From the NCBI RefSeq assembly GCF_025024155.1, contig NW_026251749.1, forward strand, positions 248,001 to 312,000: a DNA stretch of 64,000 nt, given 5' to 3'. Below the pieces are notes generated by a model. The model had not been told where the DNA came from. It ran no database searches and worked only from the letters and a program-made list of their open reading frames with translations. The stretch's first letter is position 1; the number at the start of each line of letters is the position of its first letter. This document shows, in pieces, positions 1-64,000 of this stretch. Source of the stretch: Gamsiella multidivaricata. Taxonomy: Eukaryota; Mortierellomycota; Mortierellomycetes; Mortierellales; Mortierellaceae. A program made the position numbers and the translations under genes.

Positions 1-108
1 TTGTACATATGCTTCGTCAACCAAATATTTATCAACCGTGGGACATTCCTGGCATACGCTATATATCTGTGTAGGTGAGGGTATATATGTGGGGTATGTA
101 GCCCCTTG

Positions 109-1618
109 TTATCGCATGAGTTCAAACAACTTGAGGGCGACCGATCCTGCTTCTGCGACCGTCTCGTCCTTCTCTCCATTGCCCTCGCCACTATCATCCC
201 CACAATGAGACTCGAGCAGCTTGACGGCCTCTGCCATAGCCATACCTGCGAGAATAGCCTTCATTTCGCCATGGGATACCTTCTTGCCCTGCCGAGCTCT
301 CCTTGCGTGGTACTCTTTCACAGCTTCATAGGCAGCTAACGATGATGATTAAAAATGTAGGCAAACGACGAACCATGTTAATAAGTTCTAATCGCGCGGA
401 CAATGCATATACATGAATAAACAGAACTCATGGTTCCTCCCATACCTGCTGCTGCAATGGCCTGGTGCCTCTTTGCGGCGACCTTTCGATCCTGAGTGTG
501 TGCGCTCTGCCCACGGGCCACCACAATCTCGGCGTTCTGTGTCCCCTGCTTCCACCAAGGTCTTTTGGGATCCACATCGCTGAACGTATTCCCAGGTAGT
601 CCGCCGTTCCTCTCTCCGAGACTCTTTCTCTTTTCCTCGGCACTCTTGGGCAAATCAATCTTTTCCCATTCATTGTCGAGCTGCTTGTCCAGCAGTTTCT
701 CTGTACGGGATCGCTTTGAATGGCAGCCCCACCATGATCCGAACAGCTTCCTATCCTCTTCGTCGTCATCGTCGCTGTTGTTCACGTTCGCCTGTCCGTG
801 ATGATAAATGGCTCGATGTGCTGCCTTTGTCTCCTTGGGATCGACCTTGGGGACGAATTGCGCCTGTTCACTATCTTGTAATGGTGTCTCGTCCAACGTC
901 TGAGGGTGGAAATGGCAATGTAGTGCCTGAAGGTAATGCCGCATGTGAAGATGAGGGTGACGATGGTGGTAGCGATGACTTGAACTTTTGGTGCTCTGCG
1001 TGTCAGAGCCTTCCTCCTCGGAATAAAACGACAGAGATCCATCTGTCGATTGCTTGCCATCAGCGTCAAATTTTTCTTTGCAACGGACAGCCATCCTCTT
1101 GAAGTAGTTCTTTTTGTCCTGGAGCTCGCTGTCATCGGCCTGAATGCCCAATTGCTGTAAGGCAGCCTCCGCGGGCATGTTGATGGAAACGACTTCGCCT
1201 TCGTAGCCACTGTCGTCGCTAAACTGGGTGTGCAAAGATGTGATCCGCTGCACAATCTTGTCCCAGAAGCTGGGATCCTGTTCTTCCTGAGGAAATGCCA
1301 GGTTCACGGTTTTGATGAGCCACCTTTCATCCTTTGGTGGAACTAAACAACCGAAATAAATAAACGAACATTACTAAGTGAGTCGCTCGTTATCAACATT
1401 ATCAAAATATGAAACGACGACAACGCCAACATCATCGCCCTTGAGTATGGTGTAGTCAGACATATACCTGGCGGTGGAACCGGCTCTCGAAGATGGAATG
1501 CCTCCTCCAGTGAGTACCATGCCTGTCGGATCAGGTTCTCTTCTTTAACTGGATCCATGGCGGGCTGTATGCTGATATAAGTATCGATGACTGGAGTGAC
1601 AGCCAGAGTGGAAGGCAT
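109..1618 (-). CDS. DUF3759/CipC-like C-terminal domain protein
   Basis: Three exons are read on the minus strand: 1618-1468, 1342-446 and 335-109, with GT-AG introns in phases 1 and 1, giving about 424 residues. The start is the ATG of MPSTLAVTP. The last exon joins the previous one as AAAAYEAVKEYHARRARQG, then SHGEMKAILAGMAMAEAVKLLE. That is the pattern of the fungal DUF3759 domain (EAAKxYE...AKELLAGFAxAEVDKLxE) found in CipC, a concanamycin-induced protein of unknown molecular role. The long N-terminal part is hydrophilic and low in complexity, with a His-rich patch (HRYHHRHPHLHMRHY) and an acidic patch (NNSDDDDEEDRK). I recognise no fold there. DUF3759 proteins are usually short single-domain proteins of roughly 110 residues, so this is a much longer, fused architecture. 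Domain call fairly sure; function unknown. Confidence 0.72.
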
Positions 1619-4600
1619 AATTTGTTTTCTGGTGCTTTATTTCGAAGTATGTGGTTTGGATGTTTATGTTATGGCAAGCTGATGAAAAGGATGATGCTGA
1701 GTGTCTGTGAGTGCGTTCACCGTCCACTTCGCGAGATCTATATATACCTCACCATCTTCATTGGTCCACGCGCAGTAGAATGATCCGAAATGTCATCGCC
1801 AAGAGTGAGGCAGTGTCGGGGCTGAGCATCTGCGCTACCGATGTTCGACCCCTGCATATTGCGTCATGTTGTCCTTTCCCGGAGAATGGAGTGCTGCGGC
1901 ATGGTTGGTCCCAGGGCCGAAAGTCCAAAAATAGCCGACGCCTCATTGCATCACTCGTCCTTATACTGTTTGCACGTGACCAAAATAGGGGCAGGAGGTT
2001 GCCATTCATTGGATCTAAAAAAGGACGACCCGCCTAACAAAAAATAAAAGAGATTGCGAATGGTGTGTGTATGTGCGTATGTGTTTGTTATTTGTGTGGT
2101 TGTTTACTGTTTGACATGCGAGGCATGGTATTGTCTATGACAGATGGCAGACAGGGAATGAGAACCCCCAGAAAAGGCAACGCCGAGTGCCCATGATTGT
2201 TGTACTCTAGTTTCGCTCCCTCATCATCACTTGCTCTCAGTCTTGCATGTTTGTTTGTTTGTATTGTGCTGTCTTGTGAACAGTAGGGTAAAGACTAAGA
2301 AGACTAGCTCTGACAAGATACGATATCTTATGTTGCACAAAGTGCTCTCGTACCGTTGACACCACTTTGCGCCGTGGAACTCTTTTTTCCTTCAGCTCAA
2401 AGTCCCTCTCCTCCCCGTCTCCCTGAGTGCTCTCACCCAATGCATGTCCTCTACTTGCAAAAAAAACCCAGAGCAGGTTAATAATGAAAAGTAGACTCTA
2501 ACTTTGAACTACAAGGGCAGGAACCCTCTTCTCCGTGCAACCAAAATCACCTGTTTCCTCCCGCTCTTCAGCTAGGCAAGGCAGGAATTCATTGTCCTTG
2601 TTTCAATAAAGTTCTCAGGTACATGCTATATACGAGCTCACTTGCACTCCCTTCCCCGGAATGAATCTTACTAAGGTCATAACCGAGTGTCTTTTCGTTC
2701 TATGCTTACCTTGACCAAGGATTATTTTCGTCCGAGGCAAGTAAAATTACAGAATAGATGGCTAGCAAGTGCACTTCAACCCCAACCGAAAAAACACTGT
2801 GCAATAACTTTTTGGGCGGCATGCATGCAGCTATATCGCGTCTCTATGCCTTCGTCTCCATGGTCGGTTTTGCGTAACCAGCCCACCGCATCAACAACAA
2901 CAGCAACAACAAAAAAAAAAAAAAGACTGGACTGGGACTGGCGGCCTGCCCTTGTCTGAACGAGCAGTGACCTCCAGCTTTGTGTTCGTAGACATTGGGT
3001 CCATAGTCATTTGTTGACAGAGAGTGCACCAAACAACTGGGCTGATAAGCTCCTTCGAGAAGGCGGCCATGCATCCCTTGCATGCATATTGCATGGAGCA
3101 AAACTATATCGTTACTGGTAGAACGCCCATCGACAACCAATCGCAAACAACGATATCATATCTTTATTCAGAGTCCAAAGTAAGAATCATGATGATAAGT
3201 ACCAATCATAGTCCGCCAGTTCGCAAGTCAACCTGACCTGCTTGAATGTTTTTCTCTTTTGTTTACAGGTTTACAGTGTCGTTGTTTGTTGATGACTTTG
3301 TTATATCCCTGCCTTTGTCTGTTTGCCAGGAAATTTCATCTCGAGTGTGTAATTGCTCACTAGAAAGACGCTCTATGGTGCAGAAGGAATCTATGACAAG
3401 ATCAAGTGTAAAGATAATCTTCTACATGCCTCTCGTGCTCCAGGCGCAGGGCTCTTCCAGTTCATTAAACACAATGCTAATGTCATACACGCTATATAAA
3501 TTGCACCGAGCAACCTTGACATAGAGCAACCTTTTAGTAATACCTTCTCTCTTCTCCTCATCGCTATTGCCGCTGTTGATGGTTGTGAGCGCCAAGAGAA
3601 ACACTCATAGCCCATAAAACTAGGCATTGGGGTTGGGAAATGAGGCAAAAATATGTTAATTGTGCCGAAAGCAAGTGAGAGCGCAGAGAACACAAGCATA
3701 ACAGATGTCGAGTTATCTCTCGGTTGCAACTCCTCCTCATCTGCTGCTGCCCATGGTTTGCTTCCCACCCCACAAAAACTTTAACAGACCACAGAGCTCA
3801 CCGTGCCGTGTTATTAAAGTCAGGCGATGTCGTCAATCAAGCATCCAATTCAGTCCTTCCTATTCAGCCCATTATTGAGAATGCAAACTATCGACACCCT
3901 GAGTGAGCCGCAAGAAAAAAATGTCTACTCTAAGGGTCTTGTCTTTATCAATAGTCTGATATCTGTATTTTAACGCCCTTTTCACTACTGAGTCGTGCGT
4001 TGCCCCTTGGCAACCACGCGGTCATTGCAAAACGTATCCTCGAGATAAAGAAAAAAGCACTCGGTCTTTTTTTTTTTTTTTTTTTGTGCGTGCATAATGC
4101 AGGGCAGCAGAGGCGCGCAGACGATGCAGGCAATGAGAATGTCGTCCGCACCACGCGCATTTACACATGGTCAAGGGGCAATTTACGCTTTACAATTTGC
4201 GCTGTTAAACAAAATCAAGAAGTCGGAAGACTGATGGGCTGGATGCGGATGTTTACAGTGCCTTTTACACTCAGGCTGAAAGATAAAGGTCTTTATAGAC
4301 TATCAGTCACCCTTCCATTAACCATGAGGTCTGATGTTAGAACTTGCTCGAATCAAGGTTCTTTGATGTAGACGTTGAGGCCTGGCGGTATCATGGAAGG
4401 CATGTGTCTCGTGTTATCGCTTTAAACATCCCTCGGGATTTCGGCGCTCTCATGCCTCTCAGGGAAACGAAAAACGTGAGAGATGATACCAATTACAGCT
4501 ACACCCTGAAGAATGCGATTGGCTAGATTCATCTTATCTTATCTAATGCTGCTTGTGTAACAATTTTTCCACTCGTCATTTTTTTTTTTTTTTTTTTTGT

Positions 4601-6415
4601 ATCTCAGGGTGTACTCCCTGCTTCCTTTGTTCATGAGAAACTACACTTAGAAAAGTACAGCACAACGGAGTCTGTAAGAGCGTAACGTAATTTACTGTGC
4701 TCCTCCATGCCTGACTTTGATTTAGGAGCCAGGGGGAAGACACGTCGAGGCTGCAAATTATTAGGCTGAGCGACAAAACTTTAGCTGAGCGCTCATGAAG
4801 TAGCGCCATCGAGCATCACCGCAACCTCTCGATTTACACCTGAACCTTTGTTTCACGTGTACCATGGATCATCATGGGCGCTGAGTCTGTACATTCATGG
4901 AGGGTAATTTGAGCCATCATCCAAAAGGATTCGACCGCCATATACCGTGCGCTAAAGAGCTCCACGGACCACGCAGACGAAATGCATGCAGACCCTTATA
5001 GTAATCAGCTCCTGCAGCATGTTCATTTTTCGTCTTATTGAAGTAACACATATTTCCAGGGCCATGCTGGGAGTTGCTATGGAAGTAGTAGCGGAGTAAA
5101 ATGAGACATCGAGACGACATGCAGCCCGCCAATGGGACACCAGTTTCATTTATGTAAATGAAAGGAATCCAAGTGGCCGCTTTTTTGGACCTCGAAAAGG
5201 TGAGACGGAATGTGTCAGTACAGCAAGATAGCGGCTATTGGTTGAAAAACAGCTGGGATGGATGGGTCCTCTTAAAGCACCCGCGCACCTTTACATGGCT
5301 ACATTCTATGGTACACAGGGCGTCTTCCAAGTATTGATAGACAGCGTGTATCTGACTACGACTTCCACGCTAGTCGAAGGGCAACTATAGACAGATATGG
5401 GTCTGTTAGTACCCGGTCCCACTCCGTCAAGATAGCTGACAGCCTGCATACTGGCTAGACAATACAGGATATTGAGGTAAACACGGGTACTGTGAGCATC
5501 CTGAAAGAGGAAGCAATAAATCGAGTATATAAAAAGATGATCAGTATTGTATTGACACCTCTTTGAATCACTGAAACAATTAAAAATCTAGATCTCTCTT
5601 GGCCCAGCCTGGCCGCGTGCGACTGGCTATGTCGGACGCGGATCCAGGACGGCAATACCAGGAAAGGACTCACGTCTCTTGGTTATTAAACAAAATTAAA
5701 AATAAGCGATTAAGGTGTTGAGTCAAGTGCGGGGTCAAGACCTTAATGGCGGCGAGATGACCTAGTATAGCGACTCAGGGAGGGTCTGTCCCCACAAGCC
5801 CCGTCAGGCAGCCCGGCAGAGTCAGGTCGCCTTGCAATACAACTGTGTCGTTTCCCTAGCCTCAACTTTCCTTTTTCTTTTGATATTTTGTTTGCTTTTG
5901 TTTACACAAGAGGAGCGACAAGAGGAGAGAAAGAGCTGCTGCAACGGGGACAACAACAACATCATCCCCCCAGACTAAATATGCGGGCGAGCAGATATCT
6001 ATTACATCCATTATATTTGCCATCCATAATCTTATTCAATGCGATGGAGACAAAAGTAAGGAAACTGGTTTGTTTGTTTGTTTGTTTCTGGATCTGTTTG
6101 CATTGGAGAAGAGGGATGAATTTCAATCTATAAGGAATTGATAACTCAATTGAATGGCCTTAAGAATATAGCTGAATAAGTGGCTACTCTAATCCACTAA
6201 TCCAGGGAATGGTCCTGCACTCCATCTCCCCCCGCCTCTACCTCCGCTCGGTATATATTCGACACCATTCCCACCTTTTTGGCGACTTTTTCTTTCATCT
6301 TTTTATCACTTCCTTCCCTTCTTCGCCCCTTCACTCCTGCTCTAGCGTGTCTTTTCTGTATTCCCACTTCGCACTTCCCACTTCATCTCGAATACTTCCC
6401 GCTTTAAACACTACA
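1619..6415. other. Gene-poor interval, 4.8 kb
   Basis: No open frame here shows a recognisable protein, good coding texture and splice signals together. The interval holds A/T homopolymer tracts (about 2911, 4069 and 4580), the presumed promoter of the DUF3759 gene at its left end, and a pyrimidine-rich leader for the GATA gene at about 6220-6415. I saw no tRNA, transposase relic or long repeat. A non-coding RNA cannot be excluded by eye. Confidence 0.6.
4533..4544 (-). promoter_or_regulatory. Tandem GATA-factor binding motifs
   Basis: The plus strand reads CTTATCTTATCT; on the minus strand this is AGATAAGATAAG, two overlapping HGATAR consensus sites as bound by fungal GATA factors. They lie about 1.9 kb upstream of the GATA-factor gene in this window. 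The spacing is long for a fungal promoter, so a role in autoregulation is only a possibility; the motif is short and can occur by chance. Confidence 0.25.
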
Positions 6416-8104
6416 ATGGCCGACTTCTACGCAAGCATTCTCGAGATGCCATTCCTCTCGGACGACTACTGCTTCCCCTTCGACATCACATCCTCCTCTG
6501 CATCCTCAGCATCAGTATCCGCACCAGCACCAGTATTAGCGCCAACTTCAGTACCAGCACTCGTATCATCACCATCCTCGGACACATACTCCCTGTACAG
6601 CACTTCCTCTCCACAGGACATCCTCATGTCTATGCCCGAGATTACTCAGGGCTCCTTGTTTGCATTCGATACTCCGCTTCCGCTTCAGCAAAAGTTCACG
6701 CCACCCTCTCCAGTCTCTACAGCCCTCCCTACCCCCGCCCTGCCCCTGGACTCCCTCAGCAGCAGCAGCAGCAATATCAACAGCAGCAACCCCTGCTCCG
6801 AGTCTTACACCTGGGGAGCATCCATGCGCCAGCTCTCAGTACAAATGGGTCTCACTCAGTTCCAAGAGTACCAGCTCCAGCAAGATCCTAACGTCTTTTC
6901 AGCCTTCAATTCTCCGTCAGCTTCTTATCTGACCGCCGCTACTCAGGCCCTCTCTAATGGCTTCTTTAACCCGATGATCCAGCCCACGGACCCTTCTCCG
7001 CGACAGCAGCAGCAGCAGCAGTCGACGCGCCAACATCCCCAGCTCTCTCTGGTGATGCATTCCAAGATTTCACAGGAGGGAATGATCTCTCCACCAGAGA
7101 CTCCCTCCTCGACTCCTTCGCCAGTGTGCCTCAAGCCTCTTGCCTCACTACCACAGTATGTCCGTCAGATGTCCCCTCTGTCTCCAGCTCCACAGTCAGC
7201 ATTCAGCGAGACTTCCGCACAGGCCATGCCTGTGACCGCCCCCCAGAGCCCTGTTGCTTCCGCGCCACTCGCGGCGCATTCTCCTTCGTTCTCCATGTCG
7301 CCTGTCGCGACGCCTGCACACCCGTTGCAAACACCCGCCACTTCAGCTGGTCTGAAGTCCAGTAAGGCCACTAAGCCTCGCAAGCCCTCTAAGGCCGCTA
7401 TCAAGGCTGCTGCGGGCATGGGCGTGCGCTGCCACAACTGTGGAGCGACCGCAACACCACTTTGGCGCCGGTCCGCCAACAACGAGCCCCTCTGCAATGC
7501 CTGCGGCCTGTACCACAAGCTGCACGCTATGCACCGCCCCAAGCACCTTCAGCAATCCATGGGCCAAGGTCATGCGGGCCTCAAGGCTAAGTATGGGGCC
7601 CGAGCTCTAAACGGCGTCTCCTCGGACGATGCCTCGGCCGCCAATGGTTTGAGCTCTTCGGATCCGACCTTGGCTGGCTGTTTCTCCTCTTTGTCTCAAG
7701 GACCACAGCCAATGTGCACCAACTGCAAGACGACTCTGACGCCACTCTGGCGAAAGGATGACCACGGCGACATCCTGTGCAATGCCTGCGGACTCTACTA
7801 TAAGCTCCATCACATCCACCGGCCCATCTCTCTAAAGCGCAATGTCATCCGCCGTCGCTCCCGCTACGAGAACGGCAACAAGGCATCTGGTTCTGCAAAG
7901 TCTCAGCAGGCGGCTTCTACACAAGCCCACACCACCGCTACCGTCCAAGCCCGCCTTCCCATCCAGATCCAAGCTCATTCTCAAGTACGCGTTCCGATCC
8001 AGGCTAATGAAATGGCAGCGTTCGGACAACATTCTGTTCGCATGCATCCATATCACCAAAACCCCATCCACATGGACTATACTGCACAGCAGTACGCGAT
8101 ATAA
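6416..8104 (+). CDS. GATA-type transcription factor with two zinc fingers
   Basis: Single-exon gene of 562 residues. I chose the ATG at 6416 (context CTACAATGG, product [13 protein letters not shown]); an in-frame ATG at 6209 would add 69 residues of leader-like sequence. Two type-IV zinc fingers are clear: about residues 339-363 ([14 protein letters not shown], then [11 protein letters not shown]) and about 433-457 ([14 protein letters not shown], then [11 protein letters not shown]), both CX2C-X17/18-CX2C. A basic stretch ([12 protein letters not shown]) follows the second. The N-terminal half is Ser/Pro/Gln-rich, typical of an activation region. Two-finger fungal GATA proteins include the SreA/Urbs1/Fep1 iron repressors, but those carry a conserved four-Cys segment between the fingers. 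Here the linker has only one Cys, so iron sensing cannot be assumed. It could equally be a nitrogen- or development-type factor. Nuclear DNA-binding role is sure; the regulon is not. Confidence 0.9.
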
Positions 8105-8308
8105 ACCAACCGTAGCAAGCTGATGCCTCCTTTGTAGCGTACAACAACCATATTGCATATATCTTCTCATTTGTTCATTGCACTAAATAAATGTATAATA
8201 GCAACATCAAAGTAAGGCTCACTTGGTTATTATGATCTCTGGGAACGACGCATCTGTTCATCATGTTCAAGAAGATATTATGTTTTGTTTGCGGACGAAA
8301 TTCTATTC

Positions 8309-9803
8309 TTATCTCTTCCCTGCCTTCTTGCTCTTGCCCTTCTTGTTGGGGCCGCTCAATGTCGCATCTGCAGCAGATGCTGCAGGTTTGATGTAGCCGC
8401 ATTCATCAAGTAGCTGACGTGCAGCATTGTTGATGTGCTTGAATCGATCCGCACTCAATGGGATACCGCCGTACCACCTATGACATATATCATACATACG
8501 CCAAAGAGAGAGAGGGAGAGAGAGAGAGAGAGAGAGAGAGAACAGCGCATGTTAGCAAGAATGACAACAGCACGTCCAAGATTAGTTTCGTAGCGGAAAG
8601 AGCTTCTTGCAGATGTAAATACCTCGAGACCACCACAACAACGTTCTTGACATCCAAAATCGACATGAGATGCAGCAGTCGACTTCCTGCCGCTGTCTCT
8701 CCGTCATCATCGTTGTCTATTTCAAGCAAGGGCAGTGAAGAAACAAACACAAGCACGTTGACGAGGGTATAAAGAAATATGCATGAGTATATGAAAAAAG
8801 TTGAACAAATCCATGTATGGAGGCAATACCAGGCAGGATAGTAAAACATGCCTTGTGCAATGGTACCGTTCTCGTTCTCGACCCGGAACGCCATAATGTT
8901 ATGCGTAGCCTTGACGACTTTCTTGTTCTCCTGCTTCAGCTGCTGGATCATCCAAGGCACCTGCGCCGGCATCGTAATCGGCGCCAAATGGGCTATGAAT
9001 ACACTTTTGCGGTCGATAATCGGCTGGCCCGATCGAATGTTGAACACCGGTGCGCCGGCGCTTGTTCCCCTAGGGATCCTTGGACTGTCAAGGAGGGACA
9101 AGGATGATGCGAGTGAGGATGAGAGCGCTTCTGTTCCTGCGAGATCCTGTGCGGAAGACTGATTATGATGATGGTAGTGATGGTGGTGGTCGTCGTCGTT
9201 CTCAAAGTAGTCCGAGGTCACTTTCTGACCCTCCGGTGCACCATACTCGCCCCCGTCCTCATCATCGTTCGAGCTCTCCTGGTCCACCTCAGTGCCGAGA
9301 CCATGGATATCCACGCCCTGGGCACCTCCGCTGCGGGCTTCGAGCTCATCTAGATAGTCCCGTAACCAGTCGATCCATGAAAAGACAACGACCTCTCCCG
9401 GCACATAGCATCGATCCAACCCCAGATCAATCTCTCGCATCATAGCATCCGTCAGACGAAGAGCGCCATAGTAGATACTCACAATCTCATGGACCGGAGC
9501 AGACGTGTTGGTCTCGGGATATCCCTCAGGAAAGTAGATCCGGAGCTCGAATTCCTTTTTGCTTCTGATGATGTCTCCGGTTGTGGTGTTCTGAGATGGA
9601 TGATCGTCGCTGCTGGTGGTTGGGTCGTAGTCAAAGTCGGGTTCCTCGAGCGAGACCTTCAGTGCATAGACAGGTGTGCTTTCCGCTGGTGTCGGCGTCT
9701 TTGTCTGAGCTAAAGCAGGGCTGACAAGGGCGTAGAACGACGATGGGCCGTAGATCGCAACGATGGCAAGGGCTTCCTCTTCCAATGCAGATGGGCTGTC
9801 CAT
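8309..9803 (-). CDS. YIH1: Yih1/IMPACT homologue (RWD + UPF0029 domains)
   Basis: Exons 9803-8852, 8716-8623 and 8477-8309 give 404 residues. The N-terminus is an RWD domain (EEEALAIVAIYG, then FELRIYFPEGYPE) as in Gcn2 and IMPACT. The C-terminus carries the IMPACT/UPF0029 signature: ATHNIMAFRVENENG, then DNDDDGETAAGSRLLHL, DVKNVVVVVSRW and YGGIPLSADRFKHINN. Yih1/IMPACT binds Gcn1 and keeps it from activating the eIF2-alpha kinase Gcn2, so it dampens general amino-acid control in the cytoplasm. The linker between domains has a His-rich run (DDDHHHHYHHHN). The first intron appears to use a GC donor (CAAG|GCATGT); the conserved Q-D-x-D-D-D-G-E-T junction demands it. The second intron contains an AG microsatellite. 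The gene converges on the GATA gene with about 200 bp between stops. The family call is secure. Confidence 0.93.
8503..8542. repeat. (GA)n microsatellite inside a YIH1 intron
   Basis: About 40 bp of alternating AG/GA with a single GGG interruption, located in the last intron of the IMPACT-like gene, just downstream of the splice acceptor used by its third exon. Confidence 0.9.
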
Positions 9804-9819
9804 AAAGGCGATGAAGGAA

Positions 9820-11620
9820 TCAATTGTGTTCGAAGGGTATTCCAGATTCCGGCGCCAGAACCTCCCGCCTCAGAGGATAGCGGTCATACATGTTACGAGC
9901 GTCCCTATTTTCGAGAACTTTATTATGTTTCACTACTATGATGGTAAGGATTGGCTGCTCTGCTCTTGAATAATCGTTGGTGTGGAAGAGTGCAGCTGAG
10001 TCTAGGGGCATCCTTATTGCTGGACGCTCCGGAAAAACAGCTGTAGGTTGGGTCATGGAGTTTGATATCAAAGCTGGCTCCTTCATCGCGTCCCTTGGAG
10101 GCATTTCGATTTTATGATTGGTATCAAGCTGCCTCTTCCTTCTCTTTTTGCCCTGACCCTTCGTGTGCTACCACGCATATCTATCGACTCCCTGTTCTTC
10201 CTCATACTTGCCAGGGACATCTGTCCGAATCAATGCGTGGTCTCTCGAATCTGCCGTAGGGTCGCTATACTCTTGTGTATGAATCTGCAGCTGGTTCTTG
10301 TCGCCTTGTGGCGGTAGAGAAACATGCTAATGCGGACTGTACCCACGCCTTCAGCGGATATATTTAACTCAAGGACCAACGCAAGGGCATTGACCTTGCA
10401 AAGACGAGGCATCTTCCAATTGTATGCCGAGGGCCGCTGCAAGGTTGTCAGATTGGACACTGCGGGCCTGGAATCATGAAAAACGTGTACAGAAACAGAT
10501 CCTTGGCACCTAGAGATAACATATCAACAGAAAGATGTGACAGGGTTCCGCTAGGCTGTAGTTGAGTCCAGAGTGCATCCTACTAGGTTCTATGTCTGCA
10601 TCAGTGTGATAGTCCCTCCTTTGGTCAGGAATCCATCGTCGTACATGGCACAGGCCGTACCCATGTGCCCATCGCTAGCTTAGGCCTGTTCCTCCACTTG
10701 AGGATGGTCAAGTCCAGAATATAAATACCAATGAGCACATTGTCGTTGCCCTGGTCAAGTATTGTGTTAGGTGAAAAAACAGGCTGATAAAAATGATGAG
10801 GATGCAAAGTTCCGAGAAAGAAGGGTCGTTCATATATATATACATATATATATATTACCGCTTTATTACCGATCGCCATGCAGGAATTTCCCCTCCCCAG
10901 ACGACGATGCTCCTGTGGCTTTCAAGATACTCCACGCTGGCAGGCATTCGTAGATGGCTCCTGGCGCGTACGCACTTACGAATGTTGATAGTTGGCCGCA
11001 AAAATAAATAACATTGAACCTCATTAAGCATCACGTTGCAGAGTACTATTGGATTAGAGGAGTGTCTATCCCGCCTGTGCTTGAATCTCCTATGGTAGTA
11101 GGCGTGGGCGGGATTGGAAGCGAGGGTTGTAGACGTCCATTGTGTCGATCGCCGCGGATTTGTACCTTCCTCTGATATAGATCAAGCCATACGTGTTCCA
11201 AACATGGACAAGACCTTGGTTGCAAAAATGGACAGTCAGTCTGGTTGCATTGTGGACATAGGTCTGCTTGGACAGATCCAGCACGGAGACAAGTGTCTGT
11301 GCGCTGCCTTAGTTCCCAAAGAGCATGAATACTGGGCCTTACATGCTGAAGTAAGGTGAAGTCAGGTCGGGAGATACAATGCAGGTGGTTGATTCGATGT
11401 CGAAGCCGCCCTGGATGTATCACGTTCCCTGAGAATATCCTAAGGCAGGAAAGAACACTCTTGTCGGGATAACACCGCAGACGAGATCGGGATCGAGAGC
11501 GTGCAGGAGAATCCTGGTGACATTGTCGTGGTCGGGTGTGCGATGGGGAGGGTGTATAACATCGCAATGATAGCGGGCGATGCTGCTTCGGTTGAGGTGC
11601 TGTGGAATAAATCAAAAGCA
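9820..11620 (-). pseudogene. Decayed Kelch-repeat receptor-like gene
   Basis: Separated minus-strand fragments in shifting frames read like one Kelch-propeller protein in order. Near 11,420-11,340 is YIQGGFDIESTT, the usual opening blade (LYIQGG). Near 11,285-11,100 is a fragment with YGLIYIRGRYKSA then TMDVYNP, a blade of the GLVYIRGGY...MDVYNP type. Near 10,755-10,625 is GIYILDLTILKW, a blade ending in YILDL..L.W. From 10,320 to 9,820 comes a hydrophilic tail (QEYSDPTADSRDH, then VPGKYEEEQGVDRYAW, stop, and further readable sequence) like the cytoplasmic tails of these proteins. In-frame stops (for example after DRYAW and after SPYFSM) and frame changes show that it is not an intact gene, although some breaks may be unrecognised introns. 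Mortierella-type genomes carry many such secreted or single-pass Kelch proteins of unknown role. Family call moderately sure; decay likely. Confidence 0.55.
10832..10858. repeat. (TA)n microsatellite
   Basis: Short AT-rich dinucleotide run (CATATATATATACATATATATA...) between two Kelch relic fragments. It is simple sequence with no visible function. Confidence 0.8.
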
Positions 11621-11814
11621 AGGCCGCTATCCGCAGGCGTTGCCATGGAAGGCCACCTACTGGAGACTAGAGAAAAACGACGCACAAGCGCGAGCCGATT
11701 CGATTTAAACTGTCGAGATACGGTATTCGAAGTGCTCTCTAAACAAGATTTGATTTCACGCTATTCTCCTTTTTTCTGCTGGGCATGATCTTGGGGCTGG
11801 CGTATCAAGATATG

Positions 11815-11990
11815 GTAGTTACTTACCGACCCAATTGGTAATACTAGACGTGGAGGTACCCAAGAGAGTTGACACATATTTGATATCCATGCCCATGATG
11901 CAGAAGAGGCCTATGGCGCGCCATCGAATATCCTCAGAATAGACCGTTCTAGATTGTTCGAGGACCTCGATTATAGACCCCAACTGGAAT
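11815..11990 (-). pseudogene. Relic of a transposase-type helix-turn-helix
   Basis: The minus strand reads SIIEVLEQSRTVYSEDIRWR, then AIGLFCIMGMDIKYVSTLLG and TSTSSITNWV, followed by what looks like a GTAAGTA splice donor. The pattern SEDxRWRxIxLxxxxGxxxxxVxxLLGxSxxxIxxWV is that of the N-terminal HTH of Tc1/IS630-like DDE transposases in fungi. I could not find the DDE catalytic part downstream in any frame, and the next stretch merges into the Kelch relic. It is best read as the 5' exon of a broken transposase gene. It could also be a domesticated or unrelated HTH protein. Confidence 0.4.
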
Positions 11991-12121
11991 AAAGGAGTGA
12001 GGATAGAGATATTCCTTATGTTTTTGGATTTTTTTTTTTTTTTTGCAAAATGGTAAGGAATGGTGATACCATGGGCTTAACGGGGTTATTATCTTAGCCG
12101 GGGATCTCTGCTAGAGAGGAG

Positions 12122-12502
12122 TCATGTCGACAATTTTATTTGAAAGGCACGAATAGAACGTCTGTTTTCTATGCACTGCTTTAGTCCCTGTGTCTGCTGT
12201 CTTTCGGTGTTGCTGCAACTGTTGTACTTTTTACAGGAGTGGATGAAGACGGGATGCGTGGAGTGTTGTTTTGATCGATTCAGCCACATATGAGTCTGGC
12301 GTGGGCTGCACAATGGCGGCAAGAAGAGATCCGCAAACAGGTTTTGAGATTCAAGTGGAAGGACGACAATAAGAGAAGCGAAAGGATTGACGAGGATGGG
12401 ATTGGGAATGAGGGCGAGGAATATGATTGCGACCTGTCTGTTGCTTGGAATGGTCACAACCATGGCCACAGCTGCAGCCGCCGTTATTATGTCCATATCC
12501 AT
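12122..12502 (-). other. Unassigned open frame with hydrophobic N-terminus
   Basis: An ATG-started frame of 126 codons whose first 50 residues include two hydrophobic stretches (around AAAAVAMVV and VAIIFLALIPNPILV). It matches nothing I know, and an equally long frame runs antisense (12290-12733, plus). It might be a leader for one of the relics to its left or chance. I list it so that the stretch is not silent. Confidence 0.15.
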
Positions 12503-12830
12503 TGTGGCCTTCGTTTCCGCGGTGAATGTTTGTTCAAAGAGGAGCGGGTTGTAGTCTTTTTTTATTTCCCTCTCTCACTCGTTCCCCCTTCGCCGCACTT
12601 TCTCTACATCACGCCCTTGTATGTTGATGCCCATGTCCATGAGGGTACTTTGTTTCGTGGTGTGGTTCCCGAAGAGATGGATTCTCAGTACATCATTGAA
12701 CATCCTGACACCGGGTCGTACGTGCAATGCTAAAAAGATAAGGGATGTCTTACCGTTGCTGTTGCTTGGGAAGAGTTAACTTCATAATGACACAATGACG
12801 CACTTTGGGCACGGGTCTCGCCATAGTCAA

Positions 12831-12853
12831 ATGGGCGAAGAATTGCTTCGCCC
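12831..12853. repeat. Perfect short hairpin
   Basis: TGGGCGAAG and CTTCGCCCA flank a 5-base loop (AATTG), making a perfect 9-bp stem. It lies alone about 300 bp left of the Tc1 element and is not part of its inverted repeats. There is no T-run to suggest a terminator. Confidence 0.5.
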
Positions 12854-13144
12854 AAAGCTTGAGCCCAAAAAAAAAGAGTCCCCTCCCCTATACACAGGAA
12901 CAACCACAGCCGTACCCTTTTTTGGTGCTTTCAAATCGATCAAATGATGAACAGGGCCAGACTCGAACATGTCCCTGTAATGCTGTACAAGATGCATGCT
13001 ACCAGCCAGAGAGGCCACCTGCGCCCATGAGCGAATAAGCGACGCGTTTTGCCGTGGATTTAGGGCACAAAAACGACCGCTCGGCACCAATAGACAGCTT
13101 CTTTCCCGACAACCAACTTCGCGCATTGGCTAGGCCTACTGATG

Positions 13145-14743
13145 CAGTGGACCCCAAAACTGTCCATTTCAGCCAATTTACTATTGCATCTCCTCAGCCG
13201 TTATTGTGGGGCCAACGACGTTTATGACGTATATTTACTGGCCGATAAGGAGCGTACTTTGACTTTTGAAGCGGCATTGAAAGAGCCTTTATCAGTGTAA
13301 TATTGCTGAGAAGTCCGTTTGTCATTTGGACAGTTTTGTCACCAGCCCTTATTGTGCACGTCAATATTCGGTGTTGCCGCCTTTTGCTTCAATGACAGCC
13401 TCAAGCCGGCCAAGCATACTGCGGATTAGATTGCGGCACACCTCCATAGGTATCTCATTGTTCTAGGTCTGCATGATTGTCTCCCATAGTTCAGGCAACA
13501 CTTCGAGAATTGTTCCTTGACCGCGTAGTTTCCTTTTCAGGTGCTCCCATAAGTGCTTTATGGGGTTCAAATCAGGAGAATTGGCGGGCCAGACGAGGAT
13601 TCTTCCTGTCGCCTCTGTCAATCCAACGGACGCAGTATATACCTTGGTTGACTAGGCGATATGCTTGGAGTCGTTGTCTTGTTGGAAGATAAACCGCTGC
13701 GGATCAATGTTGTGCCAGTCCACAGTCGCCCACAGATCCTCCTTGAGAATGCGAATATAGAGTTCGGCGTCCAAAATACTATCGATTTTAACCAAAAAGC
13801 CCGGACCATCCCAGGTGATGCATCCTCAAATCATGATGGAACCGTCCCCATGCTTCACAGTCGACGTAACCAACTTCGGATCGGTCTTTCGCCTTGACCT
13901 TGGACGGCCCCTCTGTATCCATCCACACATAGCGCAGGCCGTCAGAAGATACTCTGTCGATTTTCGACTTATTGGACCAAATTATTCGCATCCAATCGGC
14001 CTCGGTCCAATCTTAGTACTTCAGCGCGAACCCCAAACGTGCCTCCTTCTGCTTTTTCGTCAGGTGAGGCTTTTTGATTGCCCGTTTAGCTATCATTCCA
14101 ATATTCTTGAGGGCGCGCCTTACAGTATTCGCCGACACCGGGTCTTGGCTTTCCTGATTGTACCTCCTCGTGCCTTCGATGGCGGTACTGATTGTGCCGC
14201 GATGAAATAGCAATCGCAGAACAACGCATCTCGGTATGAGAACTTTCTCAGTCGACCTCCCTTCAGATGGGACCTTGTAGTCGGCGGCTTTTTAGCGATA
14301 CTGTGGACCGAGGACTTCGATATACTAAGCTCAGTAGCAACCTCGCGAAAAGACTTGTTATCCTGCAGCAGACGAAGGACGTTCTTGACAGTGGTAGGCC
14401 TGAGAGCTTTCATGGTTGAATGGCGTGGAAATCAGAGGCGGGTGATGTGGATGGCCAATAAAAGACGGTAATTATTTATACAAACGAGCAAAGAATTTGG
14501 TCTGCATTTCGCAGCGTATACCAAAATTGCCTATGGTTACAAAACTTGTCCAAATGACATGGAATAGTCAGCATTAATAAAAGTCCTTTAGAATGAAATT
14601 AATTTATTTCAAAATATGCCAGCGCATGCTACATCGGCAAGATAGCTTCACACTGGGATCGAAAACCAAGGTACTGCCAATGTGAGTCTATGGCATCTGG
14701 TAATCCAAACTTGAAAACATTTGGACAGTTTTGAAGTCCACTG
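13145..14743 (-). mobile_element. Inactive Tc1/mariner element, about 1.6 kb
   Basis: The termini are inverted: CAGTGGACCCCAAAACTGTC on the left, and the complement of CAGTGGACTTCAAAACTGTC on the right. A second copy of the CAAAACTGTCC core lies about 195-200 bp inside each end (near 13,320 and 14,540) in inverted orientation, so each arm is itself bounded by inverted cores. The right end is followed by TA, the Tc1/mariner target; the left flank (TG) has lost it. Between the arms lies a broken transposase gene on the minus strand. Length, TA target, termini and protein agree on the superfamily. Confidence 0.88.
13361..14413 (-). pseudogene. Tc1/mariner transposase pseudogene (DD34E type)
   Basis: Starts with a Tc1-like HTH (MKALRPTTVKNVLRLLQDNK, then SFREVATELSISKSSVHSI), continues in another frame through DPVSANTVRRALKNIG and KKPHLTKKQKEARLGFA, then IIWSNKSKIDRVSSDGLRYV. 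It ends with FIFQQDNDSKH, a stop, and NSPDLNPIKHLWEHLKRKL. The last two match the second Asp and the Glu of the DD34E triad. At the first catalytic position the family reads WSDESKI or similar; here it is WSNKSKI, so the Asp is lost. Frame changes after the HTH and in-frame stops show the gene is dead. It was a cut-and-paste transposase acting on TA sites. Confidence 0.85.
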
Positions 14744-14745
14744 TA

Positions 14746-15204
14746 CAGTGCCCAAGAAAAAGTCATTGGGAACGATTTTCATTTTGCGTACGAACACCGC
14801 GTAAACATATAAAAGTGTGAGGGGGGAAGCATGCTGCTCAGCGTACAGATGAGCTCGAGATATGGGGCTGCCACGGTTTTGTTCAGGTTTCTTAGGAAGT
14901 TCTCATTACATGGCCGTGGCACGTAACTTTAAAAACTTAGAAATTTTTTTGGCGAGATTATACAACCAAAATATGTATGTCTCGTACGGTTTTGATTTAC
15001 ATGAACTGGATTTTTGAATGGAAACACGTCTTGAAAATTACATGGCTTGTAGCCGAAAGAAACCCGAACAACACCGTGGTGGCCCCATGTCTCTAGCTCA
15101 TCTGTAAGCTGAGCAATATGTCTTTTCACTTGTACTTTTTCATGTTTACATGGTGTTCGTACGCAAAATGAAAATCGTTCCCAATGACTTTTTCTTGGGC
15201 ACTG
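14746..15204. mobile_element. Foldback MITE of Tc1/mariner type
   Basis: A 459-bp unit bounded by TA on both sides (14744-14745 and 15205-15206). It begins CAGTGCCCAAGAAAAAGTC and ends with the inverse complement. The first about 60 bp of each end are nearly identical, and weaker inverted similarity continues to about 160 bp (shared CAGATGAGCT...TGGGG...CCACGG...TTTCTT), so the element can fold into a long hairpin. It has no transposase gene. A 66-codon minus-strand frame (15129-14929) spans the right arm and may be chance. Its termini share only CAGTG with the neighbouring Tc1 element, so it was moved by a different transposase family. Confidence 0.85.
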
Positions 15205-15457
15205 TACCTTTGCTCATCAATGAATTCACAGCCAAGTACAAACGGATAAAAAAATGTGCAGCCCTCTATTCGTGCACGCAGACAATCATTCTAAAAGCAG
15301 CTAAACGCTTGACTTACAATCGGCATAAATCAAAGTATTCGAAACATCAAATGATGGGCTCGATTACAAAGGCAAAGAAAGGAGTGAAATATTACGAGAA
15401 CCATGTTACAGAACAGACTAAAGGAGAAATGCAAAAAGCCATCCAAGCAATGATTGA

Positions 15458-15985
15458 TCATGGAAACGCGATCTCGAACCGAGGTGGATCTCCACCGAAA
15501 AACACCTGCGCTCTCGAAGCATGGATAAAGTCTTCACCTAGAATGTTGATGTGTGCAAAGTGCGACTCTGACGGCGACGGCGACACAAGAACCCTGTAGC
15601 CATTGATCAGGAGCGGGAGCCGTAAAGTCTTGGTCTTGTCCACGGACTCGCCCACAACAACAGCATCCTCGACGCCAATGGCCCTCAATGCTTCTTCGGA
15701 CATGTAGGTTTGGGCTGAGGCTGCAACGTGGAGAAAATGGACATTCACCGGATGGGGGGTTCCTGACATGGTCGTAATAGCCTCTGTGATCTGGACATGC
15801 AGCGATATAATCGGCCTGAGATTGGCGCCCATGATGACGCCCCTGACAAGCTTTTTGCTCCGGCTGTCCGAGATTTGTTGGAGATATTTGATACATAGAA
15901 GCTCGGAGGCATGACCTTCTAGGTCTGAGTACAAGATGTCCTCAAAATCGGCGCAAAGGGAGTCGAAGATTGTGTTATCCACCAT
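15458..15985 (-). CDS. Retropepsin-like single-domain protein, active site lost
   Basis: A 175-residue intronless frame from the ATG at 15985 (MVDNTIFDSLC); an in-frame ATG at 16147 exists upstream but the leader there does not look coding. The layout is that of aspartyl-protease-like (retropepsin fold) proteins: an entry strand LVRGVIMGANLRPIISLHVQI, then VNVHFLHVAASAQTYMSEEALRAIG where active members read FLxDTGAPxTYLSxEALRxxG, then a second strand pair with FAHINILGEDFIHAS (family pattern NVLGxDFL). The Asp-Thr-Gly-Ala of an active protease is replaced by His-Val-Ala-Ala, so proteolysis is unlikely. No reverse transcriptase, integrase or gag lies nearby, so it is a stand-alone gene rather than part of a retroelement. 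It may be a domesticated or decaying copy. Divergent from NBS1 with about 285 bp between starts. Confidence 0.55.
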   Translation of the reverse strand: MVDNTIFDSLCADFEDILYSDLEGHASELLCIKYLQQISDSRSKKLVRGVIMGANLRPIISLHVQITEAITTMSGTPHPVNVHFLHVAASAQTYMSEEALRAIGVEDAVVVGESVDKTKTLRLPLLINGYRVLVSPSPSESHFAHINILGEDFIHASRAQVFFGGDPPRFEIAFP

Positions 15986-16270
15986 GATATGTTGGACCCA
16001 AGCTGCCAATGACGGTTGCGGGAATGGAGCAGGAGAAAAGTGAACGAGATAAAAAGAATAAGGGGACAAATAAACAAAGTTGTCTAGGGGCAAGATGTAG
16101 TGGCGGCAGTCACCCCTCACAAAAATGGTGGCGGACATAATTCCCACACTCCGCTTCGCCCGCCCGCGTTTCCGTTAATCGTCTGTTCATCCCTCCACGA
16201 AGATAACATAAGCAAGCACGCAACCAGGAAAGCACGATCAGCATACAGGAATACCGTTGAGCAGGACAAT

Positions 16271-19200
16271 ATGTGGTTCCTAGTTGGACAGGGGCGTAAC
16301 GCAGGTACGCTTTCCATGAGTTGGCGAGCGATCAAGCGGTGGAGATGTCGAGACTGATTCCTCTTTTGCCCATTCTACCGGAAACTGAATCTCAAAAGGC
16401 CTCCGTGTCTGGCTCAAGCCTGAGATGACCCTGACTATAGGAAGGCAGATCGCAGGCAGGTATTGCCGTCCCCAAATAATAATAATAATATTATTAACAA
16501 AGCAGCTAGTCTTGGTAAAGAAAGCGACTAAATAACACAAACATCGGGTACATTGTAGATGATATATTATGTCTTGGCAACGGTGACCTTTCGGTCGGTC
16601 GACGGCATGTAGCTCTCACCGTATCCAAGCCCACGATGCAGAGTGTTGTAAGTTAACATTTTGTCTTGCCATACTACGTTTCAGCTACGTTCTTCGACCT
16701 GGCCGACTGATCACGAATATCACTTCTATTCTTGATGCTATAGCGCACCCGAGGCGAGCACACCAAACTGATCATCCGTGACCTCAGCTCCAAACACGGT
16801 GTCTTCGTGGATAATGAGCGGATCGAGCCAGCCAAAGATACCGAAGTCGTTATCGATGCCGCCAATACATGGACAGTTAAAGAAAAGAGGCACGTAGCAG
16901 GACGCGGCTACGGTGGATTCGTAGATGTGATCGTTGGTGAAAAGACCTCATTCCGACTAGAAAGAGTTGACTGGAGCCTTTGTTCTCAAGGACTGAGCGC
17001 CCAGGCCAAGGTGGGCATCGTCACAACCGCGGTTGAGATTGGTAAGGATGATATTCCATGATACATAAGTAAAGAATTCGATCCATGACATTTTTCTTGA
17101 CCATTTTTGTCATGTTTCCATTGCTGCTAGACTGCAAGATGGAGGAGGCTTGGACTTCTGGCATATCAACGCATCTAATTGTTGGAAGAACCAAGCGCAG
17201 CGAAAAAATGTTTCTTGCTCTTGCAGAAGGAGGACATCTAGTGGGCGTTGACTGGCTCAAAGCAGCGGAAACTTCTTTTAGGGAATCATGGAGTTCGAAA
17301 GGCCAGAAGGACGCTCGTACGCTTGAAGTCGATCACCCCGCGCCAGTTCCCGCTATCCTGCAATGCCTTGATATTCAATGGACGCCAAACGCCACTCGAA
17401 AAGCACTACTCAAGGACTACCGCTTTATCTCGATCGCAGCTTCGAAAGTATGTAGCGTACTGCCACCGCGGTCATTTGTGCTCTCAGGCATGTTCTCACA
17501 ACTGAATACAATGTTCTTGCTGCCTCTTCGTATATGTTTAGTACTCAGGGCTGAGCCACGTAATACAATGCGCTGGAGGAAGCTGGGCTACAGCAGATGC
17601 AGCAAATGCGCTACATCTGATACGCGAATGCATCTTTGCCACTATCATACCCGTATTCTTGCGTCCACCAGGCGAAGGAGATGTCGCCAAAGCGTACCCA
17701 AAACTGGACACCACTTTGACAAGGTACGTTGCAGAGGATATGATCGGGTATATCTCTCCAGCATCTCCAAACGTTCTGCTTGTCTGACTCATATCTGACC
17801 TACTTGTGGTTCCGTCATTCTTTCGTCAAACAGGATGAAGTATCGATGGGTACACGAGGATGAGATCGGGATGGCAATCATGTACGCGTCGACGGATATG
17901 TACTGCAATCCAAAATATCTGGAGCCACTGCCAGCTATGGAGACCGCGGGATCTTTTCAAAACAGCTTAATTAGTCCTTCACTTACGGAACCGTTACATA
18001 TCACCGATGTTGCTGCACTACCATCATCTTCTGTTGCGGTCCCCCTTTCCGCAGCTGTCACAGCTCTGAGCAGAAGTGGATCATCCACTGGAGATACCAA
18101 GGATGATCCGCAGATTGTTGACGACGACGACGACGAACCGCCTATAGCCTCATTCAGTTTGTCACAAATGATTCCCGCATCCACGAAACCGAATCACACA
18201 GGCACCAGCACTCTGGGTGTTGGATCGGAGACGTTGTCCGCGCCTCAGCCTTCAAACCCCAAAGCGACTGAGAAACCAGCCAAAAAGAAGGTATCTTTTG
18301 CAGGATGCCAACTTGTCATGCATGTGTTATTTTAGCTTGATCTGCTGCTTACCCTATTATTGACGGTGTCATAGACAAAGATGGATCGCATGGCGTTGTT
18401 CTTCGACGGACTAGAAGACGAAGATGATGCTATGATTTTGAACGCTGTCGAACCGAAAAGTGACAAGCCAATACTATTACCAACCGCAAATGACACGCCT
18501 AGTCTGCCGATTCCTGTTGCTGCGGCTTGGCCGGAGAAGCAGGGACAATCAGGCAATCAATTGGGCATAAACGTCCACGATGGAACAGGACGGCCTATCG
18601 CTATTGGGGACGATGCCGTTCAAAATGCCTTGGAGCCACGAGAAGCTGAGATGGAGGGCGATTTGAAGAAACCCAGCCCTGATGAACCAAGACGCGTCGG
18701 CCTTATAAAGGAGAATGAAGACACGAAATTAGAGTTGATTTTTCAGTCCTCCTCCCCATCAACTAGCGCCAAGGGGTCGAGAAAAAAGCCTAGTTCATTT
18801 GATGCGGTTCGGGAGGACATGGTTGCGCTGAAATTGAACGTGAAGGTTGGACGGCAAAAAGACAACCTGGATGAGCAGGAGCGATTGCGAAGGCTAGAAG
18901 CCCAGCGGCTGTTGGAAAGATCCAAGGGCGAGGAGAGTAAACTCATGCAGTCTGAATGGAGCGAGGCCCTGCTGGCCAAGAGTAAGCGTCGAAGGATCAA
19001 AGAAGAGCAGGATCAAACCCCACAAGGTAGCCTTGCGACAGAGCCTAGCCAGGAACCAGACCATCAATCTGTAAGCGTTCGGATTTTGGAAGCTGCGGAT
19101 CAAAAGAATTGGCCTGAGCGGTGGAAGAATCTCCCGAACTTTAAGGACAGGACAGAGGTGGATACTGTCCTGCACGAAAAATGGAAGAATGTACCCAACT

Positions 19201-19666
19201 TCAAAGCATTCAAAAAGGCAGGGCTCGTCGCAGCTGCGTGCTGTTAGTTATGAGAGTCTTTATCGTTTGTATACGATATTCGTTCATTTTTGCTAACGTT
19301 TTATATCTTTATTGAAACGATAGTCCACGATGACAGGGCTTCATGTCGAGCCAAGAAAGCCAGCTTCCCTCACATTGGACGGGAACATTGAGGTGAAGCA
19401 AGAAGAGACCGGCCAGAAGGGTATGTTTTCATGTCATTTGTTTATGCTATAGGCGCCCATATCGATACTAGTTTATATCATAAACCCATGAACTCGGTTC
19501 ATAATCTACTTGTAATTGCATAGCCGGCCGGTATCTGAAGCAGGAGCCACAAAACTCTTCGGCAACATCACCAGTCCCAGTTCCGGCGCTAGGACAGCGA
19601 CGAAAGCCAATCAGCGAGGTGCAGAGGACACGCAACGATTTAAAGGCGCTGCTTGCAGAAGACTAA
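16271..19666 (+). CDS. NBS1: Nibrin/Nbs1 homologue of the MRN complex
   Basis: Ten exons read as 16271-16304, 16399-16455, 16559-16647, 16744-17041, 17131-17447, 17542-17723, 17834-18290, 18375-19217, 19324-19420 and 19524-19666; all phases match, giving about 838 residues. The N-terminus is an FHA domain (LKPEMTLTIGRQIA, DLSVGRRHVALTVSKP, DLSSKHGVFVDNERI). Tandem BRCT regions follow (THLIVGRTKRSEKMFLALAE, HLVGVDWLKAAE, then SGLSHVIQCAGGSWATAD). The C-terminal part is disordered with a basic motif SKRRRIKEE and an Mre11-binding-type motif VPNFKAFKK, matching NFKKFKK in human NBN. Nbs1 recruits Mre11-Rad50 and Tel1/ATM to double-strand breaks in the nucleus. Intron 2 and probably intron 8 need GC donors (CAG|GCAGGT; AAG|GCAGGG). 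If the latter is wrong, the protein stops at about 19,245. Domain order, length and motifs make the family call strong. Confidence 0.88.
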
Positions 19667-19775
19667 GGCGCCAGACTAGTACCAGAGTCCAGTATTTGTA
19701 CGATAAAGAAGAACGCACAAGTAAAATCATGAAAGCACTACGCAAATAAACATTGCATGCAGTTGTCTTTATATT

Positions 19776-20935
19776 TTAAAAGCGGTTTCCTACAGTCGAC
19801 GATGAGTTGCTGTAGACTGCACTGCTGCTTCCGTATTGCTGTTGTCCTCCATAACTGTTGCCGCTGCTGGCTGGGCGATCAGGGCTCTGACTGCCCTGAT
19901 ATCCGTGTCCATAATTACTGTTGCTGCTGCTTGGACGGGAGATGGGATAATCCGGTCGGAGCTGGTTCTTATCGGGATTAAACGAGGAGTAGGGCGACGA
20001 AGTTGAGGGAGTGAGGTGGCTCTGGGATAGTGAAGAACTTCCAAAGCCGGCAAAGCTGGGTGTCTCCACGAGCGCTGGCGAAGAGTCCTTCTTGTTCAGC
20101 ATCGCGCCAAAGAGATTCTTCAGAATGCCGCTCTTCTTTTGTTTGCTTTCCTGCGATTTGTCAAAGCTTGGGAGTGCATTGTCGTTGGCGCTTAGAGAGA
20201 TGAAATAGACGAATGGCACCATCCAGACGCAAATACCGAAAAAACTGGCGATCGTCATGAAGCTGTAATAGTGCCTTGTAAAGTACTTGAACCACATGAA
20301 ATGATCCGCCAGAACCAGTACTTAACCGTATGGTGACAACAAATGAAATCATTGTGAGCCGTCTGCTTGACTTTTTCTTTTCTTCATCCCTCCCTTTCAA
20401 AGACCCAAAGCACATACCGCAGCTAAGAAGGAAAGGAGCGCTGAGGAGGTTGATGTAGGGAAAGTTGGCCAAGTTCAGACTGTAGACTGCATGACAGCCG
20501 AGCGAGAACACAATCTTCGTGAACGGCAATCCGTCTAGCAGCCAGAGCAACAGATGAAGCGCCACGACCGTCTAAAAACAGCGTTCTTTGGTCAGGCCCC
20601 AGGATAATGACAAGAGACTATCGCTCAGCTGTGTCCAAAAGCTTTTCCGCCAAAGCAATGTTGGTGTGTACGTACCAGCGTCAAGCCTTTGATAATTTTT
20701 TTTGTCATGACTGTATACTCCTCCACGAGCTCTGCCAAGTAGTAGAGGCCGCATGCTATGGTAGCCAGGAGAAGAGAAGCCATGATCAGCCTATAACCCT
20801 GTTTCTACTTCAAGATGATATGGGTTCTAGTGACTCAAGTGCATCAGACGCCTTACCAAGCGACAGCGTGGAAAAGAGAAAAGCGATTCCTGTGCCTGCA
20901 TAAGAGATCAGTGCCAGAGTGATGCCTCCAGACAT
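19776..20935 (-). CDS. SVP26: Svp26/Erv26-TEX261 family ER-Golgi cargo receptor
   Basis: Exons 20935-20857, 20755-20676, 20571-20418 and 20320-19776 give 285 residues in consistent phase. The start MSGGITLALISYAGTGIAF is followed by ACGLYYLAELVEEYTV, the hallmark of the family (yeast ASGLYYISELVEEHT; human AAGLYYLAELIEEYTV). Later come FPYINLLSAPFLLSCG, DHFMWFKYF and ASFFGICVWMVPFVYFISLSAN, all at the family positions. Four or so hydrophobic segments span the membrane. Yeast Svp26 is an adaptor that loads Golgi mannosyltransferases and other type II proteins into COPII vesicles. The C-terminal cytosolic tail (about 100 residues, Ser/Gly/Gln-rich) is longer than in yeast. The gene converges on NBS1 with about 110 bp between stops. 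Confidence 0.93.
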
Positions 20936-21338
20936 GGTGTCGTGTGGATTCCTATCAAAAACGATGGGGACTGATCCTGTGTTTCCAGCGTTCGTTGTAT
21001 TCCCAAGTAACTGAGTATCTGTGCACGTCTGTCCTGCTCGTGCGAGTCGGCCGCTGGTCCTTGCTGTGGGTTAAATGAATGAGGGAAGGAAAGAGATGAC
21101 AAACAACAGACAGACCTTGGGCTCTGTGCTCTGGGCGCTCGCAGTCCTTGTCACGTTCACTGCATAGGATGGGCCTACTTTTCTTAGACACCAACAACGC
21201 TCTTCCGCACTTCTCGTCAGGAGACATAAAAACACTTATTTGACCATAGCATTAATACGAAAAGTGCATTGTATGTAATAAGATGCGTCTATGTCTATGT
21301 GATCCATGGAAGGGGAGTACGGATGCGAGGCGTGGCTC

Positions 21339-23000
21339 CTATGCGCCTTGTCCTTGGGGGACGAAGAAATCAAGCGAGCACGCGAAACGGATTGGCCGTA
21401 CCACTCGTTCGCCCTCGAGTCGATTGCTGAGGATATAGTTATGCCGAACGTCGTATGTGAATTCAAATAGCGCATCCTCCTCCTTGGCCTCTTTCTCTTC
21501 TGCTGTGTCTTCTTCCTCCAGATGTCCACAAGAGGCCGTAGTGATAGCAATGCCCTTGTCCGAACGCGGTCCAGAGAACTCACGACATGACCTGTATATG
21601 GACGTGGCCATACTCGACAGCGCAGACATCCATTCCGCGGCATCCCATCCACCTATAACGAACGGTTCGTCTTGCCAGCGGTGGTAGTGGTAGTCCGGCA
21701 TCTCGGTCGTTGCACCTATAGGATATGACAGCCATCCCCTTGGTCCAGAGCCGTTCCAAGAAGACCGTTCGAGGAGTCCTTTTAATGCGGTCGAGAATTG
21801 CTCACTTTCGCGTGTGAAAAACGACAACTGCTCTCTCACGCTCTCAGGGTGCCATGAGTGCCGACGGTTGACCTTGGACGACGCAGCCCTGCGCTTCTCT
21901 TCCTCTCGCTGGCGCCCGAGACGATGATTAGGCAGCCACGGCTTTTCAGAGAGCACTACAGCTTTGGTGCGTCTTTGTCCTAGGTTCCTCGTATCCAGCT
22001 CAACAGCTCTTGGCAAAAACTGGACTGCACTCGATGCCTCTGTGTCCGTCATCCGAGACAAAACTCGCAACAAAACATGATCCTGCATAAAGGCTGCCTT
22101 CCTCTCTCTCGCGCTTCTTGCTCGAGGTGACTCTACCTCAAAGAATGAGGGCCGCCCAACAGGAGAGCTATCTGTTGTACTCATGGAAGTACCACAGAAC
22201 TCGTTCAAATGATCATTCCAAGAGGTGATCCAACGCGCGGGCGTGTTCCTGTGAGCCTTGAAGGAGATCCTCGCAGATTCCAGGGCTGGAAGAGCACACG
22301 ATTTGTCGCAATGGAAAAAGTTACTGTCTACGACGTGGTCCTCCTGATCCAGTGCATCAGCTGGGCTCATGGCGAACTCGAACACGGTTCTTCGGCGATC
22401 TGATACGTCTCTTCTGCGACGCGACTTCCAGATCACGCTTTCGATATCGTCCGCGAGTGAAGGGTATTGGCACTGAGCCTTCGATCGAGTGTGGTCGCAC
22501 AATATCGGGATTGAAGTCGAGTTACTCTGAGCGCGCAAATCCCTTCTGCACCTCTGCGCCGTGGATGAAGATTTTTTTGACGAAAACTCTTGATACTGTT
22601 GCAAGACTTCTTGTCGACGCCTCTCTGCCATCTCCATGCCGAGCTTTGCCTCCAGCTGAAACTCGACCCACATGCGGTCTGCATCGAAAGCCGTAACCCT
22701 CCATTGCGTCGGAAGCGAAGCCGTTGCGGATGTTGTCGTTGTTGTGTTCCGGTCAGTCGGCCCTCGAGCATCCTGCTTAATCTCGAGAGTCAGGATCATC
22801 AAGGCCAACGAATAGTCCAGCTGCTGCTGAATAATGGGTCGGTGGATCTTTGGTAGACTTGTGTACACCTTGACGAGGTCATGAAAGGGAAGGAAGTTGA
22901 CAATGTACTGAAGAATTTCGGGTGGTAGGCCGTGAAACTCCCTTGAGGAATTTGCTGATTGCAATCCCGAGAGTGGTGGTTGGCAGGTCAGTTGTTTCAT
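21339..23000 (-). CDS. F-box protein of unknown target
   Basis: Intronless, 553 residues. The ATG at 23000 (MKQLTCQPPLSGL) is the first true ATG; the frame continues upstream only through TTG. An F-box-like motif lies near the N-terminus: FHGLPPEILQYIVNFLPFHD, then LVKVYTSLPKIHRPII. The remainder has no LRR, WD or Kelch repeats that I can see. It has a conserved-looking aromatic region (SYPIGATTEMPDYHYHRWQD, then FVIGGWDAAEWMSALSSMA) and an acidic segment (EEEDTAEEKEAKEED). F-box proteins are substrate adaptors of SCF ubiquitin ligases through Skp1. Substrate unknown. The 400-bp gap to SVP26 shows no other gene. Confidence 0.65.
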   Translation of the reverse strand: MKQLTCQPPLSGLQSANSSREFHGLPPEILQYIVNFLPFHDLVKVYTSLPKIHRPIIQQQLDYSLALMILTLEIKQDARGPTDRNTTTTTSATASLPTQWRVTAFDADRMWVEFQLEAKLGMEMAERRRQEVLQQYQEFSSKKSSSTAQRCRRDLRAQSNSTSIPILCDHTRSKAQCQYPSLADDIESVIWKSRRRRDVSDRRRTVFEFAMSPADALDQEDHVVDSNFFHCDKSCALPALESARISFKAHRNTPARWITSWNDHLNEFCGTSMSTTDSSPVGRPSFFEVESPRARSARERKAAFMQDHVLLRVLSRMTDTEASSAVQFLPRAVELDTRNLGQRRTKAVVLSEKPWLPNHRLGRQREEEKRRAASSKVNRRHSWHPESVREQLSFFTRESEQFSTALKGLLERSSWNGSGPRGWLSYPIGATTEMPDYHYHRWQDEPFVIGGWDAAEWMSALSSMATSIYRSCREFSGPRSDKGIAITTASCGHLEEEDTAEEKEAKEEDALFEFTYDVRHNYILSNRLEGERVVRPIRFACSLDFFVPQGQGA

Positions 23001-24830
23001 CGATCGAGGTGATAACAATAATGAATCCTCTGGATTTGGGACACGGCTCTGAGCGGGCCTATAGGTGATTGGGACAGAGGAAGAGAGTCCTGATGAGAGG
23101 GTGAACTTGAGGACTTGTAGAGCCGTTGATCAGGTACAAGGCTAGGAGTAGCACAATAGCGTATGACCAATATCATGAAGCTGGTTGCCGGACGGCGTGG
23201 AAATATCTCATATCATTCGCGGTCTTTATGCCACAACTGTATCAAGAACACAACATTTTCTTGTAAAACTTGGATGAGGCCTTACCGGTCGCGAAGGAGG
23301 TGCATATCCGCGAGAAATGGGGCGGGAATGTGGGTTAAAATGGTTCCTGGGACAGAGACCATGCGTGCGTAAAGAATTTTAATGAACCACCGAATAAAAT
23401 TATAAAAATATTTTGGCGCAGTTGCTTAAGCAGAACGAGGCTGAAGTATATGATGGGAGGGTATGATGGGAGGGTATGATGGGAGGGTATGGTGAGTAGG
23501 AGGCAGATGGTAAATACACGCCGAAGTGGTAAGAGCGAACGCGAGGAAACAAGTAAGATGAGAGGCGTTTGTGGGGTTTATCAGATCAAGGTCGTAGGAA
23601 GATGAGGTTGGGTAAAGGTCGGTGGTGATTTCTGCGCGACTTTGTGATTGCTGGGTTCGCACAAGTAAAGGTAACCTCGAAGGAGGAGCTGTGTAGGTTT
23701 TGGGTGTAGGCTTTGGTGTAGTTACGCAGGCCGGCGACAGGATGCAGGACGGTGAGCGGAAGATGATGGCAACGCAAAGTGTGCGAGAGAGATTGCGTGT
23801 GTGTATGGAGATGTGGTATTGGGAAGGCGGCGATTTCAGTTAAATATCGGAGGCGGGATGGCGATTTAAATAAGTCGATCAATGTTGTGCATAGGGGATC
23901 GGTTAAAATTGATAGTTTACTGCCGGGGAGGATCTGCAGGGCACGATTACAATGACCTCACAATCATCCATGGAAGTGCCAAGGAGTACAGAAGTCTATT
24001 TGCACATGCATACCTGTGCCCGGTTGCTGCTGGCAACGACATATTCCCTATCCTGACATCATTCCTGCTAATGGAGCCTCATGGGCGAAGGCTCTTCTCT
24101 CCTTTTGTGTATCCAAAGCGGACATCCGACCCTAATTTTTTATTTTCTTGTCCTGGGTTCGAGACCAGAAACACAATGCACAATGACAAATATACGTTCT
24201 TAATATATTCCTTGGCGGCCCCGGATCACCTGTTTGGCACCAAAAAAAGACAGCGGTGCTGAAGAGAAGGAGGGGAAAGGGCACAAACCAACAAGGGCAA
24301 TGCAAATGCGAGCAATTGGGTCCCACGTGGCGCCGAGGTTCCTGACAAAGAAAAGTACATCTCGGGCATATTTGGGTCCGTTTAGGTACAGTTTGTGCTC
24401 CCTGGTATCCATCCTTCGCATATGAAAATTCGCCTTCGGGTGAATTATCTGCATGTTCTGTGCTGAAGGGGCGAAGGCAATGACGCTCCTGTTTGTCTTC
24501 CATATTAGCGTTGATGGCGGCGATCGCTTGCTATGAGTCTAGCTTGTCTATAGAGTTTTGGTGGCGACACCCGGTATTCCCTTCTTTCCTTGGGCAGGCA
24601 GCTAGGAGGAAGAAAATGGAAACGAAGTTCGATTGAACAGTGTTCCTAACATCCGAACTTGCCTTGTCAAGGTTGCTTATTCTCCACACAGCCTGCTATG
24701 GACAGGTTCACGACACGCACATTATAAAAGGTAAATAAGGGACAATCACGCTGCTCCCCAGCATCAGCGGGGGCACAATAGATATCATCGCAAAGGACAG
24801 TGGCGAAGCAGCTGATTCTCCGCTCAGGCA
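23001..24830. other. Gene-poor interval
   Basis: Contains the F-box gene's presumed promoter, the 13-bp tandem repeat at 23452-23490 and nothing that I can call a gene. The frames here are short, compositionally biased shadows. No tRNA folds were recognised. Confidence 0.55.
23452..23490. repeat. Three perfect copies of a 13-bp tandem repeat
   Basis: The unit GATGGGAGGGTAT occurs three times head to tail, then breaks into GGTGAG. It is G-rich on the plus strand and is a plausible site for length polymorphism. No gene overlaps it. Confidence 0.92.
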
Positions 24831-25390
24831 CATCTCCGGCCGGCAGAGTGGGTTGAATCAACTGGTTTTGAAAGGAGCAGATCTGCGGCAGCTGGAGTCA
24901 TTTCTGAAGATTAAGGACAAAGGTCGCATTCTCGGCAACCTGTACAGGATTGTCACCAAGGAGGGTCATGTTAAATGGATGTGCATCGATCACTACCGTA
25001 AGAACTACCGAGAGTCGACAGCGCAGCAGCTGTGAGATGTTGTCGAGTCCAATCATGGGACGTTCTATGAAGAAAGAGGAAAGATCTACATGCAGCTGAG
25101 GTCTTTGACGTCGGCAAAGGAGTTCATCGAGGCGCTGGCTAAGGCGCGAGGCGTTCTTGAGCTGGAGATTACCTTGCGATGGGACACGTCAATGAGTGAC
25201 CTTCAGAAACTGGCCTCTGCTGTCACGGCAGCGAACATAGTCCATCTGACTATGAGTGGCTGATATCTGGGGACGGACCAATACTAGGCTATATCGGCCG
25301 CAGCTGTCGTTTTGACCCGACCCCGGGGCTCATGGCGAACAGAAGGTTCTCTCTACAGTAAGCGGCGGTTGCATATTATGATGCCATGAG
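24830..25390 (+). pseudogene. Stop-riddled relic of a Mortierella repeat-protein gene
   Basis: A readable frame runs through LNQLVLKGADLRQLESFLKI, then GNLYRIVTKEGHVKWMCIDH, YRKNYRES and, after a TGA, FYEERGKIYMQL, TSAKEFIEALAKARGVLELE and TLRWDTSMSDLQKLASAVTA. It ends at a second TGA after HLTMSG. I recall multi-copy Mortierella proteins with the same succession (GNLYRIxTxEGHVKWxCLDHYRxNYRES ... ITLxWDAxxxDLRxLxxAVTxANxxxLTxxG); in those, both stops would be ordinary codons. The first TGA replaces what is probably an Arg (CGA), a single C-to-T change. No start or ending domain is present, so this is an internal fragment. The role of the intact family is unknown to me. Confidence 0.55.
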
Positions 25391-26311
25391 CGCTTTTTTG
25401 AACGTCCTGGGGATATTGAATCGCATTTGTCAATGAAACGACCTTGCAGATGTGGGGCCAAAAATGAGTAAGCGCTCTCTTTGTCCCTAGATCAAACACT
25501 TTCTATCTGCACACTACAAGCGGGCCTCAAGTCCAGTTGCACTGAACCATACCAATAATCACCATCGTAACTATCAAGAGTAAGGCCTTTAATAACATCA
25601 TCAGAAAACAATGCAAATATGTGTGCATGTTAACGATGTGTGTACCGAAGGACCCACACATAATGTGGGTCTGTCCGAGAACCGCCAATGGGTGAGAGCT
25701 GGACCTAAACAAATGGCAAAAGGCGGTTTCAGCCCACAAAAGCCGATGGAGGAAACGAGACGTGCCGCTCTTGAGTAAGCGCGTTCATTTATCAACAGAG
25801 GCACTCCCGGTCAATTGCACACATTCTTCAGTCAGCAGGCTGCCCCTTGACTTGCGGACATATTACCTTAGTCAACGGCCGTTTATGTGGGTGCATTACG
25901 GAATTTTTATCAATCGAAAAATGCTTATTAAAATGCACGGAATAGGTTATTTCAGTGGCCATTAGAGTCCTCGCCAGGAAGTCGCGGGCCAACATATTTT
26001 TGAGCCCCTTTCAATTGAAATGAATACACGCCTTTTTGGGAGCAGTTTTTTTTTTTTTTGCACGTTCACAAGACACCCCATGGTCGCGTCTAATCGTCCT
26101 CTTGTCATCTATGGCTTTAATGGTCATCTAGTCTCTGCACCTTTACCGGCGCCGTCATCTCTTTCATAATTGAGAATATAATCAGGTACATGCATACAGC
26201 AGTGGACGCGCCTGGCTGTCAGCTTTGTACATGAAAAGGGCGCCTTATTTACTGAATTGAGCCAACTATTTCAAAAATATGTTGTTGGCCTGCGACTTTC
26301 TAGCGAGGACT
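25391..26311. other. Interval without recognisable gene
   Basis: Holds short frames only and a T-run near 26,046. The segment nearest the GST gene is its 3' flank. Nothing supports a gene or repeat. Confidence 0.5.
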
Positions 26312-27233
26312 CTAATAAACATATTGCTGCACTTTGATCCAGTAGTTAGGGATGACCTGATCGTCAAAGCCCTCCAAGATGCCCTCCTTAAAATCCTTGG
26401 GCGAACATGCGTTGAACCAAACAAAGCTGGCCATGAGAACAAAATCCGCCCACCCGGCTATTTGAACGAACACAAAGGACGGATTATGATGAGTATGTGA
26501 GGAGAAAATAACGGAAACTAAACGACACAGCTGGTGCCAACTTACGCTGCGCTCCTAAAATCCAGCCACCCGATCGCAATGCAGTATGGATGAGCCCCAG
26601 GTTCTCTTTGAGCTCCCTCAGATTCGCATTTCGGTCACCAGCGATCTCCTGATAAGGCCTTCCAGAGCTCTTTTCGCGCGACATCCTAAAGTAATGAGCG
26701 TTTTCTGCGTCCTGCATATCGTACATGTCCTGGAAAACCATCCGCTGAATGGCTGGATGGATCTTTGACTGCACATACGACTCAAAGAATCTCTGCAAGT
26801 TCTTTTCAGATGGGCTTTTGCCAAAGAGCAGGGGTCGGTCCGGATATTTCTCCTCCAGATACTCTGCAATCGCGAGGCTGTCAGGCAAGCCCTGGCCACT
26901 CTCAAGTTGCAACGTCGGCACGGTGGGGGCGGTTACGTTTGGGCTGGGTAGCACGAATGTAAGTAACGATAAAGATTATTAGTCAAGTCATCATAAATGC
27001 CAGTTTACCGGGAACCATCATCAGAAAGGCATTAGATATGGCAGGGGTAATGTACAGAATGCCTACCAGGCAGAGGGGATTGCTGTTGGTATTTCAAGGA
27101 AGGTGAGAGGTACGGACTCGTATGTGACCTTTTTGTGATTGAGTGCAAACTTGGCACGCCAGACTGCTGGAGAAAACGAGATCGTGCGGGTCTTGCCGTC
27201 GACGAGCTCGAATAGCCTGAGAGTGGGGGTCAT
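26312..27233 (-). CDS. Glutathione S-transferase family protein
   Basis: Exons 27233-27067, 26943-26546 and 26457-26312 give 236 residues with matching phases. The N-terminus is a thioredoxin-fold GST domain: MTPTLRLFELVDGKTRTISF, SPAVWRAKFALNHKKVTYES, then, after the intron, CPNVTAPTVPTLQLESGQGL and PDSLAIAEYLEEKYPDRPLL. VPTL (cis-Pro) and DSLAIAEYLE (gamma-glutamyl contact) are the usual GST landmarks. An all-helical C-terminal domain follows, ending GWADFVLMASFVWF and IPNYWIKVQQYVY. The SPAVWR motif at the position of the catalytic Ser/Cys suggests a Ser-type, Ure2p/GTT1-like fungal class, perhaps acting on xenobiotics. The exact class is not decided by sequence reading alone. Confidence 0.87.
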
Positions 27234-28390
27234 GATGTTAGTCTTTCTTTCACAAGGCTACTTGGAGGACTGAATGAATGGGGTTACAATGTGCGGAGCA
27301 AGTCAAACAGCATTGAAAATGCGGACTAGGGCTCGACTTTTATGTTGATTCGAAGGAAGGAAGGAAGGTCAATGCTCATCTCAACAAAGCGAGACAAGGG
27401 CCAGGGGGAGGGGTGGGAAAGGAGCGTTCCATTGATCGAAGACTGAGTGAACGCATTGGTCATTTATTTTTTCTCCTCGCACCTCAATACGTGAGGCCGA
27501 AGCGTTGAGGAGCCTCAAACTACTGCAGGCAACCGTTCTACAGGGCGTAAAAGAGTGGGAGCAAGTCCCTGGATTCACAGAGAAGAACCCTACACAAGCC
27601 ATGTCTCTGCTGCACTGGGACATGTCTCTTGCTCATGGAGTAATGGCTGCAACGGCCGATTGAGGGAGAGATGAAAACATGTTACCATGCGGGTGTGCGG
27701 ACATACGCGAACGCGGGAAAAGGGCGGTAGTTCTGCACTGTAAGGAGATAAGGGGGCAGACAGCAGATGAGGCCATGTTGATGGAAAGGAGGAGTGAGAA
27801 ATTCTTGGTTCAATCTGTTTGCTGCTTTGTTGGCAACCTGTAGACACATCCAAGTGCGCTGCTAGTCTACCATTCATGGTTAAAGTATCGATTTAAACAC
27901 GAAAGGGCTGTAAACCCGGCGTAGATGAACAGGATCACTCCCTCCTTCTTATTTAGATCCTGGAGGTATTCTAATCTGTTCATGCAAAAAAGATAATGTC
28001 AAAGATAACAAAGAAGGAAAGAAACCAGAGATGTGAGGGCGAGAGCGAGCGAGCGAGAAGCTTCTTCTCCTAGTGGACGCGTCTCTATTTTTCACCGCTA
28101 CCAAAAATGAACTCTTACGTGGAAAAGGAGCCACGTATCCTTATGATTCTTCACAGCATTTCGAAACCGCGTGTTTGCCCCTGGAGGTTTCTACGTGGCA
28201 CCATGAACGATTATTGGCACCGACATCCTTCTACAGAGCCTTTCCTTTAAAAACAGATGGCAGCTCTGGGCGACTTCTTCTTACACTCCATCTCATGTTA
28301 GTAGCCCTCCCTTCACCTCGCAGCCTTCATCCTCCCACTGAAGCTATTGAAGCAACAACTCAAACCATTCAGCATAAACATACAGGAGAC
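27234..28390. other. Interval without recognisable gene
   Basis: Includes the GST promoter, a (GGAA)n stretch near 27,353-27,367 and the upstream region of the next gene. The frames present (for example minus 27877-27590) lack any family signature or splice support. Confidence 0.5.
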
Positions 28391-29135
28391 ATGCTTCTCC
28401 AACATCAGCGCTTTCAGCTCGGCGGGAGGGTCCAAGATATCGAGGTTGAATCCAACCAGGCTACAGGGAAGCTGTGCGTCCTCCTCAGAGATGTCCAGGA
28501 TGTGTTCCCAACCGCAGCTCGCTTTGAGCGGGAGGGGCGACCTGTGAGGTTTCAGAGCGATGACCAAGGAAACAGGAAAGTGCTCGTAGCGCCCTCGATA
28601 AACCTTGTCGACTTGTGTAATCACCTAACCTTTACTCTTTTCCTGCATGAACGCAATATGTGCCAAAATCTGTAGATTGGAGCCCTTGAGGATTGCGTAT
28701 CACCCAGACAGCATCCTTCAAGTCGTTCCTGCGAGACAAAGTCCGATGCCAGTGCCCTCTTCTCCTTCTCGGTTGTCAACTTCTGGGTCTTCACAGCGTC
28801 CTCCATCTCCCTCAGTCTTGCTGGGCTCGCCCAATATTTCAAGCGAGGAGGACTGGCGTGACTATCTGCTGCAGAGGGGAGTGCGGATGGCGATCCTTGC
28901 GGTGGTCTCGATGATGACGGTGCTTGTGAACCATCTGGTGTCGAGCTGGATGTGGCGCGCAAACCTGTACCCAATAGTGGCGATGTATTGGAAGTTCGTG
29001 ACAGGCTCCCTGTTGGCACTGAGTGTAGCGTGGTTCCTGATGCTGGTGTTCCTGGCCGCGGAGGTAGTCTGGTTTATAATTAGTACCCCTATTGCCACCA
29101 AACGGTCGATGTATCAGCGACTCTTCGATTTCTAA
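28391..29135 (+). CDS. Lineage-specific protein with C-terminal membrane segments
   Basis: Exons 28391-28614 and 28676-29135 give 227 residues. The start MLLQHQRFQLGG is the ATG nearest the conserved-looking block; an in-frame ATG at 28073 would add 106 poor residues. The first half reads RFQLGGRVQDIEVESNQATG, LCVLLRDVQDVFPTAARFER, LVAPSINLVDL then LEPLRIAYHPDSILQVV. I associate the RFQxxGxxVxDxxVE...W/LRDxxxVFP...PLRIxxxPxxxLxVV succession with Mortierella-specific proteins of unknown role. A Ser/Pro linker follows. The C-terminal 110 residues hold two strong membrane spans (MAILAVVSMMTVLVNHLVSS and GSLLALSVAWFLMLVFLAAE). The TAA stop is immediately followed by the terminal inverted repeat of the next element, so native 3' sequence is missing and the last residues could be truncated. 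Confidence 0.55.
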
Positions 29136-29377
29136 GGGCGCCCTAGTCTCGCAGCCAGACCCTTTCATTTTACGAGGGTTGGAATCGAATTCCTTCGCCA
29201 CTCAAATGAGGGTCTGGGTTCAAAGATGGACTTATTGACAGGGACGTCGTAAAAATAAAAAAGGCAAGAAATTAAGGGTCGCGGTCCTTGCCCTCGCCTA
29301 ACCAAACTGAACCACGGCCATATTACCTTGGCGCATGTTCCTCATCCCATCGTTCCCACATACCTTACCTTAACTCC
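29136..29377 (+). repeat. Left terminal inverted repeat, 242 bp
   Basis: Inverted partner of 32528-32769. Starts one base after the TAA of the upstream gene. It ends about 50 bp before the helicase ATG and therefore probably contains that gene's promoter. Confidence 0.92.
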
Positions 29378-29424
29378 GTACCTTCCTATTCACCACGCAT
29401 TCACACCCACTCCCACTCTTTGAC

Positions 29425-31233
29425 ATGGCTCACGGTCAACGCCCTAAAACACGGCCTCCTCTCAGTCACCGTTCGACGATCATGCACGGTAATGAATCGG
29501 AGAATGCAACTCAACCCATTATCCTTTCCTATCCAGAAAATGGCGACGAGCGGTGCGAGACCATATTCGGATTCACTCCCAAGCCTGAACAACGGATGGT
29601 CGCCGAACACATCGGTCGTGGAGAGGACTGCATCCTTATCGCAGGCTGCGGTTGGGGCAAAACCTTAGCATATTTCCTTCCTCTGATTTTGTGGGAGAAC
29701 CGCGTCATTGTCATCATCTCGCCACTGGTAGCACTAATGGAGGAACAGCACAGAAAACTTCAAGCCGTGAATATCAGCAGTATACCCATCCATAGTGGCC
29801 GGCAATTGCCACATAACCTCGAGGACGAACTCATTAATGGAAAGTACAGAGCCGTTTTTATGTCTCCGGAGACCGTCTTCACTAGTGTACGTTTCGAGTT
29901 GCTCTGGAACGAGGCAGCCTGGAGGTCGCGAGTTCAGGCAGTAGTCATTGATGAGGCGCATTGTATCAGCACGTGGGGTCCGGAGTTCAGGAAAGACTAC
30001 AGCCGAATTGGAGACTTACGCTCTAGACTGCCCCCAGGCACAGCCTTTGTGGCGGTATCAGCAACTCTTCATGGACAAATTCTTCAGGACGTCAGGAGGA
30101 GTTTTCACTATGGAAGCGATGTCACAGTCATCAAAGCCAACACCGATCGCCAAAATGTCAGATACGAGGTGCGAGTGTCCAATGACAGCAGGAGCTGCCA
30201 CGAGGACCTGGAGTTTCTCTTGGATTTCAAGAAGACGATCGTTTATTTCGACAAGATGAACGATATGATGGCGGTCTACAGACATCTGAGAATAAAGGCT
30301 GAGGCTTCCCAGCCATCACTCCGTCAGTCAGATATAATCGCCTACTTTAACGCCGACCTGAAGACAGAAACCAAGGAGCTCTATATGTTGAAGTTCAAAC
30401 GAGGTGAGATCCGCATTCTGCTGTCCACTGAAGCTGCAGGAATGGGGTGCGATATAAGCGACATTCTACGAGTCGTTCAGTTCAGGTTTCCAAATAACAT
30501 CACGGTCCTCGCGCAGCGTCTTGGTCGCGCAGCTCGCGATCCAAGTCTCCAAGGCCTTGGCATTTTGATCTATCCTCGAACTGATTCCTGCAAGTTCAGG
30601 GCCATGGAAGCCGATCTGTACGATTTCATCAGGGCCGACTGTCGTAGGAAACATTTCAACAACGTATTCGAGAATGAGCACAAAAATGTCACCAACTGCT
30701 GCGATCTGTGTCACAACTCTCTTCCAGCACCAATCAACCCTGACTACAGGATGATTCGTAAAGCCCCTCGACAACGGCCAGTTCCAAGGTTCAAACGCAC
30801 TCGTCGTCCGGAACAGCAACTTGAGGCGAAGGAAAAAATAGAGGCTTGGAGGAGCATGGAGTTGCAAGGGCTGGAGAAGCACTCAGAAATCTATGATGAG
30901 AGGTGCATCATGAACGACGGTGCTATCAACTTGCTCTCAGCGAGATTTGGCGATGTAGCTGTCGCTGAGGATATCAGCTCTATTATCGACTGGTCAGAGC
31001 TGGTAAAAGGCTCGCAACAACGACTTGCCGATATTCTCGTGGAATTCAACAACGAAATCGAAAACCCATTTTCACAGGAAATTCGGTACCCAAATGCTCC
31101 ACACAATGAAGCAGGCCATAGTAAATCTTCGCCTTCTCAGCCAGGAAGCCAAACACAAAAGCGAGCAGGAGAAGGGCACTTCTGGACATCCAAAGACCAT
31201 CACAACAAGCGGAATAAGCCAGCTCAAGAGTGA
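29425..31233 (+). CDS. RecQ-like DEAH-box DNA helicase carried by the TIR element
   Basis: Intronless, 602 residues. The motor motifs are intact: a Gln-motif region (FGFTPKPEQRMVAEHI), Walker A as GCGWGKT (about residues 74-80), ISPLVALMEEQ (Ia), MSPETV, VIDEAHCISTWGPEFRKDY (II, DEAH, about 175), AVSATL (III), LLSTEAAGMGCDI (V) and LAQRLGRAARD (VI). A RecQ-type zinc-binding segment follows: DCRRKHFNNVFENE, then NCCDLCHNS. There is no HRDC domain; the C-terminal 170 residues are basic and low in complexity. RecQ enzymes unwind DNA 3' to 5' with ATP. The chromosomal RecQ/Sgs1 is far longer, and this short form with few flanking domains resembles the multi-copy helicases of fungal mobile and subtelomeric DNA. 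It lies wholly inside the inverted repeats, converging with the DUF6589-like gene. Motor family is sure; role in mobility is inference. Confidence 0.88.
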   Translation: MAHGQRPKTRPPLSHRSTIMHGNESENATQPIILSYPENGDERCETIFGFTPKPEQRMVAEHIGRGEDCILIAGCGWGKTLAYFLPLILWENRVIVIISPLVALMEEQHRKLQAVNISSIPIHSGRQLPHNLEDELINGKYRAVFMSPETVFTSVRFELLWNEAAWRSRVQAVVIDEAHCISTWGPEFRKDYSRIGDLRSRLPPGTAFVAVSATLHGQILQDVRRSFHYGSDVTVIKANTDRQNVRYEVRVSNDSRSCHEDLEFLLDFKKTIVYFDKMNDMMAVYRHLRIKAEASQPSLRQSDIIAYFNADLKTETKELYMLKFKRGEIRILLSTEAAGMGCDISDILRVVQFRFPNNITVLAQRLGRAARDPSLQGLGILIYPRTDSCKFRAMEADLYDFIRADCRRKHFNNVFENEHKNVTNCCDLCHNSLPAPINPDYRMIRKAPRQRPVPRFKRTRRPEQQLEAKEKIEAWRSMELQGLEKHSEIYDERCIMNDGAINLLSARFGDVAVAEDISSIIDWSELVKGSQQRLADILVEFNNEIENPFSQEIRYPNAPHNEAGHSKSSPSQPGSQTQKRAGEGHFWTSKDHHNKRNKPAQE

Positions 31234-31304
31234 CAATAAAGTGTTTGTCAAAGATAAATCTCGCACTGCATCTAGCCTGCAATAAGATTGCAGTATGTGT
31301 GTGT

Positions 31305-32409
31305 AGGAGTGTGTATTCAAGAAGAAGGTTGCTTAAAGTCTGAGGAATGTCCAAGGAGGGGAGGTTGCTATGGATATATACGTATGACATGCATAGCCCC
31401 ATCGTGGATAAAAGCCGTATAAGGCGTTTCGGAGCTGATAGGCCTCGCAGATGAATCCCTAAAGAAGGAGAAAATGGTTAATGATATATCCATGCAGAGA
31501 GGCGATTAAAGAGAATACCAATGATCAAACCTCATACCAATCATCATTTGGAAGCAATTCGATCGTGGGTTCTTCATGAATAACAACATGCAACCCACGG
31601 TCACCACGAAAGAATTAGGATCCCTCTTTTGTTCCGGATCGGGTTCGTCCTCCCAGTCTGAATCCTGTTCGCACTGTGGTTCTGTGTCCGAATGGAGATT
31701 TGAGGTTGAGCTCGACTCTGATGCTGTATCCTGCTCTGACGCCGTATCCGAATCAGGCTCCGAGAACGATACTGAGAGCCACGGTGGCCGTTCTCTTGTA
31801 GAAGGAGGTATTGGGTCATGAACTGAAAGGCTGCGCGGTCTCCAGGCCGAAGATGACTGGAACCCTCCAGCCGATTGTGGTAGCAGTTTCTCCAGAAGTA
31901 GTGTGAGATGTGGGGCTGAGTTTGTGAGCGAGGATCTGATATGACCCAGCGAAAACCTCCTGATAGCTTTGCGGGATATCGAATTTGCTGGATGCTTGAA
32001 AGATTTATCCTTGGTGGCATTGTCGAGATCTGCCTGAACACGTCCAGCTACAATATCGATCGCTTCTTTTGCAAAAGTTGAGTCGCTATCTGTTCCCTCC
32101 AACTTCTCTCTCAAAAGGCGGATAATGGTGGCAGGCCCACCAGTAGTGTAAAAATTTAGTAACCCTGCGAGCAATGATTTCCTGGCGAGAGTTGAAGGCA
32201 GCAACTAAAAACTCGCGCAAGGAGAGGTTGTTGTTGTACAGTGCGTCGAAAACGTTTAAAAGTGAACGCTCTCGGGTTTCATTGACCCCTGTTTTTTTTC
32301 TCCTTTTCCTAGTGGGAGTACTGGCCTGCACAGAAGCCATACAAGCCTCACCGTTGTCGTCTACAGTAATATGCTCCTCTATAAAACGCCAGTAAGACTG
32401 GCTGGCCAT
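31305..32409 (-). pseudogene. Broken DUF6589-like gene of the TIR element
   Basis: From the ATG at 32409 (MASQSYWRFIEEHITVDDNG) the frame reads through RSLLNVFDALYNNNLSLREF, LVAAFNSRQEIIARRVTKF. The match then moves to the next frame (FYTTGGPATIIRLLREKLEG, RVQADLDNATKDKSFKHPAN, FSLGHIRSSLTNSAPHLTLL). The switch falls in a T5 run near 32,155, where one base too many would explain it. An acidic Ser-rich linker follows, then SFVVTVGCMLLFMKNPRSNC, FQMMIG and, across a 79-bp intron (31537-31459), IHLRGLSAPKRLIRLLSTMG then LCMSYVYIHSNL. The order (LxEFL...SxVxxFxxxGG; FSLxxLxxxLxxxAPxLxxLL; MLLFxxxxRxNxFQxxIG; PKRxIxxLxxxGLxxSY) is that of the N-terminal half of DUF6589 proteins as I remember them. 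The C-terminal half is absent; the frame runs into the antisense of the helicase 3' end. Confidence 0.6.
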
Positions 32410-32527
32410 ATTTGAAAACCGTACTGAACTTTATGGGCACGACGGAGAGTAGTGATGGGTATTGGAGACAAGGGCTAGATACTGGTCAAGGGGGCTAGTG
32501 TGAGACGAATTGAAAACATATGGATAT

Positions 32528-32769
32528 GGAGCTAAGGTAAGGTGTGTGGGAACGATGGGATGAGGAACATGCGCCAAGGTAATATGGCCGTGGTTCAGTT
32601 TGGTTAGGCGAGGGCAAGGACCGCGACCCTTAATTTCTTGCCTTTTTTATTTTTACGACGTCCCTGTCAATAAGTCCATCTTTGAACCCAGACCCTCATT
32701 TGAGTGGCGAAGGAATTCGATTCCAACCCTCGTAAAATGAAAGGGTCTGGCTGCGAGACTAGGGCGCCC
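32528..32769 (-). repeat. Right terminal inverted repeat, 242 bp
   Basis: Inverted partner of 29136-29377, with two transitions near the inner end. It lies about 120 bp upstream of the ATG of the DUF6589-like gene, and its outer edge is 135 bp upstream of the TRIC-channel ATG, so it can influence both promoters. Confidence 0.92.
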
Positions 32770-32904
32770 GCTATTTCTTTTAAGGGGTGAGCGCCCTCCC
32801 AAGACACGCGCACCGCGTTTCGGGGTTCCGCACCAACCCCACCATTCCCACCATCGCAGCTTGAACAAAAAAGCAATAAAACAAGACACCTCTTCTTAAC
32901 AGCA

Positions 32905-34211
32905 ATGGCCCTTTTCAGTTCGCAATGGGCCTCCGCCCTGGTCGAGCTACCCACGCTGACCTTCCATCACGCCCTGCTTCCCCTCAGCATCTTCTCTGCG
33001 CTCCATGGCATCCGCGTCTCCATGGCATACCGTCAGGCCCTGGAGCATGCTGCGGAGCAGTCCCTCAGGGACGGCACAGGAACCAGGCCTGCTCGTGTAC
33101 CCTGGGGCCAAGCCCTGCTCTCCGTCCTCACAATGTCCCTTGGCGGCGGCTTCACTGCCAGTAAGTGCTTTTGCATCTTCGATGTGCTTCCTTCGCTGGC
33201 GCGTCGCGTATTTAACATGCATGCCGGTGCAGTTGCTAACAATACACCTTTTATTCGTGTTATCGGTCGCCTATACAAGGCATGTTACTTGGTATGCCTC
33301 CCTCATGGCTCGGCTCCAACATAACGGTCCCAACATACGCTCTGTCTTTCGTCTTGGTCCAGTACACGTTCCTGTACGATGTGCTAAAGGACATGGTCCC
33401 CCCCGCGATCCTTAATCCTATCCTCCTTATCGCTGACGGATCTCTGAGAGCACTGTCGATTGCCAAGCTGGGTGTGGACGGCTCTAGGATGCGCTTTGCA
33501 GCAGACAGCCACCAGGGTGGTGCAGGAGGCGTAAGCGAGCCCTGGTTTGCGATGCTGTTGCTGGGTATGATTGCTGGCTCGGGCGGCGGTATGTGGGCAG
33601 ATCTGCTCAAGATGAAGACGCACCAATGGACGCTCTCTACCCCCACATTCGTTCACTCTGCCACATACGATATGAAGGCGGCTTTATTGAGCGCGCTTTT
33701 CTATGCCGCATCGACCTCTCCACAACTCCATGGATTACTGCGTGGAGGAGATGCAGAATATCCGCTTTTCAAGAGTGGGCTGCTTGAACCGCAGGATGCA
33801 AAGGCGATGACCATCCTGGTTATGTGCACGGTTTTGCTGGGCCAGAATGCGGATATAGCCTCCTACGGCTCAGTGCCTCTGAGCTGGATCAGTTCGCTTC
33901 AGTCCAAAGCAGCGGTCTCCAAGAAGAACGACGATGACGATGAATACGAGTCCATTGGGTTGGCCAGGGTAGGCCAGGACGATACAGCGCCCCATCGTCC
34001 TTTGAGAAGACGCGGGCGACCAGCAAAGGTGTTGGCAGAGACGGCGCTGACAGCGGAAGAGGATGGGGAAGATGAAGAGGAGGAGTCTGTAAAGAAGAGC
34101 AATCAGGGTAGGAAAAGGGCTAGCAGCAAGAAACCGGTAACACCAGATCCAGATACACATTCGACTCGTAATAGCACCCGTATTCGCAAGCCGACCCGTA
34201 AGGACCTTTGA
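32905..34211 (+). CDS. TRIC-type (TMEM38-like) cation channel
   Basis: Exons 32905-33160 and 33280-34211, 395 residues. Hydrophobic segments alternate with the glycine-rich turns expected of trimeric intracellular cation channels: LSVLTMSLGGGFTASMLLG, then MPPSWLGSNITVPTYALSFV, the FLYDVLKDMVPPAILNPILL block, and a second MLLLGMIAGSGGGMWADLLK which mirrors the first GGG motif. TRIC proteins are monovalent cation channels of ER/nuclear membranes that balance charge during Ca2+ release. The tail of about 110 residues is highly charged (KKNDDDDEYES, GEDEEEESVKK) and contains an AT-hook-like RRRGRPAK with further basic clusters to the C-terminus, unusual for the family. Only 135 bp separate the ATG from the TIR element, so the promoter is largely new DNA. 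Family call moderately strong. Confidence 0.75.
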
Positions 34212-35246
34212 ACAGGGTGATTCATCGACATGTACTGATGCACTTCAATGCAGGAGAAATATATTTAACTTTGGTATCCCACATCTGCGAAGGATGATCT
34301 CCTGCTTTGGAATGGCGTGAGAGCGATGAGAGAAGTTAATAAAGGAGCAACAGGGAAATCCAGAGGACCAGGAACAAGGCCAGATGGACACGATGCGGTT
34401 CCTTTGGCGAGATATTTTTATATACAGACATATACAGCGAAGTGCGACAGTTGTATCAGCCATTGGATGGACATGGGGTGTGCCCAGTGATGAGGGAGAG
34501 GATCGTCTTACTGGTATCCATGGGCCCATGGCACAGAAACCTGTGGATGCGAAGGGGAGGGAAGGGATGGAACTTTGCATATATTGTGTAGGGATGTCCA
34601 CGCAAATAAGACGCAAGCATAGGAATGTTATGGCGCACGAGGATTGGACCAGTAAAGGCAGATTTTAAAAATACACCCACTCTGGTCATGCCAGCCGCCA
34701 GTCATAGGACAGCTTGACCACCACGTAGAACTGTCATGTACGTGCTTGCAATTTGCCCTTCGCGATGACATATCGGTGTAACAGCAGGGCGGATATGCCG
34801 GAGGACTGGACAGGCGTCATCAACCAACCCTCAACCTCATCATCCCCATTCAAATCGATTCCACCCGTCCCGCCTTTTTTCTTCCTTCCTTCCTTTCTTT
34901 CCTTCCTTCTTTTCTTTCCTTGAACAACAACAACCACAGCCCCATCTCCAGTACCCGCACTTCTACTTTTAAACAGAGAGATAGTATCATAAAGAAAAAA
35001 GAAAAGCACACTACCTCTACTTTGCTCGCCTTAATTAATTACTTCGCCAGGAACCACATTCCTTACCCTCCGATCGCACTCAGTCCGCTGCCCGCCTGTC
35101 CCTCGGAAAGAGCAAGAAAAACGCGCGGCCTACTCTATCCAAACCCAGCAACGAGTTCCTCTCCCTTGGTCTGTCCATCGTTGATAAACCGTTGTTAGCA
35201 AACGAAGAATCCTTATTCTCTGCAAGTTTCCCCAGCTTACTGTCCC
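34212..35246. other. Intergenic region between TRIC and FYVE genes
   Basis: No gene seen. The right half is strongly pyrimidine-rich on the plus strand (CTTCCTTCCTTTCTTTCC at about 34,880-34,920) and is a likely promoter/leader for the FYVE gene. The left half is the TRIC 3' flank. Confidence 0.55.
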
Positions 35247-37475
35247 ATGCCAGCATCTCGTCCTCAGCATACTGACCAACACGCGAAACGGACGACTGCA
35301 GCTCCCACACCATCCTGTACCAGCAAGAACAACAACAACATCCTCTCTGTCCCAAGCGACCAACGCCATCAGCACCACCAGCACCACGAGCAGCATCAGC
35401 AGGAACTCGATTCTGTTGTATCCAGTCCTCAGAGTAGTCCAACAAATCCACACCCCAGCCGTTTTATCGCGCCTCAGTCTTCTCTGACCCTTGCAAGCTT
35501 TCACAAAAGATCTCTGCCGGACACCGATCATGTTACTGATACCGACAGCAACACTCGAGACTACACCGGCAACACCGGTGCGTCTCCTGATCTGCATGCA
35601 ATCAGTGTGCGGTCGGTTCCCACCTCAGCCTCCCCCTCGTCTTCAGCCTCAGGTCATTCGCACTCGAACCACAGGAATGTAGCAATCTCATGTGTCAAAG
35701 CTCAACCGCAACCGCGACACCCTTCTCAGGCTCATCATCAGACACAAAGCCAGGCTCTGCCTCAGAGCCGCGTGCAAAGTCCATCTCAAATGATTGCGCT
35801 GAATGAGGCTCGCGTGTTTGCCCAGCAGCTGCTTCAGCAGCAATTGCATCAGCAGCAGTATTACATTAGTCAACAAAATCAGCAACCTCAACATCCCAGT
35901 CAACAACAGGGGTCTCATCTCGACACCGCGCGCTACGCCAGTCTAACGCCGACTGGAGCGCGGTCGATTACTGGACCAATGATGAGTGCACGGGGCAGTA
36001 CTGCGGCAAGTACTATCGGAGGCGGAGCCGCAAACCCAGTTCAAGGAGGAACACGAGGAAACGCAGATGAACCGATGGAGCAAACACTTCTTCTTGTCCG
36101 ACCCGTGTGGGTGTTAGATCAGGATGCTGCAGCTTGCAGCATTTGCGCGAGAACCTTCAACGCCGTTCGACGTAAGGTAAAGAAGTGCATTCCTCCTTTT
36201 CCCAGAATGCGCCTTTTTTTTTGTCCCTGCATTCCGAACCATTGCCTGGCGCGCAAACACGGCATTGGCTAGTCCCTGATATGTTGGCGCGATTCCCAAA
36301 GGGCCTATTAGACCTTTTGTCTTGAGCGAGTATGGACACAGATCTATTCACTACGTGACGGCAAAGGGGAGAATAACATCACTTTGACACTTATGAGTCA
36401 TGGGATTGATCATGGTTGGATAGGAGGCGGGAAGCAAAAGGAGAGAATATATCTGGCGTGATTGGATGATTGGAAGATAAAAAAAAAGATGGCAGCATAA
36501 TTTACTCAGTGGTTTGTTGGGTCCTGGCTATTATGCACTCTCTGTTTGATGCCTGCGAATGCATGGAATGGATGCATGTGCCTGATATTCGCTAGATTGA
36601 CCATGGGATGGGATGGTGTGAATTTGGATGATACGTGCTTTGTCATTACTATGGTCAAGCAGAGTTCAAATTCCGTCGAATTGTCTGCCAGTTATATCCA
36701 ACAAAGGCGTTTCATATTAATTGAAGCCGTCCATTGGACAGCACGAACGCGTCAGGGCGATGTGCTCTTCATTCCCTTTTCTCGGTGGAATTCCATTTGG
36801 CGGGTCGCGATGTTGCCCCTTCAAAAGGACGTTGTCTGCTACATGTTCAAGTCCGCCCTACGTACATGTTATTCCATAGGATTCCTCACCTCTTTGATCC
36901 CTGTCAAACAGCCCTACTTATCGGTCGTTTCTTATATATCGTATCTTGAGTAGAACACATGTTTTCACCATGATTGTCCCAGTGTAATTAACCATCTTCT
37001 CTCTTTTGTGTCACCTTCTTATCTCGTGCAACCCAATTCCAAACAGCATCACTGCCGACAATGGTAAAGCAGCGCATAGCTGTCTTCTTGGTTAAAAAGA
37101 AAGTTTGCCTATCCGAAGGCACAGTCGACTAACATCTGCTGTCTTTGCATCTAGCGGACAGGTGTTGTGCCATGACTGCAGCTCTCGGAGCATCGCCCTG
37201 CCCCAGCTCGGCTACACTAAAGCTGTGCGGGTTTGCAACGACTGCTTCAATGTCGCCTACCTTGTTGCCTACTGTGTCTCTGATGATCTTGGGTCATCCA
37301 CACAGGTACTTAACCAATCCCTACTGCCAAACATCGATTCAGTTGTCATGATCATCCTACTCATCTTATTCCTTATAAAATTTAGATCCATGGCGCTCGT
37401 GGCCTTTATGAACTCATCGAAACTAATGATGGTAACACACAAGTCAGCCGCTTGAACTGCAGCTATAATATGGCG

Positions 37476-37508
<33 letters not shown>

Positions 37509-40500
37509 AACTGGACGTTTCTGACCTCGACTCTCTAAATTAATCACGGTTTTGGATAGAAAAAGTAATCGAAGCCGTATTGAGTCACGGTGGATTGGAC
37601 GCCGCAATCTACCTGTGCAACATGGTTCACGGTTATGAACTGCACGCCCTCGCTACTTCTTCCTTGGCTGCCCTAGCAGAGCACAGTAAGTGAACAGCAT
37701 CTCTTGAAGTAAACACTTCTATACAGCTTTTCGTCATCTTTTATTCTAATGTCTTCAGCTCCTCGACTAAATCATAGAGCACATTCAGAGCGTCATTGTC
37801 GCTAAGCGAGCCATGCCCAGACTCTTTCACCTGGTCTCTGCGTACGTTCAGCATGCCATTGCGCCTGCTCGACCCCCCTCTCCACCCATGGGTTTGATTC
37901 GAATGGCGTCAATGGTTTCAGTGCATACCAAGGGCGTAAGACGGATCGAGACCATTGCCGTAGTCCTCATGAATATTACCCATATTGTATCTCAAATGGT
38001 GCCTGACAGTAAGTTTTCATGCATCTGTGATGAGGTACGCTACTATCTCAAGATGTTGGTTGCTAACGTAAGGAAACATCCATACATAACACTATAGAGC
38101 TACTCGCGAAGCAGTTAGTCATGGAGGGCGCGATTGATACCCTGATGTGCCTTTGTGTATACTTCCCGACAGGCATCCGCACTCGCGCCATGGAGGAGGC
38201 TATCAGGACCATGTCTCAGGAAAACAATGCATCCGAGCGCAGCGGAGAAAAATCTACAACGAATTCGGCTAGCCAACCAAGAGGAAGTATTGACGAAAAC
38301 CACCAATCCCAGCAAGGAAACCAAAGTTATTTAGGCGAAGGCCTTGAATCCAACGAAGGAATACTGCTTTCCATGGACGATGTGTTCCATGCGCGTTTGG
38401 AAAGTATGCAGGGTCTCGCAGCCAAATGTATCTCTATGATTACGGCGGATGTGTCGAATCAGGCTTTTATTGTGGATGAACCGGAGAGGATCAACCGGTT
38501 GGTACAGCTGTTATACTCAACCAATCTGGATGTGGTCAAATATGTCTCTAAGACGATGGCCTATTTGTCCCTAAGAAATGACCGATACAAGCCAGATATC
38601 GTCAAGGGGTCTGGTGCAGCTGCCTTGCTGTCAGTCATCCATACGGCTATCAGTGGAGACAATCATATCCTATCAAATCCCAATGGAATCAACACGTTGG
38701 CCGATGCGGTGTCGCATGCCTGCTGTGCGCTCGCCAACCTGGCCACGAACACGGAATCGCAGGAGATCTTGATGTCACATATGGATCTTCTCAGTGTAAC
38801 TTGTGCTGTCGTCGGCATGTTCCCGCATCAACGCGAGGTTGAAAGGTATGCTTGATGACACAGTGAGTTGTGTTTCGGTAGAGGAGTTCGTCCCATGATG
38901 ACTAAGAGGATGTACTTCTCTTTTCACTAGACATGTTGCTCGACTTGTCGCGAATCTGGCACTCTACGGTAAGCACGGCGGTTCTGCTGCCTCTTTGTCA
39001 AAGCAGAATGAAGGAGTAGAAGTTATTCCTAACGAGTCATTGTTTACTAAATCCCTTGCAGATCAAAACAAATTGGCGCTTCTCACAGCGTACAACTCGT
39101 CTTCTGAGAGCCGACCCACAGATAGTTCTTACCTTTCGCAACAGCACCGCTACTCTTCACCGCCTCCCCCAGTTCGTCGCGCCAGAAACAATGTTATTCC
39201 GACCCTCCTTTTCATTGGCGCACTCACCCTAGAACGAGAAGGCCCTCTTGCCACGGATCAAGAGATCACCGAGTCTTTTTTGATTCCAGAGCAGGACACG
39301 ATCGATTTTATGAATGATGAGGGTAGCCAACCACTCGGACGTGCCAACCCAGGCTACCTGACGCCTACAGACTCGCCCTCAGAGAACGATATCCTGGGAC
39401 AAGATCATCGTGCACTGAACCAAATGACTATTGCCAACGAAAGCAATTGCAGCGGCAACGCCGATGAGGGAGAGCAGGAGGATGAGGAACTCTCGGAATG
39501 GAGAACAGTTCCAGGCATGGAGGATGTCCAGCGCCATATCGTCCGGGCGATCGACAACCTGATGACCTCTGTTACCGACGACCCGTTATCGAACCAGAGC
39601 TTTAAGGTCTTTTCTCGGGTCTGGCCCACAATTGGGTTGGTCAAGACGATCCAAATGACAAACAAGGACGAGGATACTCAAAGACGAGCGATGCATGTTT
39701 TGAGCACGTTGATCCAACAGCAGGAGATCCATGCGGATGCGATAGCAGTACTGAAGCAGCAGCAGAGGTTTATGGAGGAGCCGGAGGAGCATCATCAACA
39801 GGAGCATGTACGAAATAAGAAAGCTGTTCATAACGAACAGGAACATCTCGAGCAGGAACGTCTCGAACAGGAGCGTCTCGAGCAGGAACGTCTCGAACAG
39901 AGGCGTCTTGAACAGGAACGTCTCGAGCGGGAACGTCTCGAACAGGAATGTCTCGAGCAGGAGCGACTTGAGAAAAAGCGCGCTAAGAAGGAGCGTTTTG
40001 AGAATGAGCAGCTGGAGAGAGTGCTTGTGGAGAGGAAGCGGGTAGAGAATGAGCGCCTTGAGCAGGAACGTCTTGAGCAGGAACGTCTTGAGCAGGAACG
40101 TCTTGAGCAGGAACGTCTTGAACAGGAGCGAACGGAAAAAGAACGCGTCGTGAGGGAACGTCTGGAGAGGGCACGCGCAGAAAGGGAGAGGGAGCGACTG
40201 GAGAAGGGACTACAGGAGAAGGAACACGTTAAGCAAGAGCAACTTGTGCAGATTCAATTGAAGCAGGAGAGGATTGAGCAAGATCGAGCCAAGCGTGCAG
40301 AGGACGTGCGAAGGGAAGGAGAGGAGAAGCACGCGGGAGAGGATTTGCAGCGCACGGGTAGACAGGTGTCGGAAGATGCTAGAACCCACCCGGTGTCTGA
40401 GGATATGGTCCAGGGTGCAGGCTCGAAGGGTGGCTCGAGCTCTGAGGACCAGACGACCAGCCAGGACGAGGCACCGAAGGCCAAGGAAAAGAATAAGGAT

Positions 40501-40530
40501 AAGAAGAAGAAAAAGAAGGGATCGAAGTGA
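35247..40530 (+). CDS. FYVE-finger / armadillo-like / coiled-coil protein
   Basis: Eight exons: 35247-36176, 37047-37063, 37155-37305, 37386-37431, 37560-37685, 37778-38008, 38098-38845 and 38931-40530; phases all match, giving about 1,282 residues. The first 290 residues are Gln/Ser-rich. A FYVE zinc finger follows ([50 protein letters not shown]), containing the R-K-HHC-R-x-C-G pocket that binds phosphatidylinositol 3-phosphate on endosomes and vacuoles. The HHCRQ core lies on a 17-nt microexon. Residues about 370-800 are helical with armadillo-like character ([40 protein letters not shown]). Residues about 1,050-1,210 form a long charged coiled coil with LEQER repeats, and the protein ends in a Lys tail. 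It may be an endosomal scaffold; I know no named orthologue. Confidence 0.85.
37477..37507. repeat. Poly-T tract, about 31 bp, inside an intron
   Basis: Uninterrupted T run in the intron between exons 4 and 5 of the FYVE gene, 50 bp upstream of the acceptor. It could act as an extended polypyrimidine tract and is prone to length change. Confidence 0.9.
39840..40135 (+). repeat. 15-bp coding repeats (LEQER) in the FYVE gene
   Basis: Two blocks (about 39,846-39,965 and 40,050-40,130) of near-identical 15-mers of the type CTTGAGCAGGAACGT, encoding (R)LEQE pentads. In the second block four successive units are identical at DNA level, which points to recent expansion by slippage. Confidence 0.9.
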
Positions 40531-40806
40531 AGGGGTTCTGGAGCATGATTCCGACGAGCTGTAATTGCTCAGTCTTCGTTCATCCTTCATCCTGGGCACC
40601 TTGGGGCGCCTTTTTTTTTTTTTTATCACTATATTCAATAAACTGGACTATCAACTGTGAAGTATTCCAACGATAACCACAGGGGCTTCTTTTTCTTCTC
40701 TTCATCGTCTTCATCATCATTCCTCTTTTTCTTCATCCCCATCCCCACCATCCGCCTTCTTTTTCCTCTTTTCCAGGACGCAACCACTGCAGAGGACCCC
40801 TTTGCC

Positions 40807-42656
40807 ATGCCCTCCTCTGACCCCTCCAGCTCAAGGAGACCGCTTCTCCTGGCGGCGTCCTTCATCTGCTCCTGCTTCAATATGTTAGTCTCAGGATCGC
40901 TCGACGTCTTTGCTCTTTACGCGCCCTCGTTCACGACCAGGCTAGGCTACTCTCAGACAGAGACCAGCGCCATTGCCATCATTGGCAACATAGGTCTCTA
41001 TGGCGTGGGTCCCGTCAGTGGCCACATGGCTGATAAGCTAGGCCCACGTCCGACCTCGTTCATTGCAGGGTGTCTTCTCGCTCTCGGATATGGTCTCCTT
41101 TCAGCAGGATACGCCAACGGCCTCGACAGTGTCCACCACAACCAGCCCCCAACTCCGTTCCTGTTCATGGCTCTGTACCTCTTCCTGGCTGGAATGGGTA
41201 ACAGCGCTAGCTACATGGCAGCGTTTACCTCCCTCGCAAAAAATTTCACACATGCCCGTGGTCTTGCTCTAAGTTCGTCTTTTTTCTGTCTCTTTAAACA
41301 TGGCATCATACGCCCATGAGCAGCCTTCTAATTGACGTTCTTTCTCTTGGCTATCGTCCCATACATTCTCCTTGTGAACGTCAGGCATCCCGACCAGTTT
41401 CTTCGGTCTTTCTGCCGCAGCTCTGACGCTGATCGCACATTCTTTCTTTGTGATCAAGGTCCGCAGCCATCTCCACATTTTGGAGGACAAACAGGAACTG
41501 GATACGGCCAATTTTTTGCTCTTTCTCGGGTTGCTCGGTGGACTTGTCAATGCAATCGCCTTCGTCAGCATGCGGATCCTACCTGCACCAAACCCTAATA
41601 CCGCAAGCAACGTCCTGGACGACCATACAATTGAACCATCGATCCTCCAGGGAGCAGCCGCAATGGTCAGGGATGAAAACGAGGAGACGCCATTATTGAG
41701 GGAAGGTTCGATCACGCCAACCATCGCCAACGCTTCGAGCGTGGACTCTCAGTATTCAACGGCACCTACTAGGCATCCTCATCACCATCCCCGCTCTATC
41801 AGCGGCAAGGCTTTCTTCTTGGATCGAGATGCACAGTTGTTCTTCCTAGTGATGGTCTGTCTGACCGGAACAGGCCTCATGATCATCAACTCAATCACGG
41901 CAATGGTGGACGCTGTAGCCGCCTCCGAAAACGCGGATCTACCAGCAACTTTTATAGGTCGTTTGGGCGATAAAAGTCCTATCTCTGCAATACACGCGGT
42001 TCATGTGGGACTGATCAGCTGCTCGAGCTATGTCAGTCGTATCCTTGCTGGATTTGGATCTGACGTTGCAATCCGCCGATATGGCACCCACAGAATTAAC
42101 GTCGTACCTATAGCGGCCGCATGCATGGCTCTTGCTCAAGTCGTGGGTATGTTTGCATCGCTGCGGTGGCTCTACCTTTGCTCCCTTCTCACTGGACTCG
42201 GCTACGGAGGGTTCTTTGGCGTGGCCGGGATCATTGTGGCAGAGTTTTGGGGCGAAGGGACTTGTGGACAAAATTGGTGAGTTCTAAAGCAGGACGATGT
42301 CAGACTGAGAGTTGAATATATGGGCTCTTGCAGATGTACTGTCTAATGTTCTTTGCTCTTCTTGCTCTTTTTGCTCCCTCCCTTTGCTCTTTATTCCATG
42401 AACGTATCTGATGAATGGTTGCAGGGGTTGGCTTTCATGGGGATCTGCTCTTGGCGGCCTGCTGTTTAATCTCCTGTTTGGCCTCGTTATGGATGCAGCT
42501 AGGCCAGTGGTCGATGGAGAGCCTCAGGCTTGCAAGGGGCATCGCTGCTTCCGGTGGGCACTTGTGGCCTCATTTTTGGCCTGCGTCTTTAGCTGTGGGA
42601 TCAGCATCATTATGTGCATCCGACAGAAGCGGGGAGGGGCATTGAGGATGACATGA
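40807..42656 (+). CDS. MFS transporter (Nodulin-like / Mch1-like)
   Basis: Exons 40807-41272, 41385-42276 and 42425-42656, 529 residues. About twelve membrane spans are visible with MFS landmarks: GSLDVFALYAPSFTTRLGYS, GPVSGHMADKLGPRPTSFIA (motif A, loop 2-3), FLAGMGNSASYMAAFTSLAK, and ISCSSYVSRILAGFGSDVAI in the second half. A long hydrophilic central loop (about residues 215-280) carries Ser/His-rich sequence. The N-terminal arrangement (YSQTE, NIGLYG...G, ARGLA) is that of Nodulin-like/NFD4 and fungal Mch1 transporters, whose substrates are mostly undefined. The first donor (CTAA|GTTCGT) is weak, but the family sequence S-I-P-T-S-F-F-G-L-S across the junction supports it. It follows the FYVE gene by about 275 bp. 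Confidence 0.85.
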
Positions 42657-43745
42657 TAGAGATAATTGGGGAAGAGAGAAGAGGATCATCATTCTTAATT
42701 CATGAACTCTGTTCTTTGCGTACCCTTTACCCTTTACCGCTTTTTCGGTCTATAGATACATAGACCTGTGCATACAGTACATACATCAAGTAATAAAGTA
42801 ATAAATGCGGTATGCTGGCTACACCATGTAGTAAACCGTAGAAACTGAGAGCCGAGAGCCAAGAGCGCAATTGCAATCATACTTGTTGTGCTCAGGAGAA
42901 CATTCTCATTATTGTCGACATAGACCACTCACAGCTGCAAGAAGAAATGTATGTACAACCAACTACACAGTTGCAGCAATAGCGAGGTCGACGCAGTGTC
43001 ACAGATCGGCTGCATTGGTTGCACTGATCGGGAGCAAACACTGCTGTGCTGGTGCGGTAGCTGTACTGTCATTTATTGTTGCGGCTGTTCCTGATGATGC
43101 CGTCATTGGGGGGCGAAGAGTCGACAAACGAAGAGGAGTGTGGTGAAGTCGTCTTTGTTCTTGGGGCAAGGAGATGAAGAAGCGTGCTATCTTCGGGTGG
43201 TTCTAACTGCTCATCGCCGGCTCTCAATTGCATCCCATCCATCCAATATCAATCGGTAAACATACTTTCCCCTCGTCCTCTCCCCCCATCCCCCATTACA
43301 ATCCCAGTAAAAAAAGAACAGCAATAAATAATGAGCGCAGACATGCTGCAGTATCGTCGTACACGGCCGTAATATCGTATGTAATCGGCTCAGGTTTTTT
43401 TATCGACCGCGATGGAAAGAAAACGTGGGTGGATAAATGTAAGCAAGAATATGTTTATATATGCGGCTCTTGATCTCATTCATCCTTCATTCTCGTCCTC
43501 ATTCTCGTTCCCGGTCTCGGTCTCGTTCTCATTCTTATTCTCCTCTCTCCTTCGCCTTCACGATCACAATCACAATCAATCTGATCAGTCTCTTGTTTAT
43601 TTCAGGTCCTCTGCAGCAAACATTCTATTCCACGGAACATAACCCAAATAGAACACTCACTCTTCCGCGTGGTGTGCACAATAACCCTTCATTCCCCTCT
43701 ACCTTCCTCCCTTCTCCTTTTCTTTCACCTACCTCGCCTCCAAGG
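42657..43745. other. Intergenic region
   Basis: No recognisable gene. The left part is the MFS 3' flank. From about 43,470 to 43,745 the plus strand is strongly C/T-rich (CTCGTTCTCATTCTTATTCT), a likely leader of the monooxygenase gene. An in-frame ATG at 43461 precedes the start I chose. Confidence 0.5.
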
Positions 43746-45490
43746 ATGGCAGCGAACCAGCGCTCCCGAGCACTCATGTCTGTCTCCACCCTGGACTCGT
43801 TCGATGATCTCCCGGACCTGAAGCCGCTGCCGCAGTCGCACGCTCCTCTCGCGTGTGAAGACCCCTCTAAAGCCGTCCCCTTTGATATGTCCATTCTCAC
43901 GATCTCGCATAGAAAGGACGTCAACACGATCAAAGCTCTCATTGTAGGCGGCGGCATTGCTGGTCTCTCCCTCGCAATCATGATGGATATGGCCGGTATG
44001 GAGTACGAGATTTTGGAGCGATGCACGGGCGACGAGCCTGAGTTCGGTGCAGCCCTCACCCTGGGCCCACCAGTCCTACGGCTGCTCGAGCAAATGGGCT
44101 TGCTCGAACAAGTGGAGCAGGCGTCCTCCCCAGTGACGGGAATAACGGTCGTCGACAGTGAAGGTCGGAAAATGGGTCGCCTCGAGAGTTTCACAAAGGA
44201 ACGATACGGATATCCCTTCACGAGCATGACACGTCCAGCCCTCCATAAGATCCTGCTCGACAGAGTTCCCAAAGGCAACCTTCACCGGGGAAAGACCGTT
44301 GTGGAGACGCTCCAGAACCCCAATGGCGTCACGTGCAAGTGCTCAGATGGATCAACGTACTATGGTGACATTATCGTGGGCGCAGATGGAGCACAAAGCC
44401 TGACTCGCGAGCGGCTGTATGCACAGCTCATAGAACAAGGGAAATTGCCAGAAGCAGACATGGAGCCTTCGGTATATGAGCACGTAAGCGCCATTGGCGT
44501 GTCTGATAAGTTGGACGAGAAGCACTATCCGTCGCTCTCTGACAAGGAGTCCGAGTTCCGGGTGGTCTACACCAAGGAAAAGGAAAAGTCTTGCTCAGTA
44601 TGTGTTGTGAAGCAAGTGCTATTATTAACGGCAGTGTAAAATGTTTTCTGAGGCATGAACAGCGTATGCTGACGTTTTTATTCATCATCTGTCCTTCGTA
44701 GTTCTGGTACCTGCCTGTTCCTGGCAACCGCGTCGCCTGGGGCCTGAATGCGCAACTGCCAACGCCCAAGTACAAGTTTCAATGTCAGTCACCTTCCGCA
44801 ACTGCCTCAACAGCCGCATTGACGCGCCCTCAAGTATCCTCAGTCTCGTCTTCCTCCTCATCCTCATCCTTGTCGCAACAAAAGATCTATGACGACTGGA
44901 TGACGAGCGCACCCGATCTCGAAGATGAGTTCCGATACGTCCTAGACGCACGCTGTGCTGTTGGCACCGGCACTGTGCGCGACTTTTTGAGCCATACACC
45001 ACGCGAGAAGATCGCCCGTGTTGACTTGGTGGAACGACTCTACAAGACTTGGTACCATGGGCGCATTGTGCTCCTGGGCGATGCCTGCCATCCGCATCTG
45101 GTCGTCGGCGGACAGGGTTCGATTCAATGTCTACTGGATGCAGTATGCCTGGTCAATCTGTTGTACGATATGGAATACAACTCACCCCACGAGATCACCA
45201 AGGCCTTCAAGAAGTATCACACAAAACGAAGCGTGATCGCAAAGACCTCGATCGATGACACAAGCGCTATGGACAAGGTCTTTCATAGCCAAGGTCTTCT
45301 GGCAAGTATGATGCGCAAGCTCCTATTCAACTCCACCTGGAGCTTCAGCATCGCAAACGACAAGTTCAACAACAACCGACCACAGCTATCCTTCCTTCCC
45401 TTTGTCGAAGACCGGGCCACGAGCAAAGCCAACAAGCAAAAGGTCTCTGAGCGTCTCACGCGCAACCTTCAAGCGTACCCTCCTCTTTAA
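43746..45490 (+). CDS. FAD-dependent aromatic-type monooxygenase
   Basis: Exons 43746-44597 and 44702-45490, 546 residues. Start MAANQRSRALMSVS was chosen over an in-frame upstream ATG (43461) because the intervening codons look like leader. The dinucleotide-binding motif ALIVGGGIAGLSLAIMMDMA (about residues 64-83, GxGxxG) is followed by an acidic ribose-binding end (EILERC), the DG-type motif IIVGADGAQSLTRERLY, and the second FAD motif GRIVLLGDACHPHLVVGGQG. These define the PF01494 class of single-component flavin hydroxylases. A Ser-rich insertion (about 320-345) interrupts the substrate domain. Such genes are multi-copy in Mortierella relatives; the substrate is unknown, with phenolic or polyketide compounds as possibilities. 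No biosynthetic cluster is visible nearby. Converges on the uL3 gene. Confidence 0.9.
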
Positions 45491-45755
45491 TCCGTCCCTT
45501 CCTCTCTACTCAGCTTCTATGCTCTATATACGCAATACCCTGTACATGTACTTTTAGCCTTTAACTTTTCAATACAAACTACGCGCTCTACAAGACTATT
45601 ACATAATTCTGCCCTGCCACAGACAGGCACAAAAGTAAAAAAAAAAAAAAACCAACGATGACAATATTAATTGTGGATGCGCGACAAAATAACTTTATTG
45701 AAATCATCTCACGCGGACCTTGCAATGCTCATTAGAGACCCAAAAAAGTAGATAT

Positions 45756-46916
45756 TTAAAGATCCTTCTTCAAGGTGCCCTGGAACTGCTGGCGCTCCTC
45801 GCGGGTCTGGAAGCGACCGTGACCGAACTTGGAGGAGGTATCGATAAACTTGAGCTGGACGTTCTCCAAGGCAGAGCGTCTGGTGTGGACCAACAGAGAC
45901 TTGCGGAGAGTGACAACACGCTTCTTGGTACCAGCGCAGCATCCCTTGATCATGACATAGTCCTCGTTGACGATACCGTAGTGGGGGAAGCCACCAAGGG
46001 GGGTGATGGCCTTTTCAGTCAAGTCATATTCGGTCTTGGCGTTTGACTTGTCCTCGCCCTTGCCGATGCGGTAGATCTTCTTGTTGACCTCAGTACGGTG
46101 ATGGTAACCGTTCTGACCGGCACGGGGAACCGAGTACATGACGCGGGAAGGATGCCAGGCTCCAATACAAGCAACCTTGCGGAGACCCTTGTGGGTCTTG
46201 CGAGGAAGCTTCTTGGTGCCCCAACGGTGGGTGACACCCTCGAAACCGTGACCCTTGGTAACGGCAATGACATCGATCATCTCATCCTGCTCCAAAACCG
46301 AGTTGATATCAACAGTCTTCTCAAAGTGCTCATAGGCAAAGTTGACCTTGTCGGCAACGGAACCACCGTTCAGCTGAACCTCCATGACGTGAGCCTTCTT
46401 CTGACCAATCTTGACCTTGCGAACCTGGGTGTGGACGATGACACGGACGACGGCGCAGTACTTCTTGATACGCTCGAGCTCGCGGAGGACGGGCTTGGCG
46501 CCGTTGGCGTGCTGCTTGGCGTACTTGGTGAAAGCCTTCTTCTTGGAGCGGTACCAGTTCTTGTAGAAGCGGCGCTTGAGCTCCTCAGACAAGTGCTCGG
46601 CCCAGACAGTGGTCAAGGAGCGGAGACCGCGAGGAGTCTCGACGTAACCGACAACACCGACAACGACCATGGGAGGGGTCTCGATGATGGTGACGGCCTC
46701 GACAATCTCCTTCTTGTGCATCTTGGAACCGGGACGGTCCAAGTCGCGGACGACGTGGGTCATACCAGCCTTGTAGCCCATGAAGGCGGTCAAGTGGACG
46801 GGCTTGGAGGCATCATCCTTGGGGAAGGACTTAGCCTTTCCGCGATGGCGGGCAGCACGCTTGCGGGGCAAGAACCCAAGGGATCCGTGACGAGGTCTCT
46901 CAAACTTACGGTGAGA
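45756..46916 (-). CDS. RPL3: 60S ribosomal protein uL3 (L3), main exon
   Basis: The exon encodes residues 2-387: [80 protein letters not shown] and [18 protein letters not shown] are all canonical; W-H-P (target of His methylation in yeast) is present. Including the initiating Met, the total is 387 residues, the same as yeast Rpl3. uL3 contacts the peptidyl-transferase region of the large subunit. The exon begins directly after ...CAATAG with the Ser codon, so the start codon must lie on an upstream exon consisting of ATG alone or with leader; the best candidate is CTACAATG|GTACAT at 47494-47492, giving an intron of about 575 bp. Codon use is strongly biased, as expected for a highly expressed gene. 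Confidence 0.97.
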
Positions 46917-47494
46917 CTATTGACGATAGTCAAGGAATACAGGGAAAGAATGGTCAGCATGCAGTTGGAGCTCGCTCGTCGATGTTGTGAGATCCGTCAA
47001 AGTATGTTTCCTGTCCTTTTGCAATTCTAAAGCATCCTGACGTGAATAGCCGCTCCAATAGCCTGTATATCTCTATCCTGATCTGATGCTGACAAAAGCT
47101 GGATGATTCAACTGTGTACTCCCCCTGCTATGAACGAGAGCTGATTTGCCTCTGTCGTGCTCCTGTTGACTCTTTCATGGTCATGCTGAGAATGGAGCTT
47201 AAGCGTTCTTTAGCGAATATAGTCTCCCCGATGTCGCTCCATGAGTCCTGGCGTCGGAATCGGATCCTGAGTTTGGGCATGTACGAGTGGTGGACACTGT
47301 TGAGCAGGTGCGGCAGCGAGACCGATTATCGATGCAATTGCGAGACGCAGGATGCGTGGCACAGCGATGGACTGGCAATTGAGTGTCATTGAATGAATAG
47401 ACATGTGTATGCGATTGTTGGATGGATGCACGGATGGATCGATGGACGACAGTGTTGGATTCAACTCGGTCAATCTGCCAGTAATATGTACCAT
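46917..47494 (-). other. RPL3: Presumed first intron and ATG-only exon of RPL3
   Basis: A phase-0 acceptor at 46,917 requires an upstream exon ending in ATG. In the next 600 bp, ATG followed by a GT donor occurs at 47494-47492 (ACAATG|GTACAT). No other coding feature is seen here. Introns of ribosomal protein genes sometimes host snoRNAs; I did not recognise C/D or H/ACA boxes. Confidence 0.45.
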
Positions 47495-48554
47495 TGTAGT
47501 CGAGAATGATTAGAGAAGGAACAAACGATCCTCCTTCGCCTGAGTCTGATATGCAAAAAAAAAAAATTGTCCAGAGCAGGTGACCCTTAAGCTACCAAAC
47601 CTTACATGTCGTTCAGTGCTGTGCCAAAAAATTAAGTCACTGTAACTGTGGGCCTCCCGGTTCCCTGGCCCAGGAACCCAACCTGAGTGCATCACCACCA
47701 TCAAGCTCTGTCCCATTTAGTTCAGAAGGCGCGATGGCGAGGCTTGCTCGCACTAAACCACCAAGTTGCCACTGGTGGAAGGTTAGGAAATTCCATCCGA
47801 GGGCGCATTTGCAACTTCACGGAGAGTACGATTTATATGAAAATTGTTATATTTATAGCATTGGTACATGTGCCCGTCTGTGAAGAACAGCTCGTCGTTT
47901 ACCGGGGATTCATCAAAACGAAGTTTAGAAACAGAAGAAACATGCAAAAGGATCAGCGCTCTCAAGATTCACACGAGCACCCTCTTGCTCATAATGGAAA
48001 GCGTAGAAGCGGACCTGTCCCCGGGCCCTTGGATGTTCTTTAACAATCAGGGTCGTGGAAAATATCCCGGGCCAGCTAGTTTCATCGTTTATTAGGAGAC
48101 CTTGCCCTACTCCTGCTTTTCATCTCTGACGACAGGGACTTGTAGTGCTAATAGCTGGATTTGCGAAAGGCGTTATCTAGTGGTTCTAGCGCTGGGTCGT
48201 GCTATTCTTAGGCGAGAACCGCCTACAGCGCTATATACAGGGTGGGTCCCCTGCTGTTGTTGCTGGGTACTTTAGCTGTCCTTTGGCCTTTATTAAACGC
48301 TTTGAAGGTTCATATCACACTCTTCTCTATTGCCTAGCTCTTTCTCCCTCTCACCTTCGCCTTCACCTCCGTTACCACCTGCATCTTGAGATTAGACCAA
48401 CCTCCTACTAGGACATCATATAACCCACAACGACCCTCTCTCTTGCTTTCCTTTGCTTCCTTCTCATCTCATCCCTTTATTCCCTGCTGTGCCAATTCGT
48501 CTAGTTTTTTCACGTCTGTAAACACAGGAAGACACTGCACTACTTGCCTCAATC
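47495..48554. other. Intergenic region between RPL3 and chitin deacetylase
   Basis: Divergent promoters are expected here: RPL3 to the left, chitin deacetylase to the right (leader with CTCTTTCTCCCTCTCACC about 48,340). No frame shows a known family. Confidence 0.5.
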
Positions 48555-49925
48555 ATGAAGGCAATTTTCTCCACAATGGCGTTTGCCATCTTTGCCGCAA
48601 CAGTGACCGCGCAGGGCCAGTTCAACATTGCAGCATTCCCTGCTGTCAACGAGGTTCCACCTGTCAACTCTACCGAAGTCAAAGAGTGGCTCAAAGGACT
48701 CTCGTTCGCAGATGTCCCTGCTCTGCCTGTTCACACCGGCAATCCCCCAACATGCCCGCCCCTGGCAGCTATCCCAGCTAATCAATGCTGGTGGACGTGT
48801 CAGAGTTGTCCAGCGGATGATATCGAAACTTGCCCCACGCCCGGTACCTGGGGCCTCACATTCGACGATGGTAAGGAGCCGCATGCATGCTACCTATTCT
48901 CCACCGCCCCCTCGGACTTTTTGTCACTCTACTCTGATGTCTGGACTCGGTCGATATGAAATGAACTACCGACGTAGTTGCTAATTCGCCTTTATGCTTT
49001 CCTCCTTTTCTTTTTAACAAGGTCCTACCCCAAATACTGTGGGCCTATTGCAAACATTGAAGACGAATAACGTTAAGGCAACGTTCTTTGTCATGGGAAG
49101 CAACGTTGTCCGGAACCCAGAAGTGATGAAGCAGGAGGTAGCGGATGGTCACCACATTGCATCCCATACCTGGTCTCACCACCCTCTCACCACCCTCAGC
49201 AATGAGCAGATCGTTGCCGAGCTCAAATGGACTGAGAAGGCCGTCATGGACACTACAGGGCTGCGCATGAAGTACATGCGTCCACCCTACGGCGACATTG
49301 ATAATCGCGTGCGAGCTGTCGTCAAGAAGTTGGGCTACATTATCGTAGATTGGTAAGAAAAGCGCTATCATCGTCTGAGCTGCAACTATCATCCTGTTGT
49401 ATACATCGCGCCAAGAGCTCTATTTTTCTTTACTCATTGATGTCCTGTATATATGTGTATATGTGTATCGGTGGGTAACTGTGTAGGACGAGCGATACCT
49501 ATGATTCAAAGGACTTCTCTCTGAACGCCAATCCCACCGAAGCGGCCCTTTCAGCTGCTGTCACGACCATGACCGATACCCTGATGGCCTATGGTGCCAA
49601 TCCAGGAGCCAAGGGCATTATCACGCTCGAGCATGATCTGTATCCAGTTACGGTCGAGTTTGCGAAGCGTCTAATCCCTGTTGGTGCGCATGCCAAGCTG
49701 AAGGTCACGTCCGTGGCCGAGTGCCTCAACGATGCCAGCCCATACCAAAATAGTGCCTCGCTCCCTCCAACAACCGGCAAGCCCGATGTACCCAGCGGGA
49801 GCAACAAGATTGATGAGTCGCAGACTGGCCCTAAAGTAACCTCCAACGCAGCCTCTAGTGTCGTGGTGGGCAGCGCAACTCTTCTGGCTGTAGTAGCGTT
49901 TATTGGCGCTGTGTTTGTTGCCTAA
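48555..49925 (+). CDS. Chitin deacetylase (CE4), GPI-anchored type
   Basis: Exons 48555-48870, 49022-49352 and 49487-49925, 361 residues. A signal peptide (MKAIFSTMAFAIFAATVTAQ) is followed by a Cys-rich linker and the NodB homology domain with all five CE4 motifs: TFDDG (motif 1, catalytic base and metal Asp), HTWSHH (metal His pair), RPPYGD (motif 3), VDWTSDTYDSKD (motif 4) and ITLEHDLYPVT (motif 5, catalytic His). The tail is Ser/Pro-rich and ends in a hydrophobic stretch (VVVGSATLLAVVAFIGAVFV) preceded by small residues, as in GPI-anchor signals. The enzyme removes N-acetyl groups from chitin at the cell surface to give chitosan, an abundant wall polymer in early-diverging fungi. All catalytic residues present; call secure. 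Confidence 0.95.
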
Positions 49926-50467
49926 GAGTTTTTTTTTTTTTTTTTTTTTTTTTCTTTTCTCAGGTCTTCAGATTGACATGCGTTAAAATATACACTGCAT
50001 TTTGGCATTTCTAACTCAATTCGCAAAAAAATTTCTTATGTGTCGCTGTGTTTGCAGTTATGGAGGTTCGCACAAAATCCATGTAAAAATACTTATAAAA
50101 GTTCCAAGAGTGCTGTGCACGCCTGTACAATTACTTTAATGTGCGATCATTCCTGGTTTTTCAAGGTCATGGCGAGCGGTATCTATGGTGAGCGGTATCT
50201 ATGGTGACGACTTTCCTTTCCGGTTGCGTATGAGTTACTATAGAAGCAGAGTGAGTCGAGATAAGTAAAGATGAGTGCAAAAGACAACGCTGGCTCTTTT
50301 GCGAAGAAGAGTGGCGCTCCTAAAAACCTTATTTTTACATGGTGCTGCGGACACCATGCAAGAAAAAGTATAAAGAGCAAGAGGAATAGCAGTTTGATCA
50401 GGATCTATCTCAACCTTAACATCTTCATCCTCTCTTTCTACTCTTCTCACTAGCCGAACACTGCAGC
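49926..50467. other. Intergenic region with poly-T tract
   Basis: A T run of over 20 bp at about 49,929 lies directly after the chitin deacetylase stop, then AT-rich sequence, a short direct duplication (GGCGAGCGGTATCTATGGT / GGTGAGCGGTATCTATGGT at about 50,169-50,204) and the leader of the GNAT gene. Confidence 0.55.
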
Positions 50468-51196
50468 ATGACAAACAAAGTCATATCGTCCGTGACAACC
50501 CAGGCGGGCAGTACATACCGCAATGACAAGGATGTGGTCAACGAACAACAGACTGGTTCAAGTCCGATTCGGTGCATGGGGCCCTACCAGGTCTCAGGAT
50601 CGATCTGGCTGACTCAAGTTTGGCGCTCGGATGCACTGGAGCTGTACCGGGTTCTGAACATCGACAAGAGCATCTACGAGGGGCTGTATTCCAGCAACAT
50701 GACCTTTCCCTACCCCAAGGCTGGCGCTGTCTCGTTTACAGAGCGACATGAGAGACGGCGAATGGAGAAGGGTGTTGCCACCAGCTGGGCTATTCGCACC
50801 TCCATCGATGGCCCTATAATCGGATTGATTGCACTAGATCCATTCGACCACGGAGACGACATCGGACCCTGCTTTGCTTCAAATTGTACAGACATTGGAA
50901 GAAGCAGGGCCCTGAACTGTGGTGGCCTCGGGTACTGGGTCTCGTCGGAGCATACAGGCAAGGGCGTGATGAAACAGGTGCTGGTGTATGCGCTCGAGCG
51001 TATCGCATACGACGAACTTGGATACGAGCGGGTGCATGGCGAGGCCTGGGTTGAGAACGTGGGCAGCCGGCGGGTGATGGAGCACGCGGGGATGGAGCGG
51101 ACAGTCGGGGTGCCGTGTTTCGTGCCAAAGTTCAATGCAACGAAGGACACCGCGCACTACATTGTGGATCTGCCACGCGAGCGGAGAGAGACCTGA
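50468..51196 (+). CDS. GNAT-family N-acetyltransferase (RimL-like)
   Basis: Intronless, 242 residues. The core has the GNAT order: MTFPYPKAGAVSF (beta 1 and substrate strand), TSWAIRTSIDGPIIGLIALD (beta 2-3), GLGYWVSSEHTGKGVMKQVL (motif A, acetyl-CoA pyrophosphate loop as HTGKGV), VYALERIAYDELGYERVHGE, then WVENVGSRRVMEHAGMER (motif B, typical RimL N-x-x-S-xxVxExxGF form). The first 40 residues are polar and may be a flexible leader. RimL-like enzymes acetylate protein N-termini or small amines. Substrate unknown; the family is sure. Confidence 0.88.
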   Translation: MTNKVISSVTTQAGSTYRNDKDVVNEQQTGSSPIRCMGPYQVSGSIWLTQVWRSDALELYRVLNIDKSIYEGLYSSNMTFPYPKAGAVSFTERHERRRMEKGVATSWAIRTSIDGPIIGLIALDPFDHGDDIGPCFASNCTDIGRSRALNCGGLGYWVSSEHTGKGVMKQVLVYALERIAYDELGYERVHGEAWVENVGSRRVMEHAGMERTVGVPCFVPKFNATKDTAHYIVDLPRERRET

Positions 51197-51518
51197 TAGA
51201 GGGGAATGACAGTGGGGTTTCTATAGACAAATCAAAGTTTGCTTGTTGCATGCAATTGACCAATCAGAGAAAGGCATTGACATATGCCAGACCCGTCCAT
51301 TTGGATTTCTTCGTTGACTCAAATGCTTCCATGATTCCACATCACCCCGGCACACGCATCCACCCGCCTGTCCTCCTCTTCTTTCTCTTCCCCCCGTCTT
51401 GCTCTTCCTTTGTCTTCTCCTGGTTTTTCTTCGCCTCCATCGTCCTCGTTGATATTCGCCTGTCGCTTCCTGTCTCACATCTCCCCATACCTTCCTCATA
51501 CCTCTATCATTGTGACCG
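51197..51518. other. Promoter/leader of the F-box gene
   Basis: Pyrimidine-rich plus strand (CCTCCTCTTCTTTCTCTTCC near 51,370) ending at the ATG at 51,519. Nothing else seen. Confidence 0.5.
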
Positions 51519-53809
51519 ATGTCGAAAACTGCTCTAGTTGCCCATACTCCGCTCAAAGCATGTTCCCGACTGGCGCCCGAGGTTATTCTTCACATCCTCT
51601 CCTTCCTCGGAGGCCATGACCAGCCCTCACGGCTCTGGCCCATCCTCACCCTCTGCAAGCAGTGGGCCCGTCTTGCCCTCGAGCTGATATACGACCAGCC
51701 CGTCGTCTCCCTCAAGAACCTTGATGCATTCGTTAAAACTCTCGGCCTCCAGGACCGACTCCAAGACGGTCGGTCCCTCTTCTGGGATTCTGCTACCTGT
51801 TTGAACACCAAGGACAATTCCTCAGAAGATCAGCCGAAAAGCCTCGGCATCGACTACCGTGCTATGATCAAGAAGCCCTGTCGCATCGTTGGCGCATCGG
51901 CCCCCGTCAAGCAAGATCTGATCCATCTTTGGGATCTGCAGGCGTTGCTTTGGACTGCACCCGCATTTGCACCAATGAGTGCTCCTTTAGCATTATCCTT
52001 GTCGTCGCCAGTGTCAAACCCAGTTCGAGCACCAGGACCAGGACCAGGATCAGGACCTGCACCAGGAGAAGCATCCTCTTCATCATCACCACCTTCAGCA
52101 GAGCAACCACATACCATTGCATCATCATCATCGTCATCATCTCATCCCTCGCTTGAGTCTCTTGGGCCAGCATCACAGCTGCATAGAGCCCCTTCGCCTC
52201 CCTCCTCGACAAAGGCCGTGATGATCCGCCGAAAGAAAAAAACGTTACCCCCCCTGGGGCCTGTGGTCCTGCTTCTGGATGTGTCCCAGGTGTTTTCGGA
52301 TACGATGTACTATATCCTGCGCGAGGTTCCAGGGATGAGACTGCGTCAACTGCATTACAAATGGCTATTGAATGTCTCACTGCTGGACCTACTTGAGATG
52401 AACCTCTCTGCTCTTCGGGAGCTCGTCTTTGCACGGCCACCGACCCGACAGAACGAGTTCCTGGCCATCGCTCAGTTTCTCAAACGAGCTCAAAATCTCG
52501 ATACCCTCAGACTGGACCATTGTCGGGCTGCAGGAAACACTGTCCTCACACAGCTTGCTCAGAGTTGCGGACGGTCTCTCAGGACGCTGGAAATTCGCCA
52601 ACACATCATGATCAGACCCATGGGCGATCACACTCTATTCCCTGTCGATGGTCCCGAGGATTTTATTCAACATACAGAGCAGGAGCAAATTCAAGAGCAC
52701 CTGGACCCAGATCTACAGTCGGCGACTAGGACATTGTCGCCAGGGCAAATGTGCTCACGTTGCGGTGCAGAAGAGCAGGAGGATGGCAGGGACGCGATTG
52801 AGAGCGCTGTCGATCAGCTTGGTATATCAGGTGACCCTACCGCAGCATCGGGTGTAGAGACGACTCCCGATCTACCACAGGATAATGTGCTTCCGGAGAT
52901 GGATCTTGAATCGAGAATGGACCATGCATTGAAGGAGTTTGGTCAACGTGGCGTTCACCTAACACACCTTCGACTGCAGCATGTCACCTGGCTGACTGAC
53001 GAGTGTCTATCAGAATTTCAACCAAATCTGGCTGTGAACCGTTCTGGATGCCCCTCGCAGATGAGACCTGGGCTGCAGGAGATTGAGCTCCTGGACTCTT
53101 ACTATGGATCGCAGGTGACGATCGAGGGAGTTTTGGATTTGTGTGGACCGAATCTTGAGGTCCTTGTTGTAGACAGAAAGTCGTGCTGGCGAGTAAGAGC
53201 CAGTCCAAAGAAGCGGTCGGTCTCGCCTGAACTATGTGCGAGCTGCGCTCGTCAGGGGAGGGCGCAGCAGACTAGAATTGATAGGATGTCGACGGGCGAT
53301 CGACTGTTGTCAGGTCTGAAGCAGAAGGGAGATGCGCAGGGCAGGGGGAGGATAGGTCGACTGGAAACGCTGGTGTTAATCGAGCACTGGGTCAGTGTGG
53401 ATGAGCTGCGTAAGGCTATGGCACATTGGCGGTTGACACTCAGGACTGTGAATGCCCGTGTCTTTAAATGCTCGATCAAGGTAAGTAAAACTTGCATAAG
53501 CAGATAGGCGAGAGAATTAATTCGTAATGCATGGGGCTAATGCTTGTCTGTAATAATACTTTGCCTTGGCAGGAGCTGACACGGGCAATTGTGGCCCCTG
53601 AGTCCGAGGAAACTTGTAGTGCGGAGGCAGCTCTCGAGAACGTGGTCCTGGCTCTGCCCTGGTTGGATGTTGATAGCCTAGACTCAGAGGCGGTTGGACT
53701 GGCCAGCACGGTGTTTGAGCGATGCAGGAATGTCCGCTGTGTGGAGATCAATAAGCGCAGCTGGCGAAGAGACGACCACCGGCTTCTGAGTGTTCAATCA
53801 TGGCACTGA
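51519..53809 (+). CDS. F-box protein with LRR-like region
   Basis: Exons 51519-53480 and 53573-53809, 732 residues. The F-box lies at about residues 15-60: ACSRLAPEVILHILSFLGGH, then RLWPILTLCKQWARLALELI. Later segments have an irregular leucine-rich spacing (LLDLLEMNLSALRELVFARP; NLDTLRLDHCRAAGNTVLTQ; HLTHLRLQHVTWLTDECL; EIELLDSYYGSQVTIEGVLD), as in the many Mortierella F-box/LRR proteins. It has a low-complexity Pro/Ser stretch (about 160-220) with alternating GPGPGSGPAPG. Probably an SCF ubiquitin-ligase substrate adaptor; substrate unknown. The second exon begins after TTGGCAG with ELTRAIV and ends SVQSWH. Confidence 0.72.
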
Positions 53810-54090
53810 CATTGACTTGATATCGACTTTGATATACTGATACTGGCACTGACACTGACATCGACAGTAATCGCAACAGCACTCCATTATAGATAAACCC
53901 CAAATAAAATGCGGATAGTTATCGAATGTTTGAAGCATGGCAACTTTGCCAATGGGTGTCGGATCTGTATTGAGAGTAGTGTAAGACGAGGCTCTATCGG
54001 ATACATTGAGAAGCCGGAAACAATTGGAGTAACTTTTTTTTTTTTTTTGTTCCTTAACCAACACGGGCGGCACCCCTGAATCAGAGAACA

Positions 54091-54345
54091 CGCACGTCGT
54101 CGTCGTCCTTGTCTTTGCCCGTGAGCTTTGCAGAGATGAGAAGCTCCACCTGTGTCGAGTAGAAGAGAAGATATAGCGTTAGAAAGCGATGCAGTAAAGT
54201 GGCCTAATGTCATGTTTGCACTATCATGGTCAATGGATACGGACACTTACCCCGGATTCGAGTAGCATCGAGAACCTTGAATATGCTGGGACATACTTGG
54301 AGTATTGTCCAACTTGCGCTTGAAAACACCTGGCGACAATCCGGG
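54091..54345 (-). other. Possible last exons of an unrecognised gene
   Basis: On the minus strand a frame CFQAQVGQYSKYVPAYSRFS, then MLLESG joins in phase 0, through a canonical donor (GGG|GTAAGT, about 54,251) and an acceptor (CACAG|GTG, about 54,150), to VELLISAKLTGKDKDDDDVR VL and a stop. The sequence has no low-complexity artefact and good splice sites, but I recognise no family and could not find upstream exons with confidence. Confidence 0.25.
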
Positions 54346-54609
54346 ACCCTCAAACAGTGATTAAGAATTAATAGTCGAGCGAGAAAAATGTTCATCTCAT
54401 GTTTTCAGTAGGTGGGATAATCGTCTTTTGTTTAAACACTTCATTGGTATAGACATGAGCAGGAGGGAAAAGTGAGGTGAAAGGGTCGGCAAAGGGTCCA
54501 CAGTAGTCTCCCCGCCCAAGAGATACCGCAGTCCAGGATGGCTCTCCTACTCTTCACCAACGGGTGAAAGAGCTTGGTCAAGCAACACCCTGTGCACTTA
54601 CCTTGTGCA

Positions 54610-54748
54610 TGCCCGGAACAACCAGGCGGCATACACTGATGGCTGGCTTGCCAAACAGCAAGCTGACGCACCCGGAACAACCAGGCGGTGCGTTTGGAGA
54701 GCCGGACCCGAGTGGAGTCCAGGCACACCCGGAACAACCAGGCGGTGC
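54610..54748. repeat. Three spaced copies of a 21-bp motif
   Basis: The core CCCGGAACAACCAGGCGG is perfectly conserved at about 54,612, 54,671 and 54,728, with copies two and three extended to CACCCGGAACAACCAGGCGG plus TGC. Spacing is 59 and 57 bp, and spacers are dissimilar. On the plus strand a frame runs HPEQPGGA in two copies, but no gene model supports translation. Confidence 0.8.
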
Positions 54749-55037
54749 ACCTTGGATAACCAGCTCTGAGCGGGTCCTGCATCCATGCAGCCATGGCCCA
54801 CGGATCTCAAAAAATATATATATATAGAGCAACATTACAACAAAAATTGCGGCATTGGTAGCTATATCACACTGAACATTACCTGACGTGATGGATGAGA
54901 TGGATCTGAGATTCCAGGACAATGGACGCGAAGACTAGGGTGTACATAATACGCCACCGAAAATCGCAAGTTTAAAATTCGCATGTGATGACCATGAATG
55001 ATTTCTGACATGCTAACAATCAGAACCGTCTGCTATA

Positions 55038-55291
55038 ATGAACATTCTACCATCCAGTCTTCGACCGACAATGCAGAGCGAAACACCCAAGGATTACCAA
55101 CCTTCTGCATACATAAAGCTCCTCGAGATAAAGAATGTGAACAATTGGCATCTCCCGACGAGGTACTTTGCTGAAACAGAACCTGGCCAGTGGCTTCCAG
55201 AGCTCTTTTACGCCGCAGGATACACCGACATCGGTGCCTTCTTAGTCAGTCTCGCGATCTTGGGCAAGAAACGGAACCTCAGCTTAAGGTA
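55038..55291 (+). other. Possible orphan coding exon
   Basis: An open frame with coding texture (SETPKDYQPSAYIKLLEIKN, NNWHLPTRYFAETEPGQWLP, AAGYTDIGAFLVSLAI) ends at a good donor (TTAAG|GTAAGC). No following exon is recognisable: the next 250 bp carry stops in the required phase. It may be a fragment of a decayed gene. Function unknown. Confidence 0.25.
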
Positions 55292-56782
55292 AGCGACGCG
55301 GCTTAATGTTGGGTGTCCATTATAGACCACATGTCGTAAGCTCAGTTACACGTACACAGCCAAATATAAATAACAAAAAATCCCCGTTGGAATGGATTCC
55401 CGCCATTTTCTTTTGTTTTTGTTTTCCTCCGTCCCTCCCTCCCTTCTCCTCAAACACTCGTGGGATGCAGAAGAAAGCGTTGATGAAAATGAATATCACC
55501 CAGCCATGCAGCCATGCAGCCATACAGCCATACAGCCATACACTAATGGACTAGCTGGCCGACTAGAATAAAGAATATCCGTCGGGAAACAGACTCACTC
55601 AGTCCCTATTTTTTAATCCTTTCAGTGTAAAAGGACAAGGATCCAAAGTTTTGGCGGGAAAAAGTAAAAGACGGAGAATGAGCAAATGATCTTTTTATTT
55701 ATTTTTTTACCCCTGAGCGGCCATTGCTTTCCTTTACTCTCAGTACACGCTGTTGTGGTGGGTGTATCCGACAGTTGCGGTCGTGCCCCATTCGAGCCCG
55801 CAGCAGGCCGGAGGTCTCCCTGTCTCTGTCGTCATCTGTCCGGCAGGAAAGGAAGACAGAAGGGAATGGGAAGAGGGCGTGGTGTTTCTTTGTTCGCGGG
55901 CTAGTTTTCGTATGGCGAGAAAAGACTACGCTTATGTAGCCCATGTAGCTTATGCGCCGTACATTCACACAGCTGTTGCCTGACTTGACTTGGCCTCCTC
56001 ATTCACGCCTGTCTTCACTGCCGTTGTTTCCGTGTAATGCATTGTGCGCTGTGGTTTCCTCTTCAAAGAAACTTCCTCCTCTTTCCCTCCCTTCTCTTCG
56101 TTTTTTCTTTCTTCCCTTACCACATTTTAACCGCACTTTTTTTTTCTTTTTTTTTTCTTCCTTCTTATTTGCATCTTCTTCTTTCCTCCTCTTCCCTCCT
56201 TTCCCCTCCTTCCCCCTTCTGCCTCCCGCCATTACTGCTTACTATTAATACTCGTAGTACCACCCATTAACACCACTCGTCAGTACTACCAGCTTTGCGT
56301 CCGTGGCTGTCTGGCTCACAAGGTTTCCTTCCCTGGGACACATTAAGACCTCTGAGGCTGTAGAACACGTTCCCTGCAGCATCGTCTTTTCAAGACGAAC
56401 GCACGTTATTGTGAGTGTGGGCGTGAGTGTGAGTGCGGGGGTGAATGCAAGTGTGAATGCGTACGATCGATATCGATTGCATCCCGCCAAGCGCTCGGTT
56501 CCCCCCTTCTCCCAGACTAACATCGCTTCTTCTCCTCTCCTCCACCGCAGGTCTCCTCTCCACCTGTCGACCGTTCCCCCGTCGCCCCCCGTCGTCTTTC
56601 CCACTTTCCCACTCATTCACTGACTCACTCGCTCATCCGGACTGGTCGGAACTACTCCTATTTGGTATGTCTGCCCAAACATTTTCTTTGTCCACCCCTT
56701 ACTCATCTTCCGTAACTAACACCTTATCCAGACACAAGTAGCTATCGAGCGACAACCGTATATCACGTCCCAACAAACAACC

Positions 56783-59509
56783 ATGCCTCACATACAGGAC
56801 CTTGTCTCAAATGCAGACACCAACAATTCCGATCTTAATGAATACCGTATCATTCACTGCACAGCATCCAATATGCAGAACAGTACACTATCATCGAGCA
56901 GCCAAGCGTTTGAAGCAATCGACAAAAGCAGGAGCAACACCGCTACTATCTCCATAGCAGGCCTCGTACCACAGCCACGTCCAATGGAGGAAATAGAAGG
57001 CATGGACGAGGACACAGGCATGAACGAGGACGAGGACATGGACGATTGTTCGTCTTCCGATGAGCCGCTGCTGCTTCTTGGTGCTCCAACTGCTTCAGAC
57101 CCTGCGGTGACGCCCCAGGGGAGCGTCTCTTTACAAGAACATCAGCAAGTCCCAGAATTGAGATTACCACATCAGTCAGATCATGAGCATGGCTCAGCAA
57201 CATCAATAAGGCGTAGTCGACTAGCTATTCCTCAAGTGACCGCGTCCTATCGCATACCGGCAGTAGGTCAGCCTATCTCGCGATTTCAAACACATACTCT
57301 TAGCCGACTTGAGGTCGAGAACGCCTTCCTACAGAACCAAAATGACTCGCTCAACAGGGATATTCAACATTGCCGGCAAACAGTCCATGCACTAAAGAGA
57401 ATTCTGGCGCAGAAGGAGGACGTGATTCAAAGAATGCAAGAAGAGTACCGCCAAGCCTATATGAAGACCAAGTTCATGGAAAGTGTGCTTGCTGAACACC
57501 ACAATATTAGCTTTTCAGGGTCAGGGAAGCTACAGCAGGCATCAATAAAGGACTCGGGATCTGCAACAGTCTTCAAGGTCCAGGACGAGCAGAGGCTGGG
57601 TGCATTACTGAAGGAGGCTGCGTACAAAGATATGGACGACAGAAACCGATCCCTTGGCAACTCACAATACGGCATGCTGGGCCACTCTTACGATCCTGAC
57701 GAGGACGAGGAGGATGAGGAGGATGAGGAGGATGATTTCAGCAGCAATTACTCGGATAACAGTGAGGAAGAGGACAGCGAAGCGGATGAGACCGAGGAGG
57801 TCGAGGAGGTCAAAGAGAACGAAGGCGACGAGGATAGCGAAGGGTATGCTCCGGCTCCACATCATCGCTTCCGAGACTTGGCCTACGATCGTCTTTCTTA
57901 TGATGCCCACACTTTAACTGTCGCCTCGGAAGTTGTCGCACCAGCAGTCTACACAGGAGAGCAATATACTTCATCATTTGATTCAAGTACCGCAGGCCCC
58001 ACTTCAGCGCCTGTCGGTCCACGTCAAACACTACGAAGACGTCCGCGTCTTCAACTGAATCTCGATGTGCAAAATCTGGTTTCTCCACATTTATCATCCA
58101 TCCACAGCCCACAGGACGGCTCTCCAGCAATGCCATTCAGTGAATCCGAGCACTGCTCAGGGTCCTTGAGATCGACTGCCGTGGGTGAAATGGACAGCGT
58201 GTTTCACGACGACGATCATTACGACAACAACCAAGAGCTCGCCACAGGGAAGCGAGACCGAATCGTTTTGAGGGATAGCGGACACTTCCCGACAGAGTTC
58301 TCGCCACTAGACAATCACGATGATCCTTACGACGACAAGTTGGCACTGCGAGTCGATGCAACTACTATTCTGACGTCTGAAGCAGGTTCTGAGGCCCAGT
58401 TTCCCTCGGTGACTGCCAAGGACTCCCGACATAACTCGGCGCCTCATTCTAATAGCCATACTTTCGTTGAAGCCGGTCCTCTGTCCAACGCTTTATTGGT
58501 CACCAGATGTATCCAGACTCAAACAAGCGCCTCTTTCTCGGACACGACCGCCAGTGAAACCCAGACAGATAATAGTCATGAGGATGCCCAAGGCTCCTAT
58601 GGAGATACCAATCCTTTCGGCCGCAGATCGAACGATAGCTCAACTACTGTTCCTGCTGCAGGCGGTGACAACGCTGATGATGCCGGTGATGGTGATGAAG
58701 GCCGGTCCGAGTTTTCTGTATCGACCATGATATCACCCATGACTGAGGCCCAGGACCTGGCAGAGACGGTATCGACCTCAACCGCATTTACAGACGTGGT
58801 GCAGCCGTACGTAGGAGTGTCATCCGCAGAGGGGGAGTCGCGGAAAACGCTCAAAGGACATATCAGCGAACCCTTAAAGTTGAATGAAAAAGAGGTTCCT
58901 TCGTCATCGCTTAGCTTCCGGTTTCCGTCCGGGATGAAACACAAGGTACTCTTGGGTAGGTCCAGGAGCAAGACTATGTCAAATGCGATGCGAGAGTCCT
59001 GCCACGGTAGAGCAGAGAAAAAGGCTGATGCCGCGGCGGTATCGCCGACGGCACTTCTGATGACAGAGTCCACAGAGGAAACCGAGTTCATGTCATCGCC
59101 CTTCAGCTTGACTGCCACAGGCTCGTTGATTTTGCTAGATTCAGTCGATTTGGCACATGCGTCAGCGACCAGACTCAGATCAACTACAGCGATCCTATCG
59201 CGGATATGGAGTGGACTTGGCAGACAGACAGCGGGATTGTTTGGCACCAGCCCTTACGCAAGTCGATCAAGAGATCCGAAACAAGTTGTAGAAACGGACG
59301 TTGGCGACAGCACCTTAGGGACGGACGTCTTTGGAGATGCGGCCAGTCGAGCGGCAGCGGATCCAGCGACGGTGGTGCCTCTGCACGACAGTATTTCGTC
59401 GCGGAAGAACGCAGGACGTATGACGGGGAAGGGCATTGGGGTCCGTCGGCTGGGCTCACGGTCGCGATCACGGTCTTTGGTGACCAGCGGGGATAGCAGC
59501 GTCTCATAG
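56783..59509 (+). CDS. Large acidic coiled-coil protein of unknown function
   Basis: Intronless, 908 residues. Start MPHIQDLVSNADTN follows a CAACC context. A coiled-coil segment is clear at about residues 170-240 (TLSRLEVENAFLQNQNDSLN; HALKRILAQKEDVIQRMQEE). Downstream lies a very acidic stretch at about 305-350 (DPDEDEEDEEDEEDDF; EEEDSEADETEEVEEVKENE). The rest is Ser/Thr-rich and looks disordered, ending in an RS-like basic tail (RRLGSRSRSRSLVTSG). Leucine-zipper-like spacing in the coiled coil hints at dimerisation. No enzymatic or DNA-binding domain found. The length of the frame, its start context and a long C/T-rich leader support a real gene. Confidence 0.7.
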   Translation: MPHIQDLVSNADTNNSDLNEYRIIHCTASNMQNSTLSSSSQAFEAIDKSRSNTATISIAGLVPQPRPMEEIEGMDEDTGMNEDEDMDDCSSSDEPLLLLGAPTASDPAVTPQGSVSLQEHQQVPELRLPHQSDHEHGSATSIRRSRLAIPQVTASYRIPAVGQPISRFQTHTLSRLEVENAFLQNQNDSLNRDIQHCRQTVHALKRILAQKEDVIQRMQEEYRQAYMKTKFMESVLAEHHNISFSGSGKLQQASIKDSGSATVFKVQDEQRLGALLKEAAYKDMDDRNRSLGNSQYGMLGHSYDPDEDEEDEEDEEDDFSSNYSDNSEEEDSEADETEEVEEVKENEGDEDSEGYAPAPHHRFRDLAYDRLSYDAHTLTVASEVVAPAVYTGEQYTSSFDSSTAGPTSAPVGPRQTLRRRPRLQLNLDVQNLVSPHLSSIHSPQDGSPAMPFSESEHCSGSLRSTAVGEMDSVFHDDDHYDNNQELATGKRDRIVLRDSGHFPTEFSPLDNHDDPYDDKLALRVDATTILTSEAGSEAQFPSVTAKDSRHNSAPHSNSHTFVEAGPLSNALLVTRCIQTQTSASFSDTTASETQTDNSHEDAQGSYGDTNPFGRRSNDSSTTVPAAGGDNADDAGDGDEGRSEFSVSTMISPMTEAQDLAETVSTSTAFTDVVQPYVGVSSAEGESRKTLKGHISEPLKLNEKEVPSSSLSFRFPSGMKHKVLLGRSRSKTMSNAMRESCHGRAEKKADAAAVSPTALLMTESTEETEFMSSPFSLTATGSLILLDSVDLAHASATRLRSTTAILSRIWSGLGRQTAGLFGTSPYASRSRDPKQVVETDVGDSTLGTDVFGDAASRAAADPATVVPLHDSISSRKNAGRMTGKGIGVRRLGSRSRSRSLVTSGDSSVS

Positions 59510-59841
59510 TCCGGTGCGACTTGCCTTCACCTGCGTCGCCGTTGTTGTTGTTTTTCATTATCGCTGTATACCTTCTTTTCTTTACTCCATTGCGTGCCAG
59601 ATAGATCGATAGACACCGGTGAAATATGAAGCACCAAATCGTTATTGTATATTACCTTCGTACAGTGTTGTTGCCTTCGATGGTCTAATGCTCCATGAAA
59701 AATAACATGTACTGGGACATTGGCTGACTTTGAACGGAGCACACGTATGTAAACGAACCATTTCGCTCCCCATCTTGTTTATTCATCTCATCTCTCACTC
59801 CATCATCCGTTAATCCCATCCAGCTGCCTCAATACCACATC

Positions 59842-61254
<1,413 letters not shown>

Positions 61255-61524
61255 AATCTAACCGTCGCAAGCATGGATCCACAGCGCCTAGACCACGTTT
61301 TGTAATTTAACCCGTAGGATACAAATGCACTGCAACGTTTGCATTTTGGAAAATAAAGCATATCGACTCCTTTTTGCCGTAATGAAAGGGTACTTTATGT
61401 AATGCCATGATTGAAGAGATGATGAAACAAGAAAAGGGAGTATGATCTATTTGACAAAAACATGTACAAGGTAAAAAAAAGAACAGACGAGAAAGAAAAA
61501 ACATATCCTTCATTCGCCTCTATA

Positions 61525-61948
61525 TCACCACGTTTCCTCCGCAATGTCCTCCATAGCCGTGTCATCCACAGCTAGGCCCTCAAGCGGCGAGTTGAAGTAG
61601 CTGGAAGTGTCTGACTGCATGTCCAGGCCAAGGTTATTGTCGCCATCTGCTTCCGACATCCTTCGTTGAAGCTGCTGCTGCTGTGCGTCCTGCGTCTCTG
61701 ATTTCAGCATCGGTACCGGTAACGTCATTTCCGACAACGGGCTCGCACTGGCACTGCTCCTCATCGGACTTTGCTTGCTGTCGTTGGGTGCCTGGCCTGT
61801 TTCCATCACCGTTAATGACTTTTGATACACCTGATTCACTAGATCTGGAGAGAACTGAAATGACTCTTGCTTGATGTGGACCTGCGGTGCATCTTGTGTA
61901 GACGATGATGGGCTGCCAAAGAGTTGTTGTCTTTGATGCTGCTGTTGT

Positions 61949-61980
<32 letters not shown>

Positions 61981-61993
61981 CTGTTGTTGTTGC

Positions 61994-62087
<94 letters not shown>

Positions 62088-64000
62088 GACGCATCTCTTG
62101 CTCACGCATCTCTTGCTCGCGCATCTCCTGCTCGCGCTGCTGCTGTGTTTGCCACACAATATTATGACTCGCACCCATGGCAGTAATAGGGTTTCCGAAC
62201 GTCGCTCCAAACGAAGTTCCTGTAGCGCCCACACCAAAGCCTGAAAAATCGACACCAGTCGCCGCGCCCAGGGTATCGAAATAATTTGGTTCGAGAGAGC
62301 CCAAACTATTGTTGCCTCCCAGATATTCTGCAGGACCTCCCACCGTGCTCTTGTACGACACATGCTCCTGTGCTGTCATTAGCTGTTGGTTCCAACCATC
62401 CATGCCACCAAGAGAATTCGCCTGTGCGTTCCAATAAGCATTGTCCTCATCTTCGTTCGAGCTGTGCGGCAGCTCAAATCCTAGAATCGCGCCCAGTGAT
62501 GTCTGATCCAGAGGTGATGTCCGTCCATTATCGAAAGTGATGGTTGGATTCTGGCTGTAAATATCTGAAAGCAAGGCCTGGGACTCTGGCGTGGGTTCGG
62601 ATGAACAGTTGACAACAGTGCGAGATACAATTGCGGACGATGGTATTGCCTGATTCCTATCCGCCTCAGGTTTCAGCATCGGGCTTCCTGAATTCGTTGG
62701 CGTGTTTGCCATACTGGTCGCCACGCTGTTGAACTGCCATGCGTGCGGTGACCGAGTCCTGGAAGTCAGTACACTTTCATGCGTCGGAGCAGGAGAAGAA
62801 GGAATGCAAAGCGAGGGGAAGTTGGCGCTGGCGCCAGCATTAGGTCCCAGCCTTGGGCTCGACGGCGTGGAGTCCGAGCGGAGATACGGATGATGCAAAT
62901 GATGAAGCACGTGGTGGTGATCCGGATGCTTGACCTCTCTCATGATCGTTCCCTGGTTCGGCGACGACACCGACGCGGACGAGGCAGCTGAGGGTGTCGA
63001 CGGGCCCATCGACGGGCTGGGGCTGTCATCCTGATGCCTTGCTACCTGCCAGTTGTAGATATTGTCCATAACATCTGAGCTCTTCTTGACCCCTTCGAAA
63101 GCGTAATGCTGTGAATACGCCTTGATGACACTAAGAGTTGAGATGAATTGCGACTTGGACTTGAGACTCTGGTACGATGTCGTGTTGGCCGTATTCGTGA
63201 GGTGCATGATGGCTGCGTGCAGAATGGCGTAGCACTGTGTTCCAAAGTTGAGTCCATACTGTGGTTGAAAGCAGAGCGAGCGAGAGAGTCCTGTGATCAT
63301 CGAGGCCGCCAGAGTACATCGTTCAAGAGAAGGAGGCGACTTTGGCATGTCGCTGGTTGCCCTAGGATTGGATGAGTCCATGTAAGGGTTGTGAAGAGTG
63401 TGCAGGATAGAATAGAAATATAGATGGAGGGCCGCAACATAAGGCGATGGGAGCGTTTTTGTCGTCAGTGCATCCGAGGCAGGTGTATATTGGAGATGAT
63501 CGGGCAACGATGCCAGCCAGGTGAAAAGTGACTCATCCAAAGCTGTCAGAGCGACTTCATGTGCATCGGAACTCCGATACCGTTTGTTGGCGACTTTGGT
63601 AAAATGCTTCAGGACGCCGCCGACGATCTTGCTCAGCAGAAGCAACTGATAAAACAACTGAGGCGGAGAGTAATAATGCGAGAGCGAAACCGAGTTATTC
63701 CTGGGTCCATCGTAGATGTGCTCCTGAAAGGGCAGGTCAATGTTGCAGTCACCGTCATGGATAATGACGGGTTTCCGAGTCGAAAGGGCAAGTAGGCGGT
63801 CGTTCATATAGCAAGTCCACCAGATGCAGCGGCGCGTCTCCTTTTCATCATCAGGTAGACCCAGATGGGCGCAGTTCTTGTGCAGGTCGAGTAATTGAGC
63901 CATGCGGACGGCCATGCTATGGTACGTGTGACGCTGGGTCGCGTTGTCCTCTAGCTGGGCCAAAAAGAGCAATGCTTGGACTGTCGAGAGCCGAGGAGCC
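61525..64000 (-). CDS. Fungal Zn-cluster-type transcription factor, 3' part, polyglutamine
   Basis: Partial: the frame is open to the right edge (64,000), and the N-terminal DNA-binding domain is outside the window. What is present begins with RLSTVQALLFLAQLEDNATQ, then YHSMAVRMAQLLDLHKNC, RRCIWWTCYMNDRLLALSTR and KPVIIHDGDCNIDLPFQEH, the fungal-specific transcription factor (PF04082) middle homology region that accompanies Zn2Cys6 clusters. Downstream come Ser/Pro-rich sequence, three REQEM repeats, and a run of about 50 Gln codons (61,935-62,090) coded mainly by CAA. The C-terminus is acidic (LAVDDTAMEDIAEETW), possibly an activation tail. It acts in the nucleus; the target pathway is not evident. 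Confidence 0.85.
61926..62135. repeat. CAA/CAG polyglutamine tract and 15-bp repeats
   Basis: About 160 bp of (TTG/CTG)n on the plus strand, encoding Gln on the minus strand, directly followed by three copies of a 15-bp unit (CGCATCTCTTGCTCA type) coding REQEM. The run of uninterrupted TTG (about 62,000-62,088) is likely unstable in length. Confidence 0.93.

Follow-up and report, generated by a model that had tools for sequence, protein, structure and literature searches.

The AcademH group of DNA transposons was reportedly described by Kojima in 2020. Among other DNA transposons, MULEs carry long terminal inverted repeats (TIRs) and 9-bp target duplications, hAT elements duplicate 8 bp, and Transib/RAG1 and P elements have duplications and a gene content unlike those of the DUF6589 elements presented here. 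AcademH elements encode a helicase and make 9- or 10-bp duplications (PMC10045372); they have been found in Basidiomycota, Ascomycota and Mucoromycota, in low copy numbers (PMC10799480). Kolobok elements generate TTAA-specific duplications of 4 bp; the fungi-only KolobokH lineage encodes a RecQ helicase downstream of the transposase domain, and a red-alga Kolobok carries its RecQ helicase on the complementary strand (PMC9587614).

The element described below lies in a 64-kb stretch of the genome of Gamsiella multidivaricata (37.5 Mb, 180 contigs), hereafter the window. In our view it is very probably a defective DNA transposon of the AcademH type, with two genes and long inverted repeats, whose DUF6589 protein, in intact relatives, is the DDE transposase. 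In fungi, a helicase together with duplications of 9 or 10 bp agrees with the AcademH description, and the likeness extends to the DEAD/Helicase_C architecture of the helicase, the TIRs and a fungal host, Mucoromycota included. Helicase and TIRs are both found in the window copy; duplications of the expected length are found in its relatives, whereas the window copy is flanked by one of 8 bp and has lost the catalytic region. The class is therefore probably AcademH, likened by description, and the window element would be a degraded member of a probably known kind. The initial annotation had called the element undescribed-looking, a view that finds no support, since helicase-bearing AcademH elements with 9- or 10-bp duplications appear in two publications (PMC10045372; PMC10799480). 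With the element come a predicted function for DUF6589 and a pattern of arm identity.

Structure of the window element

Self-comparison of the window identified inverted arms at 29136-29380 and 32525-32769 (245 nt, 99% complementary) as its longest inverted repeat. Counted from the terminus TAGTCTCG (29144 and 32761), each arm is 237 bp long; the mismatches between the two number 3 and fall at positions 218, 230 and 235, hence within the innermost 20 bp, the outer 217 bp being identical; the near-identical arms first noted as 242 bp with two mismatches are real, the figures being trivially off. The termini were set at TAGTCTCG because of the comparison with the ends of relatives, and GGGCGCCC, present outside both termini, was left out as a duplication. 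The two flanks match at 8/8 positions, and at just 4/9 if extended to 9 bp. Being palindromic, GGGCGCCC also looks TIR-like; its inclusion in the TIR was dropped because relatives that terminate in TAGTCTCG or TAGGCTCG have ends that favour a target duplication, and the best reading is that the flanks are probably an 8-bp target-site duplication. The left GGGCGCCC begins directly after the TAA (29133-29135) of an upstream open frame. The resulting element of 3.6 kb encloses a helicase gene (+) and a DUF6589-family gene (-) in convergent orientation, and its arms end before the start codons of both. Its features are the following:

29136-29143, no strand: left copy of the flanking GGGCGCCC, probably a target-site duplication of 8 bp (agrees with the right flank at 8/8 positions; the corresponding place holds 9-bp duplications in eight relatives)
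29144-29380, plus strand: left terminal inverted repeat, beginning with TAGTCTCG (237 bp; the right arm differs at 3 positions)
29425-31233, plus strand: intact RecQ-like SF2 helicase, 602 aa (Pfam, solved relatives, TIGR00614, motifs)
31352-32409, minus strand: remnant of a DUF6589-family gene, N-terminal third (three colinear profile matches; the frame has its first ATG at 32409)
31459-31537, minus strand: probable 79-nt GT-AG intron in the remnant (read from the sequence)
32525-32761, minus strand: right terminal inverted repeat (arm comparison)
32762-32769, no strand: right flank repeat GGGCGCCC (match to the left flank)

Elsewhere in the window, just one further inverted pair of at least 60 nt was found, at 14743-15207. 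With 151-nt arms 85% alike and TA adjoining CAGTGCCC at its ends, it resembles a short element of the Tc1/mariner type and has partial matches on contig C98. The neighbouring gene at 33240-34208, earlier designated TRIC, gives only sub-threshold matches to Gly_transporter (0.0031) and TRIC (0.03).

RecQ helicases are recognized by the SF2 motifs, an aromatic-rich loop and a Cys-rich motif, and this combination is present in the window helicase. Its frame is open from the ATG at 29425 to the TGA at 31233, matches DEAD and Helicase_C in Pfam and has in place the motifs GCGWGKT, DEAH, CISTWG, SAT, QRLGRAAR and a C-terminal CCDLCH, which we take to be of the zinc type. Ten checked motifs are the same or nearly the same in six relatives, two of which (L029 and L040) are close copies. 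Among proteins of solved structure, its best relative is E. coli RecQ (3.3e-37), followed by a second RecQ and by WRN. The top NCBIfam match is the RecQ family TIGR00614 (2.5e-55), with a score of 188.1, below the cut-off of 219.8; RQC and HRDC domains gave no match in this protein.

The minus-strand gene of the window gave no match to the Pfam DUF6589 domain (PF20231), which in intact relatives lies downstream of the region surviving here. The family assignment, for which an HMM search had been proposed, nevertheless came from a profile of 831 model positions built from five DUF6589 frames, all full-length and all from this genome. It matches three colinear minus-strand pieces of the window, at model positions 60-104, 102-242 and 240-276 (E = 1.5e-6, 6.2e-25 and 4.2e-5, respectively); the sole other piece listed, among the 1364 searched, had an E of 0.47. 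As only positions 60-276 are found, the remnant corresponds to the N-terminal third of the gene. The profile search found no DUF6589 sequence beyond position 276 in the window, and therefore this copy lacks both the Pfam domain and the candidate catalytic triad discussed below. The frame is broken near 32150. A second gap, near 31500, was at one point regarded as damage and is now read as probably a 79-nt GT-AG intron; an alternative intron of 103 nt also fits the crude GT-AG pattern. With its whole catalytic region gone, the window copy is, as far as its sequence tells, non-autonomous. Frame and profile analyses thus agree with the first description of two convergent genes, an intact RecQ-like helicase and a broken partner that has lost the putative mobility enzyme.

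Related elements in the Gamsiella genome

At least 24 PF20231 matches occur in the genome; we grouped them into 17 places, and stretches over all 17 were compared. A convergent relative of the helicase is found at 16 of them, the exception being on contig C149. Inverted arms of 134 to 1623 bp, with 93-100% identity, surround 15 of the 17 (L029-L043), those of L040-L043 running to the end of the examined stretch or of the contig; L044 has just a 125-nt inverted pair of another layout (88%), and self-comparison detected no inverted arms in L045. The nine best helicase relatives in the genome (40-47% identity) all lie at DUF6589 places; helicase matches unaccompanied by a DUF6589 match are also present, for instance on C63, C118 (236596), C126 and C152. 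The distance matrices of helicase and DUF6589 correlate over 12 pairs (r = 0.87, p = 0.0001), a value to which host kinship can contribute; of these pairs, five come from this genome (with L030 represented by its longer frame), and in the other seven the two proteins are taken to be on one contig since their contigs are of equal length. The Actinomortierella protein model P0115 combines both domains. DUF6589 has at least 143 relatives; among the matches listed, those with a name belong for the most part to Mortierella-like fungi and are annotated as hypothetical or DUF6589 proteins.

Target duplications were sought by a script tried on 11 elements, L035 and L040-L043 being left out, and both ends were found in 10. 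Eight elements (L029, L031, L033, L034 and L036-L039) have perfect 9-bp duplications (9/9), a length differing from the 8 bp of the window copy. L030 scored 6/9, by eye a 1-bp indel, and the right end of L032 was not intact in the script test. By eye, this end is interrupted by L030 and L029, and the TTTAGGGGT duplication of L032 is recovered beyond both, so that three elements are nested on C147. This nest spans about 7771-25612, with two elements inserted close together in one TIR end, and self-targeting is a possible cause. Identity with KolobokH had been raised by the RecQ helicase, which is present as expected of this fungi-only group, and the complementary-strand helicase of the red-alga Kolobok recalls the arrangement seen here. 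For KolobokH, 4-bp TTAA duplications and a helicase downstream of the transposase domain are expected (PMC9587614), whereas TTAA is absent from all eight 9-bp duplications. KolobokH was rejected on these duplications, and we regard it as scarcely tenable.

The initial annotation had suggested recent movement, and for related elements this is borne out. L036-L039 (7210-7211 bp) are 0-2 substitutions apart at four sites with four different duplications, and L033 and L034 show 3 differences in 5317. Judged by these sequences, related elements in this genome have jumped very recently. Reading the breaks in L036-L039 as the mark of dead genes is countered by the part of them that was checked: by eye, GT-AG sites coincide with the break in the DUF6589 gene of L036 and with one or more of the breaks in its helicase gene, and therefore the genes of these near-identical copies may be intact. 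Taken together, the helicase at 16 of 17 places, the arms at 15 of 17, the eight duplications and the four near-identical copies establish that helicase and DUF6589 form one mobile unit, as the initial annotation had inferred in assigning the pair to one mobile element class.

A segmental inverted duplication beside two ordinary, immobile genes would agree with the 242-bp repeat being nearly single-copy (2 full and 2 partial matches in the genome), an outcome that the initial annotation had named, when joined to the lack of an empty site in relatives, as refuting its reading. The class is nonetheless multi-copy: the same gene pair occurs at many sites inside TIRs that differ from case to case, and these have matched ends and target duplications, which makes an immobile duplication next to inconceivable.

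One of the partial matches of the repeat, on C119 (L047, 4500-7680), has TAGTCTCG ends and, by eye, a 9-bp duplication CAATTTTTC (9/9). No helicase or DUF6589 piece was found inside it. The initial annotation had taken copies enclosing unrelated genes and a conventional transposase as evidence against its reading; this element holds neither gene and shows only weak, sub-threshold Tc5/DDE_1 pieces. L047 also holds a nested insert with inverted repeats flanked by TA. A duplicated flank of the C119 element was considered as an empty site and discarded, the similarity beginning 29 bp off the insertion point. The partial match on C153 is, by eye, a short fold-back with no matching 9-bp flank.

The terminal motif TAGGCTCGNNNCCAGCC occurs 67 times with at most 1 mismatch, against 12 for the reversed control, and several inward-facing pairs are spaced 0.3-1.6 kb apart. 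Their positions suggest short non-autonomous relatives. Inward-facing terminal motifs are 546 bp apart at both C154:99225-99770 and C171:112480-113025, and 782 bp apart at both C15:9927-10708 and C22:76904-77685; to go by motif positions, such equally spaced pairs on different contigs are probable MITE families of the class. The window-type end motif gives 14 matches with at most 2 mismatches, against 8 for the reversed control, and 8 with at most 1 mismatch, confined to three loci (C117, C119 and C153), beyond which it has no excess comparable to that of TAGGCTCGNNNCCAGCC.

DUF6589 as a candidate transposase

A structure predicted for a DUF6589 protein of full length is similar to those of the DDE transposases Hermes, P element, RAG1 and Transib, with Hermes (hAT) as the best match; we interpret it as an RNase H-like core with a helical insertion, in which D244, D390 and E637 are the likely catalytic triad. 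Given this DDE-like predicted fold, DUF6589 is the probable transposase, in line with the mobility role first proposed for it, and the helicase its partner. The DUF6589 profile gave no match to sequences of solved structure up to an E of 10, Transib/RAG1 and P element chains included, so that the likeness to these is one of broad predicted fold. Against Pfam, six DUF6589 proteins gave one weak match, to a Tc3 HTH (0.054), and none to the hAT, MULE or P families at an E limit of 10, with filters that drop most matches above 0.1. In a viral structure library, the single match under an E of 0.001 is a hAT-like protein of Pandoravirus japonicus. In the open-access literature searched, nothing relevant was found on DUF6589, nor on Mortierella-type fungi with RecQ and an inverted-repeat transposon, nor, as far as the listing shows, on DNA transposons with terminal inverted repeats in such fungi.

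The fold match to Hermes, and long TIRs with 9-bp duplications as in MULEs, could also point to a hAT, MULE or P element in which two host genes have been captured and the mobility enzyme has been lost. The lack of matches to these Pfam families, the 9-bp duplications of relatives and the helicase partner distinguish the elements from hAT. L029, L031, L032 and L033 contain no frame above 300 aa other than DUF6589 and the helicase, and the two genes co-vary; gene capture is accordingly a very unlikely origin. A separate, non-Academ DDE superfamily that gained its RecQ helicase and 9-bp stagger independently deserves more weight, though we still hold it to be unlikely. DUF6589 is listed by Pfam as a family of unknown function, Academ is known here by description, and Kolobok also has RecQ-helicase lineages (PMC9587614). 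Against independent gain, helicase, 9-bp duplication and fungal host all agree with the descriptions of AcademH (PMC10799480; PMC10045372).

Under the favoured AcademH-type reading, the DUF6589 DDE transposase of intact relatives would bind at the TIRs, excise the element in a presumed cut-and-paste reaction and join it into the target with a 9-bp stagger. The convergent RecQ-like helicase is inherited along with it as a partner and probably assists, be it at the ends or in the repair and copying of the long repeats. The window copy would be moved in trans, if at all.

Arm identity and its implications

In 12 of the 14 elements measured, the difference between the two arms does not exceed about 1.3% (0-10 mismatches); L029 (19/344) and L047 (8/194), with arms 4-6% different, run against the pattern. 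Between related elements, the two longest arm matches are 78% over 754 bp (L030/L041) and 86% over 453 bp (L032/L042), a difference of 14-22% in these two best-matching pairs. L042 (C94, 1635-9901) has arms of 1623 bp with one differing site around DUF6589 and helicase genes that, in our interpretation, are in pieces, with in-frame stops and frame changes. Such near-perfect arms around decayed genes make it the best case for arm homogenisation. Likeness within elements, divergence between them and the decay of L042 together hint at a homogenisation of the arms inside each element, through conversion or copying; alternative sources of arm identity are a young age, transposition in trans and errors of assembly.

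The arms of L030, L032 and L033 reach into both genes, whose frames share 39, 80 and 58 identical residues, respectively, when read from stop to stop and thus partly upstream of the likely start codons. In L029, L031 and L040, the two frames share no identical stretch beyond 5 residues. We advance as a tentative idea, itself rather doubtful, that each element keeps its arms identical by internal copying done or helped by its own RecQ helicase. If this were true, then in those families whose arms cover both gene starts a duplicated promoter and N-terminal peptide would serve transposase and helicase alike and evolve as one, and arms would stay recognisable to the transposase after the inner genes die, as in the window copy.

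A protein family without an assigned function in Pfam gains, with DUF6589, a testable predicted one, that of a DDE transposase. All nine of the helicase's best relatives in this genome are found at DUF6589 places, which suggests that the RecQ-like helicases multiplied in such fungi are often transposon cargo and not repair genes. Recently moved copies of 5-7 kb with known ends offer material for assaying helicase-assisted transposition, and arm identity, if confirmed, would provide a concrete hypothesis for the job of the helicase.
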